Made by a program: the position numbers and the translations under genes
Assembly (NCBI GenBank): GCA_031291675.1
Contig: JARLIO010000062.1
Coordinates: 1 to 64,000 of the forward strand
Direction of reading: 5' to 3'
Length of the DNA: 64,000 nt
Origin: Azospirillaceae bacterium
GTDB lineage: Bacteria > Pseudomonadota > Alphaproteobacteria > Azospirillales > Azospirillaceae
Shown here: piece after piece, positions 1 to 64,000 of the stretch
Layout of the letters: every line of letters starts with the position of its first letter
How positions within the stretch are numbered: the stretch's first letter is position 1
Notes under the pieces: generated by a model
Databases searched by the model: none
What the model was told of the DNA's origin: nothing
The model's input: only the letters and a program-made list of their open reading frames with translations

Positions 1-2
1 AT

Positions 3-1097
3 GGCGACATCAACCGCTTCTTCGCCGGCGACCCGACCGCCGGCATCCTGTCGGGCGCGTTCCTGTTCAAGATGTGGGGGCTGCCCGCCGCCGCGTTCGC
101 GATCTGGCACACCGCCAAACCGGAAAACCGCGCCAAGGTCGCCGGCTTCATGATCTCCGCCGCGCTGACCTCGTTCCTGACCGGCATCACCGAACCGATC
201 GAATTCTCGTTCCTGTTCGTCGCGCCGGTGCTCTATCTGGCCCATGCGGTCCTGGCCGCCTCGACCCAGTTCGTCGCGAACACCTTTGACGTCCATATGG
301 GCTTCACCTTCTCCCAGGGCGGCATCGACTTCCTGCTGTTCAATGTGCTGGGCGACAAGGCCCACAACTGGTGGGTCACGCTGATCGCCGGCCCGATCTA
401 TGCCGCGATCTATTATGGCGTGTTCCGCGCGGTGATCGTGAAGTTCGGCCTCAAGACCCCCGGTCGCGAGGACGAAACCGAGGGCGAGGCCGGTGAGGCG
501 GTCGATGCCGGCGACCATTTCGCGACGGCGCGCCAACTGGTGCTGGCCTTCGGCGGTCGCGACAATATCGACAGCCTGGACGCCTGCATCACCCGGTTGC
601 GCGTCGGGGTCAAGGATGTCGCCAAGGTCAACCAGGCCCGGTTCAAGGACATGGGCGCGGCCGGCGTCATGGTGGTCGGCAACGGCCTGCAGGTCATCTT
701 CGGCACCCGCTCGGAGAACCTGAAGACCGACATGGATCTCTATCTGAAGTCCAGCACCGCCGGCGACGACACCGCGGTTCGTGCACCGGCGGCAGCCGCG
801 GCAGCGAACCCGGCGGTCGCCGCACCGGCGGTGACGGTTGCGGCGCCCACGGCGGCAATCGTGCAGGCCGCGCAGGCCTTGCGCCAGGCCCTGGGCGGAG
901 CCGACAATATCCGCGAGATCGAGACCGTCGCCGGCACCCGGTTGCGCGTGGTGCTGGTCGATGAGAGCCGGTTCGATCGCGCGGCGGCACAGCAGGCCGG
1001 CGTTCTGGCTTTGGCACCGCTGGGTCACGGCATCTTCCATCTGATCGTCGGCGCGCAAGCCGCCGCTTATCGTCAGGCCCTGGCGACCAACCGCTGA
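3..1097 (+). CDS. nagE: PTS EIICB permease (GlcNAc/glucose type), 3' part, with extra EIIB-like domain
   Basis: Only the 3' end is present; the frame is open from base 3 to the left edge, so the start lies outside. The first half is the end of a membrane EIIC domain of the glucose/N-acetylglucosamine family (segments [11 protein letters not shown] and [10 protein letters not shown] are family hallmarks). An EIIB domain follows, with the phospho-cysteine in [11 protein letters not shown] encoded at 585-587. An Ala/Pro linker then leads to a second EIIB-like domain in which the equivalent segment reads [11 protein letters not shown], without cysteine. By family knowledge EIIC transports and EIIB phosphorylates an amino sugar or glucose at the inner membrane. 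The second EIIB copy cannot be phosphorylated in the usual way and may be regulatory or vestigial. The exact sugar is inferred from similarity to NagE, not proven. Confidence 0.85.
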
Positions 1098-1101
1098 ACC
1101 T

Positions 1102-1140
1102 CGGGCGCGCCGCTCAATGCGGCGCGCCCGATCGGCTTTT
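1102..1140 (+). terminator. Rho-independent terminator after the PTS gene
   Basis: A 12-bp GC-rich perfect stem (cgggcgcgccgc / gcggcgcgcccg, loop tcaat) begins a few bases after the stop codon and is followed by gatcggctttt. Position and U-tract fit an intrinsic terminator for the permease transcript. Confidence 0.85.
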
Positions 1141-1174
1141 GAAGTCTCTGACGAGATATTTCCGTCGCATTGCC

Positions 1175-1220
1175 ATCTGGTGCCCTTTCCGATCCGGGTG
1201 GATTGGAAAGGGCACCAGAT
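1175..1220. repeat. Perfect 16-bp inverted repeat between convergent genes
   Basis: atctggtgccctttcc at 1175-1190 is exactly complementary to ggaaagggcaccagat at 1205-1220, with a 14-base loop. It lies in the 240-bp convergent spacer between the PTS gene (plus) and the CpXC gene (minus). No T-run flanks it closely, so it may be a small palindromic intergenic repeat rather than a classic terminator. Nothing else is recognisable in 1141-1338. Confidence 0.5.
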
Positions 1221-1338
1221 CTCCGCTTCGTTGCATCGTCGACACCCAACCGGAACCTTCCGGCCTCAGCCTTTCTCACCGAGGGGCTTTCAGGATCGCG
1301 GCCCGATTTGCGCACCGACATCGGTCTCAGGCCCCGCT

Positions 1339-2016
1339 TCAAACCAGGAAGCGATTGAAATCGACATAAAGAACGGTGGCGAGATCGTCGCGCAGCGGCT
1401 GCCAGAGATCATGTTCCGCGACAAGTTCATCATAGGTCGTCCGCGGCACGCGCAAGACCCCGATTGAACGCTCGTCGGCGGGATCGATCCAGGCCAGAAC
1501 CAACTGATCGTCCGCGACTTCAACCACACGAAGTTCCATGTCCTCGTCGAGTGGCGGGTTCGAGACAGAACGCAGGACCGCCAGCTTCAGCAACTCGATT
1601 TCGACATCGTCGAGGCCGTGCTCGTCACAAAGCAGCTTTTCCAGCAATCCACCCCAGCCAAATGTCGCGCGAGCCCGCAGCGCGGCGCCGATGCTTTGCG
1701 CCGCATAGGGGGCAAGCCGGCCAAAGGCCTTGTCAAACGCCGACCGTGCCAGCGCCTCGAAACCTGTCCAGTCGTCAGCATCCTCGCTGGAACCAACCAT
1801 GATCCACCGGCCCCGTCCCACGTCGAGATAGACAAGCCGCGGCGGCGGGCGGAACAGACAGCCGCAATGGTCGCACGCCTGTTTCTGAAAAAGACCGGCC
1901 AGGATGGCTTCGCGCAAATCCGGGCGCCGGTCGGCGTTGACGCTGGCGACCAGATCAAAGGTCTTGACCGTGCCGCACACCGGGCAGGGCGTGTTCGCCG
2001 AATTGAACAAAGACAT
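1339..2016 (-). CDS. CpXC-domain protein
   Basis: 225 aa. Two cysteine pairs in the N-terminal third (CPVCG near residue 11 and CDHCG near residue 48) with the intervening segment VNADRRPDLREAILAG match the CpXC family, a small zinc-binding-type domain of unknown function. The C-terminal half has no catalytic motif I recognise. It is the last gene of a minus-strand set: its start lies 32 bases after the stop of the 1055-aa zincin-like protein. In polymorphic-toxin loci the gene after a toxin is often an immunity protein, so an accessory or protective role is possible, but that is context inference only. Confidence 0.7.
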   Translation of the reverse strand: MSLFNSANTPCPVCGTVKTFDLVASVNADRRPDLREAILAGLFQKQACDHCGCLFRPPPRLVYLDVGRGRWIMVGSSEDADDWTGFEALARSAFDKAFGRLAPYAAQSIGAALRARATFGWGGLLEKLLCDEHGLDDVEIELLKLAVLRSVSNPPLDEDMELRVVEVADDQLVLAWIDPADERSIGVLRVPRTTYDELVAEHDLWQPLRDDLATVLYVDFNRFLV

Positions 2017-2047
2017 GGGTCGAACCTTTCACACTCGCGGCCCGCGG

Positions 2048-5000
2048 TCAAAGAGGCGTCTGAGCGTCGAGCCATTCTCTCAAGGGAATGTCCGGCATCG
2101 CCTCGGGATGGAGGTAATAGATCGCGTAAAGCTCGGCAAACCATTCACCGGGCGCCCGCCATTGATATTCGCTGACACCGGTCGCTTCGCGCTCGTCAAA
2201 CGCGTAGCTGACCCATTGCCCTTCATAGGATTCCTGATAAACCCGGCCGCCGACAGTGATGCTCCTGGCGAGCACCTTGCCGCCATACCAGGGCGTCTGG
2301 CTCATGACGATGCGTTTACACGCCGTCACCGTCGGATCGGCGAGAATCGCGTTCCACTGACCCCGCAGGCTCCCCAGCCGATCCTGCGGTCCGGCGGGCT
2401 TCACCAGCGGCGCCTCATCCAGGACCGCCGTCAGCAACACGGTAAGGTCCGCTTCCGTCGCGCCCCGGGGCGTAAAGCGGGAGAAGAAATCTTTGCCATG
2501 GGCGGCAATGACCGCCTCCCGCGTTTCCTTCTTCCAATTGCCGTATTTCGCCAGCCCTTTCTTACCCTCCATGAAGCCCGCCTTGTCATCGACGGCGTGA
2601 CCCACTTCGTGCAGCGTCGTGGAGTCATAATAGGTTGGATTGACGGCATCACCCCGGTCGGGCTGATAGGGCGTCAGGTCATCATTCTCGTCCATGGCGT
2701 TGAAAGCGATCTTTTTCTTGCTTGCCATATAATAGTTCTCGAAATCCCGGGGTTCGGTCTTGAACTCGATGACCTCCAGACTCCGGTTGAGCGCCACATG
2801 GTCGACGGGAACCGCATTGAGAAGCGTGTAGAGCTTTGGCAGCTTCCGGGTCTGGAGCCCGGGAGCGATCTTGATCGTCTTGCCAAAACGCACCTCGATC
2901 GCCGCCCGGCACAGGATTTCGGAATCGCGATCGACGGTCGTGCCGTGCATATCGCTAATCTGCTGGTCGATGGCGTCGACACCGCCGGGCTGCGCCAAAA
3001 CCTCGCGCATTTTCAGGGCGCGGGCCTGCTGCAGCGCGTTCCGGGCTTTTTCGACACCATCGGCAAGCAGGACTTGTGACACCTCCCTGTCCTCCACGCG
3101 GGTGGGATCGATCTTGCCCAACCTGTTGGCCATCACATCGAGGGCGATTTGAAGATCCTGAGGAACCGGTGTGTGGGCGAGACTCTCCACAACGGCGCGG
3201 ATCATCTGATCCAGACGTGCAAGCTCCCGTGTTTCGGCCACAACATCAATCGATCTGATCGAAAGCGCATCAAGATCTTCAAAAACACGCTTCAAATCGC
3301 GGTGGAACGCGACAAAACTGACCTTCAATGCCTCGATCGTCTCGCCACGCAAACGGCCCGCTTTCGTGTCGGTGAGCGCAGCGAGCCGCGTCGCGATCTC
3401 CCTTGTATCGACCGTCTCACCCAACGTGCTCATCTTGGTTTTAATATCGTGCTCAAGCTGGCCGATCTCTTCGAACCGCTCGCTCGCCTCCTTGGCCACT
3501 CCCAGGAACGCCTCGGCATCCTTCAGCAGTGTCTCCAGCGCGGCGCGCTTTTCGGTGGGATCGGCGATGGACACAACGGGCGCTTTCCTGTCCTCAAGCC
3601 GCGCCAACGCGGCCTGCAACGGAACCCGCGCCGTGGCAACTTTGATCTTCTTGGTCACGCCCGCGGCCTCCTCCAGATCGATCCTGATCTTGCTGGAGAG
3701 GTCAGGAACCTGGCCGGTGTCCTCGACATCCTGGCGCACATCCACGGCCAGTTGTCTCAGCGCCAGCGCCGCGCTATGAAAAGCGGGAAAATCGGCTTTG
3801 GTCGCAAGCGCGGCGAAGCCGATCTCAAGTTCCGTAAGCCGGTCCTTGGACGCGTCGGAAAAATATGGGTTGCCCCGAATATTGAAGTTGCTCGCGAATT
3901 TTGTTGCCATGACGATCTGAGTAACCACCTCGTCGCTCGCCCGGTAGTCCGGCGCCCAGACATCGATCTCCTGCTTGAGGGTCTCCGCCGTAACCTTCAA
4001 CGTGGCCATCCCCGACGCCAGATCCGGCGACCCGAGCGCGCCAAACAGCTTCTCCCCGGCCTTCTCGATCACCAGGAACCGGTCGTTGTAAGCCTCGAAA
4101 TGGTCTTTCACGGGCTTGAGCGAGGAGGAAACTTCAACTTTCAGTTTTGCAATCCGCTCTCTACACATGGAAAACGCCTGCAACAGGGCCGCCTTGTCAT
4201 CCAGCAGATCGTCCTGGCCCTTGCCGACCCATTCGATATTCGCAAAGGCCGCGGCGATCCGGTTCGCGGCATCATCGAACGCCTTGCCCAACGCGTCGGG
4301 CGACGCACCGTTTGCCGGCTTTCCCAACGCGTGCTGGATCGAGTCGAGTTGTGCCGAGAGCTTGACCTTGGTCCCAGGCGCGCCGTCAATCTCATGCTTC
4401 AATTCCGCCAGTCTTTCAGCGATCGGTGCCCCCCGCGTCACGCATTTGACCAGCGCCGCCGCAAGCGGCCGCACGGCGGCAATGCCGGCTTCAAAGCCAA
4501 CCGGATCGCTCAACGCGGTGGCGGCCTGCCATGCCGCCACCACGGTTTGCCAAAGCGCCCGGGCTGCGTCCCGCACCACGCCCTCGTTGATCGCGGTGAT
4601 CGTGCTGTCGGCCAGCATCAGCGCGGCCTCGACCTCCTTCCGGGTCGTGGCAGCCGTTTCCGCGGCCTTCCCGGCCTTGACAGCAACAATCCGCTGCACC
4701 TCGGCTTTCCGTTCCATCCTGGCGAGCAGGAGAGCGCGTTGCTCGACATCCCGCTCGCCAAGTAGCGCCTGCCAATCCTCATCGACCGCGGTTTTTCGCC
4801 TGAGCACGGCTTGCTGAAAGACATTCTCGCCGACTGACCCCATGATGTCAGCGGCTTGTCGCAGTTTTTCGGCGGTCACCTTCAGGCGTCGATCCTGATC
4901 AACCGCCATCCCCTGCAATTTTTTCGCGATATCCCTGAATTTTTCCGCGTCGCTTGTCAGCTTACGCAGCGATTTGTACTTATCGCCCGATCCTGCCTTC

Positions 5001-5215
5001 GAGGCGTCGATCGTCTTCAATACCCCATCAAATGTGACCATCTTCTGGTCAATCAGGTCCGACCTCGCCTGCAGGTCCGCGATCGCACGGTTGATCGCCG
5101 CGATCTCTTTGATGGCCGCAACGGCCTCATCCCGGGCGAGATCAACATCGCTGCTCTTCACGAAGAGGCCGACGAACAACGAATATCCCTTGGATTTCTC
5201 AGGCAATGACGTCAT
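2048..5215 (-). CDS. Large alpha-helical/coiled-coil protein with C-terminal HExxH zincin domain
   Basis: 1055 aa, no signal peptide or membrane segment seen. Residues about 1-780 are charged, Ala/Lys/Glu-rich and helical, with long heptad-like stretches and no recognised enzyme motif. The last 280 residues hold HEVGH at 869-873 (encoded at 2597-2611), preceded by STTL and followed by an acidic segment EWFAELYAIYY near residue 1028 that could supply the third, glutamate zinc ligand. HExxH plus a downstream Glu is the signature of gluzincin-type metallopeptidases, including secreted toxin domains. The gene sits between a repeat protein and a CpXC protein in the same direction with short gaps (78 and 31 bases), suggesting one transcript. 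Peptidase activity, substrate and delivery route are unknown. Confidence 0.65.
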   Translation of the reverse strand: MTSLPEKSKGYSLFVGLFVKSSDVDLARDEAVAAIKEIAAINRAIADLQARSDLIDQKMVTFDGVLKTIDASKAGSGDKYKSLRKLTSDAEKFRDIAKKLQGMAVDQDRRLKVTAEKLRQAADIMGSVGENVFQQAVLRRKTAVDEDWQALLGERDVEQRALLLARMERKAEVQRIVAVKAGKAAETAATTRKEVEAALMLADSTITAINEGVVRDAARALWQTVVAAWQAATALSDPVGFEAGIAAVRPLAAALVKCVTRGAPIAERLAELKHEIDGAPGTKVKLSAQLDSIQHALGKPANGASPDALGKAFDDAANRIAAAFANIEWVGKGQDDLLDDKAALLQAFSMCRERIAKLKVEVSSSLKPVKDHFEAYNDRFLVIEKAGEKLFGALGSPDLASGMATLKVTAETLKQEIDVWAPDYRASDEVVTQIVMATKFASNFNIRGNPYFSDASKDRLTELEIGFAALATKADFPAFHSAALALRQLAVDVRQDVEDTGQVPDLSSKIRIDLEEAAGVTKKIKVATARVPLQAALARLEDRKAPVVSIADPTEKRAALETLLKDAEAFLGVAKEASERFEEIGQLEHDIKTKMSTLGETVDTREIATRLAALTDTKAGRLRGETIEALKVSFVAFHRDLKRVFEDLDALSIRSIDVVAETRELARLDQMIRAVVESLAHTPVPQDLQIALDVMANRLGKIDPTRVEDREVSQVLLADGVEKARNALQQARALKMREVLAQPGGVDAIDQQISDMHGTTVDRDSEILCRAAIEVRFGKTIKIAPGLQTRKLPKLYTLLNAVPVDHVALNRSLEVIEFKTEPRDFENYYMASKKKIAFNAMDENDDLTPYQPDRGDAVNPTYYDSTTLHEVGHAVDDKAGFMEGKKGLAKYGNWKKETREAVIAAHGKDFFSRFTPRGATEADLTVLLTAVLDEAPLVKPAGPQDRLGSLRGQWNAILADPTVTACKRIVMSQTPWYGGKVLARSITVGGRVYQESYEGQWVSYAFDEREATGVSEYQWRAPGEWFAELYAIYYLHPEAMPDIPLREWLDAQTPL

Positions 5216-5293
5216 TTTGAGCCAACCTCGATGGGGTCGATCTTGACAGGAAGCCGGTCGACAGCGTCGACCCGGTTCACGGACGGATCACAG

Positions 5294-7045
5294 TCAGGCG
5301 ACGCGCTGAAGCAGCGGTTCGAGCGCATCAAGGACCTCGCCAAGCGTCGCCTTGACGGCGACTTTGACATTGAACGGATTGCTGTCACAGCCGGTGATCC
5401 GGTCTTCGCTGTCGAGGTGATGACGCAACGTTGCCGTTTGTTTCAAGGCCGCCGCCGCCGCGCGTTGGTACGCCGCCGCGGGCGCATCGGCGGCAATGCC
5501 AATCTCGGCCACCAGGGCGGCCACGAACCGCGCGACATCCTCGGCGACCGGAGGGATCCCGGTCTTGGAGATCCGGGTCAGATCACCGTCGTCGTATTTA
5601 AGGAGCGTCGCCTGCAATGCCGCGAATTGTGCCGCGACGCGGTCACCTTCCGCTTGCAAACGCTCCCGCATCGCGGCCCACTGGGCACGAAACGCCGCGG
5701 CTTGCGGATCCGCCGCCGGATCCTGCCCCATCCCGGCGTCGCCATCGCCAGGGCTGGCGCCCGTCACGGGGGACGCCAGTTCGCGCAGGCGTGCCAGCGC
5801 GGTTGCCGCCATCGTCGCATCGCGACGTTTCAGCGCCTCGTCCGCAACCCGCCATTGTTCGCGGATCGTCGCGGTGCGCTCGGTCTGGCCGGCGGCGGCG
5901 GCCTTGAGCACCGGCAGTAATTCGTCGCGTTCGCGGCGCAGGTCGGTCAGCGCGCGGGACTCCGGATCGTCGTCACTCGCCAGCACGGTCAGGCGCGCCA
6001 GCAAGGCGGCCGCCTGCCCGGCGTCGCCAGCCTTGACGGCACCATCGCAGGCACGGTAGACGGCGCGGATGTCATCGGCGCGATCGGGACGGGCAACAAA
6101 CACGGCCTTCAATCCCGGCAGGGCGGCGTCGAGCTGCTGGCGCAAGGCCGCGAGCCGCGCCGCCTCATCAACAGGATCGGCCGCGGTCCCCGCGCTGCCG
6201 TCATCGTCGGCCTCGTCATCAGGTTCCTCGACCACGCCGCCGGGTCCGACGATGACGACCTTGACGTTCAGTTCCCAGGCCTTCAGCAAAGCCCGGATCA
6301 TTTTTTTCAGGCCGGAGATCGGCTCTTTCTCGCACGCGAAGGTCGCGGTCGACGATGTGACGCTGACCGTACCAAAATTGCCCTTGGCGGCCCCGTTTTC
6401 CTTCTTGATCAGAAGCGCGAGCTTCGTGCCGGCCCGCTTGGGGTGCAGGGCCAACAGATTTTCGCCGGCGGTCCGGCCCCGCCCGAAAGCAAAGAACACC
6501 GGCCTGGTCTTGGCCCGCGCCAGTTGTGCCTTGATCACTTCGGCGGAAAAGATCGATCCGGCGGGGGTGTCCTCGCCCGCCTCGTCCTCATCGCTCTCCG
6601 CCTCCCCGCCGCTTTCCGCGTCGGCCTCGCGGCCGGGGGCTGCCCGCGCCTCGCCGGAAGGCGGTTTGACAGGGCCGGCCTCAGGCGTCTTCTCCCCGGT
6701 ATCGGGCGGGGTGCCGGGATCCGTGTCGTCACCGATCACCGGCTTCATCGACAGCTTGTTTTTGCGGAACCAGCCCTCCAGCAGCTTCTTCTGTCCTGAT
6801 GCGGGCTTGTCGCTGACGAACACCGCGCGACTGCCGTCACAGGTGACCGTGCCCCAGAATCCCTTGGTAAGACCTTCCTTCTTGATCAGGGCGAAAAGCT
6901 GCTCCCCCGTCTTCTGTCTATCGACAACCAGAAGTGCCTTGTCGGGTGTGCCGCCGTCACCAACCGCGAATGAGGCCGGTCGCTCCCGCGCTCCCTTCAA
7001 CGTCTTGAGAACCTGCGCAACGTCGAACAGGGCTTCGTTCGCCAT
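5294..7045 (-). CDS. Unassigned protein with two copies of an N-terminal domain
   Basis: 583 aa, no signal peptide. Two related domains of about 85 aa occupy residues about 20-100 and 170-255. They share the pattern LxxLIKKE ... K(G/N)xxGTV(T/S)(C/V) ... SGxKKxxxxxxK. A Glu/Asp/Ser/Gly-rich low-complexity linker (about 105-165) separates them. After about residue 280 the protein becomes helical and Ala/Arg/Asp-rich. The C-terminus carries CDSNPFNVKVAV then a short amphipathic helix. I recognise no named family. It is the first gene of the three-gene module, transcribed toward the zincin protein, and the duplicated domain suggests a binding or scaffold role. Confidence 0.6.
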   Translation of the reverse strand: MANEALFDVAQVLKTLKGARERPASFAVGDGGTPDKALLVVDRQKTGEQLFALIKKEGLTKGFWGTVTCDGSRAVFVSDKPASGQKKLLEGWFRKNKLSMKPVIGDDTDPGTPPDTGEKTPEAGPVKPPSGEARAAPGREADAESGGEAESDEDEAGEDTPAGSIFSAEVIKAQLARAKTRPVFFAFGRGRTAGENLLALHPKRAGTKLALLIKKENGAAKGNFGTVSVTSSTATFACEKEPISGLKKMIRALLKAWELNVKVVIVGPGGVVEEPDDEADDDGSAGTAADPVDEAARLAALRQQLDAALPGLKAVFVARPDRADDIRAVYRACDGAVKAGDAGQAAALLARLTVLASDDDPESRALTDLRRERDELLPVLKAAAAGQTERTATIREQWRVADEALKRRDATMAATALARLRELASPVTGASPGDGDAGMGQDPAADPQAAAFRAQWAAMRERLQAEGDRVAAQFAALQATLLKYDDGDLTRISKTGIPPVAEDVARFVAALVAEIGIAADAPAAAYQRAAAAALKQTATLRHHLDSEDRITGCDSNPFNVKVAVKATLGEVLDALEPLLQRVA

Positions 7046-7171
7046 CAGGAACTTCCATTATCGCGGATTGTATAAGGTTGGACTGGCCGTTTCCCGGAAA
7101 GAGACCTAACAGAGCGAGAACGATAATGCAATCAGACACCTGACGTCTACCCGGGCTCACGACGCCCAGCG

Positions 7172-7325
7172 GTTCTCATTTTGGCGGCGAAGCGTTGGGC
7201 TTTCGCCCAAACCCAACGGGGGCCATGCCCCAGACCCCTTTGTTTTTGTCAAAATAGAGGGGATTCGGAGTTCACCCCGAGCGGGTGCGGGCGGCAGCCC
7301 GCCGGCCGACAGCCAAAATGAGAAC
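7172..7325. repeat. 154-bp palindromic repeat element, copy 1
   Basis: Bounded by perfect 13-bp terminal inverted repeats gttctcattttgg / ccaaaatgagaac. The interior contains smaller hairpins (gttgggctttcgcccaaac; gcgggcggcagcccgc). A near-identical copy in opposite orientation lies at 30288-30443. It contains no credible gene and no transposase. It fits a MITE-like or large REP-type intergenic element. Confidence 0.75.
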
Positions 7326-7493
7326 GACTGCACAACGCCGGGGCCTTCCCCTGTCTCGTACCGGTCAATGCTCGAAGTGGCTCTGCGGGTTGCCAATGCA
7401 GGGGATCGTGACTCAAGGGATTATGAGGATTTGTGAGGTGGCCGGAACGCGGCATCCGCCTTGTCGGCTCTTGCCGCTGCTCTTCGACGGCAT

Positions 7494-7520
7494 TATACAT
7501 AGCTATATACATAGCTATGT
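7494..7520. promoter_or_regulatory. Tandem-repeat operator of the ribbon-helix-helix gene
   Basis: Two perfect tandem copies of TATACATAGCTA (7494-7505, 7506-7517); the second sits in the perfect 12-bp palindrome ACATAGCTATGT (7509-7520). The AT-rich block lies directly before the start of a ribbon-helix-helix gene in otherwise GC-rich DNA. RHH regulators typically bind such repeats and repress their own promoter, so an autoregulatory operator is the natural reading. Confidence 0.65.
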
Positions 7521-7531
7521 TATGGAGCGCG

Positions 7532-7813
7532 ATGATGGGGCTGGCATCCGAACGATTGATCGTGCCGATCTCGGTTGAAGATAAACGGATGGTGACGGCC
7601 AAGGCCGCTCGGCTGGGCCGCATGTCCACGGCTGAGCTGGTGCGCCGAGCCGTCGCGGCCTATGACCCGCAAGAGCCTGAGGCGGAAGCCGCGTTGAAGA
7701 CACTGCTCGCAGCGTTTCCCGCGATACATGCCCAAACCATCGCCCAATTGGACAAGACCGACGCGGCGCTGGATCGCTGTCTGTCGCACTATCACGACAG
7801 GACAGCCGCGTGA
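7532..7813 (+). CDS. Ribbon-helix-helix (CopG-like) DNA-binding protein
   Basis: 93 aa from ATG 7532, chosen because GGAG lies just upstream; earlier in-frame starts would overlap the operator. The N-terminus ERLIVPISVEDKRMVTAKA followed by RMSTAELVRRAVAAY has the strand-helix-helix pattern of Arc/CopG-type regulators. The C-terminal 45 residues are helical and probably contact a partner. The stop overlaps the GTG start of the next gene, so the two are translationally coupled. The layout (operator, RHH protein, coupled small gene) resembles toxin-antitoxin-like modules, but the second gene is not a known toxin family. Confidence 0.7.
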   Translation: MMGLASERLIVPISVEDKRMVTAKAARLGRMSTAELVRRAVAAYDPQEPEAEAALKTLLAAFPAIHAQTIAQLDKTDAALDRCLSHYHDRTAA

Positions 7814-8076
7814 GCACGCTTTCCGATGCGCTTTCCGCCCTAAAAACTGCCTTCCTGCTCGAAGAAAGAGTTTCGTCACAAGCGCGCAAGGTCGAAAAGC
7901 TTGCCGACATGGTCGGAGACATCGATCGCCGGTTGGCGAAAATGGAAGGTCAGATGCAGGGTTTCGTTGCGGCTGCGACGGCATTCTCGGGCGGTGGTGC
8001 TACGGGCCTCGGCCACCGCATCATTGGCAATCCAGGGCCGGAGAAATTGCCTTCGCCGAAGGGTGCCGGCCCCTGA
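7810..8076 (+). CDS. Small coiled-coil protein coupled to the RHH gene
   Basis: 88 aa, GTG start overlapping the stop of the RHH gene. Residues 1-50 form a short amphipathic coiled coil (SSQARKVEKLADMVGDIDRR), followed by a Gly/Ala/Ser-rich tail (AAATAFSGGGATGLGHRIIG). No enzymatic motif. It is most likely the functional partner of the upstream RHH protein. A decayed copy of its tail and the 30-40 bases after it reappear at 13313-13500, so the module or its end has been duplicated nearby. Function unknown. Confidence 0.55.
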   Translation: MSTLSDALSALKTAFLLEERVSSQARKVEKLADMVGDIDRRLAKMEGQMQGFVAAATAFSGGGATGLGHRIIGNPGPEKLPSPKGAGP

Positions 8077-8344
8077 CGCACGGTGAGAAGCAACAGCCGA
8101 TATTGTTGATGAACCAAGCGCCTGTTGGTCAATAAATGAATCGGGGCCGTTCTTTTGGCGGTTTGGGGATTCCCCTGGTGGCTCCACGCCTATAGAATCG
8201 CGTGGTGGCGGGCCGCGCAGGCGCTCTTGCGGGCCCTGGGCAGAGGTGCGGCATCGGTGTCGAGGTTATGAGGAAGCCTTTCGCACGGCGCCCCATTCCC
8301 GCGGAACCGAGGCGCAATGCCCTGCATACAAAGGAGTTTCTCCA

Positions 8345-9091
8345 GTGGATATTCCACGGATATTCAACATTACCGAAAGTGCTCATCGCATCCATAATCC
8401 GTTCACACCAGAAAAGCTCGCCACTCTCGGCGCGGCGTTGCGCTTGGAACCGGGGACCCGTGTGCTCGACCTCGGCAGTGGTTCAGGCGAGATGCTGTGC
8501 ACCTGGGCACGCGATTACGGAATTGGCGGCTCCGGTATTGACATGAGCCCGTTCTTCACCGAACAAGCCAAACGCCGCGCCGACGAACTCGGCGTCGCGG
8601 ATCGGGTCGCGTTCATCCACGGAGACGCTGCCGGCTACGTCGCTGACGAAAAGGTCGGTGTGGCAGCCTGTGTCGGCGCCACCTGGATCGGTGGGGGCGT
8701 CGTCGGCACCATCGAGCTTCTGGCTCAGAGTCTCCGCGCGGGAGGGATCATCCTGATCGGCGAGCCATACTGGCTGAAATTACCGGCGACGGAAGAGGTC
8801 GCCAAGGGATGCCGCGCCGGTGCCATCTCAGACTTTCTCTTGCTTCCAGACCTTCTCGCGTCTTTCGGCAAGCTCGACTACGACGTCGTGGAAATGGTTC
8901 TGGCAGACCAAGATAGCTGGGACCGGTACGAGGCAGCCAAATGGCTCACCATGCGCCGATGGCTCGAAACCAATCCCGACGATGGCTTTGCGAAAGATGT
9001 TCGGGCCGAACTGACCTCGGCGCCGGCACGCTACGCCGCGTACAGCCGTGAATATCTGGGCTGGGGTGTGTTCGCGCTCATGTCGCGGTGA
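8345..9091 (+). CDS. Class I SAM-dependent methyltransferase
   Basis: 248 aa from GTG 8345, chosen because AAGGAG lies 8 bases upstream and the protein then begins VDIPRIFNITES; the open frame extends further 5' without homology-like sequence. VLDLGSGSGEMLC is motif I (SAM binding) and SGIDMSPFF carries the acidic motif II residue. ACVGATWIGGG and GGIILIGEPYW fit the later strands of a Rossmann methyltransferase. The family resembles cyclopropane/ubiE-like methyltransferases acting on small molecules. The substrate is unknown and neighbours give no pathway. It stands alone between the RHH pair and an IS remnant. Confidence 0.85.
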   Translation: MDIPRIFNITESAHRIHNPFTPEKLATLGAALRLEPGTRVLDLGSGSGEMLCTWARDYGIGGSGIDMSPFFTEQAKRRADELGVADRVAFIHGDAAGYVADEKVGVAACVGATWIGGGVVGTIELLAQSLRAGGIILIGEPYWLKLPATEEVAKGCRAGAISDFLLLPDLLASFGKLDYDVVEMVLADQDSWDRYEAAKWLTMRRWLETNPDDGFAKDVRAELTSAPARYAAYSREYLGWGVFALMSR

Positions 9092-9409
9092 TGTGAGACC
9101 ACTGCCACGCAACGACCGGTACGGAGCTTTACGCGGCTGCCCGCCGATGTGCGCGCGTCTGCACTCACTTGTCCCGCGGTCGAGCAAATGTGGTCTGAAC
9201 GACCGGTCAGAACACGAGTTGGTGATGATATTTTGCGCTGTTGTCGGAATGGAACCTGACGCAAGGCGCAGAAAACCGCTATTCTCGTTCAGCGGATTCA
9301 TGAGAAGCGACAAACGCCATGCCATCGAGCCGTAACGCCACGCAAGCCGCTGTCGACACCTTCCACAAGGCGCACGGACCTTGCCGCGTCGGATGCCGCC
9401 CTGCGTACT
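9092..9409. other. Intergenic spacer without recognisable gene
   Basis: No frame here has convincing coding character on either strand. The stretch lies between a methyltransferase and an IS5 fragment and may include more eroded transposon sequence toward its right end. Confidence 0.4.
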
Positions 9410-9508
9410 CGGACGCTCTCGGCCAAGAAGGTCGAGGCCAGGCTCGCCGGCGAGGTTCTCAGCCGCATGACCGCCCCCGGAATGCCGATCTCCGGCAAGG
9501 TCGCCTGA
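9410..9508 (+). pseudogene. IS5-family transposase C-terminal remnant
   Basis: Frame 9410-9508 reads RTLSAKKVEARLAGEVLSRM and ends a few residues later at TGA. The same segment occurs in two other IS5 fragments in this window (RTLPAQKVEARIACKVLNRM on the minus strand near 45.96 kb; RNLSAQKIEARI near 61.1 kb). It is the extreme C-terminus of an IS5-type DDE transposase; the rest is gone. Confidence 0.7.
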
Positions 9509-9648
9509 AGCCACGGATTTTTACCGGGTGGGGTGCGTCATCGAATTTACGACCGTCGCCCAAATCTTCCGGCACTTGGACGACAAACGCGACGCTGGCT
9601 ATTGACGATCCGGGATCGCCATAAAAAATACGGTAAGGAGCTTGTGCC

Positions 9649-10554
9649 ATGACAAAATCCAAGAAATCGGGCAGGAATGCCAAGGCATCGCCGGGTGAAA
9701 CAGAAGTCTTGCGGGAGGCCACGGAGTCGGCCTTGATCGAGGATGGCTGGCAGGTGGCGGGCACGCCCGATCACCACACCGTGCCGAAGAAATACAAATA
9801 TGTCGAGGAACTGACCCATCTCGAATTTGAACTGATCAAACTCCAGGAATGGGTCAAATCAAACGGCCTGAGGGTTGCGGTATTGTTTGAGGGACGGGAT
9901 GCCGCCGGAAAGGGTGGCGTCATTTCACGCATCGCGCAGCCGCTGAATCCGCGAATTTGTCGGATCGTCGCGCTCGGCACCCCAACCGAACGGGAGCGCG
10001 GCCAATGGTATTTCCAACGTTACGCCGCCCATCTTCCCGCCAGGGGCGAAATCGTTCTGTTTGACCGAAGCTGGTACAATCGCGCCGGGGTCGAGCACGT
10101 CATGGGTTTCTGTACGGACGCCGAATATAACGCGTTTCTCCGGGATTGCCCGCTGTTCGAGGAAATGCTGATTCGTTCCGGCATCGTCCTGATCAAATAC
10201 TGGTTTTCGGTCAATGACGAAGAACAGGAGAGGCGTTTTCTTGAGCGGATGCATAATCCGATCAAGCGCTGGAAACTCAGCCAGATGGACCTTGAATCCC
10301 GCAAACATTGGGTGGAGTATTCAAAGGCCAAGGATGACATGTTCGCCGCCACGGACACCAAACATTCGCCCTGGAACGTCGTCAATTCCGACGACAAGAA
10401 AAAGGCACGACTTAACTGTATCGCACATTTGTTGGACCAGATTCCCTATCAGGATATGAAACCGGTCGAAATTGAATTGCCCCCGCGCCAGTCCGACGTC
10501 GGCTACAAACGGCCAAAGATGTCGACCCAGAAATTCGTGCCGGAACGATATTAG
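9649..10554 (+). CDS. ppk2: Polyphosphate kinase 2 (PPK2 family)
   Basis: 301 aa, start supported by AAGGAG at 9635-9640. PPK2 enzymes transfer phosphate between polyphosphate and nucleotides in the cytoplasm. Visible motifs: Walker A GRDAAGKGG at 82-90, Walker B region LFDRSWYNRAGVE at 137-149, and the basic lid region downstream (NPIKRWKLSQMD). The length is typical for a single-domain class I PPK2. It stands alone, with an IS5 remnant upstream and an ISAzo13 remnant converging from downstream. Whether it favours NDP or NMP cannot be read reliably here. Confidence 0.93.
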   Translation: MTKSKKSGRNAKASPGETEVLREATESALIEDGWQVAGTPDHHTVPKKYKYVEELTHLEFELIKLQEWVKSNGLRVAVLFEGRDAAGKGGVISRIAQPLNPRICRIVALGTPTERERGQWYFQRYAAHLPARGEIVLFDRSWYNRAGVEHVMGFCTDAEYNAFLRDCPLFEEMLIRSGIVLIKYWFSVNDEEQERRFLERMHNPIKRWKLSQMDLESRKHWVEYSKAKDDMFAATDTKHSPWNVVNSDDKKKARLNCIAHLLDQIPYQDMKPVEIELPPRQSDVGYKRPKMSTQKFVPERY

Positions 10555-10576
10555 GCGACGCCCAAAAACTATCGCG

Positions 10577-11113
10577 TCATGTTGCGTCCCTCGGCGAGAC
10601 CGTATAATTCCACTCGGGATGGAACAGGCTCGCCGTGATATTGAGTGATTCCATCTCGGCATCGCTGACCTTGATACCCTTCGCGCAAAGACGGGTGTCC
10701 AGTTCGCAGCGTACCGTCAAGCCGGTCTTCGTCGTGGTGGAACCGATCAGTTCCACCACGGTCTCCCGGCTGATCAGTGGCTTGCCGCGCCAATTCTGAG
10801 TGATATGGCAAATCAGGCCCGTCTCGTCGGCGAGCTTCTGCAGTTCGACCTTGAACAGCCGCACGCGCGAACCGTTGGAACCGCCGCCGTCTGCCGTGAT
10901 CATCAATTGGTGCATGTCCGGATACCGCTCGCGGCCCATCGTATCCAGCCAACGTCGGATCGAGTTGACGGCGAGCTGTACTGTATCGTCGTCGATGCCG
11001 ACACTGACGCAACCTGTGTTGGCGGCGATGTCGTAGACCCCGTATGGGATTGCCTTGCCAAGGTTTTTATCGACAAAATCATGGACGTTGACGGTGTCTG
11101 GACATTCCGGCCG
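10577..11113 (-). pseudogene. ISAzo13-family transposase, C-terminal fragment
   Basis: The minus frame reads HDFVDKNLGKAIPYGVYDIA near its start, then GIDDDTVQLAVNSIRRW, then MHQLMITADGGGSNGSR and HPEWNYTVSP near the end. These are segments of ISAzo13-type transposases. A TAG stop at 11114-11116 closes the frame upstream and no start or N-terminal DNA-binding part follows, because a palindromic repeat (11117-11167) abuts it. The element is 5' truncated and cannot make a working transposase. Confidence 0.8.
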
Positions 11114-11116
11114 CTA

Positions 11117-11167
11117 GTGTTCCGGCGCAGACGCTTGGTACCCACCAATGTGTCGCAGCCGGAACAC
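11117..11167. repeat. 51-bp palindromic repeat, left copy
   Basis: Begins gtgttccggc and ends gccggaacac, a perfect 10-bp terminal inverted repeat. A nearly identical copy in inverse orientation is at 13224-13273. Together they bracket an IS1595 fragment and the GT2/CmcI-like gene. The left copy abuts the truncated ISAzo13 transposase. Confidence 0.75.
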
Positions 11168-11392
11168 AAAACCGAAGAATAACCTAGGGTTACGGCCTAA
11201 CGGACCGGGTACAGTCCGTTAGAGTCGGAACGCTAGAGCGGCTTCCGCCATTCTTGAATTGGCCGACCCGTTCTTTTTTCTTGGTGTCGATCGAGATCAC
11301 CGGCTGACCCGCCCCTTGCATGGCGGCCACAGCCCTTCACGCGCCGGGGACGATCGTCCCTGGACTATGCCGATTGTTCCCCTCGTCTTCTC

Positions 11393-11545
11393 AATGAGTA
11401 CAGAGTCCGCTTCAACAGGCGCTTCCACCCGTTCAACGCCTTGCGCCCTCTGCATGGAATCGCAGGTTCAATAAATGGCCCAACTTGTGATGATCTATAC
11501 GGGAGGAATTGGCAGCACGCTAAATGTAGTGGGTGGGGCTGTTAA
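11393..11545 (+). pseudogene. IS1595-family transposase C-terminal remnant
   Basis: A plus-strand frame reads NEYRVRFNRRFHPFNALRPL, then GIAGSINGPTCDDLYGRNWQ, ending at TAA 11543-11545. NEYxxRFNRR near the C-terminus and the following segment are characteristic of IS1595-type transposases. The upstream part of the gene is absent or scrambled between 11168 and 11392, where nothing else is recognisable. Confidence 0.65.
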
Positions 11546-11561
11546 CGGGATAGCCAAGGTA

Positions 11562-13142
11562 TCAACGTCGCGTCAGCCATCCATTCGGACAATAGGTCGC
11601 GTTATATCCGTAGAAATCGCAGATGTCCGTGTCGATGCGATACCTATCTCGCGTCCTGGCGATGAATTCGGCGACGGCGCGGTTGGGGCCATCGTTGTAT
11701 TGGCGATAATACTGGTCACGCAGATCTGCGACCACGCCATCCTCTACGACGATATAGTCGTTCGACACCATCAACTCGTCAAAATAGGATAGGACCGCGC
11801 TTACGGAATCGTAAGTGTGCGCGCTATCTTCAATGACAAGCCACGGATGTGGCGTGGAACGAATGTCAGCGGTTGGAAACGTCTCGCCGGGCCGTGTGCT
11901 GTCGGCCTTGAAGAAGGTTATGCCCTCCTCTTGCAGGGGAGGTGTCACGAGGTCGAGGCTCAAGACTTGGGTGTCGAGTTCGAGCGTACGGCATTGGTCG
12001 CGAAACCAGATCGCGCTGCCGCCTTCCGATGTCCCGATCTCGATGATGGTTCGCGGCCTGAGATTTTGCAAAAGGCGCAGATAGAGCGCCAGATCAAAAG
12101 GATTCTTCGCCAGCCTCAGACCTCTGTAGCGCGTGCGCAACGTTCCCGTCTGCACGCTATCCATGAGATGCGGTGGCAGGCTCACCGCAAAGCGGCGCGC
12201 TCCAATTGAATACACGCGCCGCGGCGGGTCGGCACGCGCGCCCACCCGCCGTGCCATCAACTCCGCGTCGAGATGGCCGACGAATTGCGGCTTATAGCGC
12301 GGAATTACGAATTCGCAACCACGGATCCGTCGATATTCCTCGAACATTGAGGCCCGCGCCGCATCGGTTCCATTGCTCGCCGCGCCGCCATGAATTTGGT
12401 GGAAAGTCGCCTCACCGAGGACAATCCAGGGGCGGTTGCCGGAAGCATTGACCGCCCGTTCCCAGAAATCGAGATTGACGCACCCACCACCCGGCGCGGC
12501 AAAACGCTCATCCAAGCCGCCGAGCGTATTCCAGATTTCCCGGTCGACAAAAACCGCGTTCGATTCAGCGATGCACCCGAACCAACCTTCCATCGACGGT
12601 CCCGCCAGGGCCGAAATATTGAACAATGTGTAGCCGTTCTCCCGCCAATTGATACTTTCGAGCAATTCATCTTCGATTGCTCGATCATAGCCGGCGTAAA
12701 CCGACCGCATCTGCGCATCCGGACCGAGGTGAAAGGCCAGAGTGCCGATGACTTTGGTTGAATCGGAGTCGTAGGCTTCCAATGCGCGGGCGATGAGGCC
12801 GGGCGAGGCCATGCGGGCACCATCAATGAATAAGCCGACGATGTGGCCGCGGGAGCCCGCTGCGGCGGCGTTGATCGCCTTGACCGGCGATTGCGGCGCC
12901 GCGCGCGTCGATAAGACGCGCAGATTTGGCGCAATGCGCCGCAACTCGGCTTCGTCGACGGGCTCGGGCGAACCATTGTCCACGACAATAATTTCGTAGT
13001 CGACATCGACAATATCGCGCTGATAATTTCTACTCAACGTATATATTGTTCGCAGCAGTTCTCTGGGCATGGCGTAAGCGCAAACAATCAAACTGACCCG
13101 CATGGCAAAACCTCGATAATTCACTTTCCCGTCGATCGCCAA
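11562..13142 (-). CDS. Family 2 glycosyltransferase fused to a CmcI-like methyltransferase domain
   Basis: 526 aa; an internal Met at residue 14 (MRVSLIVCAYAMPRE) is a better start by homology style. Residues about 15-270 are a GT-A glycosyltransferase 2 domain: YEIIVVDNGS (nucleotide-sugar strand), GHIVGLFIDGARMA, and a later GGLDERFAAPGGGCVNLDFW acceptor region. Residues about 330-526 resemble cephalosporin-hydroxylase/CmcI and related SAM methyltransferases: TIIEIGTSEGGSAIWFRDQ, then HPWLVIEDSAHTYDS and DYIVVEDGVV. It likely makes and methylates a surface glycan. It is bracketed by inverted 51-bp repeats and IS debris, suggesting lateral acquisition. Confidence 0.8.
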   Translation of the reverse strand: MAIDGKVNYRGFAMRVSLIVCAYAMPRELLRTIYTLSRNYQRDIVDVDYEIIVVDNGSPEPVDEAELRRIAPNLRVLSTRAAPQSPVKAINAAAAGSRGHIVGLFIDGARMASPGLIARALEAYDSDSTKVIGTLAFHLGPDAQMRSVYAGYDRAIEDELLESINWRENGYTLFNISALAGPSMEGWFGCIAESNAVFVDREIWNTLGGLDERFAAPGGGCVNLDFWERAVNASGNRPWIVLGEATFHQIHGGAASNGTDAARASMFEEYRRIRGCEFVIPRYKPQFVGHLDAELMARRVGARADPPRRVYSIGARRFAVSLPPHLMDSVQTGTLRTRYRGLRLAKNPFDLALYLRLLQNLRPRTIIEIGTSEGGSAIWFRDQCRTLELDTQVLSLDLVTPPLQEEGITFFKADSTRPGETFPTADIRSTPHPWLVIEDSAHTYDSVSAVLSYFDELMVSNDYIVVEDGVVADLRDQYYRQYNDGPNRAVAEFIARTRDRYRIDTDICDFYGYNATYCPNGWLTRR

Positions 13143-13223
13143 GGTTCCGGGCCGTTACCGCCCCGAAACAAAAACAGCGTGCCGGTGGACGCCCGCCGAA
13201 AAATCACTTTTCCGGCAGGTCTG

Positions 13224-13273
13224 GTGTTCCGGCTCCGACACATTCGTGGGCACCAAGCGTCTGCGCCGGAACC
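13224..13273. repeat. 51-bp palindromic repeat, right copy (inverted)
   Basis: Reverse-complement copy of 11117-11167 with a handful of mismatches, again with gtgttccggc at one end. It lies between the start of the GT2/CmcI gene and the decayed coiled-coil remnant. Confidence 0.75.
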
Positions 13274-13312
13274 CTGGGGTGTATCATCAGTTAAGCCAGA
13301 TTAGCACGGGAG

Positions 13313-13468
13313 ATGAGCTGGACGGCAGCGAGGAAGGTGCTGGCGATGCAGGGTTTCATTGCAGGCGCGGCGGCATTCTCGGGCGGTGGTGCTGCGGGCC
13401 TCGGCCACCGCATCATTGGCAATTCAGGGCCTGAGAAATTACCCTCGCCGGATGATGGCGGCAACTGA
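13313..13468 (+). pseudogene. Decayed copy of the 7.8-kb coiled-coil gene tail
   Basis: From ATG 13313 the frame gives 51 aa ending GAAAFSGGGAAGLGHRIIGN ... KLPSPDDGGN. This is close to the tail of the 88-aa protein at 7810-8076 (ATAFSGGGATGLGHRIIGN). DNA similarity continues past the stop (gccgatcttgttgatgaac against gccgatattgttgatgaac). The coiled-coil N-terminus and the RHH partner are missing, so this is a truncated duplicate. Confidence 0.65.
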
Positions 13469-13689
13469 CGCGAGATGAAGAGCAATGGCCGATCTTGTTG
13501 ATGAACTCTCGTTTGTGCACCAAGGCCGCATCAACGGCGATTGGGAGGATGATTGGGCAGACTTCGCCGCCAACCCGCCAACACCGAAAAATTGCAACTG
13601 GCCAAACCTTTCACGAAACCGTACCACCGGATTGCCCAGCTTTGGTTCACACCCATAACGCGATCAGCGTTTTCACGGATTTAACAAAC

Positions 13690-16002
13690 ATGACAAAAAA
13701 GCCCCGCGCCTCAATTCTCATACCGGTTTGGAATTGTGGACGGTATATTGAGGTTGCTCTCCGTTCCGTCTTCAGCCAGGTCGACGATGATATGGAGGTG
13801 TTGATCTTCGACGACGCTTCCACGGACGGGACATTCGCGTGCATTCAGCAGACTGTCCGGGATTTCGGCCGCGGCATGGTCATCATCAACCGGCAACCGT
13901 ACAATCAAGTCTACCCGAACTTTCGCGAGGCCCTGGCCGCCGTCGGCAGCGATATCATCATTCTTGTTCATGGCGATGATGTTTCCCTGCCGGGCCGTTT
14001 TGAGCGGATTCTGTCGGTCTTCGCCGACCCGGAAATCCTTCTGGTCAGCTCCAACGCCATCATCACCGACGCCCTCGGCCATCACCAGCGCCTGCATGTG
14101 GACGACACCACCGACCAACTGATTTCCGACCCGCGAACCGACCTGGAAACGTTGTTCGTGCCCAACATGCTGGGTGCGACGCTGGCCTATCGCCGTCGAC
14201 TGATCACCGAAATTTCGTTCCATTGGGACCTGTTCGGTTTCGACGATATGGTACTGCCGTTTCGGGCCCAGCTTCTGGGCAAACGCTATTTCATTGGCGA
14301 GCCCCTGATTGAATGGCGGATTCATGGCGCCAACGGTCATTTGCGACTGGGCGCCGGCGCGACGGACGAGGGCGCCGCGGAGACGTATCAAGGGATTTTG
14401 CTCAATACCCTGGTGGCGCGTCGCCGGGACATCGACGCGGTGATTGCCCAGGCCGGCGCGACACCGATTCTCGAAGAGGTGCGGCGGCGCTTTGCGGTGT
14501 TCGCCGACAACCATTTGGAGCAATGGGCACAATCCCGGTCGCGGCTGATGATCGAGGGTTCCTGGCCAACCTGGCAACGGCAAGCGCGGGTCGAGACCAC
14601 GCCCGGCCGGACCGGCTGTTTTCCCGCAGGCGTCAGCATGCCCTGCGCCGCCGGAACGATTGCGGCCAACCTGGTCGCGGCGCTTCCAGGATGGCAGCAA
14701 CCGGAGTTGTGGGGTGTCTGGAGCGATCAAACGGCGATCATTGACCTGACGCTGGCGGGAGCGATCGACGACGGCGCCTGGGTTGCTCTGGACGTCGTCG
14801 CCGACCGGGATGGACCACAGGGTGGCGATGCCGTGGAAATCGTCATTGCCTGCCATGACGAAGAGCTGTGGGTCGGCACCCTCACGGAGCGCGACGGCCA
14901 GACCGATCTCAGGGTGTTCGTGCCGGCGCGCTTGATGCCGGCCGGACGCATCATCCTGGATCTATCGGTGACACGGGCACCGGGGGCGCCGCAAGAGACA
15001 CCGGACGGCGCGACAAGACGGAAACGGGGGCTTGGACTGGTCGCTCTGACCGTTCGGCCGGCCAGGAATGTCTCGCTGCCCGATGCGTTGACGATCCCGG
15101 CGGAAACCGGGGTTCCAGGCTGGTTTTCGCTGGCGGAGGCCAGCCTGCTGATGGCCTGTGTCGCCTGTTTCCGGCCCCATTTGACGATCGAGATCGGTTC
15201 TTTCGCCGGACGATCCAGCTTGTTCCTGCATCAGGCCTTGCGCCAGTTGCCCGGGCGACGCGATCTGGTCTGCGTTGACACCTGGCAAACCATGCTTGAT
15301 GACGCTTTTCTCAGCCATCCGTTCGTCGGCGACATGGCGGCGGCCTTTCCCGGCAGTTGGGCCGCTTACGTCGAGACCGGCCGCGGTCGGGATAGTTCCG
15401 CATTGTTTGCCAAAACCCTCGCGGATTGGCCGGATTTCGCCGAAATGACGGAGCGGCGCCGGGAGGATTCGGGCTTTGTCGATTTTGGCAGCCGAAAAGC
15501 CGGACTCGTCTTTATTGACGGCGGCCATACCAGGGCAGAGGTCCACCGTGACTTCATGAATATGGCGGCGCAACTGCAGCCCGGCGCCGTGGTGCTGTTC
15601 CACGATTACGGCGGCGACTATCCCGATATCAGAACATTCGTCGACAGCCTGATCAGCCGGCCCCAGGTTCGGTGGTTGCGCATCGTCGATTCTCTGGTCG
15701 CAATCCAGATCATGGATCCCGTCACCCTGGTCGCCGACCTGTTGAAAATATCGCGAGCTTTGCCGGCGGATGTCCGTCAAGCTCGTGCCGCGTTGATCAA
15801 GCGCACGGTCGAACTGGAAGCGACCAGAGCCGCCTTGGCCGCCCTGCATGTCGAACTGGCGACCCGAACCGCCGAGGCCGACCGGGCACGCGCGGATCTG
15901 ATCGAACGCACCGACGATCTGGTTGCCACGCGGGCCGCGCTGGTTGAACGTACCGTTGCGCTGGAGGCGATCCTGGCCGGAACAAAGGCGCCGACCGCTT
16001 GA
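13690..16002 (+). CDS. Glycosyltransferase 2 - SAM methyltransferase fusion with C-terminal coiled coil
   Basis: 770 aa from ATG 13690 (MTKKPRASILIPVWNCGRYI), where the GT2 fold begins; the frame is open further upstream but without family-like sequence. Residues about 8-220: GT2 domain with VLIFDDASTDGTF and IIILVHGDDVSLPGRF (DxD-like). A middle domain (about 340-520) is beta-rich and unassigned. Residues about 545-740: methyltransferase-24-type domain, TIEIGSFAGRSSLFLHQAL, KAGLVFIDGGHTRAEVHRDF. The last 65 residues are a repeated coiled coil (units like IERTDDLVATRAALVERTVA). Likely a cytoplasmic glycan-assembly enzyme that both extends and modifies or caps a chain, as in O-antigen chain-terminating methyltransferases; that role is inference. 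Confidence 0.8.
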   Translation: MTKKPRASILIPVWNCGRYIEVALRSVFSQVDDDMEVLIFDDASTDGTFACIQQTVRDFGRGMVIINRQPYNQVYPNFREALAAVGSDIIILVHGDDVSLPGRFERILSVFADPEILLVSSNAIITDALGHHQRLHVDDTTDQLISDPRTDLETLFVPNMLGATLAYRRRLITEISFHWDLFGFDDMVLPFRAQLLGKRYFIGEPLIEWRIHGANGHLRLGAGATDEGAAETYQGILLNTLVARRRDIDAVIAQAGATPILEEVRRRFAVFADNHLEQWAQSRSRLMIEGSWPTWQRQARVETTPGRTGCFPAGVSMPCAAGTIAANLVAALPGWQQPELWGVWSDQTAIIDLTLAGAIDDGAWVALDVVADRDGPQGGDAVEIVIACHDEELWVGTLTERDGQTDLRVFVPARLMPAGRIILDLSVTRAPGAPQETPDGATRRKRGLGLVALTVRPARNVSLPDALTIPAETGVPGWFSLAEASLLMACVACFRPHLTIEIGSFAGRSSLFLHQALRQLPGRRDLVCVDTWQTMLDDAFLSHPFVGDMAAAFPGSWAAYVETGRGRDSSALFAKTLADWPDFAEMTERRREDSGFVDFGSRKAGLVFIDGGHTRAEVHRDFMNMAAQLQPGAVVLFHDYGGDYPDIRTFVDSLISRPQVRWLRIVDSLVAIQIMDPVTLVADLLKISRALPADVRQARAALIKRTVELEATRAALAALHVELATRTAEADRARADLIERTDDLVATRAALVERTVALEAILAGTKAPTA

Positions 16003-16042
16003 GCGGAAAAGGGCTCGATCGAATGTGGTCCCCCCCTCGCCG

Positions 16043-16930
16043 TCAGGCGCACCGCTCCAGCACCTCGGACAGGGGCGTCAACGGATCGATCGCCTTGACG
16101 CGCGCGAATGCCGCCTCCGCGCGGGCACGGCGTCTTTCGGGGTCGAGAACCCAGGCGCGGGTCGCCTCGCCCGGATCCTCTCCCGCCTCCCAATACTCGC
16201 ACAAACCCTCGATCTCCCGCTGGGGAGCGGCGGGCGGCTCGGACAAGACGAAACTGCGAAGATGAGCCATTTCCACCAGCCGCATCGGACCGATATGGGT
16301 GAAGGGGCGCGCGCGCCCCAGGCTGAGAACGACCTTGGTCCGCGAGGCTCTGGCATTGCGGAGGAACAGCGGGGTCACCTGGGACGGAGTTTGGACCACC
16401 ACCGGCACCACTCTGTCAATCCGCCGCAAAATTTCGGCGCGGTGCGCATCGACATTGCCGAAAAAATAAGCGTCGATGGTCTTGTCGCTTTCGCCGATCA
16501 CCTGATCGGGTTCGAACTGGGGAACGAAACCAGGCGTGACGCACCGGGAAAAAACCCCCAGATCCGTCATCATGCGAACGCTTTCGTTGAAATACGACAA
16601 AAAAAACCGGCAGCGATCCAGAAACGGCCGTACGCCGGTGCCAAAAATCCAGGACGTGTCAGACTTGAAATTCACCATCCCGCACGCAATGTATTCGACA
16701 TCGAACAGCCCGTATTCATGCGATGATTCCGCGATATTATTCAAATCCTGTTGTGTCAAATACTGCAATCAGACGATTATATTGATCGCATTTCGTTCAA
16801 ACATGCGGCATTCCAGGGTAACAACATGGCCTAGCTCAGATAACCAATGAGCAAGACTGATATAGATATCCTCTTTCATGACTGTCCATTGCGGCGAGCG
16901 GTCGAACACTGCGATGTGAACCCGGGACAT
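16043..16930 (-). pseudogene. Glycosyltransferase-like gene interrupted by an in-frame TGA
   Basis: Reading from ATG at 16930 the protein begins MSRVHIAVFDRSPQWTVMKE, continues for 53 residues, meets TGA at 16769-16771, and then continues in the same frame for 241 residues to 16043 (LQYLTQQDLNNIAESSHEYG and on). The part after the stop, with FFGNVDAHRAEILRRI, RTKVVLSLGRARPFTHIGP and MRLVEMAHLRSFVLSEPP, has the look of the C-terminal half of a GT1/CgeB-like glycosyltransferase. A TTG right after the stop could start a shorter protein, but it would lack the N-terminal Rossmann half. No frameshift is needed, only one base (TGA for example from GGA). Either a nonsense mutation or a sequence error. 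Family assignment is tentative. Confidence 0.6.
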
Positions 16931-16944
16931 GTGTTCCCTTTTCC

Positions 16945-17745
16945 TCACTCAACCACGAAATAGCCAGGGCCGTTCAGAAAGGGCACGCGCCGAAGCGCCA
17001 GACCGTTCAATCCGAAGACCTCACGCAAGGCCGTCGTCTCCCCGGGAAAGCCGGCATCGTTGATCTCGTCCAGGACGACGACGCTGCCGCGCGCGAGCCG
17101 GGGCTTGAGCGCCAGCAAGGCGTCCCGCGTCGGACTGAAGAGATCCATGTCGAAATAGGCCAAGGCGACGATCGTTTCCGGGTGGACGTCCAAATATCCC
17201 GGCAGAGTCTCCCGCACGTCACCGGTTACGATTTCGAATTTGCGCTTGTGGGCCAACGGCGCCATGGCCTCGCGCGCCGCGAGCAATCGTTCCAGATAGG
17301 CGTCGTACCCCTGCGTCGTCCGCACATTCCCGGGACGCGCGTAAACACTCTGGCCGTCCTCCGCCGCGACATCAACGAACCCGGTGAAGGTGTCGAAGCC
17401 GATGATCCTGCGCGAATGATGGGTCGGTTCATAGAGGGTGCGAAGATTCATGAAAAACGAGAGATTTTGCCCCCAACGGCAGCCGAGTTCCATGACCACA
17501 CCCGGGATACCCAGGATAAGCTTATAGATGTGGTCCATGAAAAGCGCGCGCCCCAGGGCCAGATGGTCCATATGCAAACCAAGGTTGTCGAGGCGCTCCC
17601 CTTTCGGAACCGGAGAACCGTCGAACAGCGTCGCCAGTTCGCATCGCGCCGCACGCTCATTCTCGCTCAATGCCCGCGTGAAACCGAGCAAGTTTTCCTC
17701 CTCAGGATCCGCCATATCATTCCCCTTCTGCGAAATGTTTGACAA
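16945..17745 (-). CDS. TylF/macrocin O-methyltransferase-like protein
   Basis: 266 aa (ATG at 17715, MADPEEENLL, is an alternative start). GVVMELGCRWGQNLSFF is a SAM-binding motif I variant; RRIIGFDTFTGF is motif II; ALAYFDMDLFSPTRDALLAL and GSVVVLDEINDAGFPGE are the acidic metal-binding and product-side segments typical of TylF/MycF-type sugar O-methyltransferases. It lies 14 bases upstream (in transcription order) of the glycosyltransferase-like gene and on the same strand, so both probably belong to one glycan-modification operon. Target sugar unknown. Confidence 0.75.
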   Translation of the reverse strand: MSNISQKGNDMADPEEENLLGFTRALSENERAARCELATLFDGSPVPKGERLDNLGLHMDHLALGRALFMDHIYKLILGIPGVVMELGCRWGQNLSFFMNLRTLYEPTHHSRRIIGFDTFTGFVDVAAEDGQSVYARPGNVRTTQGYDAYLERLLAAREAMAPLAHKRKFEIVTGDVRETLPGYLDVHPETIVALAYFDMDLFSPTRDALLALKPRLARGSVVVLDEINDAGFPGETTALREVFGLNGLALRRVPFLNGPGYFVVE

Positions 17746-17831
17746 AGCAATTCAGACATAACGGGAGATCAACGCCGTTTATCATCCGCGCAAGGCCGGG
17801 GACCATACGCTACATCTGGGATTTGGTCGCG

Positions 17832-18757
17832 TCAATCCGGCCCGGAGGGTAAGAAATCCAAAACATGACACGCCCACCAGCGATAGGGAGCGGCACCGAT
17901 CAGATGATTGATCAGTGTCAAATCAGGTTCGGCGTCGTGCTCTCGCCCGGTCGATCGTTCGTGAGAGACGTCATAGCGCCCGTGCCGATACGTGCATGCC
18001 GTCACCGTCCATCGGGCCCCCGTCGCGCGCATCAGCGCCCAGGCGCCGCGAGCCAGGGGCAGCGACAGGGACCGGGAAGGTCGACCGTCACCGACGGTCC
18101 GTTGGCAACAGTGCGATCGACGAGGATGACGACATCCTCGCCAGCAAGCAATTTCCGATAGAGATTGCGGATATTTTGATTTGTCAATATGACGTCGCCG
18201 CCGTTCACATGGCGCGACAAATTACTATTGATCTCGATGTAGATTTTCTCGATCCACGGCGATATGCCGGGTATTCTCCGATAGACATCAGACGTCAAGA
18301 AATTGACCGTGGCGCCGCCTTTTGCCAACCAGGTGATCGTGGGATAGACCGCCCCGTAATGAAACATGAAGTGCACCGTCCCCCGCTGATCTGTCGCATC
18401 TTCCCCGGCGCTCGCGTCCGGAGGGACAAAGGCCGGGAGCCTGTCGATCAGGCGGGGCAACGCCAATCCCTCCCATTGGGCGATCGAAAACTCGACGTAT
18501 CGCCCGACGAGCGCGAGAAGCCGGCGCCACGGCGGCTGTTTCGGCGCCAAACGTCGCAACGACCGCCAAACCATGGGACGAACGCGATAACGCCCGGTTC
18601 CGCTCGATAACCAGTCGTAGCCCAAGCCGGCGTGAACCACGCCCCGAACCGTCGCCCAGGCGCGTCCGATGGGAAGGGGAAGATGATGCGCAGCGACTAT
18701 CAGCAACGCGGCATCCATCGCGATCAGTTTTCCCAGAAACCAACGCCAGATCGACAC
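17832..18757 (-). pseudogene. LpxL-like lipid acyltransferase, frameshifted near 18.05 kb
   Basis: GTG start at 18757 gives 241 aa ending abnormally at 18032. The family-like sequence continues without interruption in another minus frame (ALMRATGARWTVTACTYRHG to the stop at 17832). A single missing base in the C-run around 18055-18060 explains both. HFMFHYGAVYPTI contains the acyltransferase His, and GEDVVILVDRTVANGPSVTV and LPGPCRCP match the central part of LpxL/HtrB-like acyltransferases (inner membrane, lipid A or lipid acylation). The gene is at the edge of the glycan island, on the same strand as the TylF-like gene. It is a pseudogene or a homopolymer sequencing error; which cannot be decided from one sequence. 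Confidence 0.65.
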
Positions 18758-19099
18758 TGTCGCCCCACTTCAATCTCAAATATCGACCTGTCTCCAGCGT
18801 CGAGTGCCGAATCACGACAGCGCTCTTACGCCACTCCGCACGAGGAATCCACATCCTTAATTGCGATGGCCGGGCGTGCAGCCGAGACAACCAAGGTTCT
18901 CCGGCCCTTGGATCGATTGCTTCATTTTGCAAAAAAGCGGGTCCAGGGACTGTGTCCCTGGCCGGTGCGGGGCGGCGCCCTGCTGCACCTGTTTTTCGTG
19001 TTCTCAACCAGACAGGATGTTGTTTTTGATGCCGCTTCGAATCCGACGACGCCTTGCCGGCCTCGCCGATCGGACCCGGCATCGCCGACGAAACGCGAA
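18758..19099. other. Intergenic spacer with palindromic element
   Basis: No credible gene. 18943-18961 is a hairpin (ccaggga ctgtg tccctgg), followed by a second imperfect GC palindrome to about 18990 (ggtgcggggcggcgccctgc). This style of stacked hairpin is typical of intergenic repeats in alphaproteobacteria. Confidence 0.4.
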
Positions 19100-19129
19100 G
19101 GGCCCGCGGGTCGAAACCCGCGGGCCCTC
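19100..19129 (-). terminator. Strong hairpin downstream of the MFS gene
   Basis: agggcccgcgggt / acccgcgggccct, a 13-bp perfect stem with a cgaa tetraloop, 23 bases past the stop of the minus-strand transporter. On the minus strand it is followed by tcgcgtttcgtc, with only a weak T-tract. Likely terminator or mRNA 3' stabiliser. Confidence 0.7.
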
Positions 19130-19152
19130 CAGCGCGTCCCCCGGCGGGGTGA

Positions 19153-20424
19153 TTATTCCGCGGCGTAGGCGGCGGAGCGCTTGCGGGCGCCCCATTCCCC
19201 GATCATCAGCCACAGCGCTGCGGCGGCGACGAGATCGAACAGGAACAGCAGCGCGAACAGCGGTTCGTAGCCAAGGGTATCAGCGAGTTGCCCAACCACC
19301 AGGGTGAACAGCGCACCACCGAGATAGCCGAACATACCCGCCGCACCGGTCGCGGTGGCGATATCCTGTTTTTCGAACACGTCGCCCATAACGGCATAGA
19401 GCATGCTCGACAACATCTGATGGGCAAAGCCACCCAGACAAAAACACATGATCGCAAGGACGGGGCTGACGGCAAAGCTGATCAAGGCCGGACCGATCAT
19501 GCACAAGGCACCAAAGGTGATGACGGTCAGGCGCGCGTTGACCAGGGAAAGCTTGAGATGCTTGTGAACAAACGGCGCCAGGTAACCACCGCCGATGCAG
19601 CCGAGATCGGAGGTCAGGAACGGCATCCAGGCAAACAGCGCGAACTGCTTGATGTCCATGCCCCGCACCGAGACCATATAGAGCGGGATCCAGAAGGCGA
19701 AGGTCTGCCAGGCCGGTTCGGTCAGGAAGCGGGCGATCAGGATGCCGTAGAATTTGGGCTGGCGCAGCACATGCTTCAGGGAGGGCCTGGGCAGGATCAC
19801 CGGCGCCGCACCGTCGCCGATATAAAGCCGTTCCGTGTCGGTCAGGCGGGTGTCGTCCTCGGGGTTGCGGTAGAACCAGAACCACACCGCCGACAGCACG
19901 GCACTGAGCAGGCCGATGATCACGAAGGCCGGCTTCCAGCCCCAGTGCAGCGACAGCCAGATCACAAACGGCGGGGCGATCATCGCGCCAACCGAGGTGC
20001 CCGAATTGAACCAGCCGGTCGCAACCGAGCGCTCGCGGGCCGGGAACCACAGGGTTGAAACCTTGGTTGCCGTCGGCATCGTCGCCGCTTCGCTGATGCC
20101 CAGCAGACTGCGGAATCCCGCCATCATCTGCCAGTTGCCCGAGAGGGCATGGAGCGCGCAGGCGGCGCCCCAAACCAGGGCCGTGGCGGCATAACCAAAG
20201 CGCGGCCCCACCACGTCGATCACATAGCCGGCGATCGGCTGGGTAAAGCTGTAGCTGATTTGAAACGCGCTGACGACGAAAGAGTATTGTTCCGTCGAGA
20301 AATGCAGCGCTTCTTTCAAAACCGGGGCCAGGACGCCAAGCGTGTTACGGTCAATGTAGATGATGACCGTACCGACGAGCATCAACGCAAGCATTCGCCA
20401 GCGTAGGTTCCTGATCTTCTTCAT
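19153..20424 (-). CDS. MFS transporter of the anion:cation symporter (sugar-acid) family
   Basis: 423 aa from ATG 20424; AGGAGG sits 6 bases upstream, while the upstream in-frame ATG at 20436 is part of that Shine-Dalgarno context. About twelve hydrophobic segments. IIYIDRNTLGVLAP in helix 1 and the loop-2/3 region FGYAATALVWGA, GISEAATMPTATKVSTLWFP and RSVATGWFNSG match the ACS family that includes ExuT and GudP (hexuronate, glucarate, galactonate uptake by H+ symport at the inner membrane). It is a single-gene unit with its own terminator. The true substrate is uncertain because no sugar-acid catabolic gene is adjacent. Confidence 0.85.
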   Translation of the reverse strand: MKKIRNLRWRMLALMLVGTVIIYIDRNTLGVLAPVLKEALHFSTEQYSFVVSAFQISYSFTQPIAGYVIDVVGPRFGYAATALVWGAACALHALSGNWQMMAGFRSLLGISEAATMPTATKVSTLWFPARERSVATGWFNSGTSVGAMIAPPFVIWLSLHWGWKPAFVIIGLLSAVLSAVWFWFYRNPEDDTRLTDTERLYIGDGAAPVILPRPSLKHVLRQPKFYGILIARFLTEPAWQTFAFWIPLYMVSVRGMDIKQFALFAWMPFLTSDLGCIGGGYLAPFVHKHLKLSLVNARLTVITFGALCMIGPALISFAVSPVLAIMCFCLGGFAHQMLSSMLYAVMGDVFEKQDIATATGAAGMFGYLGGALFTLVVGQLADTLGYEPLFALLFLFDLVAAAALWLMIGEWGARKRSAAYAAE

Positions 20425-20436
20425 AGCGTCCTCCAT

Positions 20437-20900
20437 GGGCAGCGTTGCTCGCTCTTAGGCCCGTGTATGCCGCTCGTCCGTCGCGATGGGGCGGCACGGA
20501 AAAGCCGAGGGGGGGGGAATGTCGCGAAAACGCTGGGATCTGCGGTAAAACTGTCCTGCAATCGTGTCATGTAGCCGGGGCCACTGGCGAAACCGACCCG
20601 CGGCGCCCAAGGGGGGTGGCGCGGGATGGATCGTTCGGCGCCGAAGCATCTGCTAGAGATATTCTAGTATATTAATATGACAGACAAGCACGAAGAGGGA
20701 CGAAAGCTAAGTATCGACAAAATGCCGCAAGCCCGCCCGATCGCCCCCCGGAACCCCCGATCCCGGCCCGATCGATCAACTCCGCGTGATCACCCCGGCC
20801 AGCGCTTGGAAAGCCGCGGCGCCCCTTTACTTATGGGGGGTGATCACGACCGGGCGCGAGGGACGCGGCGGTCGGACAAACCAGACCGGGGCGGGCGGAC
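20437..20900. promoter_or_regulatory. Divergent regulatory spacer between MFS and msrB genes
   Basis: 464 bp with no gene I can support. It should contain the promoters of both divergent genes. An AT-rich imperfect palindrome (tattctagtatattaata, about 20659-20676) stands out in GC-rich surroundings and is a plausible regulator site. A small frame from 20677 (MTDKHEEGRKLS...) is Arg/Pro-rich and probably noncoding. Confidence 0.35.
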
Positions 20901-21395
20901 ATGCTGACACGACGACATCTCTTGGGGGCGGGGGCAGCGGGCCTGGCCCTGATCGGCGCGACGCGCTGGAGCCGATCCCAGGCGCAGACCACGGCCGGTT
21001 CTTTCGAGGTCCGTTATAGCGACGCGCAATGGCGTCAGCGGCTGACGGCGGAGCAGTATTCGGTGCTGCGTCAGGAGGGCACCGAGATCCCATTCACCAG
21101 TCCGCTCAACAATGAGCATCGTGCCGGCATTTTTGCCTGTGGCGGTTGCGCCCTGCCCGCCTTCGACGCCGCGACCAAATTCGACAGTCGCACCGGCTGG
21201 CCCAGCTTCTGGAAACCGCTGGACAACGCGGTGGCAACGACCGTGGACACCACTTTCGGCATGACCCGGACAGAGGTTCATTGCCGGCGCTGTGGCAGCC
21301 ATCTCGGCCATGTCTTCGACGACGGTCCGCCGCCGACCGGCTTGCGCTATTGCATGAACGGCGTCGCCCTGACCTTTACGCCGGCGGCCGCCTAG
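20901..21395 (+). CDS. msrB: Methionine-R-sulfoxide reductase, exported
   Basis: 164 aa. Twin-arginine-type signal at the N-terminus (TRRHLLGAGAAGLALIGA), so the enzyme is predicted to act outside the cytoplasm. MsrB reduces the R epimer of methionine sulfoxide. Zinc site cysteines in CGGC and CRRCGSH; FDSRTGWPSFWKP and GHVFDDGP are family hallmarks. The resolving/catalytic motif is RYCMNG with Cys at 151. It is followed by dipZ and msrA on the same strand, making an exported protein-repair set. Confidence 0.93.
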   Translation: MLTRRHLLGAGAAGLALIGATRWSRSQAQTTAGSFEVRYSDAQWRQRLTAEQYSVLRQEGTEIPFTSPLNNEHRAGIFACGGCALPAFDAATKFDSRTGWPSFWKPLDNAVATTVDTTFGMTRTEVHCRRCGSHLGHVFDDGPPPTGLRYCMNGVALTFTPAAA

Positions 21396-21645
21396 TGGAA
21401 TGCATCGCTGAACTTGCGACCGTCGCCCGCGCGAACGCGGGGGCGCAGGGCCGCAAGCTCCGGACGATGGCGCCTCTGGCCCTGGATGCCCGCGTTCGAC
21501 GGTGGCGAGAGATCCTCTCATTGTCAGCGACGCGAGCCACCAGGCTGGTTTTTTCGCATTTTCTACGCCCAACCGGAATCCACTTGGTCGGAAAATGCTC
21601 TAGACACACCGGCCGCGATGCGGTTTTCGTGATGGAGACGTCACC

Positions 21646-23382
21646 ATGATCCTGTTTGTGCTGGCCTATTTCGGCGGGATCCTGACGATCCTGAGCCCGT
21701 GCATCCTGCCGGTGTTGCCGTTCGTGTTCGCCCGGGCCGATCGGCCCTTCCTGCGCAGCGGCCTGCCGCTGTTGCTGGGCATGGCGGTGACCTTCGCCGG
21801 TGTTGCCAGCCTGGCCGCGGTCGGGGGCGGCTGGGCGGTCCAGGCCAATGATGCCGGCCGGCTGGTCGCGCTGCTGCTGCTGGGGCTGTTCGCGGTGACG
21901 CTGCTGCTGCCCGCGGTCGCCGATCGCCTGACCCGGCCGGTGGTTGCCGCCGGGGCGCGCCTGTTGCAGGTGGCGCAGGCGGGGGACCGGCCCGGTTCGT
22001 CGCTGCTGCCCTCGTTTCTGGTCGGGATTGCCACCGGGCTGTTGTGGGCGCCGTGCGCCGGGCCCATCCTCGGGCTGGTCCTGACCGGGGCGGCGCTTCA
22101 GGGCGCCAGCGTCGCCACCTCGCTGCTGCTGCTGGCCTATGCTTTGGGGGCGGCGACCTCGCTGGCCGTGGCGCTGCTGATTGGCGGCCGGGTGTTTGCC
22201 GCCCTGAAACGCTCCCTGGGCGCCGGGGAATGGCTGCGCCGCGGCCTGGGGGTTGCGGTGCTGGCGGGGGTCGTAGCGATCGCCTCCGGTCTCGACACCG
22301 GGCTGCTGACCCGGCTGTCGCAGCAGGGCACGGCGTCGCTCGAACAGGCGCTGCTCGACAAGGTGCGGCCGCGGTCGGCCGGGATTGTCGCGCCGCAGCT
22401 GGTGGCCGCAACGCTGCCGGGCGAAGGGCAATTGCCATCGCTGGCCGGTGCCGTGGCCTGGCTGAACTCACCGCCGCTGACCGCCGAGAGCCTGCGCGGC
22501 AAGGTAGTTCTGGTCGATTTCTGGACCTATTCCTGCATCAATTGCCTGCGGGCACTGCCCTATGTCCAGGCGTGGGCGCAACGCTATCGCGATCAGGGAT
22601 TGGTGGTGATCGGGGTTCACGCGCCCGAATTCGCCTTCGAGCGCAATCTCGACAATGTCCGGACCGCGGTTCGCGACCTCAAGATCGACTATCCGGTCGC
22701 GATCGACAATGACTATGCGATCTGGCGCGGTTTCGACAATGAATACTGGCCGGCGCATTATTTCATCGATGCCCAGGGCCGGATCCGCCATCATCATTTC
22801 GGTGAGGGCGATTATGCCGGTTCCGAACAGGTAATCCGGCAACTGCTGACGGAGGCCGGTCGCGAGGCCGATGCCGGGACCACCGTGTCGGTCGCGGCCG
22901 GCGGTGTCGAGGCCGCGCCGGCGATCGACGATGCGACCTCGCCCGAGACCTATGTCGGCTATGACCGCGCCGACAATTTCGCCTCACCCGGGGGTCTGGT
23001 CCACGATACCAGCCATGGCTATACCGCGCCGCAGCCGGTGGCGCTCAATCAATGGGCGCTGGCCGGGGACTGGGCCGTCGATGGTGAAAAGGCGGTGCTG
23101 AGCGGCGCCGGGGGCGGGATCACCTATCGCTTTCACGCCCGCGATCTGCATCTGGTGTTGGGACCGGCGCAAGCCGGTACGCCGGTGCATTTCCAGGTGC
23201 GGATCGATGGCGCGGCGCCGGGCGGCGACCATGGCGTCGATACCGACGATCAGGGCCGCGGCACCGTGACCAGCCAGCGACTCTATCAACTGGTTCGGCA
23301 GAGCGGCGGCCCGCGCGACCGCACCTTCGAGATCGAATTCCTGGATCCCGGCGTCCAGGCCTATGCCTTCACTTTTGGTTGA
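21646..23382 (+). CDS. dipZ: DipZ: CcdA/DsbD membrane domain fused to thioredoxin-like domain
   Basis: 578 aa. Residues about 1-240 are a six-to-eight-helix CcdA-type electron carrier with SPCILPVLPFVFA near the N-terminus and LLWAPCAGPILGL in the second half, each holding a conserved Cys. Residues about 275-420 are a periplasmic TlpA-like thioredoxin domain with active site C297-I-N-C300 (WTYSCINCLRALP). The last 150 residues are the beta-rich DipZ C-terminal domain. Family role: carry reducing power from cytoplasmic thioredoxin across the inner membrane. Its place between exported MsrB and MsrA suggests that it re-reduces those enzymes. A 250-bp spacer separates it from msrB, so it may have its own promoter. 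Confidence 0.9.
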   Translation: MILFVLAYFGGILTILSPCILPVLPFVFARADRPFLRSGLPLLLGMAVTFAGVASLAAVGGGWAVQANDAGRLVALLLLGLFAVTLLLPAVADRLTRPVVAAGARLLQVAQAGDRPGSSLLPSFLVGIATGLLWAPCAGPILGLVLTGAALQGASVATSLLLLAYALGAATSLAVALLIGGRVFAALKRSLGAGEWLRRGLGVAVLAGVVAIASGLDTGLLTRLSQQGTASLEQALLDKVRPRSAGIVAPQLVAATLPGEGQLPSLAGAVAWLNSPPLTAESLRGKVVLVDFWTYSCINCLRALPYVQAWAQRYRDQGLVVIGVHAPEFAFERNLDNVRTAVRDLKIDYPVAIDNDYAIWRGFDNEYWPAHYFIDAQGRIRHHHFGEGDYAGSEQVIRQLLTEAGREADAGTTVSVAAGGVEAAPAIDDATSPETYVGYDRADNFASPGGLVHDTSHGYTAPQPVALNQWALAGDWAVDGEKAVLSGAGGGITYRFHARDLHLVLGPAQAGTPVHFQVRIDGAAPGGDHGVDTDDQGRGTVTSQRLYQLVRQSGGPRDRTFEIEFLDPGVQAYAFTFG

Positions 23383-23437
23383 GCCCGCCGGGCACGGTTT
23401 GTCGCCAATTCCCCCCTCTTCAGACAGGAGCCGATCA

Positions 23438-24208
23438 ATGTCCGCCTCTTCCTCCGGGTTTTCGATGATCGCGCCCGCGTGGCGCTTCCTGACCGGCTCA
23501 ACGCTGGGCCGGGTCGCCCTGGCGGTGCTGATCCTGCCGGCCGCCGCGGCGCTGATGCCGCGGCTGGCGCAATCGGCCGAGCCCGCCGTCGTGGTTCCGG
23601 CCCCGGTCGTCGACGAGACGGCGCCCGGGACGGCCACCACCGAGACCGCCGTCCTGGCCGGTGGCTGCTTCTGGGGCGTCCAGGGCGTGTTCCAGCATGT
23701 CAAAGGCGTCGAGCGGGTGCTCTCGGGCTATTCCGGCGGCGCCAAGGAGACCGCGGAGTACGAAACCGTCAGCATGGGCACCACGGGCCACGCCGAATCG
23801 GTCGAAATCCACTTCAACCCCGCGGTCGTCAGCTATGGCCGGATCCTGCAGATCTATTTTTCGGTCGCCCATAATCCGACCGAGTTGAACTTTCAGGGGC
23901 CGGACCAGGGGACGCAGTATCGCTCGGCAATTTTCGTCCGGGATGACCAGCAGCGGCGGATCGCCGAGAGCTATATCACCCAGCTCGACCAGGCCGCGGT
24001 GTTCGGGCACAAGATCGTCACCCAGGTCACCCCGTTCCAGGCGTTCTATGCCGCGGAGGACTATCACCAGGACTATGCCACACGGCATCCTGACAATGGC
24101 TACATCGCCTATAACGACCTGCCGAAGATCGAAAACCTGAAGCGGCTGTTTCCGGAGCGTTATCGCACCGACCCGGTGCTGGTGATGGCCTCGGGTTCGG
24201 TCAACTGA
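23438..24208 (+). CDS. msrA: Methionine-S-sulfoxide reductase with N-terminal membrane/signal segment
   Basis: 256 aa from ATG 23438 (AGGAG 8 bases upstream). A hydrophobic stretch at about 24-45 ending near LAQSAEPA indicates export or membrane anchoring. The MsrA domain starts near residue 70: AVLAGGCFWGVQG, catalytic Cys 77 in GCFWG; YETVSMGTTGHAE and QYRSAIF are further hallmarks. Reduces the S epimer of methionine sulfoxide, complementing MsrB. It starts 55 bases after dipZ and probably shares its transcript. Confidence 0.93.
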   Translation: MSASSSGFSMIAPAWRFLTGSTLGRVALAVLILPAAAALMPRLAQSAEPAVVVPAPVVDETAPGTATTETAVLAGGCFWGVQGVFQHVKGVERVLSGYSGGAKETAEYETVSMGTTGHAESVEIHFNPAVVSYGRILQIYFSVAHNPTELNFQGPDQGTQYRSAIFVRDDQQRRIAESYITQLDQAAVFGHKIVTQVTPFQAFYAAEDYHQDYATRHPDNGYIAYNDLPKIENLKRLFPERYRTDPVLVMASGSVN

Positions 24209-24240
24209 CGGGCGCGATCACGGCAATGTGATCACGCCCG
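24209..24240. terminator. Bidirectional hairpin between msrA and the convergent ABC gene
   Basis: cgggcgcgatcac / gtgatcacgcccg pair at 12 of 13 positions with loop ggcaat. The hairpin lies just after the msrA stop and overlaps the last codons of the convergent minus-strand gene, so it can serve both. Confidence 0.65.
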
Positions 24241-25207
24241 CGGCCACGTCCGGGAGCGTGGGAACGATGTGGTTGGCCAGGCTCCAGTCGGCGATATCGG
24301 CGATCTGGGCCTGGTCGGCCGCGGTCACGGCCCGGGTCGGGACGGCATTATGGGCACCGATCTCCGCGGCCAGCGTCTCCGGGATGGCCATTTCGCCGGT
24401 CCAGATCGCGCCGGCTTCGGCCTGATGGCTTTGCGACCAGGTATTTTCGGCAATCAGCGTCTCGAAGATCACCTGCAACAGCGCGCGCTGGCCGGTGGCG
24501 AAATCGCGATGGGCGATCAGGACCACCGCATTCTCCGAGCCGATCGCGGCACCATCGGCCAGGACCCGGGCGCCGTAGGCGTGCACGGCCATGGCGACGA
24601 ACGGATCCCAGGTCGCCCAGGCATCGACATGCCCTTGATCGAACGCCGAACCGCTGTCGGCCGGGCTGAGATAGCGCCGGGTCACCGATGCCGGATCAAT
24701 GCCCTGCATTTCCAGCGCCCGGACCAGCAGATATTCCCCGGTACCGCCGCGGTTGACGGCGACGCGGCGGCCAATCAGGTCCTTGAGGCTGTGGATCGGC
24801 GAGTCCTGCTTGACCAGGATCGCCTCGGCCCCGGGTGCCATCTTCTGATAGGCGAACACCACCATGGGAATATGCGCGGCCAGGGCGCTGACCGCCGCGG
24901 TCGAGCTGCCGGCGGTGATGTCGATGCTGCCGGCATTGATCGCTTCCTGCGCCGGCGCCGCCGCGGCGAACGGCCCGACCCATTCGACCCGGGCATTGTG
25001 GGGCTGGAGTGCCGCTTCCAGGCTGCCATGGGCCTTGGCCAGGGTGATGTCGTTGGGCGCCCGCAGCCAGCCGATCCGCACGACCGTCGGGGGCGCCACC
25101 ACAGCGGGCGGCACGGTTTCGGCCTGCAGCGCCGGCGCCGCGGTCAGCAGGATCAACAGCACAAGGGCGGCGAGGCGCTGGCCCCAGGCGTTCAAAACTA
25201 TCAGCAT
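24218..25207 (-). CDS. SsuA/NitT-type ABC transporter substrate-binding protein
   Basis: 329 aa from ATG 25207 (MLIVLNAWGQRLAALVLLIL), which gives a clean Sec signal peptide ending about LQAETV; the frame is open to 25264. The mature protein has the pattern of aliphatic-sulfonate/taurine binding proteins: VRIGWLRAPND near the start, INAGSIDITAGSSTAAVSAL, LKDLIGRRVAVNRGGTGEYL, HVDAWATWDPFVA. It binds its ligand in the periplasm. No permease or ATPase gene is next to it, so it may be an orphan binding protein. It lies beside the methionine-sulfoxide repair genes, a possible sulfur-metabolism theme. Confidence 0.82.
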   Translation of the reverse strand: MLIVLNAWGQRLAALVLLILLTAAPALQAETVPPAVVAPPTVVRIGWLRAPNDITLAKAHGSLEAALQPHNARVEWVGPFAAAAPAQEAINAGSIDITAGSSTAAVSALAAHIPMVVFAYQKMAPGAEAILVKQDSPIHSLKDLIGRRVAVNRGGTGEYLLVRALEMQGIDPASVTRRYLSPADSGSAFDQGHVDAWATWDPFVAMAVHAYGARVLADGAAIGSENAVVLIAHRDFATGQRALLQVIFETLIAENTWSQSHQAEAGAIWTGEMAIPETLAAEIGAHNAVPTRAVTAADQAQIADIADWSLANHIVPTLPDVAAGVITLP

Positions 25208-25297
25208 CGTGGTGACAAACCGGCACCTGCCGGCCTCTCGTGATCGGGGGTCCGGGCCGGCCACCCGTCACGGGGATGGTGGCCGCGCCGGTTTCTG

Positions 25298-25459
25298 CTA
25301 TAGGCCTGCTTTTGCGCCCTGTCGACCGCTACGGGATACGCCGGGGCAACCGCCCCCTCGCGAACCCGAATGCAGGGTCCAGGTTGCCCTCACCACAGAG
25401 CGTAACGCCCTATCGAGTAAGTCCGATTGTCGGGCCTCGCTGGTTGCAAATTCTGCCAT
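25298..25459 (-). CDS. Possible small hypothetical protein
   Basis: A 53-aa frame starts MAEFATSEARQSDLLDRALR, with a purine-rich GGAGAGGGAAG just upstream of its ATG and only 20 bases after the DUF2442 gene on the same strand. The second half is Gly/Arg-rich and may be noncoding. No family recognised. Reported because of the good ribosome-binding site; it may equally be chance. Confidence 0.25.
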   Translation of the reverse strand: MAEFATSEARQSDLLDRALRSVVRATWTLHSGSRGGGCPGVSRSGRQGAKAGL

Positions 25460-25479
25460 GGTCTTCCCTCTCCTTCCTG

Positions 25480-25884
25480 TCACCCCAGCTTGCGGGGTCG
25501 TCCCCCCCGTTTGCCATTCGCCCGTGACGCGGCCGCTTTAGCCTTGCTCGTAACCGAACCGCCCGCAGCACCAAGCCGGGACGCAGACCACGGCACAGAT
25601 CCCAGAAAGCCTTCGAGCAAAGCCGGAAGGTAAATATCCGCATCGAGCTTAGGAAAGTGCAACCCAAAGCCTGAAGGTGTGATTTCGATTGTGTCAAGTT
25701 GCTCCGGCTTTGCTGTCTCTAATCCCTGGGCCGCATGGGGAGGAAATGTGATATCAATACCTGTGCTCAAACTGACAACCACGCGACCGATGTCGCTATC
25801 ATAGCGGACAGCGGTTGCCTTCGGTCCTTTCGCCAACTCGGCGGCCCTGGCATTAGCTTGATTGAACGCCTCAAGGCTGACCAT
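25480..25884 (-). CDS. DUF2442-domain protein
   Basis: 134 aa. Residues about 25-90 match DUF2442: VRYDSDIGRVVVSLSTGIDI, TFPPHAAQGLE, ITPSGFGLHFPKLDADIYLP with the usual FPKLDxDIYLPxLLEGxLG ending. The C-terminus is a basic, Ala/Lys/Arg/Gly-rich tail that could bind nucleic acid. The gene overlaps the end of the DUF4160 gene by 14 bases. DUF4160/DUF2442 pairs are commonly found together and are predicted toxin-antitoxin-like modules; function unproven. Confidence 0.8.
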   Translation of the reverse strand: MVSLEAFNQANARAAELAKGPKATAVRYDSDIGRVVVSLSTGIDITFPPHAAQGLETAKPEQLDTIEITPSGFGLHFPKLDADIYLPALLEGFLGSVPWSASRLGAAGGSVTSKAKAAASRANGKRGGRPRKLG

Positions 25885-26119
25885 GGATTTCTCCCCATTT
25901 TATACAGAGCAAGACCAGGTTGGTTTGTATATCGCGCTGAATTTCGGTCAGCTCCTGCAGTGCGAAACCGAAATTCTCGCGTGGGTCCGGGGGGCCATCG
26001 GGACAATTGAGGTTGAACGCAGCTTCGCAGCCATTTCCGATAACGTGGACATGTGCGGGGCGATGGTCGTTTGGATACACCACGACGCGGTAAGCCCCGA
26101 TCCTCAACACCGTCGGCAA
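25871..26119 (-). CDS. DUF4160-domain protein
   Basis: 82 aa if started at TTG 26119 (M/L-PTVLRIGAYRVVVYPND), which matches the usual DUF4160 start and length; AGGATA lies upstream. Upstream in-frame starts to 26275 add unrelated residues. RPAHVHVIGNGCEAAFNL is the His-containing core of the family. It is followed, with overlap, by the DUF2442 gene. Predicted small toxin-antitoxin-like pair member. Confidence 0.75.
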   Translation of the reverse strand: MPTVLRIGAYRVVVYPNDHRPAHVHVIGNGCEAAFNLNCPDGPPDPRENFGFALQELTEIQRDIQTNLVLLCIKWGEIHGQP

Positions 26120-26383
26120 CAGGCTGTATCCTATCCGAAAAACCCAAACGCTTGGGAAAGAGATTTGCGGATATGCTGAACCGGGAGAATGTTCAAGGGG
26201 AAACGTTGTGGTGGCCGGATCGAGAAAGACGGATAACGGAGCTTGTGGCGCAGCAAATGTGTCGCGTTGCCCCATTTGCGAACAGGGAGGGCGAACAGGT
26301 GAAACTGTCCATCAGTGACAGCGGCTCGCCGGGCTGGCACGGATCGAAGCGCCGTCTATCGTAAAATCAAGGCTTTGGAGGAC

Positions 26384-27742
26384 ATGATGATGGTGGTGAC
26401 GACCGGGGACAGCGAGGCGCTGACGGCGCTGCTGATCAGCGGCGGCGACGCCCGTCTGGCGCTCGATCCGGCGACGGGCCTCAACAAATATTACTGTCCG
26501 CCGCGACCCGACCCTGAAATCCTCTGTTTCTCGTCCTGCACCGCGTCACCGATCACCCTTGAGGGGATGGCGGCGGCGCGCGCCGTCTGGACCCGGCTGC
26601 GCGCCGCCGGCGCAGCACCCGCGGAGCCGGAGGCGCGTCAGGCCGTGGCGGCCGAGATCGCGGCGCGGCTCAGCCGTCTGTATGGGCTGGAGGGTCTGGC
26701 CACGGTGCTGCTGTCACCCTCGGGGACGGACGCGACGCTGCTGCTGGCGGGCCTGCTGACGGCGGAGCAGCCCGGAATTCCCTTATGCAATATCATGGTG
26801 GCCGCGGCCGAGACCGGGGCCGGGGTCCCGTTGGCGGCGGCCGGCCGGAATTTTTCGCCGACCACGGCGGATGCGCCGGGCCCGCGGTTCGGTGAGGCCG
26901 TGACCGGCTTTCCGCCCGGCATGGTGACGATCCCGATCCCGCTGCGTCGCGACGATGGCACGGTCCGCCCGGCGGATGAGGTTGATGCCGACTTCGCGGC
27001 CGCGGTCGCCGCGGCGCCGGGACGGCCTGTGGTCCATTGGATGGAAGGATCCAAGACCGGCCTGCGGGCGCCGCACCAGGTGCCCGCCGGGACCGAGGTT
27101 GTTGTCGACGCCTGTCAGGCGCGCCTGACGCCGGAACGCCTGACAGGCTATCTGCGCCGCGGTTGGCCGGTGCTGCTGACCGGGTCGAAATTCTTTGGCG
27201 GGCCCTCGTTCAGCGGGGCCGTGCTGTTCCCGCAATCGCGTTGGGCGGCGCTTGACCTTGACGCACTGCCGGCGGGGCTCGGCACGGATCACAGCGGCAG
27301 CCATCCGGCCCCGGCCGCCGGGACGCTGTTGCGCTGGGCGGCCGCGCTGGACGAGATGGAACGGTTTTCGGCGCAGACACCGGCCGCGGTCCGCAGCGCG
27401 ATGGCCCGGCTGTCGGCAACCCTGAGCGACCGCATCGCGACGACACCGGGCCTGGTGCCAGCGCCGCCGGCGCCGGCGGATGATCCGCTGGCCTGGCCGG
27501 AGACCATCCACAGCTTTGCCGTGCGCGATCCGGCCGATCGGTCGCGCTTGCTGACGATCAGCGAATTGCGCGGCCTGTACCAGGCGCTGGCCGGCGCCGG
27601 GATTCTGGTCGGCCAACCGGTTGGCATCGGGGCGGCGTTCGGCGGGCTGCGGCTTGCCATCGGGGCCCGCAACCTGCGCGATGATGATCCGGCCGCCTCT
27701 CTCGACCGCCTGTTCACCACGCTGCGCCGGCTGATCGCCTGA
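26384..27742 (+). CDS. Fold-type I PLP-dependent enzyme, unassigned
   Basis: 452 aa; GGAGG directly precedes a run of three ATG codons (26384, 26387, 26390). Segments typical of aminotransferase-fold enzymes: LLSPSGTDATLLLAGLL (phosphate/pyridine contact), VVVDACQARL with the ring-nitrogen Asp at 242, and VLLTGSKFFGGPSFSG with the Schiff-base Lys at 269. It is not a clear match to a named aminotransferase or desulfurase. The N-terminal NKYYCPPRPDPEILCFSSCT is Cys-rich. It converges on the P-type ATPase gene. In-frame sequence just upstream (TDRSAVYRKIKALE) looks like an HTH tail and may be a gene remnant. Confidence 0.7.
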   Translation: MMMVVTTGDSEALTALLISGGDARLALDPATGLNKYYCPPRPDPEILCFSSCTASPITLEGMAAARAVWTRLRAAGAAPAEPEARQAVAAEIAARLSRLYGLEGLATVLLSPSGTDATLLLAGLLTAEQPGIPLCNIMVAAAETGAGVPLAAAGRNFSPTTADAPGPRFGEAVTGFPPGMVTIPIPLRRDDGTVRPADEVDADFAAAVAAAPGRPVVHWMEGSKTGLRAPHQVPAGTEVVVDACQARLTPERLTGYLRRGWPVLLTGSKFFGGPSFSGAVLFPQSRWAALDLDALPAGLGTDHSGSHPAPAAGTLLRWAAALDEMERFSAQTPAAVRSAMARLSATLSDRIATTPGLVPAPPAPADDPLAWPETIHSFAVRDPADRSRLLTISELRGLYQALAGAGILVGQPVGIGAAFGGLRLAIGARNLRDDDPAASLDRLFTTLRRLIA

Positions 27743-27774
27743 TGCCGGGATAACACGCCGGCGTCAAGCTCCGC

Positions 27775-30099
27775 TCAGGCGATGGCAAGGCGCCGGAACA
27801 GGATGGTCTTCACGCCGTCGAGGCAAAAGGCCAGGACGATGGCGGCACCGAACAGGCCGGCGACGATCATCGCCGGCAGCGGCGTCATCAGGATGCCGCG
27901 GATCGCCAGCGTGCTGAACAGCGCGACGTCGAGAATCGACGAGGCGATCAACCACGAACCGGGCCGGGACGCCCACAGATGCCGGCGTTCGCGCGCGACA
28001 TAGAAAATCGCCTGGCCGCTGAACACCAGCGTGACCACGGTCAATGTGCGCAACGCATCATCGCCGAGGCCAAGGGCAAAGCGGCCGACCACGAGCAGAG
28101 CGACACAGAAGACGAGATCGCAAACACCGCGAATGACACCCGCGATGGTGATGTTGCCGATGCGCCAGACATTGGGCGCCGACGACGCCCGGACATTGTC
28201 GGTCGCCGATGACAGCGCCAGGAAATCCCCGGCCACCATCATCAGCACCATCAGCAACGGTGTCAGCACCGCGGTTCCGGTGATGGCCAGCCCCGCCAGC
28301 AAAAGCAGGACCTGGACCACCTTGTGGATGATCGAGCGCAGCGTATAGGTCAGAACACGCTGAAAGGTGGTACGCCCTTCCTCAATGGCGGCCACGATAC
28401 CGCCGAGGCCGGGTTCGGTCAGGACGATCCCGGCGGCCGATTTGGCGATATCGGTCGCGGTGAACACGGCGATACCCATTTGCGCCTACCGCAAGGCCGG
28501 GGCGTCGTTGGCGCCGTCGCCACACATGCCGACGACATGGCCACCGCGTTGAAAGGCCTGAACCAGCGCGTATTTATCCTCGGGCAGGACGCCGGCAAAG
28601 ACGCCGAAATCGCCAGTGTCGATATCGCGCGGCAAGGGCACGGTCGTGAAACTGGGGCCGGTGATCCCGACGGCGTCGGCAACCACGCGGGCGGTCATTG
28701 CCGCGTCGCCGGTCACCATCACCGTGCGAACGCCCAGGTCGCGCAACTGGCGGATCAGAGCCGCCGATTCGGCCCGGGGCGGATCGCTCAGCGCGATCAC
28801 GCCGGCAAGGCGCAGCGCCCCGGGCGATCCGATCGCAACAGCCAGAACGCGCAAACCCTTGGCCGAAAAGCCTTCCGCGATCGCCGCAGCCGGCGGCGAC
28901 GCCGCGGCGATCGCCGCGACGACCGAAAAGGCGCCCTTGACGATTGTCATCGCCTGGCCCTGGGCGTCGGTGACCGCGGCCTCGGCCATTTTTTTCGCCG
29001 GATCAAAGGGCGTGAATGTGACGAGGGTCCAACCCGGCCCGGCTGTCGCCCGGGACGCGGCGCGGATGGCGGCATCCAGCGGATCGGCACCACCGTCGGA
29101 ACTCGCCAGCGCCGCCAATGTCAGGACCTGCGCCTCATCAAACCCCGGCAGCGCCCGGCAGGCGGTGACCGCGAGCGCATTGCGGGTCAGCGTTCCCGTC
29201 TTGTCGGCACAGAGAATATCCATGCCCGCCGCTTCATCGAGCGCCGAGAGGCGCGTCGGCAGCACGCCGCGCCGTGCCACGGCCCGGGCCCCGACCGTCG
29301 CCGCCAGGGTGAACATCGACGGCAGGGCCACCGGAATCGAGGCCAGAATGGCGACCAGCACCAGGGGGACGATTTGCGCCCAGGGCAGCGACAGATGGAC
29401 GGCAAAGGCCATCAACAGGAGGGTCACGCCGCCGTTGAACACCGCGAGATTGCGCACCACGCGGAACACCGCCTTTTGTTCGGTACTTTCGATATGGGCG
29501 GTGCGGATCAGTTCGGCGCTGCGCCCGAATTTGCTGCGCGCTCCCGTTGCGGTGACGACCGCCACCGCCTCGCCGCGACGGATCAGGGCGCCGGCATAAG
29601 TCTCGAACCCGGCACCGGCGTCGATGGCCACCGATTCACCGGTCAGCATCGATTGGTCGACCAGGACCGATCCGTTGATCAAACGCACATCGGCAGGGAC
29701 GATGGCACCGAGCGACAGCTTGACCACGTCACCCTCAACCAGCCCGGTCGCGGGCTGTGTCGTCCAGACACCGTCGCGGCGCACCGACGCGGTGACGGCC
29801 AGGCGGGATTTCAGGGCTTCGAGCGTCGCCTGGGCGCGGCCTTCCTGGAAAAAACCCAGGCCGGCATTGAACAGCAGAAGGCAGGCGATCGCCGCGGCTT
29901 CGGCATCGGCGCCGATCACCACTTGCAGCACGATCGCCGCCTCGAGCATCCAGGGCACCGGCGCCCAGAATTTTTTCAGGGCCCGGTCGATCGGATGCGG
30001 GGTCGCATCCTGAACCGCATTGGTGCCGTCGGCGGCGAGGCGTCGCCGCGCCTCGTCGCTGGTCACACCGGCCGCCGGATCGCGGGCGTTCATCGTCAT
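27775..30099 (-). pseudogene. P-type (plasma-membrane H+-ATPase-like) ATPase interrupted by an amber codon
   Basis: Start ATG 30099 with AGAGG upstream. A continuous frame of 775 codons encodes a P-type ATPase: membrane helices, LTGESVAI, DKTGTLT with the phospho-Asp at 299, KGAFSVVAA, MVTGDAAMTARVVAD, GMCGDGANDAPALR. Then TAG (28486-28488, codon 538), then AQMGIAVFTATDIAKSAAGI and the last six membrane helices to 27775. Nearly all relatives read APALKQAQMGIAV or similar here, so TAG replaces a CAG (Gln) by one C-to-T change. The order and length suit the P3A proton-pump group. The truncated product would lack the C-terminal membrane half and should be inactive, unless the amber is suppressed or a sequence error. 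Confidence 0.8.
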
Positions 30100-30287
30100 G
30101 GACGACCTCTGTTGTCTTGAGCCGCGCCCGCTGGGCAATGCGGTTTCGACTGTAGGCGTTGTCGCCGAAGCGGTATGAGCCTCGGAATCTACGCAGCCGG
30201 AATATCGGACGTCATTTCGCTCATGATCGGGTCGTGCAGCGCCATCATGGTGCCCATGGCGTTGCGGATTTGGCAGCCACCGCACCA

Positions 30288-30443
30288 GTTCTCATTTTGG
30301 CTGTCGGCCCGCGGGCTGTCGCCCGCACCCGCTCGGGGTGAACCCCGAATCCTCTTCTATTCTGACAAAAACAAAGGGGGTCTGGGGCATCGCCCCCGTT
30401 GGGTTTGGGCGAAAGCCCGACGCGTCGTCGCCAAAAGGAGAAC
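30288..30443. repeat. 156-bp palindromic repeat element, copy 2
   Basis: Inverted copy of 7172-7325. Ends gttctcattttgg and ccaaaaggagaac, one mismatch from a perfect 13-bp terminal inverted repeat. It fills most of the spacer 30100-30500 between the ATPase and the VbhA/Fic pair; no gene is seen in the rest of that spacer. Confidence 0.75.
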
Positions 30444-30500
30444 CGCTGCAGCCACCGCACGAAATTTGCTTTACACCCCCGCCCATGCTACAAATCAACC

Positions 30501-30746
30501 ATGAGTAATTGCGATCCCCCCAAAGCTTCGCCAAGCACCATGCACGTCCCGCCACGGCGTCCCGGCTCGCCCGGACCACGGGGCGTCATTCTTGGCCGCG
30601 CCGCCTTCGCCCGCATCAGCGCCGTTGAAGGGATCGAGCTAACCCCAGAGATGCGCGAGACGATGGAGCGATTTGACCACGACGGTGTGGATGCCGAAGA
30701 CCGCCGCAGCCAGATCGTCGCGCGGTTCGCACAACCGGGCCGCTGA
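30501..30746 (+). CDS. VbhA-like antitoxin of a Fic system
   Basis: 81 aa from ATG 30501. The C-terminal half GRAAFARISAVEGIELTPEM, then RFDHDGVDAEDRRSQIVARF, matches the antitoxin_VbhA pattern: an inhibitory helix whose Glu (in VEGIELTPE) blocks the Fic ATP site. It ends 8 bases before the Fic gene. In intact systems it holds the Fic AMP-transferase inactive. Here the toxin frame is shifted (see next feature). Confidence 0.75.
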   Translation: MSNCDPPKASPSTMHVPPRRPGSPGPRGVILGRAAFARISAVEGIELTPEMRETMERFDHDGVDAEDRRSQIVARFAQPGR

Positions 30747-30754
30747 CGGGAGCA

Positions 30755-31331
30755 ATGTACGAAAGCGGCCCCGACCCTTACTGTTATCCGGGCACCCGCG
30801 TTCTCAAAAACCGCCTTGGCTTGCACGATCAGGCTGAACTCGATGCCTTCGAGGCGATCATTACGGCACAACGCGGCGAAGAGCCCTTGCCACAGGGGCG
30901 CTTTGGCTACGCCCATTACCGGGCGGTTCATCGGCATCTGTTCCAAGATGTCTTCGCCTGGGCGGGTCAGATTCGCACCGTGCGTATCGCCAAGGGCGAC
31001 AGCATGTTCTGTTATCCCGAACATATCGATGCGGAAATGCGCCGCTTGTTCACGCACCTGCGGGATGAAAACTTCCTGCGGGGGCCTGTCCGTAGCGGCC
31101 TTCGCCCGTGGCGCGGCGCACGTTCTCGCGGAATTGAACGCGATTCATGCTTTCCGCGAAGGCAATGGGCGCACACAGCTTGCCTATCTGGCCTTGCTGG
31201 CCCTGCAAGCAGGGCACCCGCTGGCGTTCGAGCGCATGAATCCTGCCGCCATGCTGTCGGCGATGATCGCGAGCTTCAAGGCGGACGAAAAGCCCTTGGC
31301 GGCGCTGTTTGAGGAATTGGTGAAGCCATGA
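30755..31331 (+). pseudogene. fic: Fic/DOC-family AMP-transferase, frameshifted in a G-run
   Basis: ATG 30755 with GGGAG upstream. The first frame gives MYESGPDPYCYPGTRVLKNR to DENFLRG, including VFAWAGQIRTVRIAKGD. The family continues in the next frame from about 31085: LSVAAFARGAAHVLAELNAI then HAFREGNGRTQLA and the C-terminal helices, ending at 31331. The shift is explained by one extra G in the run at 31080-31084. The active-site motif is HAFREGNGR, where most Fic proteins have HPF; the catalytic His, acidic residue and Arg are kept. Fic enzymes AMPylate target proteins. As written the product would stop without its catalytic loop; a homopolymer sequencing error or slippage is possible. 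Confidence 0.75.
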
Positions 31332-31544
31332 ACCAACGCGTTGCTGTTTCCTCAATCCACCCCGTTTTCGGCGGAATTCTGCGACCAACCCGTCTTGGCG
31401 TTCTCATTTTGTTCGCTTATGCGTATCAGAAGGCCGTTTCGTTCGTTCTGGCCAAGTGAGCGGATTGCTTTCGGTGAGCCCGCTTTGCTGCTGACCGCCG
31501 CGGGAGGTCGCTTGTCCCCGCGGCGATCGATGGATGTCGCCGTT
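31332..31544. other. Spacer between fic and livK ends
   Basis: No gene. A perfect 9-bp stem cgccgcggg / cccgcggcg (31496-31525) lies just downstream of livK on the minus strand and may act in termination, although no T-run follows it. The word gttctcatttt at about 31410 resembles the end of the palindromic elements at 7172 and 30288. Confidence 0.35.
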
Positions 31545-32732
31545 TTACTGTTTCAGGAGATACGAGAGCGGGATCGGCTCGGCGATGGTCCAGTCGCCGA
31601 CGACACTCGGTTTGCCCTTGTTGACGTCGACGATGAGATACTTGCCCTTGTTTTGATGGTGCAACTCACTGGTAAACGTACGCGGTCCGAACAGGGTGGG
31701 CTCGTCCTTCATGGCTTCCAGCTTGGCGGTGACCGCATCGGCGTCGGTCGTGCCAGCGCGGGCGACGGCCTTCGCCCAGACGTCGATCAGCACATAGCCA
31801 GGATAGACATATTGGCTGGAGGGATCGCCACCGGTTGCGGCCTTGTACTTGGCATTGAAGACGGTAACGTCCTTGTTCGGGTCATCGCCGTAGATCGAAC
31901 CCTGCACCGGTACGTAAAAATCGGAGAGGTCGGGCGTGGCGGAGAGCCAATAGCTGCCGTCGACGCTGGAGCCATTGAGGATCATTGAGGTGATGCCGGC
32001 CGCGCGGATCTGCTTGATGGCACTGACGACGCCAGGCATCATCGAGCACAGCATGATGGCGTCAGGCGGCTTGGGCAGGCTCTTGATGCGCGTGATTTGT
32101 GCGGCGATGCTCGTGTCTTCGTTCTTGAAGGTATCGCTGCCGACCAGCTTGGCGTCCTTCATTTTCGGGAGCTGCCAATCGAAGCCATCGCAAACGCCCT
32201 TATTATATTCGGTCCAGGTATCGAGAAGCCGATAGTAGGTCCGGGCGTTCTTCTTGTTATAGGACCAGTCGACCATCGTCGCACCCTGAACCGCCGCCAA
32301 TATCGACGCCGAGAAGCTATGCGGACCGACGCCTTGGATACCGGCCTTGACCGATTCAGCGCAGAGGAACATGGAAATCTTGCCGGCCGCTTCGGCGGCC
32401 AGCGCGGCCGGCGAACCGAAGTCATAGTCGCAGGACACGATGACGAGATCGGCGCCCTTATCGATGACCTCAAGGCCGGCCTTGGCGCCTTCGGCGCGGT
32501 CGGTCTTGGTATCGGCGGTCACGACCTTGATCTGGCGACCCAGCAGACCGCCCGCCTTGTTGATCTCATCGATACGGATCAGGGCCGCATCCTGGGCGGG
32601 CTTGTCATAGGCCTGCATGAAGCCCGATGACGCGGTTGCAAATCCGACCACAATATCGGCGGCTTGGGCGGACGCGCCGAGCGAAAGCCCAGCCATCAGC
32701 ATTCCGAATGCAATTTTCGTAAGATGTCTCAT
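31545..32732 (-). CDS. livK: Branched-chain-type ABC transporter substrate-binding protein
   Basis: 395 aa from ATG 32732 (GGAGAG upstream); signal peptide MRHLTKIAFGMLMAGLSLGA then SAQAADIV. Periplasmic type I binding protein: VVGFATASSGFMQAYDKPAQ, INKAGGLLGRQIKVVTADTK and ADLVIVSCDYDFGSPAALAA match the Leu/Ile/Val, amide and urea branch. It is the last gene of the operon, after livM. In the context of PxpABC and HyuAB it probably captures a lactam, hydantoin or amide rather than leucine. A much longer open frame upstream overlaps livM and is not real coding. Confidence 0.88.
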   Translation of the reverse strand: MRHLTKIAFGMLMAGLSLGASAQAADIVVGFATASSGFMQAYDKPAQDAALIRIDEINKAGGLLGRQIKVVTADTKTDRAEGAKAGLEVIDKGADLVIVSCDYDFGSPAALAAEAAGKISMFLCAESVKAGIQGVGPHSFSASILAAVQGATMVDWSYNKKNARTYYRLLDTWTEYNKGVCDGFDWQLPKMKDAKLVGSDTFKNEDTSIAAQITRIKSLPKPPDAIMLCSMMPGVVSAIKQIRAAGITSMILNGSSVDGSYWLSATPDLSDFYVPVQGSIYGDDPNKDVTVFNAKYKAATGGDPSSQYVYPGYVLIDVWAKAVARAGTTDADAVTAKLEAMKDEPTLFGPRTFTSELHHQNKGKYLIVDVNKGKPSVVGDWTIAEPIPLSYLLKQ

Positions 32733-32752
32733 GATGGTCTCTCCACTAACGC

Positions 32753-33841
32753 TCATGCACTTGCTCCTTCCGATACCCCGTCCTTGATTGAACTTTTCTG
32801 GCGTGAGGATCGTTCCGAGAAGGGCCAACCAGACCAGGACAATTCCTGGTTCCGGGTGAGCCCCGAAGGCCGGAAGATCAGAATGACGATCATCACCCCG
32901 CCGATCGCGATCTCCTGCGTACCGTGCGGCAGCGCCCAGGTCTGGTTGCCGATCGCGATGCCTTTTTCGAGCGTGCGCAGCAGTTCGATGATCGCCGAGA
33001 GGACGACCACGCCGACAACGGCGCCGGACAGGCTGTTCATGCCGCCGACGACGAGCATCGACAGCGAGATGAAGGTGAGCCCGAGATAAAAGGCGTCCGG
33101 CGTCAGGACGCCGAGGAAGTGCGCGTAGAGGGCGCCGGCGGCGCCCAGGATCATCCCGCTGACAACGAAGGCCTTGAGGCGTTCGCGAGCGATATCGACG
33201 CCCGATGCGGCCGCGGCGATGGCCTCGTCGCGCGCAGATCGGAGTGCCAGCCCCGAGCGGGAGATGGCGTACAAATAGGCGACGATGACGGCAAGTTCGG
33301 CGCCGGCAAAGCCCGTCCACAGGTCGGTCTTGCGCGGGATGCCGACAATCGAACTGGTGGCGCCGGTGACGGTCTCCCAGTTGGAATAGACCGTGTTGAT
33401 CATCGCCAGCATGGCGAAAGTGGCGATCGAACCCGTAATGCCGGACAACCGGACCAGTATCTTGCCGAAAAGATAGGCGAAGATGCCGGCGAACAGTGTG
33501 GCAAGCGTAATCGAGAGCGAGAAGGACAACTGGTTGTGGGAGATGATCTCCGGCAGGCCGCGCAGCGAATATTTCTTCATGGCCGGCGGGATCGTGAACC
33601 AGGCGGTCGCATAAGCGCCCATGCACATGAAGCCGATATGGCCGAAGCTGACGACGCCGGAGTTGCCGATGAACGTATAAAGCCCGACGACGACCATCAC
33701 GCGGATGAAGACTTCCACGATTGTGCGCGTGAAGATGCCGTTGTTCACCCAGAGCGAGAGGCCGGCGACCGCCAGCAGGATCAGCGTCAGGATGATCGGG
33801 GTCGAAATCGTGCGGGCAAGGACCGATTTGCGTGCCACCAT
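32753..33841 (-). CDS. livM: Branched-chain-type ABC transporter permease LivM
   Basis: 362 aa from ATG 33841, two bases after the livH stop. About ten hydrophobic helices; GNSGVVSFGHIGFMCMGAYA is the LivM N-terminal signature and SARDEAIAAAASGVDIAR the EAA-like loop that docks the ATPase. Inner-membrane half of the transport channel with LivH. The C-terminal 40 residues are hydrophilic and Ser/Arg-rich, longer than usual. Confidence 0.9.
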   Translation of the reverse strand: MVARKSVLARTISTPIILTLILLAVAGLSLWVNNGIFTRTIVEVFIRVMVVVGLYTFIGNSGVVSFGHIGFMCMGAYATAWFTIPPAMKKYSLRGLPEIISHNQLSFSLSITLATLFAGIFAYLFGKILVRLSGITGSIATFAMLAMINTVYSNWETVTGATSSIVGIPRKTDLWTGFAGAELAVIVAYLYAISRSGLALRSARDEAIAAAASGVDIARERLKAFVVSGMILGAAGALYAHFLGVLTPDAFYLGLTFISLSMLVVGGMNSLSGAVVGVVVLSAIIELLRTLEKGIAIGNQTWALPHGTQEIAIGGVMIVILIFRPSGLTRNQELSWSGWPFSERSSRQKSSIKDGVSEGASA

Positions 33842-33843
33842 GA

Positions 33844-34758
33844 TCAGACCCTCTGTTTCGCTGATCTGGCGACGAACAGTCCGTTCGGCCGCCAAATCAG
33901 GGTGACGATGACCGCGCCGTAGACGAAGGCATCGCGGAATGGCCGGGCATCAAGCGGCAGCACAACTTGCATCAGGACGCTCGCAGCGCCGATAAGATAG
34001 CCTGCGGTGACCGCGCCGGTGAGACTGCCGAGGCCGCCGATGACCGTGGCGATGAAGGCGATAAGCATGACCGAGGCGCCCATCTGGATGTCGACCGTGC
34101 CGGTCTGGGTCACCAGGATGAGCCCGGTCGTGGCGGCCAGCATGCCGGAGAGCGCGAAGGCAAGCATGATCACGCGGTTGGCGCGAACGCCGAGCATGCG
34201 GGCCATGGTGAAGTTCTCCGCGGCCGCCCGCATTTCCAGGCCATAGCGGCTGCGCTTCAGGAACAGCGTCAACAGGCCGAGGATGCCCAGCGTGATCGCA
34301 ACGGTGACGATCTGCAGCAGCGGCACGCGGGCGCCGAGAAAGCCGATCGATTCGCCGAGACTCTCCCAGAGGTTGATCGACTTCGGCCGGCTCGAATAGA
34401 GCATCAACAGGAAGTAGCGGATGACGAAGCCGAGTGCGAAGGAGGCGATCATCATCGTCGCCGGATTGGCCTTGCGGAAGCGGCGAAAGACGATGATCTC
34501 GGAGAGCACCGACAGGCCGGCGCCGATCAGCAGGATCAACGGGATCAACAGCACCGTCGGCAGGTGGCCGGCGAAGACGACCGCGGCCGCATCGATCGAG
34601 GGCCACAGCAGCGCGAAGACACAGAAGGCGATCGTGTCGCCGTGGGCGAAGTTCACCAGCCGCATGACGCCGAAGATAAGCGCGATGCCGAGCGCGCCCA
34701 GCGCATAGAGGCTGCCAAGACTGAGTGCATCAATGATGATCTGGATGATTTCGGTCAC
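33844..34758 (-). CDS. livH: Branched-chain-type ABC transporter permease LivH
   Basis: 304 aa. LGSLYALGALGIALIFGVMR and LVNFAHGDTIAF at the N-terminus are classic LivH; MRAAAENFTMARMLGVRANR is the cytoplasmic coupling loop. Eight to nine membrane helices. Ends 3 bases before livM starts and begins 2 bases after livF ends, so it is translated from the shared mRNA. Confidence 0.92.
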   Translation of the reverse strand: MTEIIQIIIDALSLGSLYALGALGIALIFGVMRLVNFAHGDTIAFCVFALLWPSIDAAAVVFAGHLPTVLLIPLILLIGAGLSVLSEIIVFRRFRKANPATMMIASFALGFVIRYFLLMLYSSRPKSINLWESLGESIGFLGARVPLLQIVTVAITLGILGLLTLFLKRSRYGLEMRAAAENFTMARMLGVRANRVIMLAFALSGMLAATTGLILVTQTGTVDIQMGASVMLIAFIATVIGGLGSLTGAVTAGYLIGAASVLMQVVLPLDARPFRDAFVYGAVIVTLIWRPNGLFVARSAKQRV

Positions 34759-34760
34759 GG

Positions 34761-35483
34761 TCAGTGGTCTCCATAGCCGAAATAGGCCTTTTTCAACGCA
34801 TCGCCCCGGACCAGTTCGCGCGCGTCACCTTCCAGGACCACTTCACCGGAGCGCATCAACACCATGCGGCCGCCGGTCAGCATGGCGCGCGCCGAGCTTT
34901 GCTCAACGATGAGCAGGGTGAGGCCCTGGGCGTCGCGCAGCTTCAGGAGGGTCGCATAGACATCGTCGATGACTTTGGGCGCGAGGCCGAGCGACGGTTC
35001 GTCGATGGCGATGAGCTTGGGCTTTGCCATCAGCGCGCGCCCGATGACCAGCATCTGCTGCTGGCCGCCGGAGAGCACGCCCGCCGGCCGGTGCCGGCGC
35101 TCCGCCAGCATCGGGAACACCGAATAGACCGTCTCCAGATCGCGGATGGCGGCGTCCTTGTCGGCGCGCATACCGACCCCGACCCGCAGGTTTTCGTCGA
35201 TCGTCAGACCGCTGAAGACGTCGCGCCCCTCGGGCACCATGGAAAAGCCGAGCCGCGCGATGTCCTCGGGCGCCTTACCGGCGACGGCAGTGCCGGCAAA
35301 TGTGATCGCGCCTTCGCGGATTGGAACGACACCGGCGATCGCCTTCAACAACGTCGACTTGCCGGCGCCGTTCGGGCCGGTGACGAACAGGCTCTCGCCC
35401 TCCTTCACCGAGATGCTTGCCCGGCGCAGGGCGGTCAATTGGCCGTAGCGGACGCTGATGCCGTCGACTGTCAGGAGCGTCAT
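34761..35483 (-). CDS. livF: Branched-chain-type ABC transporter ATPase LivF
   Basis: 240 aa. Walker A GPNGAGKSTLLKA, signature LSGGQQQMLVIGRAL, Walker B LIAIDEPSLGLAPK, H-loop in LLIVEQSS. Cytoplasmic ATPase that pairs with LivG to power uptake. Overlaps the end of livG by 4 bases (ATGA), indicating coupled translation. Confidence 0.93.
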   Translation of the reverse strand: MTLLTVDGISVRYGQLTALRRASISVKEGESLFVTGPNGAGKSTLLKAIAGVVPIREGAITFAGTAVAGKAPEDIARLGFSMVPEGRDVFSGLTIDENLRVGVGMRADKDAAIRDLETVYSVFPMLAERRHRPAGVLSGGQQQMLVIGRALMAKPKLIAIDEPSLGLAPKVIDDVYATLLKLRDAQGLTLLIVEQSSARAMLTGGRMVLMRSGEVVLEGDARELVRGDALKKAYFGYGDH

Positions 35484-36235
35484 AGCACCTCTCCTTCCGT
35501 CTCGACCTGGGTGCCCATATAGGCATGGCGCACCTTCTCGCTGGCCTTGATCACCGCGGGCGGGCCAACTTCAATAATCTTTCCGGAATCAAGCACGTGG
35601 ATGTCGTCGCAGGTCTTCAGCACCATGCCGATATTGTGCTCGATGAGAAGAACGCCGCAGCCGATCTCGCTGACGATCCGGGCGATCAGCCTGGAGAGAT
35701 CATCGGCCTCCTCGGCGGACATGCCGGCGGCGGGCTCGTCGAGCAGCAGGTATTTTGGTTCCAACATCAGCGCCCGACCGATGGCGACACGACGCTCGTC
35801 GGTGTAGGGCAGGCCGCCGGCGGTGCGCTCGGCCAAGGACGAGATGCCCATCCAGTCGAGCATCTCAACGGCCTTGGCAGAGGCTTTTCGCCGGGACAGC
35901 CCCAGTCCGACGCCCGTCACCTCAAGGTTGTCGACGACACTCAGGTCACTGAACAAGCGGCCGGACTGGAAGGTTCGGGCAATGCCGAGATGCCGGATCT
36001 TGTGGGCGGGTTTCGCCCCGAGATCGGCGCCATCCATCGTCACTCTGCCCGCCGTCGGCGCCTGAAAGCCGGTCAGCACATTCACCAGGGTCGTCTTTCC
36101 GGCACCGTTGGGCCCGATCAGTCCGGTCACGGACCGTTTCGGCACCGAGAGATCGACCTTCGATAAAGCGGTAAGGCCGTCGAAGGTTACAGTCACGTTT
36201 TCGGTGGTCAGCGACTCGGTCATGTCGTCGATCAA
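35480..36235 (-). CDS. livG: Branched-chain-type ABC transporter ATPase LivG
   Basis: 251 aa. Walker A GPNGAGKTTLVN, family loop GRVTMDGADLGAKPAHKIRH, degenerate signature LPYTDERRVAIGRAL (LPY instead of LSG, as is common in LivG), Walker B LLLDEPAAGM, H-loop LLIEHNIGMV. Overlaps the hyuA stop by 4 bases, tying transporter and hydrolase genes into one operon. Confidence 0.93.
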   Translation of the reverse strand: MIDDMTESLTTENVTVTFDGLTALSKVDLSVPKRSVTGLIGPNGAGKTTLVNVLTGFQAPTAGRVTMDGADLGAKPAHKIRHLGIARTFQSGRLFSDLSVVDNLEVTGVGLGLSRRKASAKAVEMLDWMGISSLAERTAGGLPYTDERRVAIGRALMLEPKYLLLDEPAAGMSAEEADDLSRLIARIVSEIGCGVLLIEHNIGMVLKTCDDIHVLDSGKIIEVGPPAVIKASEKVRHAYMGTQVETEGEVL

Positions 36236-38331
36236 GCCTCCTTGTGGCGCGTGATGACATAGGATCCGCTGGCATGCAGCGTCGCCGTCCAGTCGGGTTC
36301 GATGACGATCGTGGTGGTGACTTCCTCAATGATCGCCGGGCCGGCAATGGTGCTACCGGCACCGAGCTTCGACCCGTCGTAGATCGGCGTTTCGAGACCG
36401 ACGCCGGATGCTGCGAAGATCGCATTGCGATGGCCCTTCAGCGCCGTTTCGACCGCAGCGCCGGGGGCGAGCGTCTGCTGGCCGGGCTTCTCGATCCGCC
36501 CGAACAGCGTCGCCTCGATGTTGATCACCTCGACGGCGTTGTGGCGCTCCGCGTAGGTGTAGAGTTCCTCGTGGCGGCGATGGAATGCGTCCTTCACCCG
36601 CTCGATCGAGCTGGCATTGATGTCGAAACGCGGGATATCGACCGTGCATTCATGCACCTGACCGACGTAGCGCATATCGAGACTGCGCTTGATGCCGATG
36701 GTTTCGGCGTCAAACCCGTCGGATGCGAGACGGGCGATGCCACGCGCTTCCAGATCGGCGTAAAGCGCATTGAGGCGGGAACAGGCGACAGCGTTGTCAA
36801 GGCGCACCGGGATCGTGGCCATGTCGTTGTATTTCACGTCCGAGATGATCTGGCCGAAGGCGCATAGCCCGGAGGCGAGCTTCGGCAGGATGATCGTGTC
36901 GATGGCCATCTCGCGCGCCAACGCCGTGATATGGGCCGCCGTGGCACCGCCGGCGCCGACCAACACGAAGTCGCGCGGATCATAGCCGCGCTCGACCGAG
37001 ACGCGACGTATGCCATTGACCATATTGCTATTAACGATCCTGTACATGCCGTAGGCGGCCTGTTCGACGGTGAGACCCATCGGCTCGGCGATGATGGCGA
37101 TGGCCGTGCGGGCCGCCGCCACATCGAGCGGGACTTCGCCGTCCAGCAATCCCTTGGGGTTCAGATAGCCGAGCACGAGGTTGGCGTCGGACGTGGTCGG
37201 CTCGACCCCGCCACGGCCGTAGCAGGCGGGTCCGGGTTCGGAACCGGCGGATTGCGGTCCAACCTGCAGGATGCCGAGGCTGTCGATCCAGCCGATCGAG
37301 CCGCCGCCGGCACCCAGCGTTTCGACCTGGATCATCGGCACGCCGATCCGGTAGCGCAGGAAGTCGATGTTCTTGTTCAGGTTGGTCTGCCCGTCCTTGG
37401 TGAGCGTGATGTCGAACGACGTCCCGCCCATGTCGACGGTGATGACGTTGGTCTTGCCAAACGGCGCGCAGACATAGAGCCCGGCCTGTGGCGCGGAGGC
37501 CGGCCCGGAGTTGATGGCATAGACCGGGCGGGCGGTCATGACCTGGCCGATGGCAAGGCCGCCGTTGGACTGGAAATAGCGCACCGGCTGCCGCGCGCCG
37601 AGCGACCTGAAATAGCTGTCGACGGCGTTGACGTAGCGCCGCATCACCGGCGCCAGATAAGCGTTCACAACTGAGGTTGAGGTGCGCGTGTACTCGCGGA
37701 TCTGCGGGTAGAGTTCGCTGCCGACCGTCACGATCACGTCCGGCATCATTTCCCGGACGATCGCGGCGGCGCGCAACTCGTGGGTGTTGTCGAGCACCGA
37801 CCAAACAAAGGAGATTGCGACCGTCTCGACGCCTTCGGCCAGGAACAGCCGGCAGGCGGCGCGGACATCCTCCTCCACCATCGGCGTGCGGATGGAGCCA
37901 TCCGAAATCACCCGTTCGCGTACGCCTTTGCGCAAGTAACGCGGCACCAGCATGGTGGCGGCTGGATAGTCGGGATCGTAACGGAAACCATCTTCCTTGT
38001 GGCCGTTACGGATTTCGATGGAATCCTCGTGCCCCGCTGTGCAGATCAGTCCGGTCTTGCCGCCGCGATGGGTGATCAGCGCATTGAGACCAACGGTGGT
38101 GCCATTGATGCAGAGATCGCAATTGGACACGATCTCGGCGGCACTGATGCCGAAATCGTCGGCGATGAGCTTCAGGCCGTTCTCGATGGCTTTGGTCGGA
38201 TCCGAGTGGGTCGACAGCGCCTTGAAAAGCTTCACGGCGCCGGTGTGGCGATCGGCGATGACGAAATCGGTGAAGGTGCCGCCGGCATCGATTCCCAAAC
38301 GCCACTTGGTGTGCTGAAGAGGCGCGTTCAT
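36232..38331 (-). CDS. hyuA: Hydantoinase/oxoprolinase subunit A (HyuA)
   Basis: 699 aa from ATG 38331. GIDAGGTFTDFVIAD near residue 13 and the later VDMGGTSFDITL are the actin-fold ATP-binding segments of the HyuA family; TLGAGGGSIGWID and YGRGGVEPTTSDANLVLGYL are further hallmarks. With HyuB it forms an ATP-dependent amidohydrolase opening N-methylhydantoin, 5-oxoproline or related rings in the cytoplasm. Overlaps hyuB by 4 bases and livG by 4 bases. An open frame continues upstream into hyuB but is not used. Confidence 0.9.
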   Translation of the reverse strand: MNAPLQHTKWRLGIDAGGTFTDFVIADRHTGAVKLFKALSTHSDPTKAIENGLKLIADDFGISAAEIVSNCDLCINGTTVGLNALITHRGGKTGLICTAGHEDSIEIRNGHKEDGFRYDPDYPAATMLVPRYLRKGVRERVISDGSIRTPMVEEDVRAACRLFLAEGVETVAISFVWSVLDNTHELRAAAIVREMMPDVIVTVGSELYPQIREYTRTSTSVVNAYLAPVMRRYVNAVDSYFRSLGARQPVRYFQSNGGLAIGQVMTARPVYAINSGPASAPQAGLYVCAPFGKTNVITVDMGGTSFDITLTKDGQTNLNKNIDFLRYRIGVPMIQVETLGAGGGSIGWIDSLGILQVGPQSAGSEPGPACYGRGGVEPTTSDANLVLGYLNPKGLLDGEVPLDVAAARTAIAIIAEPMGLTVEQAAYGMYRIVNSNMVNGIRRVSVERGYDPRDFVLVGAGGATAAHITALAREMAIDTIILPKLASGLCAFGQIISDVKYNDMATIPVRLDNAVACSRLNALYADLEARGIARLASDGFDAETIGIKRSLDMRYVGQVHECTVDIPRFDINASSIERVKDAFHRRHEELYTYAERHNAVEVINIEATLFGRIEKPGQQTLAPGAAVETALKGHRNAIFAASGVGLETPIYDGSKLGAGSTIAGPAIIEEVTTTIVIEPDWTATLHASGSYVITRHKEA

Positions 38332-40100
38332 CGGGCGACCTCCTCGACAGCAATGGCCCGCAACGCGGCCGTAGCACTCAAATCGACCTGTAATGTTTCC
38401 GGATTGGTGATAACGACACCGTAGTCCTCGCGGGCGCCGTTCACCGAGACGAGGCCGTTCCTGACGTCCCAGACGACCTTTGCGACCGGTCGTTCGCGGG
38501 GATCGCCGTAACCGCCACCGCCGGGATTCATGTTGGTGACGGTGTCGCCGGGCTTGATATCCTGGAAGATATTGGTGCGGACGGTCTCGACCTTGCCATC
38601 GATCTTCAGTTCGACACGGCCGACCTTTGCGTCGATGTCGTGCGACCACGCACCCGCCGCCCCCACTGCCGGGATGCGACGGCCCTCGCCGAAGCCAATG
38701 CAGGTCATGGGGCGATCGAGCGGCTCCACCTCCCAGGCGGTGCCCGATCCTCCACGGAATTTTCCCGCGCCGCCGCTGTCGGTCATCAGCGCGTAGCGGT
38801 GGATGATGATCGGGTAGGAATATTCGAGCAGTTCGACGTCACCCGAGGTCAACGCGCCGAAGCAGCATTCCGGGCCGACGGCGTGCCAGCCGTCCTGTTT
38901 GGGCGTTGCGCCGCCGCCGGAAATGATCGTCGCCAGGACCATGGTGACGTATTCCTCGTTGCTGCGGCTATCCCAGCCGGCGACATTGAGGCCGTTGGCA
39001 TGGCCCCAGGAGGCCGAGACCCGCGACGGCATCGCGCGCTCGAAAGCGAGCCGGACAGCGTCGGTCAGCGTCTCCATGGGTGTCGTCGTACAGTTCATAT
39101 GCGGGGCGGGCTCCGCGGCGTTGCAGATCGTGCCCTTGGGGCCGAAATCGATGCTGACACAGCGATATAGCCCCTCGTTGTAGGGCGGCGGCAGGGCCGC
39201 AAACATCATCAGGCCGAGATAGACGCCGGAGTGGGAATTGCCTTCGTAGGAATTGATGAAATAGGGGATCTGCGGCGGGCTCGAGATGGCGATATGGACG
39301 CTGTCGCCGGTCACGGTGATGGTGGCCCTGATCTCAAAATCGCCGAAGCCGTGGCCGGCGTCCTCCAGGATCGCAACACCCTCATAGGTGCCATCGGGCA
39401 CGGTCGCGATGAGCGAGCGCATGTGGCGGTCGGCCATGGCGAGGAGTTCGTCGATACAGGCATCCACGGTGGACTTGCCGTATTTGTCGAGCAGGGCGAT
39501 GAGATTGCGTTCGCCAACCTGGCACGCGCCGATGAGCGCGTTGAAGTCACCCTCCTGGTCGCGACGGGCGCGCATGTTGGTAAAAATCATGTTCAGGACG
39601 TCGTTGCGCGGCTTGCCCTTGTCCCAGATCTTGACCGGGGGGATGCGCAGACATTCGGCGTAGATGTCCTTGGCGTGGGGATTGTATCCGGCCGGCACCG
39701 GGCCGCCGATGTCGGTCAGATGCCCCTTGCAGACGGTCCAGTAGACGAGTTCGCCGTGATAGAAGACCGGTTTGTACAGGCATGTATCGATGGCATGGCT
39801 GCCGCCGAAGGTCGGATCATTGTGCAAGATGAGGTCGCCATCGTGGATATCGCCATCGAAGAACCTGGCGACGGCCTTCATGGCCGGGATCAGCGAGCCC
39901 AGATGGATCGGAATGTCCTGGCCTTGCAGGATCATTTCAGGACGCGCGTTGAAGAGCGCGGTTGAATAGTCATGCGCCAGATTGAAAACCGACGATCGCG
40001 CGGTCTTCTCCAGCGTCAGGGTCATTTCGCGCTGGGTGGTTTCAAGCATGCCCCGCACCACGGACAGGGTGATCGGATCGACTTTGACTGGGTTTTTCAT
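38328..40100 (-). CDS. hyuB: Hydantoinase/oxoprolinase subunit B (HyuB)
   Basis: 590 aa. Starts MKNPVKVDPITLSVVRGMLE, as usual for HyuB. SSVFNLAHDYSTALFNARPE, HIGSLIPAMKAV, GDLILHNDPTFGGSHAIDTC and GGGATPKQDGWHAVGPECCF match the family; the C-terminal MNPGGGGYGDPRERP motif is complete. Catalytic partner of HyuA. It follows pxpC after about 120 bases (40101-40221), the largest internal gap of the operon, so a secondary promoter there is possible. Confidence 0.9.
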   Translation of the reverse strand: MKNPVKVDPITLSVVRGMLETTQREMTLTLEKTARSSVFNLAHDYSTALFNARPEMILQGQDIPIHLGSLIPAMKAVARFFDGDIHDGDLILHNDPTFGGSHAIDTCLYKPVFYHGELVYWTVCKGHLTDIGGPVPAGYNPHAKDIYAECLRIPPVKIWDKGKPRNDVLNMIFTNMRARRDQEGDFNALIGACQVGERNLIALLDKYGKSTVDACIDELLAMADRHMRSLIATVPDGTYEGVAILEDAGHGFGDFEIRATITVTGDSVHIAISSPPQIPYFINSYEGNSHSGVYLGLMMFAALPPPYNEGLYRCVSIDFGPKGTICNAAEPAPHMNCTTTPMETLTDAVRLAFERAMPSRVSASWGHANGLNVAGWDSRSNEEYVTMVLATIISGGGATPKQDGWHAVGPECCFGALTSGDVELLEYSYPIIIHRYALMTDSGGAGKFRGGSGTAWEVEPLDRPMTCIGFGEGRRIPAVGAAGAWSHDIDAKVGRVELKIDGKVETVRTNIFQDIKPGDTVTNMNPGGGGYGDPRERPVAKVVWDVRNGLVSVNGAREDYGVVITNPETLQVDLSATAALRAIAVEEVAR

Positions 40101-40221
40101 CGGTCCCTCGCGGTCACGGGGCGATGGGTCACGACGGACCCATCGGGTTGCGGCTCGTCGATCGTCTCGCGCTCGCGGTCAAGGCCGACGAGCGCACAGG
40201 CGGGATTTCATCATGCCCCTC

Positions 40222-41193
40222 TCAAAAGCTGGCGCGGATCCTGGCGGCCGTGGCCTGCGCGTCCTTGCGGGCGGCAAGCGCTTCGTCCATCGTGACTTTG
40301 ACGAAACGGACCTTCTGGTTCGGCTGCAATTGACCGATCAGGTCCATATCGGCGGAAATGACGGTGCCGATCATAAAATAGCCGCCGCCCGAGACGGCAT
40401 CGCGATGCAGCACAATCGGCTCGGTGCCGCCCGGGACTTGAATGGAGCCATAGGGGTAGCAGCTGTCGACGATGTTCGACGGATCCGATCCGGCACCGAA
40501 CGGCGGTTCGCGCGGCACGAACTCAAGCGGCCGGCCACCGCGAAAGCGATAGCCGATGCGGTCAGCTTCCGGCGCGACCTTCCAGGTATCGTCGAAGAAG
40601 CCGTTGCCGGCCTCGGCGGTAATCCGGTGCCAGTAGAGGCCGGGCAGAACACGCAACACCGGGCTGGTGCCAGGGCCACGACGCCGTTCCGGCGCGATGG
40701 TAGAGCCCGGCGCCATCGCGCGTTTCGGCGGCAAGGTCGCAAGGGCATCGCCGGCCTTCAGCGTGCGTCCCTGGTGTCCGCCGAGCGCACCGAGCGGGTA
40801 GGTCGAGCGCGAGCCGAGCACCACCGGAACATCGATGCCGCCGGCAACAGCGATATAGATGCGGGCCCCGGCCTTCAGGAAGCCGAACGACAGCACCTGG
40901 TCGGCCTTGATGGCGAGCGTCGTCCAGGTCGACAGCTCGACGCCGTCGATCTTCAGCGGCATGTCGGCACCGGTGACGGCAATGACCGCGTCCGTCGTGA
41001 AGCGGATTTCCGGTCCGAGGAAGACGGCTTCCAGCACGGCATCACCCTCGTCATTGCCGACGAGCAGATTTGCAGCGGCGAGCGCCAGACGATCCATGCC
41101 ACCGGAAAGTGGAATGCCCAGGTGGTAGTAGCCTGGGCGCCCGAGATCCTGGACGGTGGTGGCAAGGCCGGGTTTCAGGATCTCAAGCGCCAT
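40222..41193 (-). CDS. pxpC: 5-oxoprolinase subunit PxpC (biotin-dependent carboxyltransferase family)
   Basis: 323 aa. ALEILKPGLATTVQDLGRPG at the N-terminus is diagnostic of PxpC/KipA/urea-amidolyase-type proteins; GIPLSGGMDRLALAAANLLV and VLPGLYWHRITAEAG follow. With PxpA and PxpB it forms the prokaryotic ATP-dependent 5-oxoprolinase that recycles pyroglutamate to glutamate. Its start overlaps the pxpB end by 11 bases. Confidence 0.9.
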   Translation of the reverse strand: MALEILKPGLATTVQDLGRPGYYHLGIPLSGGMDRLALAAANLLVGNDEGDAVLEAVFLGPEIRFTTDAVIAVTGADMPLKIDGVELSTWTTLAIKADQVLSFGFLKAGARIYIAVAGGIDVPVVLGSRSTYPLGALGGHQGRTLKAGDALATLPPKRAMAPGSTIAPERRRGPGTSPVLRVLPGLYWHRITAEAGNGFFDDTWKVAPEADRIGYRFRGGRPLEFVPREPPFGAGSDPSNIVDSCYPYGSIQVPGGTEPIVLHRDAVSGGGYFMIGTVISADMDLIGQLQPNQKVRFVKVTMDEALAARKDAQATAARIRASF

Positions 41194-42058
41194 GGAGAAC
41201 CCCCAAGAGTTTAGCGTTGGCGGCGGCAGGATCGGCCTTGAATTCGTCGAGCGAGAAGGTCACCGGCTTGATCCGCGGTACGAAGCTGCCATCGCCAACG
41301 GCGGCGAGCAGCGCGTCATATTCGGCGCGGTCGACCGGCTTGAACTTCACGATGTCGCCGGGCTTGAAGAAGATCATGAAGTCGCGGAGGTAGCTGATCT
41401 CCTGAGCGGGGTCGTAGATCGGCATCGGCGTGATGCCGAACATCTGGTACCCGCCGGCGCCGCGCACCGAATAGATCGCGCTGAAGCAACCGCCATGGCC
41501 AATGGTGAGCTTCGGGGTATCGGTGCGCGGGCGCAGATATTTCGGTGCCTGCAATTGCTTGTCGCGCTCAACCATCTGGTAGAGGAATGGCAGCCCGGCG
41601 ACGAAGCCGACCATGGAGACGAACCAGGGCGAGCCGGCATGCGCGGTAATGAAATCCTCGACCGAGGCAAAGCCATTGATACGGGCGGCATACTCAAGAT
41701 CGGTGCCGGTCGGATCCTGATGCCGCTCGCGAAAGCGCATCTGGGTCTCATGGGTCCAGGGATCGTTGTAATAGACCGGCATTTCGATGATCCGGGTCGA
41801 CAGTGTGGACTCCGCGGCATCCGCCACGCTTTCAAGCCGCTTCAGCTCAGACAACAGATCATCCGGCGCGATCACGTCGGGATCGTACTTGACCTGGAAC
41901 GAGGCGTTGGCCGGGCAGATCTCGATAACACCGGCAATCCTCATGTCGCGGACCGCGTTGGTCATCGACAGGGATTTGAAGAAGGCATCGAGCGACATTT
42001 CGTCTCCGACCTCGACGAAGATGTGCTCATCGCCCCCGAAGGCGTATCGCGTGGTCAT
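41183..42058 (-). CDS. pxpB: 5-oxoprolinase subunit PxpB
   Basis: 291 aa from ATG 42058 (MTTRYAFGGDEHIFVE); an in-frame start at 42091 adds 11 residues. The C-terminal half has the allophanate-hydrolase subunit 1 pattern: PWFVSMVGFVAGLPFLYQMV, LTIGHGGCFSAIYSVRGAGG, YQMFGITPMPIYDP. The N-terminal DMRIAGVIEICPANASFQVK fits the family substrate lobe. Works with PxpC. Lies between the biotin carboxylase gene and pxpC. Confidence 0.88.
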   Translation of the reverse strand: MTTRYAFGGDEHIFVEVGDEMSLDAFFKSLSMTNAVRDMRIAGVIEICPANASFQVKYDPDVIAPDDLLSELKRLESVADAAESTLSTRIIEMPVYYNDPWTHETQMRFRERHQDPTGTDLEYAARINGFASVEDFITAHAGSPWFVSMVGFVAGLPFLYQMVERDKQLQAPKYLRPRTDTPKLTIGHGGCFSAIYSVRGAGGYQMFGITPMPIYDPAQEISYLRDFMIFFKPGDIVKFKPVDRAEYDALLAAVGDGSFVPRIKPVTFSLDEFKADPAAANAKLLGVLHGA

Positions 42059-42091
42059 GTGATCACTGCTCCCATCTTCGTGTTCGATCAT

Positions 42092-43462
42092 TCAGGCGAC
42101 CGAGGCGATGAAAGCCCTGGCGTCGAGCCAGCCTTCCAGCCATCGCGTGTGGAAATCACCGGCCTTGACAGCCGTATCGAGCGCCAGCGCCTGATGCAGG
42201 CCCTGCGTCGTCGCAAGTCCGGCGATTTTCAGTTCGGACAGCGCGCCGATGAGGCGCCGGATCGCGGCCGGGCGGTCGTCGTCCCAGACGATCAGCTTGC
42301 CCAGCAGGCTGTCGTAGAAGGGCGGCACGGTGTAGCCGGGGTAAAGCATCGTATCGAAGCGGACGCCCATGCCGCCGGGCACGGTCAGGCCGGCGATCGT
42401 GCCGGGAGCCGGTGCGAAATCGCGCGAGGGATCCTCGGCATTGATCCGAACCTCGATGGCGTGCCCGCGCGGCCGGATATCGGATTGCCGCAGGGCGAGC
42501 GGCTCACCGCCGGCGATCCGCAGCATGGATTTGACGAGATCAACGCCGGTGATCATCTCGGTGACCGGATGCTCGACCTGAATGCGGGTGTTCATCTCGA
42601 TGAAGAAAAACGCGCCGGTCGCGGCGTCATAGAGATATTCCAGCGTGCCGGCGCCGCGATACCCGACGCTCTCGGCCAAGCGAACCGCCGAGGCGCAAAG
42701 CGCGTCGCGGACGTCGGCCGCAAGACACGTCGCCGGAGCCTCCTCCCAGACCTTCTGCCGCCGCCGTTGCAGCGAGCATTCGCGCTCGAAGAGATGCACG
42801 GCGCGGCTTCCGTCGCCAAGGACCTGCACCTCCACATGGCGGGCGCGATGAACGAAGCGCTCGAGATAGAGCCCGCCATCGCCGAAGGCGGCGAGCGCTT
42901 CAGCGCCGGCCTGCGGGATCAGCTTTTCGAGATCCTCGGCCGTGTGAGCGACGCGGATGCCGCGTCCGCCGCCGCCTGCGGCGGCCTTGATCATGACGGG
43001 ATAGCCGATGTCCATGGCGGCCGTCAGCGCCGCCGGCACATCCTCGACGCGGCCCTCGGAGCCCGGCACCGTGGGGACGCCGGCCCGCATCGCCATCACG
43101 CGCGCTGTCGCCTTGTCACCCATGGCCCGGATGGTCTCTGGCCTCGGGCCGACGAACACCAGTCCCGCCCGTTCGACCATCTCGGCGAACCCGGCGTTCT
43201 CGGACAGGAAGCCATAGCCCGGATGAACGGCATCGGCTCCGCTCGCGACCGCCGCCGCCAGCACGGCATCCTTGTTCAGATAGGACTTGGTCGCATGCGC
43301 CTTGCCGATCTCGACGACTTCATCGGCCAGACGGGCGGCGAGCATGTCGCGATCGGCGGCGCTGACCGCTTGCACGGTTCGCAAGCCCAGCTCGCGCGCG
43401 GCGCGGATGATCCGCACGGCGATCTCGCCCCGATTGGCGATGAACAGCTTGGAAATTGCCAT
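42092..43462 (-). CDS. Biotin carboxylase (AccC-like) in the pxp/hyu operon
   Basis: 456 aa, full length for AccC. FIANRGEIAVRIIRAARELG at the N-terminus, DAVHPGYGFLSENAGFAEMV, ATP-grasp glycine loop MIKAAAGGGGRGIR, and FIEMNTRIQVEHPVTEMITG near residue 290 are all intact. It carboxylates biotin on a carrier with ATP and bicarbonate. Starts 4 bases after the stop of a dedicated 80-aa carrier and precedes pxpB/pxpC, whose folds resemble carboxyltransferase partners in urea amidolyase. Probably operon-specific rather than the housekeeping acetyl-CoA carboxylase subunit. Confidence 0.9.
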   Translation of the reverse strand: MAISKLFIANRGEIAVRIIRAARELGLRTVQAVSAADRDMLAARLADEVVEIGKAHATKSYLNKDAVLAAAVASGADAVHPGYGFLSENAGFAEMVERAGLVFVGPRPETIRAMGDKATARVMAMRAGVPTVPGSEGRVEDVPAALTAAMDIGYPVMIKAAAGGGGRGIRVAHTAEDLEKLIPQAGAEALAAFGDGGLYLERFVHRARHVEVQVLGDGSRAVHLFERECSLQRRRQKVWEEAPATCLAADVRDALCASAVRLAESVGYRGAGTLEYLYDAATGAFFFIEMNTRIQVEHPVTEMITGVDLVKSMLRIAGGEPLALRQSDIRPRGHAIEVRINAEDPSRDFAPAPGTIAGLTVPGGMGVRFDTMLYPGYTVPPFYDSLLGKLIVWDDDRPAAIRRLIGALSELKIAGLATTQGLHQALALDTAVKAGDFHTRWLEGWLDARAFIASVA

Positions 43463-43466
43463 TGCG

Positions 43467-43709
43467 TCAGGTCTCGATGTCGTAAAGGCATTCGCCCGCC
43501 ATCACAGCGTCTTCGTTTTCCAGATGGAATGCGACGATCTTGCCGGCCTCTTCGGCGACGACCGCCGTGAACGTCTTCATCACCTCAATGAGGCCGATCG
43601 TGTCGCCGATGGCGATCATGTCCCCCTCGCTCTTGAAGGGCGGCTGATCCGGCGCCGGCTTGCGATAAAAGATGCCGGGCAAGGGGGACTGAACTGTTTT
43701 CAGTGGCAT
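43467..43709 (-). CDS. Short biotin carboxyl carrier protein
   Basis: 80 aa from ATG 43709 (MPLKTVQSPLPGIFYRKPAP). A stand-alone biotinyl domain: IGLIEVMKTFTAV carries the biotin Lys at 45 in EVMKT. Much shorter than housekeeping AccB because the N-terminal arm and linker are absent. Located directly before the biotin carboxylase, it is its obvious partner. Confidence 0.88.
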   Translation of the reverse strand: MPLKTVQSPLPGIFYRKPAPDQPPFKSEGDMIAIGDTIGLIEVMKTFTAVVAEEAGKIVAFHLENEDAVMAGECLYDIET

Positions 43710-43773
43710 GCGCGGAAACTCCTGGTTCGACGTGTCAAGGGACCACGGATTGGTTGGTACGGCAGGGCTGCCG

Positions 43774-44505
43774 TCACTTGTGGATGCGGCCGTCCATCCC
43801 GAGTGCCTTATGCACGGCAGCCGCAATCAGATCCGCACCGGGGGTATCGGAATGAAGGCACATTGTTTCGGTGCCGACGCGGATATCCTTGCCACCAACC
43901 GAACGGACCAGGCCTTCGCGCAGGGCCCGCAGCGCCCGTTCCGCTGCGGCATCCGGATCGACAGCGGCGTGTTCGCGCGTCACGATCAGCCGGCCCTCGT
44001 CGGAATAGTCGAGATCAAGATAGAATTCGGGGATGAACGCGTGGCCGCGCTCCCGGTAGACGCGCTCGTGTTCCGTCTCGATCAGGCCGATCAACGGCAC
44101 CTTGAAGACGTCGGCCGCATCGCAGATCGCATGCGCGATGACCGGATCGCACGATGCCATGACAAAGAGCGATCCATGCGGCTTGATGTGATGCAGGGTC
44201 ATGCCTTCCGCCTCAAGGAAGCCTTTCAGCGCGCCGATCTGGTAAATGACGCAATTGGCCAGTTCCTCGCGGCCGATCTTCATTTCGCGCCGGCCGAACC
44301 CCTGCCGGTCCGGCAGCGATGGATGCGCGCCGACCTTGACACTGTGCTGCTTGGCGAGCCGGACGGTTGCCCGCATGTGGTTGAAGTCGGAGGCGTGGAA
44401 GCCGCATGCGACATTGGCAATGTGGATGGCCGGCATGATGCGACTGTCATCGCCCAACCGCCAGATCCCGAAGCTTTCACCCATGTCACAATTGATCAAC
44501 GTCAT
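43774..44505 (-). CDS. pxpA: 5-oxoprolinase subunit PxpA (LamB/YcsF family)
   Basis: 243 aa from ATG 44505 (GGGAG upstream; MTLINCDMGESFGIWRLGDD). ANVACGFHASDFNHMRATVR, VKVGAHPSLPDRQGFGRREM and IKPHGSLFVM are hallmark segments holding the metal- and substrate-contacting residues of the family. First gene of the long minus-strand operon; the spacer to the divergent LysR gene carries the likely promoter and operator. Confidence 0.9.
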   Translation of the reverse strand: MTLINCDMGESFGIWRLGDDSRIMPAIHIANVACGFHASDFNHMRATVRLAKQHSVKVGAHPSLPDRQGFGRREMKIGREELANCVIYQIGALKGFLEAEGMTLHHIKPHGSLFVMASCDPVIAHAICDAADVFKVPLIGLIETEHERVYRERGHAFIPEFYLDLDYSDEGRLIVTREHAAVDPDAAAERALRALREGLVRSVGGKDIRVGTETMCLHSDTPGADLIAAAVHKALGMDGRIHK

Positions 44506-44809
44506 TGGCATCTCCCATGGCGGCGAACGGCCATGGCGCAATCGTGACAAGAAGCGGTCACTATTGTAAAATTCAAATTTTCCGTTCAGTGTATCGATAA
44601 AATTGATACTGTTGTTCGAATTGAAGGCAGCAGGTGCTATGCGCATAAATAATAGGCAGAAAAATCGGGTGACATCGGCGATACGCTCGGCGGGCCACCC
44701 CTTCGGGGATCTTGAAAAGCGTTATTTGTCAATAGAATAACGGAGATTTCCGGGAGCGCGTCAAGATGTGCGCCGCAGCAAAACACCGGTAAGGCAATAG
44801 GCAGTAAAC
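44506..44809. promoter_or_regulatory. Divergent promoter region of pxpA operon and lysR, with LysR-type box
   Basis: 304 bp, AT-richer than the surroundings. The dyad gtatcgataaaattgatac at 44591-44609 (arms gtatcgat / attgatac, 7 of 8 paired) fits the T-N11-A style of LysR-type binding sites, and aaattcaaattt at 44569-44580 is a second palindrome beside it. A regulator binding here could repress its own gene and activate the operon when an inducer is present. Inferred from layout only. Confidence 0.5.
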
Positions 44810-45727
44810 ATGAGTTTTTCGCTGAAGCAGATCCGATACTTTATCGCCGCCGCCGAAACCGGCCAGGTGTCGCAGGCCGCTGTCGAGCTCAACGTTTCGC
44901 AGTCCGCCGTCACCTCCGCGATCCAACAACTTGAAGCCAATCTCGATCTGCAGCTTTTCCTTCGCAATCCCTCGGGTGTCACGCTGACGCCGCAGGGCGC
45001 CCGCTTCATGCTGCAGGCGCGCAACGTGATGGCCGCTGTCGAGGAGGCGATGCGCGTACCGAGAACAGCGCACGAGACGATCACCGGATGCGTCCGCGTC
45101 GGGGTCACCTATACGGTTTCCGGCTATTTTCTGCCGCGTCAGCATGCCCGCTTCCAGCGAAACTTCCCGCATGTGGCGATCGAGATGTTCGAGGCACCGC
45201 GCGTTGAAATCGAGCAGGCGTTGCTGGACGGCGCTCTCGATATCGCGGTCATCCTGATCTCCAATCTGGGCGCCGACAACCGGCTGCACTCGGAACCGCT
45301 GATCCGGTCGCGGCGCCGGCTGTGGACCCCGCCGGACCACCCCCTTCTGAAGCGGCAGGAGATCAGCATCGCCGACGTTTCGGGCTATCCCTTCATCATG
45401 CTTTCGGTGGATGAGGCGCACCAGACGGCGGCGCGGTATTGGGCCCGGACGCCCTATGAGCCAAACGTCATTTTCACCACCTCGTCCGTTGAGGCCGTGC
45501 GAAGCATGGTTGCCGCCGGCATGGGCATCACGATCCTGTCCGACATGGTCTATCGGCCGTGGTCGCTCGAGGGGCAGCGCATCGAGACACGTCTGCTCGT
45601 CGATGAGATCCCCACCATGGACGTGGGACTTGCCTGGGTCCGCGGACAAACATTCTCGGATGCCACGAGCGCCTTTCACGATTTTTTGGCGCTCGCATCC
45701 AGCAGCGGTGGTATGTCGGTCGCCTGA
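44810..45727 (+). CDS. LysR-family transcriptional regulator
   Basis: 305 aa. N-terminal winged HTH: MSFSLKQIRYFIAAAETGQV, QAAVELNVSQSAVTSAIQQL. The C-terminal substrate-binding fold runs from about residue 90 (ITGCVRVGVTYTVSGYF). Divergent from pxpA with a 304-bp spacer, the classic arrangement for the operon's own activator. The inducer is probably the imported compound or its ring-opened product. Confidence 0.92.
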   Translation: MSFSLKQIRYFIAAAETGQVSQAAVELNVSQSAVTSAIQQLEANLDLQLFLRNPSGVTLTPQGARFMLQARNVMAAVEEAMRVPRTAHETITGCVRVGVTYTVSGYFLPRQHARFQRNFPHVAIEMFEAPRVEIEQALLDGALDIAVILISNLGADNRLHSEPLIRSRRRLWTPPDHPLLKRQEISIADVSGYPFIMLSVDEAHQTAARYWARTPYEPNVIFTTSSVEAVRSMVAAGMGITILSDMVYRPWSLEGQRIETRLLVDEIPTMDVGLAWVRGQTFSDATSAFHDFLALASSSGGMSVA

Positions 45728-45905
45728 TCGCCGACCCGCTCTCCGCCCGGTTTTAAAACCGATATTGAAAAGGGGAGACTCCAGAAGATAACATAAATAA
45801 TAAATCACGCGTGTGATACCTATGGTCGGGACGATCATAGAACCGCTACACGTTGCCGCGAGCGTTTGAAAACGTCCATGCTTGTGCATTCCGATGTCAG
45901 TGGGC
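45728..45905. other. Spacer after lysR
   Basis: AT-rich around 45750-45830 (ttttaaaaccgatattgaaa; acataaataataaatcacg). No gene, terminator hairpin or clear repeat is recognisable. It leads into an IS5 fragment. Confidence 0.3.
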
Positions 45906-46110
45906 TCAAGGCCAAACACCTCTGCTTTCGGTGCACCACGGAAGGAGGGCGGTCATGCGGTTGAGAACCTTGCAGGCGATCCTGGCCTCGACTTTTTGGG
46001 CGGGCAGAGTCCGGGCGCGCAGGGTCCGCCCGATGACTGTCTTGTAACGAAACATCGCCGTTTCGACGAGAGAGCGCCGGCCGTAGCCGACGACCTGTGG
46101 AAAAACAATG
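45906..46110 (-). pseudogene. IS5-family transposase C-terminal remnant
   Basis: The minus frame reads VVGYGRRSLVETAMFRYKTV, then IGRTLRARTLPAQKVEARIA, then CKVLNRMTALL before a stop at about 45906. This is the C-terminal end of an IS5-type transposase. The upstream part runs into unrelated sequence, so the element is 5' truncated. Confidence 0.75.
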
Positions 46111-46255
46111 TCACCGAAAAAATCCTCAGGCCGGAGCAGACGCCGCGGTAGCGGCGCACAACGGGTAGGCTGAAGATACACGTATCTTCGACCGACCCGT
46201 TCGGCATCGAGCAATCAAAAGCAGAAGAGGCTGGGGCGGAAGGCGACCTTATACC

Positions 46256-46280
46256 AACGGTCATAGGAAATGACCGTTGC
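46256..46280. repeat. Small hairpin repeat
   Basis: caacggtcat aggaa atgaccgttg, a perfect 10-bp stem preceded by cttatac. The same leader ttatacca precedes a hairpin at 61358-61400 (tttgatcgtgaccgatcaaa), suggesting members of one small palindromic family. It also lies 70 bases downstream of the membrane receptor gene and could help end that transcript. Confidence 0.4.
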
Positions 46281-46350
46281 GTTCAGACGCCACGCAGGCT
46301 TTCAGGATAGCCACCTGATTTGTGCGCCAACGCCCTCCATCCCGACAACC

Positions 46351-47610
46351 TCAAAACAACTCTATTGCAACAGTCCCTGCCTGGTGGCGAGAATCCCGAT
46401 CAGGCGACGGGTCGTGATTGGCCTTGAGTTCGGCGATGATGGCGGTGACCGCTTGATCAAGCTCGGATCGTATGAGTTGATCAACTTCCCCAGAGGCGTT
46501 GGCCGTAGGATTGGTTGCTTCGTCGATCGTTGTGGCAATGGTTTTAGAAATCCGGTCGAAGCAATGAACGAGTGACGTCAAGCGGTGCTTCACCACGTCC
46601 TGAAACTGGATAGACCCGATCATTTGCATAATCGGTATGCTCAAACTTTCGTTTTCACGTTGTACCTTGGTCAAGATATCGCGTTGATAGTCCACGAGTT
46701 TGTGCAAGTTTTCGGTCAATTCACCGACGGCTGTCGATATAACGGCGAAGCCGCCCTCCTCCTTCCGATTGCGATCCCCAATTACGGTGCTCAGACTTGC
46801 CGCCACCACGTCTCGCAACTCATCGATTCCAGCGCCAATCTCGACAGCGGCCTGATCCGACTGCTGCGACAAAATCTTCACCTCGGAAGCGACAACAGCG
46901 AATCCCGTCCCGGCTTCGCCGGCACGCACCGCCTCAATGGTGGCGTTCAAGGCGAGCATGCGCGTGGACTTGGCGATGCCACGAACCGTCTGAACCATTT
47001 TCCCGAGATTGGCGACCACAGCGCTGATATCTGCCATTGCTCGCTGAACATTTTCGGCATCGCGACTCCGTTCTGCAGAAAACTGCTCAACCAATGATCG
47101 ACTACGACCGAGTTGCAGCTCTGTCTTCTCATTGATCTTGGCGACTTGATTGTTTGTTTCATCGATGTGCGATAGTATATCCTCCAAACTACATTCAACG
47201 ATATTGAGATTTGTCATCAATTTAATAGCATTGTTGTCCGTATCCGTGATAATTGTGCTTGTTTCTTCTTTCATTGATTCAGAGAGTTTGATAAAAAAAG
47301 AGACATTCTCACCTTTATAGAATGTCGACTGAAAGAAAGCGGTGTCCGTCGACGCCTGTCCAGTTCGATTTGGAACGGTTCCTATAACAGGCAGGGCGGA
47401 AGGAAATTCACGGATCTGCCATGTTTTTTTCGTTCTATAGGACAATGTGAGATAGGCCGTCACAATAATCAGCGCAGATGTTACGAGCGGGGCAATAACC
47501 ATTGAAGACATCATCGCCGGTAGCAGGACACGACTCATTTCATCGAGCAGAACGCCCAGAAACGCCATGATGGCAAGCGAAAATCGGGACTCGGCGACAA
47601 ACTTCTTCAT
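46351..47610 (-). CDS. Membrane methyl-accepting chemotaxis protein with QFQD motif
   Basis: 419 aa from ATG 47610 (a GTG at 47619 is an alternative start). Two hydrophobic segments at about 10-60 place it in the inner membrane with almost no periplasmic domain. The signalling hairpin tip is STRMLALNATIEAVRAGEAG near residue 215. A later helix carries MIGSIQFQDVVKHRL, a CheZ-like QFQD signature also present in the neighbouring 227-aa protein. The order of domains suggests a receptor that senses within the membrane or cytoplasm. Last gene of the chemosensory cluster. Confidence 0.85.
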   Translation of the reverse strand: MKKFVAESRFSLAIMAFLGVLLDEMSRVLLPAMMSSMVIAPLVTSALIIVTAYLTLSYRTKKTWQIREFPSALPVIGTVPNRTGQASTDTAFFQSTFYKGENVSFFIKLSESMKEETSTIITDTDNNAIKLMTNLNIVECSLEDILSHIDETNNQVAKINEKTELQLGRSRSLVEQFSAERSRDAENVQRAMADISAVVANLGKMVQTVRGIAKSTRMLALNATIEAVRAGEAGTGFAVVASEVKILSQQSDQAAVEIGAGIDELRDVVAASLSTVIGDRNRKEEGGFAVISTAVGELTENLHKLVDYQRDILTKVQRENESLSIPIMQMIGSIQFQDVVKHRLTSLVHCFDRISKTIATTIDEATNPTANASGEVDQLIRSELDQAVTAIIAELKANHDPSPDRDSRHQAGTVAIELF

Positions 47611-47663
47611 TTTTTTCACTCATCTTCCAGACTTGCCACTAAAATTCTCTGCATAACTACTCC

Positions 47664-48347
47664 CTAATACATCTCGATTTTTGGTCCACTCGGCTCATGG
47701 AGATCGAGTCCTACGGCGGTATGGTGGTCTTCGCGTTGGCTGGTCATGACGCAGTCGTCGAGGGCCTTGTCGAACATGTCTTTGAAGTTTGTCATGCGAT
47801 CCATCGACCGCCTGTTACCCAACTGTCGTGCAAGGTTGATCATGTGCTGGTCAACGATAAGAGATAGACGCGCCAGGAAAGCAATCTGCTGCTGTGTGAC
47901 GTCCTGAAACTGGAGTTGTCCCAACATCCCGATCACCGGGGCACCAACAGCGTCAACCAGAGGACGCAATTCGTCGGCTTCGATGTGAGCGGAACAATCG
48001 ATCATGGCCCGGAGGCGGTCGACATTGGCATCCATATCCCTGAGCCCGGTGGCGATCACGGTGGCCGCTTCGCAAGTGCTTTCGGTAATGCGGGTTCCCT
48101 GGGCACGGAGCAGCCGCGTGAACGCGGGGTACTGGGCGAGATCGTCGGCAACCTTGATCATTTGCGTGCGGATGGCGGCCGGCATCGAGCGATCCTTTCG
48201 GCCCAGCGCATATCCGATTGCTGCGGCGACAAGCGAACCCGTCGCGGCCAGTGCCGCGCCGGACGCGCTTCCGGATGCGGCAAAGGTTGCGGCCGCGGAG
48301 GTCGTCGCCAGTAGTAATGCGACCGTGACTATCCTTATCAGCATCAA
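47664..48347 (-). CDS. Membrane-anchored QFQD-motif protein of the chemosensory cluster
   Basis: 227 aa. Residues 1-50 are hydrophobic and small-residue rich (signal anchor). The rest is helical, with MLGQLQFQDVTQQQIAFLAR at about 140-160. That sequence resembles the catalytic helix of CheZ phosphatases (QDFQDLTGQ) and the C-terminal QFQD helix of some receptors. There is no receptor tip motif. It lies between the membrane receptor and cheY on the same strand. A role in dephosphorylating CheY~P is suggested by the motif but unproven. Confidence 0.6.
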   Translation of the reverse strand: MMLIRIVTVALLLATTSAAATFAASGSASGAALAATGSLVAAAIGYALGRKDRSMPAAIRTQMIKVADDLAQYPAFTRLLRAQGTRITESTCEAATVIATGLRDMDANVDRLRAMIDCSAHIEADELRPLVDAVGAPVIGMLGQLQFQDVTQQQIAFLARLSLIVDQHMINLARQLGNRRSMDRMTNFKDMFDKALDDCVMTSQREDHHTAVGLDLHEPSGPKIEMY

Positions 48348-48396
48348 CTTGTTGTTCCTGCGGCTCTGACAAACGCGGGCAATGGGGTCCGGCCAC

Positions 48397-48771
48397 TCAT
48401 CCGTTGGGCAGTATTTGTTTCGCGACCTTCAGAAGATCGTCCGGCTGCACCGGCTTGACCAGCCACCCTGTCGCCTTGGCGGCGCGGGCTTCATCCCGCT
48501 TGGCCTGCTGCGATTCGGTGGTGACCACCAGGATCGGTGTGAACTGGAAGCCCGCCATGGCGCGAACCTTGCGGATGAGCTCGATGCCATTCATCCCCGG
48601 CATATGGATGTCGGTGATGATCATGTTGGGCTTGAGACCGCCTTGGAGCTTGGTCACGGCTTCCTCGCCGCTGGCCGCCTTGGCGACCATAAAACCAGCC
48701 TTGCGCAGGATGGCCTCCATGCTCATCTGGGTCGTCGCCGAGTCATCGACGATGAAAATAGTTGATGGCAT
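48397..48771 (-). CDS. cheY: CheY-type single-domain response regulator
   Basis: 124 aa from ATG 48771, which overlaps the parA stop by one base. Receiver fold complete: acidic pair in FIVDDSA, phospho-Asp 54 in MIITDIHMPG, Thr in VVTTES, Lys in WLVKPVQ. No output domain. It is phosphorylated by CheA and delivers the signal, probably to the flagellar motor or another target. Confidence 0.92.
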   Translation of the reverse strand: MPSTIFIVDDSATTQMSMEAILRKAGFMVAKAASGEEAVTKLQGGLKPNMIITDIHMPGMNGIELIRKVRAMAGFQFTPILVVTTESQQAKRDEARAAKATGWLVKPVQPDDLLKVAKQILPNG

Positions 48772-49595
48772 CACGGAACCTTCCGTTGTAATTCGAGGGA
48801 ACCCATTCCCACCCTGTCTGTGCCGACGGGCGACCAATGCCAGAAACTCGCCAACGCGGTGGCGAGCAGGTTGTAGTCCAACGCACCGCGCGAGCGTGGC
48901 GCGAAATATCGGATTGGTTGGCGCGCTCCAAAAGCGGCAGCCAACTGAATGTCGGTGCGAATAGGATGCAGCATGCGCTCGGGCCCGAACTGGCGGGAAA
49001 TATCGGCAATCACAGCCCGATTGTGTCCGATTCTCTCGTTCGCCATGACCGGCAACAGTCCAATCAGTTTCAAACTGGGGTTGACAGTGGTTACCGTCTT
49101 GTAGAACAGACGCGACAATTGCCTGACACCCTCGGCGGACAAGGCATGCGCCAACAACGGAATGACAATGCCATCGGCGGCCGCCATGGCATTGGTCAGG
49201 ACCAGATCAAGGGATGGGGGCGTGTCAAGAACAATGATGTCGTAGATGTTCATCTCCGGGCGGCGTATTTGGCGGTCCAGGAGCGACGCATCGCGAATAG
49301 AGACCATTCCATCGTAGAGAGGATCGGCGGGCACGCACCAAAGATTGGCCCAAACCGTTGCATGCACCGCTGAAGCGATATCGAATTCGGGATGGTGGAA
49401 GAGGTCGTGGGCGCTGGGCGCCGATTTGTCCGCGTCCACACCCAGTCCGAAGCCGGCATGTCCCTGGGTATCGAGGTCGATGACCAGGACGCGCCGGCCT
49501 TGGGACGCCCATTCGGCGGCCAGGTTGACGGCTGTCGTGGTCTTGCCACTGCCCCCCTTGCGATTGGTGATGGCCAGGACAAAGGGCTGCGTCAT
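48771..49595 (-). CDS. ParA/MinD-type ATPase of the chemosensory cluster
   Basis: 274 aa from ATG 49595, overlapping the STAS gene stop by 4 bases. Deviant Walker A KGGSGKTTTAVN after AITNR, then VLVIDLDTQGHAGFGLG and DIIVLDTPPSLD, define a ParA-type ATPase. ParA-like proteins in chemotaxis operons position or segregate receptor arrays (ParC, PpfA). No parB is present, so the partner may be the CheA, STAS or receptor proteins encoded beside it. Confidence 0.88.
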   Translation of the reverse strand: MTQPFVLAITNRKGGSGKTTTAVNLAAEWASQGRRVLVIDLDTQGHAGFGLGVDADKSAPSAHDLFHHPEFDIASAVHATVWANLWCVPADPLYDGMVSIRDASLLDRQIRRPEMNIYDIIVLDTPPSLDLVLTNAMAAADGIVIPLLAHALSAEGVRQLSRLFYKTVTTVNPSLKLIGLLPVMANERIGHNRAVIADISRQFGPERMLHPIRTDIQLAAAFGARQPIRYFAPRSRGALDYNLLATALASFWHWSPVGTDRVGMGSLELQRKVP

Positions 49596-49849
49596 TTGGT
49601 TTCCTTCTCCCCTGATGCCCCCAGCGCCTGCGACAGCAAGCCGGACAGGACCGGGTCTTGCGGGAGAACCGTGATTTTCGGGCGCGCCGCCAACAGAACC
49701 TGGAGAACCGCTGTATGCAGATGGCGGCAAGGACCGAGGTCGACCTTCGCTCCCCGATGAGACTGAAGATATTCCAACAGCGGCAGCGCATCCTCGACGG
49801 TGCACAACGTCTCGGCGGTTGCCGTATTCTTGGCGAAGCTGAATGGCAT
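49592..49849 (-). CDS. STAS-domain protein
   Basis: 85 aa. VEDALPLLEYLQSHRGAKVD then LGPCRHLHTAVLQVLLAARP is a compact STAS (anti-sigma-antagonist-like) fold; the usual phospho-Ser position reads CRHLHTA, with His/Thr instead of a clear DSSG motif. Starts 2 bases after the cheA stop and overlaps parA. STAS proteins bind partners and could tether CheA arrays to ParA; this is inference. Confidence 0.7.
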   Translation of the reverse strand: MPFSFAKNTATAETLCTVEDALPLLEYLQSHRGAKVDLGPCRHLHTAVLQVLLAARPKITVLPQDPVLSGLLSQALGASGEKETK

Positions 49850-49851
49850 GG

Positions 49852-52473
49852 CTAAAGAAGCTCCCGGAGGTTGAGGACCAGCAACACCCGTCCATCGCCC
49901 AGCAGCGCCGAGCCGGAATAGCCTTGGATATCGGCAAGAATACCGTCGAAGGGCTTCAAGATGATGTCCATGCCCTCGCGAAAGTGATCGACCAAAAGGC
50001 CGACCAGGCCGCCGCCGACCCGCACCACCAGCACGGCATCCTCGTCGCTGCCGTCGCCGAACCAGGCCGACGGCTCGACGCCCAACAAGCGGTCGAGCCG
50101 AATGATCGGGACGATGGCGTCACGGAGGACGAAGGCCTCGGACTGCTTGAAGCGGTGTACCGCGTCGCGATGCACGCGCACGGTTTCGGCGATGTGGTCC
50201 ATGGGAATGCCGAACAGCATGCCGCCGCCGGCTTCGACCACCATGACCCGGGTCACCGCCATACTCAGCGGCAGGGACAGGCGGACCGTCGTCCCCTGGC
50301 CCATCACCGAGATGATCGAAACGCTGCCGCCGACCTTTTCCACGCCATTGACCACCACATCCATGCCGACGCCACGTCCTGACAGGTCGGAAACCTGGGC
50401 GGCGGTGGAGAAGCCAGGAGTGAACACCAAGTTCACCGCCTCCTGATCGGTGAGGCGGGCTGCCCGCTCTTCGTCGATGACACCCTTGGCGAGGGCAGAA
50501 GCCTTGATCTTTTCCGGATTGATGCCGCGGCCATCATCGACGACCTCGATCACCACCTGATCTCTTTCCTGAAAGGCCCGCAAGAGGACGGTGGCTTGAG
50601 TCGACTTGCCGCTGGCGTCGCGCTCGTCGGGCAACTCGATGCCATGATCGATGGCGTTCCTGACGATATGCAGGAGAGGATCGCCAAGGGCCTCGATGAT
50701 GTTCTTGTCGGCGGCGGTGTCGGCACCCTCAATAGACAGTTCGATTTGTTTGCCCAGTTTGCGCGCCACGTCGCGGACCAGTCGCGGGAATCGGTCGAAC
50801 ACCTCGGAGACCGGAAGCATACGCACCGCCATGATGGCGCCGTGCATCTCCTGCGCCAATCGGTCGATCACCGCATGGAGATCCTTGATTTCGCGGCTCA
50901 TCTCGCGAGAGCCATGAACTTCTTCGGCCCGTTTGGCGAGAAAGGGCAGACTGTTCTTCGATACGACCAACTCCCCGATCAGGTTCATCAAGGTGTCGAT
51001 CTTGGCCTGGTCCACCTTCAGGACGCGGCTCGTCTGCTTGATTTCCTGGATGAGATGCTCGCCGGCTTCCGGCCTGACCGATGCTGCTGACGGGTGGTTC
51101 GCCGCGAGCCATCGGTCCAGGACCTCGATCACCGGGGCCGCGTTGTCTTGCGCAATGGCCGCATCGACCGCCCTCGACCAGGCCGCCAGATCGTCGGCTC
51201 GGTGGCCTTCGGCCGCCAGCAGATTGGTGACAGTCTGCGCCACCGATCCGAGGCGCGCTGCGATATCACCTCCCGCCGTCAATAAACCGAGGATGGCACG
51301 CTGGCTTTCCAGAATGCGGACCGCCGTGGAAGACACTTTGCCCGGATCAGTGCGTCCGGGGGCTTCCGGGACGGCGGTCGGGTCGGGCAAGTGCCGAGAA
51401 CCCGAGTTCGCCAATGCGGCCGGTTGAGCTGCCTTCACAGGCCGGAAATTGGACTCTCCGTCAGCTATGCAGGCGATAAGAGCATTCACCCAGTCTGAAT
51501 TCGGCACCGGCACAGCGAGAATGGCGTCCAACCAGCGTAGCGCCGAAGCCAAGAGCAGGGTCGGGGCGGTGAGTTGCAGCAACGCACCGACCGCGCGCCG
51601 AAGCGGGGGCCAATCCCCGGCGGCGATCAGCGGGTATGCCTCATCGACGAAGTCGCCATAAACCGGGCCACCATTGGGATCCCCGGTCAGCGAAATCAGG
51701 AGTTCGGGAGGCACGGAAGCCACCCGCACTTGCTCGACGACATAACGGAACAACGTCTCCACTTCAACGCGCGGCATCGCCGCAAGCGCACGAAAGCAAA
51801 GAACGCAGCGATAGGGGTCGAGATGATCGATCACCGGCCATGGCTCGGTCGGTTCGATTGCAAGGCTTTGAAGATCCGCCAATTGCCGGACCAGGGCCAA
51901 GGGGTCCTCGCCGCTGAAAAAGCAATCTTGCAACGGCGCATACTCAATGGCTTGGATCTCGGCGCCATCCATCGCTTGGGCGAAGGCCGCCAACCTGTCC
52001 TTTTCGGGAAGCGCCGCCAACCAGTCGAGGCCGACCAGCTCTCCGGTGCGGACGGCAGAAGCGGTTGCCTGAGACGCCCCGAAATCGGCCGGCAAGACCG
52101 CTCGCAGACCGGCAGTCATCTCCCTGGACGCCCCATCGGCATCTTTCGGCAGCGTGCCGGTGGTGTCGATGGCATCGACCCACGCGCTGACCTGATCAAA
52201 CGTATCCAGCAGCCTGTCAACCAGTTCGGACGTCAAAACAAGTTGGCGGGCGCGGACGAGGCTCAACACATCTTCACCGGCATGCACCAGTTTGGTGAAG
52301 GCGGGAAAGTCGAACAGTCCTACGGAGCCCTTCAGCGTATGAACGGAACGAAAGACCTCATTGACGGCGGCTTCATCGCCCGGTTGCCTTTCCAGGATCA
52401 ACAGGCCGGTGGCGGCTGCCTGCAGCAGGTCGCGCGCTTCGCTGACAAAGCGTTCGAGCAGCGGGGTGCTCAT
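49852..52473 (-). CDS. cheA: Chemotaxis histidine kinase CheA
   Basis: 873 aa. Hpt domain with phospho-His 45 in FRSVHTLKGSVGLF. A long variable middle (about 130-480), partly helical, has no recognisable repeat of Hpt. The dimerisation helix region is around 500-560 (KIDTLMNLIGELVVSKNSLP). The ATPase domain has N-box HIVRNAIDHGIELPDE, G1 DDGRGINPEK and G2 SGRGVGMDVV. The C-terminal CheW-like domain is from about 740. Intact at all kinase motifs. Autophosphorylates in response to receptors and feeds both receivers and CheB. Longer than E. coli CheA because of the middle region. Confidence 0.93.
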   Translation of the reverse strand: MSTPLLERFVSEARDLLQAAATGLLILERQPGDEAAVNEVFRSVHTLKGSVGLFDFPAFTKLVHAGEDVLSLVRARQLVLTSELVDRLLDTFDQVSAWVDAIDTTGTLPKDADGASREMTAGLRAVLPADFGASQATASAVRTGELVGLDWLAALPEKDRLAAFAQAMDGAEIQAIEYAPLQDCFFSGEDPLALVRQLADLQSLAIEPTEPWPVIDHLDPYRCVLCFRALAAMPRVEVETLFRYVVEQVRVASVPPELLISLTGDPNGGPVYGDFVDEAYPLIAAGDWPPLRRAVGALLQLTAPTLLLASALRWLDAILAVPVPNSDWVNALIACIADGESNFRPVKAAQPAALANSGSRHLPDPTAVPEAPGRTDPGKVSSTAVRILESQRAILGLLTAGGDIAARLGSVAQTVTNLLAAEGHRADDLAAWSRAVDAAIAQDNAAPVIEVLDRWLAANHPSAASVRPEAGEHLIQEIKQTSRVLKVDQAKIDTLMNLIGELVVSKNSLPFLAKRAEEVHGSREMSREIKDLHAVIDRLAQEMHGAIMAVRMLPVSEVFDRFPRLVRDVARKLGKQIELSIEGADTAADKNIIEALGDPLLHIVRNAIDHGIELPDERDASGKSTQATVLLRAFQERDQVVIEVVDDGRGINPEKIKASALAKGVIDEERAARLTDQEAVNLVFTPGFSTAAQVSDLSGRGVGMDVVVNGVEKVGGSVSIISVMGQGTTVRLSLPLSMAVTRVMVVEAGGGMLFGIPMDHIAETVRVHRDAVHRFKQSEAFVLRDAIVPIIRLDRLLGVEPSAWFGDGSDEDAVLVVRVGGGLVGLLVDHFREGMDIILKPFDGILADIQGYSGSALLGDGRVLLVLNLRELL

Positions 52474-52901
52474 GGCACCGTCACCCCCGCGACCAGTCGT
52501 GCCACCTCGGTCAGTTCATCGGGAGGAATCGGCTTGACCAGATAGAAGTTGGCTCCAGCCTCATAGGCTTTGGCGGCATCCCTGTCACCCGCCTCGGTGC
52601 TGATCATCACGGCCGGGACCCCGCGCACGGCCGGTTCGCCACGGATCAACTGCATCAACGCGTATCCGTCCAGTTTCGGCATGTTGATGTCGACGATCAT
52701 CAGATCAAAAGCCTGGGTCAGGACCTTCTCGTAGCCCTCCATACCGTTGGCGGCTTCCTCGACCAGGAAGCCGGCCGCTTCCAGCACCGAGCGGTAGAAC
52801 ATGCGCATGGTGATTCCGTCATCGACCACAAGCACGCGCGGTCGCCTTCCTCGCATGTCGCTGTCATGGCCTCTCGCCAACGGTTTGTTCAAGGCAGTCA
52901 C
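52470..52901 (-). CDS. Receiver-domain protein (second CheY-like)
   Basis: 143 aa if started at GTG 52901, which overlaps the cheR stop (GTGA) and would give coupled translation; ATG 52853 (MRGRRPRVLVVDDG) is the alternative. Receiver motifs intact: VLVVDDGI, phospho-Asp in LMIVDINMPKLDG, Ser/Thr in VMISTEAG, Lys in FYLVKPIPP. Overlaps cheA by 4 bases. May act as phosphate sink or second output. Confidence 0.88.
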   Translation of the reverse strand: MTALNKPLARGHDSDMRGRRPRVLVVDDGITMRMFYRSVLEAAGFLVEEAANGMEGYEKVLTQAFDLMIVDINMPKLDGYALMQLIRGEPAVRGVPAVMISTEAGDRDAAKAYEAGANFYLVKPIPPDELTEVARLVAGVTVP

Positions 52902-53776
52902 TCCACGGACAGGGGCTTCTGGTAGACGATGGTTTCCCCGAACTTGCGCGGCAGGAAAATCGAGGACATTCGGCTCATGCTTTCAGAATGGCCGAGGCAG
53001 ACAAATCCGCCAGGCCCCAGGGCATCGAAAAACATCTCGACGGTTTCACGTCGGCCCACATCGTCGAAATAAATGAGAAGGTTGCGGCAGAAGATAACGT
53101 CGATATTGCGAAAACGGTGAGTCTGTAGCGAATCGATGACGTTGACCAAAGAAAAGTCGATGGATTCACGCAACTCGTCACAGATCTGGAAATTTCCGTC
53201 GGGTCGGGGGATGAAATACTTTGACCGCAACGGGGCCGATACGCGTGACAGCGATCGTTCGCTGAACATCCCGGTCCGCGCCGCGTGAAGGATTTTGGAA
53301 TCGATGTCGGAGGCGGAGATTTCGATATCCCAGGTATCGGCCTGAGACCAGCGCTCAAGGATGCTGATGGCGATGGAATAGGGTTCCTCGCCCGACGAAC
53401 AGGGAATCGACCATATGCGGATCGGCTCTTTGGGACGTTTGGTCCGCGCGATCTCTGGCAGGATCGCGTCGACCAGGGCGTCGAACTGGTAGTCCTCGCG
53501 AAAGAAATAGGTCTCGTTCACCGTCATCGCATTAACCAGGAGCTGCAGTTCCTCGCCGGTCGTCTGAAAACGCACCATGGTGAAATAATCTCGAAACGAT
53601 TCCGCACCTGTTTTTTCGATACGATCCGCAATTCTCCGTTCAACGAAGTATTTCTTGCCAGCCTGGAACTGGATTCCGGATTTCCGGTAGAAAAATTCGC
53701 AGAACTTTGCGTACTCCTCGTCGGTCATCGCGGGAGACTGATCCTTCAGGCGAGCGGCGGTTGAAGCGGCCATCAT
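52898..53776 (-). CDS. cheR: Chemotaxis protein methyltransferase CheR
   Basis: 292 aa. An N-terminal helical domain precedes the SAM fold; TVNETYFFREDYQFDALVDA, IWSIPCSSGEEPYSIAI and FCRNLLIYFDDVGRRETVEM are CheR hallmarks. Methylates glutamates on receptors. Overlaps the HEAT-repeat gene by 4 bases. Confidence 0.93.
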   Translation of the reverse strand: MMAASTAARLKDQSPAMTDEEYAKFCEFFYRKSGIQFQAGKKYFVERRIADRIEKTGAESFRDYFTMVRFQTTGEELQLLVNAMTVNETYFFREDYQFDALVDAILPEIARTKRPKEPIRIWSIPCSSGEEPYSIAISILERWSQADTWDIEISASDIDSKILHAARTGMFSERSLSRVSAPLRSKYFIPRPDGNFQICDELRESIDFSLVNVIDSLQTHRFRNIDVIFCRNLLIYFDDVGRRETVEMFFDALGPGGFVCLGHSESMSRMSSIFLPRKFGETIVYQKPLSVE

Positions 53777-54373
53777 TGCCCCTCAATGCGGCGCATGGCC
53801 GCGTCGATGGCGAATTCCATGAAGGCGTTGCCGTCATACCGGCGACGCAGGTTCTCCAGATCGATCAGCGTCTCTAGACTGCCGATCTCCGCCAAGGCGT
53901 CCACTGCGGCGGCGCAGACATTGATGTGAGGATCGGATCGCACCACCTCGGCCAGCCATTCGGGGGCTTGGGCATGACGCAACGCACCCAGGATATTGAC
54001 GGCGAAAATGCGCACGTCGCTGTCCTCATCGGCCAGTAAATCCTGCAGATGGGGAGCGATGGCATCGGGCATCTCCTGAAGAGCCTCGATAGCGGCGTTG
54101 CGCAACGGGACGTCCTCGCTCCTCAGATGGGCGGCCAGGCGGACCGCTACCGCTGGGGATTGGAGATGGATCAGGGTGGTCAACAGCACCGCCCGCACAC
54201 TCGGGCTGGCCTCGATTTCCAAGCGGTCGCACGCCGGCATGGCGGCTTCCGGATGGGCGGCAAGATCACGGGCGGCGGCGCGGCGCACCGATGGCTCGGC
54301 GGCGGACAGATCATCCAGCAAAGCCGCCAGATCGCGCACCGGCGTTTCCGCCGTCGTCAACATGTTCTGCCTG

Positions 54374-54393
<20 letters not shown>
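53773..54393 (-). CDS. HEAT-repeat protein of the chemosensory cluster
   Basis: 206 aa from ATG 54393 (MALVKSSRQNMLTT), overlapping the cheB end by 20 bases. Four to five HEAT-type helical repeats, e.g. PSVRRAAARDLAAHPEAA, DVPLRNAAIEALQEMPDAIA, DSDVRIFAVNILGALRHA. HEAT proteins are protein-binding scaffolds. Its fixed place between cheR and cheB, with overlaps on both sides, marks it as a genuine component. A role in array assembly or adaptation is inferred. Confidence 0.8.
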
Positions 54394-55501
<1,108 letters not shown>

Positions 55502-55510
55502 GATTTCCCG

Positions 55511-55735
55511 GTCACTTTCCTTTCGTCATCCCCGCGAAAGAGCGTGTGAAGAAGTCAGCGCCCGTGGCACCGGCGTTTCCGCCCGCGATGCCATCGGGGC
55601 CGGCACATCTGCGCACTTCCTTGGGCATTCCGGGCGTTCCCCCCAGGTTTTTCGGCTTTCGCCGAAACCGCGGGTGGAGACGCCCGCGCCACGGATCAGA
55701 TCCCTGCTTTCGGGGATGACGAGGAAAACGGTGAC
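55511..55735. repeat. Palindromic intergenic element inside the chemosensory cluster
   Basis: Ends gtcac...gtgac; inside these, tttcgtcatccccgcgaaag (55521-55540) is nearly the inverse of ctttcggggatgacgaggaaa (about 55708-55727). The sequence cgtcatccccgcgaaag is a widespread intergenic repeat word in alphaproteobacteria. It is the only sizeable noncoding interval between cheW and cheB and may carry a promoter or processing site. Confidence 0.5.
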
Positions 55736-55741
55736 AACGCG

Positions 55742-57331
55742 TCACATCACCGCCTTGCTGGCGGCATTCAGCTCCTTGGTGTCGAGCAACTGATCGGTGT
55801 CCAGCAGCAGGATCATTCGATGCGTCTTCTCGATATTCGCGACCCGGCGGATCAATCGTTGCTGCTCCTCCGACAGGTTGGGCGACAGGCCGATGACCGA
55901 GGCGGGGATCCGCATCACCTCGAGCACCTGGTCGACGATAAAGCCGGTCCTCACGCCGCCGATGGTGTAGACCATGATCCGTTGGCGATCGTTGCGTTCC
56001 ATCGACGGCAGGCCAAAGCGCCGGCGCTGGTCCACCACCGGCAGGACGACGCCGCGCAGATTGACCACCCCTTCCAGAAAGTCCGGCGTTTTCGGCACGC
56101 GGGTGAGTTCGTCGGGAACGCGAACGATCTCCTGGACCGATTCGATGGGAACGCCATATTCTTCATTCATCAGGCGGAAGACGACGAATTGCTCCTCGTC
56201 GTCGATGACGCTGGTGCGAACGTCCACGCTTTCATCGGCCATCACCGCTTTCTCCCCGCCATCGCCGCCGCCATCGCCGCTGACGACGGCCCGGATGTCG
56301 CCCGTATTGAACATCCTCTCGGAAGCCAGGATCGACACCAACCGCTTGCCTTCGTTCAAACGGCAGATCGACTGGAACTCGCTGAGATTGCCGTTGCGGG
56401 CCAGCAAGGCCGGCATGGGATCGATGACCGATCGTCCGACCCGCAGAACTTCCTTGACGCTGTCCATCATGACGCCGACCGACATGGCCGAGGCGTCGTT
56501 GCCCAAGGACACGACAACGATTTTGTTGGTGTCGGTGACGTCCTGAGGCGGCAAGCCGAACATGTCGCGGAGGCTGACCAGGGGCAGCAGCCGGTTCCTC
56601 AGCGTCATCACGCCCAGAACATGCGACGGGGTGTTGGGAACCTCAGTGATCTGCTCGGGGATCTGGACGATTTCCTGGACCTGCTCGATGGGCAGGGCAT
56701 ATTCCTGCCCGGCCACCTCGAAACTGACCAATTGGCTTTCGTCGCTGCCGTCTTCGGCAAGTTTGGTTTCCTTGCGGCTGTCCGCGTGAGTGCCCGGTCC
56801 GCCCAAGGTCTGTTTGATCGCCTTGCCGACCGCCTTGAACTCCCGCGCCACCACCTTTGCGGCATCCAGGATCATCACCATCGACCGTCCGTCGCTGGCC
56901 TTGATCATGCCCGTCATCAGGTCGTTGTCGACAGTGCCCTGGATGCCTTCAACCGACTCGATGCGGTCGGTTTCCACGGTCACCACATTGGCGACGCGAT
57001 CGACCACCAGGCCGACCGGGCGTCCCTGGTCGAGGATGACGACGCGTGTCGAATCGTCGTGCTCGACGGCGCTCATGCCGAAAATCTGGCGCAACCGGAT
57101 CACCGGCAGCATGGTTCCCCGCAGATTGGCGAGACCTTCGAGCGCACCCGGGCTCAACGGAACCTTGACGACTTCGGGCATGCGGATGATTTCCTGCACC
57201 TCGGCCAGAGGTACGGCGAACATTTCTTCCGCGACATGGAAGATTACAAACTGGCGGGAATCGCCGGCACTGGCGGTGTCTGCCGCGGCCAATTCCGCCT
57301 CGTCACGCACCGCTTCCGCAACTTCGGACAT
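55742..57331 (-). CDS. Coupling protein with three CheW domains in tandem
   Basis: 529 aa from ATG 57331 (AGGAGG 7 bases upstream). Three full CheW domains: about 20-170 (RQFVIFHVAEEMFAVPLAEV, LANLRGTMLPVIRLR), 190-345 (SQLVSFEVAGQEYALPIEQV, VMTLRNRLLPLVSLRDMFGL), 370-520 (EQFVVFRLMNEEYGVPIESV, VVNLRGVVLPVVDQRRRFGL). Each keeps the NLRG-type loop that contacts receptors or CheA. A CheW normally has one domain and links CheA to receptors in hexagonal arrays; a triple one could bridge several positions. Follows the double-signalling receptor by 38 bases. Confidence 0.92.
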   Translation of the reverse strand: MSEVAEAVRDEAELAAADTASAGDSRQFVIFHVAEEMFAVPLAEVQEIIRMPEVVKVPLSPGALEGLANLRGTMLPVIRLRQIFGMSAVEHDDSTRVVILDQGRPVGLVVDRVANVVTVETDRIESVEGIQGTVDNDLMTGMIKASDGRSMVMILDAAKVVAREFKAVGKAIKQTLGGPGTHADSRKETKLAEDGSDESQLVSFEVAGQEYALPIEQVQEIVQIPEQITEVPNTPSHVLGVMTLRNRLLPLVSLRDMFGLPPQDVTDTNKIVVVSLGNDASAMSVGVMMDSVKEVLRVGRSVIDPMPALLARNGNLSEFQSICRLNEGKRLVSILASERMFNTGDIRAVVSGDGGGDGGEKAVMADESVDVRTSVIDDEEQFVVFRLMNEEYGVPIESVQEIVRVPDELTRVPKTPDFLEGVVNLRGVVLPVVDQRRRFGLPSMERNDRQRIMVYTIGGVRTGFIVDQVLEVMRIPASVIGLSPNLSEEQQRLIRRVANIEKTHRMILLLDTDQLLDTKELNAASKAVM

Positions 57332-57369
57332 GGGTGTCCTCCTGTTGGCCAAAATTGATTGCGGAAACG

Positions 57370-59304
57370 TCAGGCGGTGGCTTGCAGTTCATCGGCAAGC
57401 GAGGCGATCTCTTCGATTGCCGCAGCCAGTTCTTCGGCCCCCTTGGCCTGCTGCTTGGCAGCAACACCCGCCTCGCCGGTAGCCCGGGTGGTCTGCTGGG
57501 CGGCGGCGGCGATCTGTTCGACGCCGGTTTGAACTTCCTTGACGACGCGGACGATCTCGTCTGAACCGTCGAGGATTTCCTTGTTGCCGGTCACCACGAC
57601 GGCCATGTCCTTGGTCACCGTTTCCAGATCGGCGCTGATCACCTTGTTCTTCTCGACCTCGCTGGCGGCGGTATTGCCGATCTCCTCGAGGTCGCGGCGC
57701 ACCCTGCCGATCTGGTCCTGGATCGCTTTGACCGTGTCCTTGATGCGATCGGCGTTCTCGGCCGAGTCACGGGCAAGGTTGCGGATGTCGGTGGACACCA
57801 CGGCGAAACCCTTGCCGAACTCGCCGGCCCTTGCCGCTTCGACCGAGCCATTGACCGCCAGCATGTTGGTCTGGATTGACACCGTGGTGATGGCATCGAC
57901 GATCTTGTCAATGCGGCGACTGATTTGCTCGAGTGCTGTCATCTGTTCGCGGCTTTGTTTACCGGCTTCGACCGAAGCCAGGACGCCGTCGATCAACTCG
58001 TCCATCGCCCTCTTGTTGTTGGCCAGCAATCCCGAGATGGCCTCACCCTTATCGACCGCGGTCTTGGCATTGGTGGCCGACAACTGCGCTGCCCGTTCGA
58101 TTTCGGCGATCGCTGCCGAGGATTGCTGGGTCGCCGCTGCCTGCTGCTGGGCGCCTTTCTGGATCTGTTCCAACGCGACCATGATCTGCGAGGCGGCGCG
58201 GTTGATCTCCTCCACCGCCGAGGACAATTCTTCGGCCGCCGAGGCGACCTCCTCGCTGCTCTTCGAGATATCGGTCGAGTTTTTCAGTTCATCGGCAAGC
58301 TCCGACAACTCCTGCGATGCCTGTTCTGACTGAGTCAGTGCCACGGTCTGCTGGTCGATGGTCTTCAGGGATTCCTGGCAGGCGGCGCTTTGCTCCTCGG
58401 CGGCGGCGGCGATGATCTCGGATCCCTTTTGCGCTTCGCTGGCGCCCGTGTTGGCTTCCTCGGATGCTTTGGCAATCTCACGACCACCATTGGCGATCTC
58501 GACGATGTCGAGGCGGATCTGCTCCAACTGGGACGTGACGATTTTGCCTTTCTCCACCTCCTGTTTAGCATTGTTGGCCGAGGTGCTGATGCCCTCCGCG
58601 ATGACCTTGACGTCCTTTTGAATCTGGGCGATCAGGTCCTGGATCTCACGGGCGCTCTTTTCGCTGGTTTCGGCCAGCGTACGCACTTCATCGGCAACAA
58701 CGGCGAAGCCTTTGCCGTGCTGACCGGCCCGTGCCGCCTCGATGGCGGCGTTCAATGCAAGAAGGTTGGTTTGGTCAGCAATGCGGGCCACGGCCTTGAC
58801 CACTTCCGAAATCGCCGCCGCCTGGCGCTCAAGCTCTTCCACCATTTTGACCGAGGTTTCCTGGCGCTCCGCAGCACGGCCGATGGCGACGATGGAGTTG
58901 GTGAGTTGGACAGAGACGTTCTGCAACAGTGTCTGCAACGCCTCGGCCTTGGCAACCGAGAGATCGGCATTTGCTTTCGCCTTAAGGATCAGGGCGCCAC
59001 CGTGGGTTACCGCTTTCTGCGATTCCTGGGCTGCCCCGGCCGCCTCCTCGGCGCCCTGGGCGATCTGTTCGGACGCCTTGCGCAGTTCCTCAGCGGCCGA
59101 CGTCGCCTCAGCGATGCCGCTGGCCAGTTGAGAGGTGGCGGCGGCGATCCGCTCGGCCGCCTTCTGCTGACGGGCGAAAGTCCGCGCCTTGCGCTTCTGG
59201 GCTTCAGCCAGCAACTTGCTTCCGTTTCCGACACCAGCGTCACCGGTCTCAGCCACTCTGGCCACGACGGATCCACTGATCTGGTTTCTCTTCACAAGAG
59301 CCAT
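57370..59304 (-). CDS. Soluble chemoreceptor with two signalling domains (DosM-like)
   Basis: 644 aa from ATG 59304 (GGAAA upstream). No hydrophobic segment: fully cytoplasmic. Almost entirely coiled coil, with two receptor tips: [18 protein letters not shown] near residue 178-195 and [20 protein letters not shown] near 478-498, each followed by GKGFAVV. Repeated [20 protein letters not shown]-like segments lie between. Receptors with two signalling hairpins are rare; DosM of Vibrio cholerae links two layers of a cytoplasmic array. First gene of the operon, before the triple CheW. Confidence 0.88.
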
Positions 59305-59439
59305 GCTTATTTCCTTTGCACTATCGTCACGAGACGTAGCCAATCAGAGAAATCCTTATTTGCGCTAGGAACCTAGTCCACAAGTATTTTGGTAGACAAG
59401 TGCATCAATGGATCTCAATGCAAACGATACCTAAGCGTA

Positions 59440-60099
59440 TCAAACGATCTCTCTCTCCTCTTCGGCCAGAAGTGCTACGACCGCTTGTGCACGGTTGGTG
59501 GCGTTGACTTTTTTGAATATTCGACGGAGTCGAGACTTAACGGCCGACTCTGGGATATCGAGCTGCGTTGCCATGAGCTTGTTGGGTAACCCGGTCAGCA
59601 ATAACGAAATGACATGTCTTTCGGCACTCGAAAACCGTTCCGACACTGTAGATCCGGGGAAGACTGTTTTCGGCTTGCGCTTGATCCCCACCCCCTCAGC
59701 AAGTGAGAGCAGAATTTCTGCTGGAAGGTAGATTTGCCCCTCCATCACAACATGAAGCGCTGCGAGCATGCCGTTAACGGAAATGGTCTTGAAAATCACC
59801 CCCTTGGCACCAGCGCTAATGGCCTCCAGCATATGCGTAGAGTCGGCGATAGATGTCAGCAAAACAACTTTAGTTAATGGAAATTTTTCAACAAAATTAA
59901 CGATTCCAGACGTATTATCCATTCCTGGGAGAGTGTACGAAAGTAACGATAATTCGAATGTGCTTTCAGATGACGACTTTGAGAGTGCACCTTCGAAATC
60001 ATCAACCTCAACAATATCAACGCGAGAGCTAAGTCTTGGCAAAAACTGGCAGATGCCCTCTCGTAATAGTCTATGGTCGGAGGCTATTAGAACCCTCAT
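59440..60099 (-). CDS. LuxR/NarL-type response regulator with degenerate receiver
   Basis: 219 aa. N-terminal receiver-like fold MRVLIASDHRLLREGICQFL, but the phospho-acceptor segment reads ELSLLSYTLPGMD, with Ser 54 where Asp is expected; Lys 104 (VIFKT) and Thr 82 remain. The C-terminal LuxR HTH is at about 155-215: FSSAERHVISLLLTGLPNKL, AVKSRLRRIFKKVNATNR. It is a DNA-binding regulator unlikely to be controlled by Asp phosphorylation. Lies 135 bases upstream of the receptor gene on the same strand, so it may regulate the chemosensory operon or be a neighbour only. The DNA is less GC-rich than the cluster. Confidence 0.8.
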   Translation of the reverse strand: MRVLIASDHRLLREGICQFLPRLSSRVDIVEVDDFEGALSKSSSESTFELSLLSYTLPGMDNTSGIVNFVEKFPLTKVVLLTSIADSTHMLEAISAGAKGVIFKTISVNGMLAALHVVMEGQIYLPAEILLSLAEGVGIKRKPKTVFPGSTVSERFSSAERHVISLLLTGLPNKLMATQLDIPESAVKSRLRRIFKKVNATNRAQAVVALLAEEEREIV

Positions 60100-60482
60100 G
60101 CCGGAACAACCTATCTGAATGTGACATGGTCTTATTTATCGTTCTCAATAACATTGGCAATATGTCGCGGCGAGGCATTCGATTGAAAGCGTCGGCTATC
60201 GAACGATATGACTGGCTATCAGATGAAAGTCTGAATGCATTTCAATGACCTTGTCAGAGGAATTGGGTAGTGGCTGAGTTTTCCCGTCTGTTCGAGCCAG
60301 TCAGAGGGCGACCATTTCGGTTGATATCATGGCTGCCGCAGTGTTGGCGACGGGGTGTCGTCCGGAGGAGCAGGAGATGAACGGAGGACGGTGGCGTTGG
60401 TGCAGGAATCGGACGCGATCCTGAAAGCCCGGTGTCAGCCAGTTTCCGATCGCCTTCTGCCGCTCTGGTTGTGATCGCTCGA
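60100..60482. other. Spacer upstream of the LuxR gene, leading into IS5 debris
   Basis: The left third is AT-rich and likely holds the promoter of the minus-strand regulator. The rest (from about 60254) is GC-rich, with no credible gene on either strand; it may be eroded transposon sequence because an IS5 fragment follows directly. Confidence 0.35.
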
Positions 60483-61150
60483 TGCCGAACAAGCACTACA
60501 ACGAAGTCCGCTATTAATTTCCCAAAGCCCGGTATCGGGGTGAGAACTGGCGGACGTCCCGATGCGGCGCCTGGCCTTTGGGCGACCCTGGTGGCAGACC
60601 GAAGGTTTGCTGCGTTCGGTGGCGATGCTGCTGGGTTTGGCCAGCGACATTCGCGACTCTGCGACGCTCTGTCCTTGGCCACCGCCCTGAGCCAGACGGT
60701 TGGCCCCGTCATTATGATGATCGACAGCACCGGGCTGAAGGTCTTCGGCGCCGGCGAGGGAATGGTCGCCAACCATGGCGGCCGCGACCGGCAGACTTGG
60801 CGCAAACCGCATCTGGCGGTCGATCCGGACAGCGGTGAGATCCTGGCCTCGGCCCTGACCGGCACCGAGGACGGCGACGCCTCGCTGGTCGGGCCGCTGC
60901 TCGATCAGATCACCGCGCCGATCACCACCGTCCTGGCCGATGGCGCCGACACCGCGCGATCGTCACATCGCGATGATCGCCGGCAAAGGTCGGCTGGCAT
61001 GGCGGAAAGCTGTCGGCTACGGCCGGCGCTCCCTCGTCGAGACAGCGATGTTTCGTTACAAGACCGTCGTTGGGCGGACCCTTCGGACCCGGAATCTCTC
61101 TGCCCAAAAGATCGAGGCCAGGATCGACGATCCCCGTGCTTTGGCAAGCC
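60483..61150 (+). pseudogene. IS5-family transposase, degenerate with several frameshifts
   Basis: Starts MPNKHYNEVRY then TAA. Pieces in different plus frames follow in transposase order: QTEGLLRSVAMLLGLASDIR; MMIDSTGLKVFGAGEG and HGGRDRQTWRKPHLAVDPDS (DDE-type core); then HIAMIAGKGRLAWRKAVGYG and RRSLVETAMFRYKTVVGRTL. Internal deletion and frameshifts make it nonfunctional. The C-terminal piece matches the fragments near 9.45 and 46.0 kb. Confidence 0.8.
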
Positions 61151-61334
61151 CCAGAGTCACAGCCCCAGAGTCACATCGAGCGTTCACTGGTATAAAATAT
61201 ACGTTCCTATATTGTTCTATACTGACGTATCAGCGGCGCCTGCGATGATGATGCAGCGAGAATTCGGTTTTTGGATGCAGACACCGCTTCGCGGTGAGCG
61301 GGCGCGGAGACCCGCTCCCCTCAGGTCGCGATGT

Positions 61335-61514
61335 GTCAAGATCATGGCGGACTGGTCTTATACCAATCCGCTTTGATCGTGACCGATCAAAGCGAAGCCT
61401 CAGGCGCCGGCGCGCCCGTCCGGGCGCTTGGCTCCGCGCCACGTGGCGCGCGGTCGCCGTCGCGACCGTACCAGTCCGCCATGAGTCAAGATCATGGCGG
61501 ACTGGTCTTATACC
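61335..61514. repeat. Direct and inverted short repeats downstream of the IS5 remnant
   Basis: A 30-bp word beginning gtcaagatcatggcggactg occurs exactly at 61335-61364 and 61485-61514, both ending ttatacc. A shorter inverted copy (accagtccgccatga) lies at 61469-61483. Between them is a hairpin tttgatcgtgaccgatcaaa. No gene is seen in 61151-61673. Probably transposon-end or REP-type repeats. Confidence 0.65.
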
Positions 61515-61673
61515 CCTGATGCGGTCTGTTGAAACCAGAACGATTGCAATGGAGGCCACGGGCGCGCCGTCAGTGTCATAATCACAAATTCTGGAAATTT
61601 ACACCGTCGTGGCGATACCCTGGCCCACAAGGGCTGGCGCGATCGAACAGCCACCTGCCCGGAGACGCCCGGA

Positions 61674-62936
61674 TCATCCGCAACGGCCGAAGCGATCGAG
61701 CCCCAGGCCGGTCATGTCGATGTCGGGGGCACGCCCGGACAGGATATCGGCGAGGATCCGCCCGGAACCGCAGCTCATGGTCCAGCCCAGCGTGCCATGG
61801 CCGGTATTGAGAAACAGCCCCTCGATCCGGGTCGGTCCCAGAATCGGCACGGAATCCGGGGTCACCGGGCGCAGGCCGGTCCACAATTCCGCCTGGGCGA
61901 AATCGCCCGCGCCCGGAAACAGCGCGCGCGCCCGGCGGACGATCAACTGCGCGCGTTCGGTCAGATCGCCGTTCCAGCCGGCCAGTTCCGCGGTTCCGGC
62001 ACAGCGCAACCGCGCCCCGAGACGGCTGTAGACCATCTTGTGTTCGTCATCGGTGATGCTGACCTGCGGAGCCCGCCCCTCCGGGCCGACCGGCAGGGTC
62101 GCGGAATAGCCCTTGGCCGGATAAATCGGCAGCGACAGGCCGAGTTGGCGCGTCAGCACCGGCGACCAGCTACCGAGCGCGACGACCACGGCGTCGGCGC
62201 GCAGCCGGCCGCGGCTGGTCGCCACAGCGATCACCCGCCCCGCCTCGGTCTCCAGTCCCCGAACAAGGGTATCATACTGGAATCGGATGCCCCGCGCAGC
62301 ACCCCGGGCGGCGAGACGCTGGGTGAATTTGTGGGCATCGCCCGATTCATCGTCGGGGGTGAAAATGGCACCGGCCAGGGTGGAGCGGACATCGTTCAGC
62401 GCCGGCTCGATGGTCACGGCTTCGTCCGGGGTCTTGACCTGACGGCGCAGGCCGAACGCCGTCATCAGCGCCGCGGCATTGACCGCATGAGCGAATTCGC
62501 GGGAATTCCGATAGATATGCAGGATCCCCAAAGTCTTCTGGTCATAGTCAATGCCCGTCTCGGCCCGCAACTGTTGCAGGCAGGCCCGCGAATAGAGTGC
62601 GACCCGCAAGGTCCGGTCGGTGTTGATGCGGGTGCGCCCCGGGGTGCAGTTCCGCAAAAATCGGGCGGTCCAGGCCCACAGCGCGGGGTCGCGCCGGCGC
62701 CACCGAAACACCAGCGGCGCGTCGTCGCGGCCCAGCCATTTCAGGGCTTTCAGCGGGGTCGACGGATTGGCCCAGGGCTCGGCGTGACAGGGGGACACCT
62801 GGCCGCCATTGGCGAAGCTGGTCTCCAATCCGGCGGCGGGCTGGCGCTCGACCACGACCACCTCGTGGCCGGCTTCGCCCAGGTACCAGGCCGTGGTCAC
62901 GCCCACGACGCCCGCCCCCAAAACAATAACCTTCAT
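61674..62936 (-). CDS. DadA-like FAD-dependent D-amino-acid dehydrogenase / possible glycine oxidase (ThiO role)
   Basis: 420 aa. N-terminal FAD-binding fold MKVIVLGAGVVGVTTAWYLG and EAGHEVVVVERQPAAGLETS; SFANGGQVSPCHAEPWANPS closely follows DadA. C-terminal LRPVTPDSVPILGPTRIEGL and NTGHGTLGWTMSCGSGRIL are family hallmarks. The reaction is FAD-dependent oxidative deamination of a D-amino acid or glycine. It follows thiE by 60 bases in the same direction as thiG and thiE. Thiamine operons usually hold thiO (glycine oxidase) for the ThiG substrate iminoglycine, so this DadA-type enzyme may fill that place; otherwise it is plain dadA. Confidence 0.85.
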   Translation of the reverse strand: MKVIVLGAGVVGVTTAWYLGEAGHEVVVVERQPAAGLETSFANGGQVSPCHAEPWANPSTPLKALKWLGRDDAPLVFRWRRRDPALWAWTARFLRNCTPGRTRINTDRTLRVALYSRACLQQLRAETGIDYDQKTLGILHIYRNSREFAHAVNAAALMTAFGLRRQVKTPDEAVTIEPALNDVRSTLAGAIFTPDDESGDAHKFTQRLAARGAARGIRFQYDTLVRGLETEAGRVIAVATSRGRLRADAVVVALGSWSPVLTRQLGLSLPIYPAKGYSATLPVGPEGRAPQVSITDDEHKMVYSRLGARLRCAGTAELAGWNGDLTERAQLIVRRARALFPGAGDFAQAELWTGLRPVTPDSVPILGPTRIEGLFLNTGHGTLGWTMSCGSGRILADILSGRAPDIDMTGLGLDRFGRCG

Positions 62937-62996
62937 GATGCGTTCGCTTCCGATGATGCCGAAAGACGGCGTCGCCTTTCGGAAAGAGTTGAAAAA

Positions 62997-63617
62997 TCAC
63001 TGAAATGCCGCGACCAGCCGCCGGGCCGCCGCCGTGATGTCCGGCGCCGTCACCAGATCCGAGATCACGGCGATACCCGCGGCACCCGCAGCGCGACAGG
63101 CCGCGGCGCGGCTGGCATCGATCCCGCCCAGCGCGACGACCGGTGTCGTTGTCGATTGGCAGCGGGCGCGCAATCCGTTCAGGCCCAGCGCCGGGCCATA
63201 GCCGGGTTTGCCGGGACTGAGGAATACCGGGCTGACCGTCCGGTAATCGGCCGCCATCCCAGTGCCGGCGCCGTCGTTAGCGTGGGTTGACAGCCCGATC
63301 AGGGCCCGCGGCCCCAGACGCTGCCGCGCGATCCCGGGGTCGCCGGCCCCGGGCAGATGCAGCCCCAGTTGCAGAAGCGCCGCGGCCTCGATGTCGTCAT
63401 GAACCATGATGACCGCACCATAGGGTGCCGCCCGAACCACCAGCCGCTCCAGGATCGCCAGCCGCTCGGACGCGGCCAGGTCCTTTTCCCGCAATGACAG
63501 CCACTTTATGCCGCCGTCGAACAAACGGAGCGCCAGATCCGTCATCGCCACGGCGCAGCGACGGCGGTCGGTGATGGCCAGGATCGGCGGTTGCGGTAAC
63601 GAAACCATGGCGAACAC
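62997..63617 (-). CDS. thiE: Thiamine phosphate synthase
   Basis: 206 aa. LREKDLAASERLAILERLVV with the substrate-binding Arg/Lys/Glu, VIMVHDDIEAA, GLSTHANDG, DYRTVSPVFLSPGKPGYGPA and ALGGIDASRAAACRAAGAAG match ThiE/TenI-type synthases, which join the thiazole and pyrimidine halves of thiamine. The phosphate-binding loop ALGGI is present. The usual VNDR motif reads MVHDD, so a TenI-like role is also possible. Starts 24 bases after thiG. Confidence 0.85.
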   Translation of the reverse strand: MFAMVSLPQPPILAITDRRRCAVAMTDLALRLFDGGIKWLSLREKDLAASERLAILERLVVRAAPYGAVIMVHDDIEAAALLQLGLHLPGAGDPGIARQRLGPRALIGLSTHANDGAGTGMAADYRTVSPVFLSPGKPGYGPALGLNGLRARCQSTTTPVVALGGIDASRAAACRAAGAAGIAVISDLVTAPDITAAARRLVAAFQ

Positions 63618-63641
63618 TCTGAAGCAAAGGGCGGCGGCAGA

Positions 63642-64000
<359 letters not shown>

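What the first reader, a model, noticed from the sequence alone, without database searches (positions are those of the whole stretch)
46351..60099. Chemosensory cluster that looks like a cytoplasmic-array (DosM / F9-type) system in an alphaproteobacterium
Seen: one strand, mostly overlapping genes, in order double-signalling soluble receptor, triple CheW, CheB, HEAT protein, CheR, receiver, CheA, STAS, ParA, CheY, QFQD protein, membrane receptor. Known, from memory: V. cholerae cluster I (F9 class) forms membrane-free, two-layer arrays held by the double-signalling receptor DosM, with a similar gene set. Inference: this bacterium may build purely cytoplasmic sandwich arrays whose position is handled by ParA/STAS/HEAT. 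The CheA, CheR and CheB motifs are intact, so the system appears functional.
Basis: partly seen in the sequence, partly recalled or inferred. Interest (0 to 1): 0.78.

Follow-up and report, generated by a model that had tools for sequence, protein, structure and literature searches.

The report
F9 chemosensory cluster with CheZ-like protein
This is a sensory gene cluster of a known kind, thought to build a two-layered array inside the cell, and one of its uncharacterised membrane proteins looks like the missing off-switch enzyme, which in many related clusters is fused to a receptor instead.

Summary
In detail: all twelve genes are there in the stated order. The F9 label holds on the two signature proteins, DosM and triple CheW. 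ParA is an optional F9 accessory: this genome's second F9 cluster (contig C57) lacks it.

The unexpected part is the "QFQD protein". Of 77 de-duplicated F9 loci, 36 encode only a CheC/CheX-type phosphatase, 35 only a small tailed receptor (32 of these directly after a CheY-type gene), one both, five neither. The receptors (median identity 23%) carry an invariant D-x-x-x-Q (38 of 38 aligned), mostly as the CheZ-type [F/Y]-Q-D-x-x-x-Q (35 of 38), plus a C-terminal tail. Both receptors of this genome have lost the Q (D-x-x-x-H), and beside each cluster's CheY a separate membrane protein, homologous to the receptor's C-terminal module, keeps D-x-x-x-Q.

Most likely that protein is the system's CheY-P phosphatase; this is inferred, not assayed, and similarity to CheZ itself is weak. 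The same module lies in receptors heading F7-like clusters. The published McpA-like receptors of F7 have a conserved C-terminus of unclear role, in clusters without cheZ.

Array architecture, positioning and phosphatase activity are untested.

The parts
57370..59343 (-). DosM-type soluble receptor, two MCP signalling domains, no TM segment
   Evidence: Pfam MCPsignal x2; max hydropathy 0.95; tip-to-tip 300 residues
55742..57352 (-). Triple CheW (CheW3)
   Evidence: Pfam CheW x3, 8.7e-101
54374..55501 (-). CheB
   Evidence: Pfam; motifs
53773..54393 (-). HEAT-repeat protein (start MALVKSS)
   Evidence: Pfam HEAT_2; alignment of F9 HEAT proteins
52898..53776 (-). CheR
   Evidence: Pfam; NETYFFRE motif, shared with small variations by most F9 CheRs shown
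52470..52901 (-). Receiver protein
   Evidence: Pfam Response_reg
49852..52473 (-). CheA
   Evidence: Pfam Hpt, H-kinase_dim, HATPase_c, CheW; motifs
49592..49849 (-). STAS-like small protein
   Evidence: STAS_2 E 0.076; F9 STAS family vs a confirmed STAS protein 85.8%, vs another 0.3%
48771..49595 (-). ParA-type ATPase
   Evidence: Pfam AAA_31 6e-35; P-loop
48397..48771 (-). CheY-type receiver
   Evidence: Pfam
47664..48347 (-). QFQD protein: membrane-anchored, carries D149-x-x-x-Q153 (codons about 47903-47889) and C-terminal tail PKIEMY; proposed CheY-P phosphatase
   Evidence: hydropathy 2.0; hhalign 98.3% to slot-receptor C-terminal module; alignments
46351..47619 (-). Membrane receptor after the QFQD gene; D341-x-x-x-H345 (codons about 46599-46585), tail AIELF
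   Evidence: Pfam MCPsignal; alignment; AF2 model
59440..60099 (-). LuxR-type response regulator upstream; neighbour, not part of the conserved cluster
   Evidence: Pfam; phmmer with it labels no gene at the DosM side of the C57 cluster or of L044

Best explanation
The cluster encodes an F9-class chemosensory system. DosM, with a signalling tip at each end, and triple CheW plus CheA probably build a two-layered, membrane-free array. CheA phosphorylates the cluster's CheY; CheR and CheB adapt the receptors. Signal termination is done by a CheZ-type active site ([F/Y]-Q-D-x-x-x-Q) encoded next to CheY. In about half of the F9 clusters sampled that site sits on the C-terminal helix of a small receptor, usually membrane-bound, that ends in a CheY-binding-like tail; the other half use a CheC/CheX-type protein. 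In this genome the two jobs are split: the receptor keeps the signalling tip but has D-x-x-x-H, while the separate membrane-anchored QFQD protein has no tip and keeps D-x-x-x-Q and the tail, so it is the dedicated CheY-P phosphatase. Shown: genes, motifs, homology of the QFQD protein to the receptor C-terminal module, conservation, and alternation with CheC. Inferred: phosphatase activity, CheY binding by the tail, array architecture.
For: F9 signature genes and order (PMC9321776). Of 77 de-duplicated loci 36 have CheC/CheX only, 35 a tail receptor only, 1 both, 5 neither; the receptor follows a receiver gene downstream of CheA in 32 of 35 (duplicates found). Pfam confirms CheX in both CheC-type proteins scanned (L055 5e-11, L049 1.4e-8) and CheC above cut-off in L055 only. 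D and Q are invariant in 38 of 38 slot receptors at median 23% identity and were not part of the selection. Both own-genome receptors have H there and both clusters have a separate D-x-x-x-Q protein. QFQD pair vs slot-receptor profile: hhalign 98.3%, E 2e-14; vs DosM 0.1%, vs other MCPs 0.1%. Similarity to CheZ: slot receptors vs five own-genome CheZs 74% with the motif in register, controls 12.4% and 6.9%; Pfam CheZ matched by 9 of 32 slot receptors at E<=1, not among the 25 families shown of 55 for 32 DosMs; own-genome CheZ HMM: 7 of 38 slot receptors, 0 of 28 DosMs, 0 of 13 other MCPs at E<=1. In L050/L218 a standalone 157-aa D-x-x-x-Q protein sits between ParA and a receiver and matches that HMM at E 1e-5. 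CheZ consensus AxxF(Y)Q next to DxxxQ: PMC7750401 (passages).
Against: No activity was measured. The window QFQD protein has no CheZ hit in Pfam at E<=10 (only three chance-level hits) and no NCBIfam hit, and matches the own-genome CheZs only weakly (hhalign 7.8%; HMM E 0.098). The window receptor has no CheZ hit either, and 31 of 38 slot receptors do not match the CheZ HMM at E<=1. CheZ matches seen with scores stay below Pfam's cut-off. A profile of the module finds no CheZ in the PDB, only coiled-coil noise; Foldseek of the modest QFQD model (pLDDT 66.7) finds nothing significant. In this genome the module profile ranks an uncharacterised 621-aa frame above the CheZs. The similarity could be convergence on a short motif. 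The genome has five CheZ-type proteins that could serve this CheY. L051 and L111 have no slot candidate; their genomes gave CheZ-like or weak hits and no hit, respectively. The array is inferred from V. cholerae.
Confidence: 0.68

Rival explanations
1. Ordinary F9 cluster; the QFQD protein and the slot receptor are only membrane anchors or adaptors, and D-x-x-x-Q is a structural or CheY-docking motif without catalysis.
For: 34 of 43 tail receptors have a hydrophobic N-terminal segment; CheZ similarity is sub-threshold; no PDB or fold match to CheZ.
Against: D and Q are as invariant as the receptor tip in 38 of 38; they are the two residues critical in CheZ (PMC7750401); the receptor alternates with CheC; among the rows aligned with the motif the Q is lost only in this genome, where a separate D-x-x-x-Q protein exists.
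Confidence: 0.22
2. The C-terminal IELF tail is a CheR/CheB tether, so that part of the module belongs to receptor adaptation rather than to CheY.
For: Tail resembles the pentapeptide tether; System III receptors of V. cholerae end in E-W/V-E-X-F (PMC11940527).
Against: By PMC7184735 (passages) none of the McpA-like receptors has the tether consensus and P. aeruginosa McpA does not bind any of four CheRs; three of the five own-genome CheZs end in IDALFG, and the C-terminus of CheZ binds CheY (figure legend and reference title seen).
Confidence: 0.25
3. The cluster feeds a membrane array rather than a cytoplasmic one, with the membrane receptor as its main receptor.
For: A membrane receptor and a membrane QFQD protein are encoded in the cluster.
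Against: DosM without TM segments, with two tips 300 residues apart, and CheW3 are the F9 signature (PMC9321776); in V. cholerae such arrays are purely cytoplasmic (PMC7534058).
Confidence: 0.12
4. ParA positions the cytoplasmic array along the nucleoid in this cluster.
For: ParA lies in the operon here and in 17 of 35 receptor-type loci; cytoplasmic clusters of R. sphaeroides use a ParA homologue (recalled).
Against: Not found in the C57 cluster of the same genome, in 18 of 35 receptor-type or in any of 36 CheC-type loci, so F9 arrays as such do not need it.
Confidence: 0.4

Closest known systems
F9 class chemosensory system, V. cholerae cluster I (DosM VC1403, CheW3 VC1402, CheA VC1397, VC1394)
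   Same: DosM, triple CheW, CheA, CheB, CheR, two CheY-type receivers and a 24H-class membrane receptor in one cluster (PMC7534058, PMC11940527, passages)
   Different: Separate QFQD protein; receptor with D-x-x-x-H; two F9 clusters in one genome. The V. cholerae sequences were not retrieved, so whether VC1394 carries the motif is not known here
F9 clusters of Azospirillum, Nitrospirillum, Rhizobium and relatives
   Same: DosM, CheW3, CheB, CheA, mostly CheR and STAS; Azospirillum and Nitrospirillum belong to the window's own family
   Different: In most of those sampled a CheC/CheX-type protein takes the place of receptor and QFQD protein, and no ParA was found; Rhizobium sp. NFR03 (L089) is an exception with receptor and ParA
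CheZ phosphatase
   Same: [F/Y]-Q-D-x-x-x-Q in the second helix of a predicted helical hairpin and a hydrophobic C-terminal tail
   Different: Membrane-anchored; not detected by the Pfam CheZ model; activity unknown
McpA-like receptors of F7 clusters (P. aeruginosa McpA/CttP PA0180, V. cholerae VCA1088)
   Same: F7-like loci found here hold a roughly 400-aa receptor with FQDxxxQ and mostly an FF-ending tail, usually just before CheY
   Different: That these are McpA-like rests on gene position and published description; the named proteins themselves were not retrieved

Membership tests
F9 chemosensory class | Receptor with two signalling domains (DosM) | tested here: met
F9 chemosensory class | Concatenated triple CheW | tested here: met
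F9 chemosensory class | CheA/CheR/CheB group with other DosM+CheW3 clusters | tested here: inconclusive
   Tree of 80 F9 loci places it beside Methylobacterium sp. J-077 and L044, but no other class was included as outgroup
F9 chemosensory class | CheA assigned by F-class reference HMM | not testable with these tools
   no class HMMs on hand
F9 chemosensory class | Cytoplasmic double-layer array | not testable with these tools
   needs cryo-tomography
CheZ phosphatase | Catalytic D-x-x-x-Q in an [F/Y]-Q context | tested here: met
   window QFQD protein Q146-F-Q-D149-V-T-Q-Q153
CheZ phosphatase | Match to Pfam PF04344 above cut-off | tested here: not met
   no CheZ hit at E<=10 for the window protein
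CheZ phosphatase | C-terminal CheY-binding tail | tested here: inconclusive
   conserved tail, IEMY here, resembling the IDALFG ends of three own-genome CheZs; binding untested
CheZ phosphatase | Helical hairpin / four-helix bundle | tested here: inconclusive
   AF2 predicts helices 87-118 and 124-176, pLDDT 66.7; no fold match
CheZ phosphatase | CheY-P phosphatase activity | not testable with these tools
   bench assay needed
CheC/CheX phosphatase | CheC/CheX domain protein in the cluster | tested here: not met
   no CheC or CheX domain among the window proteins scanned

The most novel reading that the evidence does not exclude
A whole group of chemosensory systems (many F9 and F7 clusters) switches off CheY with a CheZ active site built into the C-terminal helix of a small membrane receptor, which would explain why these clusters lack cheZ and why McpA-like C-termini are so conserved; in this genome evolution has split that receptor-phosphatase into an enzyme without a signalling tip and a receptor with a spoiled active site.
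Probability: 0.58. Interest if true: 0.82.

Novelty: new variant of a known kind. Interest (0 to 1): 0.7.

Why it matters
The role of the F9 system (V. cholerae cluster I) is poorly understood and that of F7 unclear; a review says little is known of VC1394 (PMC7534058). PMC7184735 says that the conserved McpA-like C-terminus has an 'important yet unclear' role, and that stage 1-2 organisms have cheZ only with their F6 cluster, not with F7. A receptor-borne CheZ site would answer these points at once and is testable with two point mutants. The window genome is a natural experiment in which receptor and proposed phosphatase are separate, so each can be removed alone.

Tried and rejected
Considered and set aside. 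(1) ParA as a special feature of this cluster: rejected, it recurs in F9 loci of several classes. (2) Fold proof of CheZ likeness: Foldseek of the QFQD model gave no match at E<=0.001; for the receptor model (pLDDT 79.8) all 13 matches at E<=0.001 are chemoreceptors. (3) PDB profile search with the module: 40 sequences at E<=1, coiled-coil noise, no CheZ. (4) QFQD protein as a widespread family: with a two-row profile no other genome of the 385 searched in the class matched at 1e-4, and of 82 family genomes only three besides the own one matched, weakly, at 0.008-0.009. (5) Derivation of the QFQD protein from this cluster's own receptor by simple duplication: not settled, because it keeps a VMxxQRxxH-like stretch that the window receptor and the sister receptors L044 and L073 lack. 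(6) More gammaproteobacterial F9 clusters: only the two already known among 295 genomes. (7) Literature: 'QFQD' as a whole word occurs in three unrelated papers; searches on CheZ/phosphatase with QFQD, CheZ-like/24H/F9, receptor DxxxQ, McpA/CttP, VC1394/McpA-like and C-terminal extension showed none describing a receptor-borne CheZ site among the titles and abstract openings listed (at most 20 per search); the library holds only open-licence papers.
Full report
WHAT IS THERE. The finding's genes are all present on the - strand. From upstream to downstream: DosM-type receptor with two MCP domains (57370-59343), triple CheW (55742-57352), CheB (54374-55501), HEAT protein (53773-54393), CheR (52898-53776), receiver (52470-52901), CheA (49852-52473), STAS-like (49592-49849), ParA (48771-49595), CheY (48397-48771), QFQD protein (47664-48347) and membrane receptor (46351-47619). 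Catalytic motifs are intact. The window is contig C27 of a 5.87-Mb genome with four CheA matches and 68 MCP-domain matches. Two genomes of its own family, G418 and G410, appear to be Azospirillum oryzae and Nitrospirillum amazonense: their clusters are duplicates of named loci and the contig lengths agree. So the organism is probably a member of the Azospirillaceae.

TWO F9 CLUSTERS. Contig C57 holds a second cluster with the same order (DosM 81%, CheW3 77%, the main CheA segment 65% identical). No ParA was found in it. It also has a QFQD protein (51% identical) and, some 4.5 kb further on, the membrane receptor (L070).

CLASS. DosM plus CheW3 are the published signature of F9 (PMC9321776, passages: full F9 clusters in 64 of 2,781 species). 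A profile of the two own CheW3 proteins found triple CheW in 8 of 398 genomes drawn from the phylum and 20 of 59 relatives, own genome included in both. In 82 DosM sequences (near-copies and the own genome included) the two tips are 300 residues apart in 75 of the 79 where the pattern found both; the others measure 299 (1), 301 (2) and 306 (1), and the remaining three, read by eye, give 299, 299 and 300. The window DosM is at 300. If this spacing sets the distance between baseplates, its array should be as thick as other F9 arrays; the V. cholerae protein was not retrieved for comparison.

THE SLOT NEXT TO CHEY. Annotating the loci with HMMs built from this set (recount) gave 85 loci with CheW3 and an MCP-domain gene. 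Six were dropped for lacking CheA or 3 kb beyond it (L046, L050, L057, L074, L093, L113) and two as duplicates (L088, L116). Of the remaining 77, 36 hold only a CheC-type protein, 35 only a receptor ending in an ELF-like tail, one both (L095), and five neither (L045, L051, L111, L121 and the C57 cluster, whose receptor lies just outside the stretch). The receptor follows a receiver gene on the CheA side in 32 of 35 (not in L089, L133, L139). The CheC-type gene follows a receiver in 29 of 36, 22 on the CheA side and 7 upstream of DosM. No CheC-only locus holds a receptor with [F/Y/S]-Q-D-x-x-x-Q. Pfam calls the two CheC-type proteins scanned CheX (5e-11, 1.4e-8); CheC itself is above cut-off in one of them. 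ParA occurs in 17 of the 35 receptor-type loci and in none of the 36 CheC-type loci; HEAT in 35 of 35 and 17 of 36. For the loci with neither, a genome-wide search with the C-terminal module found a slot-type receptor beside a receiver on another contig of L121's genome (L194, L216); a 178-aa module ORF at a contig end, perhaps truncated, in L045's genome (L173, L214); for L051's genome three weak hits, at least one of which reads as CheZ (L196); and nothing in that of L111.

PHYLOGENY. In a tree of CheA+CheR+CheB (80 loci) the window and C57 clusters are sisters, next to Methylobacterium sp. J-077 (L073) and L044, both receptor-type. The CheC label needs at least three changes. With CheC in two different places (upstream of DosM in the A. 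brasilense group, beyond CheA in others) this suggests repeated replacement rather than one inherited difference. The labels are strongly clustered on the tree, so the 77 loci are not independent.

THE MOTIF. Forty-three tail receptors were aligned. Setting aside the two of this genome, L050 (no alignable motif) and the two Aquificota rows, 38 remain with median identity 23%. Of the columns occupied in L044 only nine are invariant: four of the receptor tip region, a Q before the motif, D, Q at D+4, and E and F of the tail (E and an aromatic end were part of the selection; D and Q were not). [F/Y]-Q-D-x-x-x-Q occurs in 35 of 38; the two Aquificota rows keep a D with Q at +4. The own-genome receptors are the exceptions: both read D-V-V-K-H. 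PMC7750401 (passages) describes the CheZ consensus as AxxF(Y)Q next to the phosphatase motif DxxxQ and treats both D and Q as critical for activity.

WHAT THE QFQD PROTEIN IS. It has hydrophobic N-terminal helices (hydropathy 2.0; AF2 helices 2-24 and 28-49), no MCP domain, D149-x-x-x-Q153 in the second helix of a predicted hairpin, and the tail PKIEMY. Profile comparison joins it to the C-terminal module of slot receptors (98.3%, E 2e-14) and not to DosM or other MCPs (0.1% each). They share the motif, often a VMxxQRxxH-like stretch, and the tail. It is therefore a tip-less relative of the slot receptors, though not clearly a copy of this cluster's own receptor.

LINK TO CHEZ. Evidence is consistent but weak in any one test. 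Slot receptors vs five CheZ-type proteins of this genome: hhalign 74% with the motif in register, controls 12.4% (DosM) and 6.9% (three other MCPs); QFQD pair vs CheZ 7.8%, also in register. Pfam CheZ: 9 of 32 slot receptors at E<=1, best 4.6e-4, the window receptor not among them; for 32 DosMs CheZ is not among the 25 families shown of 55. Own-genome CheZ HMM: 7 of 38 slot receptors, both QFQD proteins (0.098 and 0.29) and 6 of 18 other module proteins at E<=1; 0 of 28 DosMs and 0 of 13 other MCPs. A standalone 157-aa module protein between ParA and a receiver in L050/L218 scores E 1e-5, a second in L213 2.7e-4, although neither matches Pfam CheZ. Conversely, the module profile picks up two own-genome CheZs at E 4e-4 and 1e-3, but also, at 1.5e-4, an uncharacterised helical protein on contig C23 that itself reads G-D-I-T-K-Q. 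Negative results: no CheZ among PDB hits, no significant fold match, no CheZ hit in Pfam and no NCBIfam hit for the window protein.

BEYOND F9. A search of 299 genomes of the phylum with the module found matches in 60 at E<=1e-5; at least one of these (L183) reads as CheZ. Outside F9, two strong matches lie beside a che cluster with a single CheW (G003, L212) and with no che core gene nearby (G185, L215); a further group are roughly 400-aa receptors with FQDR[T/V]SQ and [D/E][I/L]TFF tails. Sixteen neighbourhoods were fetched. Seven (L204-L210) are F7-like by gene order with this receptor at the head; in six of them it is followed directly by a receiver and then CheA or STAS-CheA. An eighth (L211) was not resolved by my gene picking. 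Of 369 genomes of that class, 33 matched a profile of these modules; in the 30 loci returned, all 30 have Q at D+4 (the motif is part of the profile) and in 26 the next gene is a receiver. One of the 30 (L249) is a 168-aa ORF. PMC7184735 (passages) reports that McpA-like receptors of F7 clusters have a strikingly conserved C-terminus of unclear role without the CheR tether, that P. aeruginosa McpA does not bind any of four CheRs, and that in stage 1-2 organisms only the F6 systems, not F7, include cheZ. A receptor-borne CheY-P phosphatase would account for all of this. I identify the loci found here with McpA-like receptors by gene position, not by comparison with the named proteins.

MECHANISM. 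Proposed: the DosM/CheW3/CheA array controls phosphorylation of CheY; CheY-P is bound by the hydrophobic tail and dephosphorylated at D-x-x-x-Q. In receptor-type F9 clusters this site is part of a small receptor whose tip can join an array, so kinase control and signal termination could be coupled. Here the enzyme is a separate membrane protein, so termination would occur at the membrane while the array is in the cytoplasm. Shown: genes, motifs, conservation, homology to the module, alternation with CheC. Inferred: activity, binding, coupling, localisation.

LIMITS. HMM labels come from models trained on this set; gene calls are mechanical; the sample is skewed to organisms with MTVNETYF- or GEEPYSIA-type CheR. 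V. cholerae, P. aeruginosa and the F-class models were not available. Briegel et al. 2016 (DosM) was not read, only cited through PMC7534058 (passages and its section 14). PMC9321776, PMC11940527, PMC9855816, PMC7750401 and PMC7184735 were read in passages.

Noticed in passing
window 57370-59343 and 53773-54393; L044-L139: DosM and the HEAT protein start with the same short peptide, M-[AGPS]-[LF]-[VIK]-[KR] (window: MALVKR and MALVKS). Strict pattern in the first 70 residues: 56 of 78 DosMs, 40 of 62 HEAT proteins, 0 of 245 CheA/CheB/CheR proteins. A shared docking peptide? Unexplained.
   Followed up: partly
window 57370-59343; 82 DosMs: DosM tip-to-tip distance is exactly 300 residues in 75 of 79 measured, a strict molecular ruler.
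   Followed up: partly
L174-L179, L198, L204-L210, L220-L249: Receptors with FQDxxxQ and mostly an FF-ending tail at the head of F7-like clusters, usually directly before a receiver.
   Followed up: yes
L153-L158 (own genome, contigs C18, C84, C88): Five CheZ-type proteins with FQD[I/L]TGQ in one genome, one of them ending in many repeats of a SQSDIDALF-like peptide.
   Followed up: no
L250 (own genome C23:106300-109500, + strand): Uncharacterised helical protein without a receptor tip that carries LQIGDITKQRIEH, a further D-x-x-x-Q candidate, found by the module profile.
   Followed up: no
window 60432-61376 (+): Transposase DDE domain ORF just upstream of the cluster.
   Followed up: no
window 42092-44646 (-): Biotin carboxylase and LamB/YcsF genes downstream of the cluster, as in 5-oxoprolinase operons (pathway recalled).
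   Followed up: no
L009:2304-3671 (C57): An RsbR-like STAS protein and a receiver follow the QFQD gene of the second F9 cluster, hinting at a stress-response output (label RsbR-like is my reading, not a database hit).
   Followed up: no
L061 (G414): One DosM with a 306-residue tip distance instead of 300.
   Followed up: no
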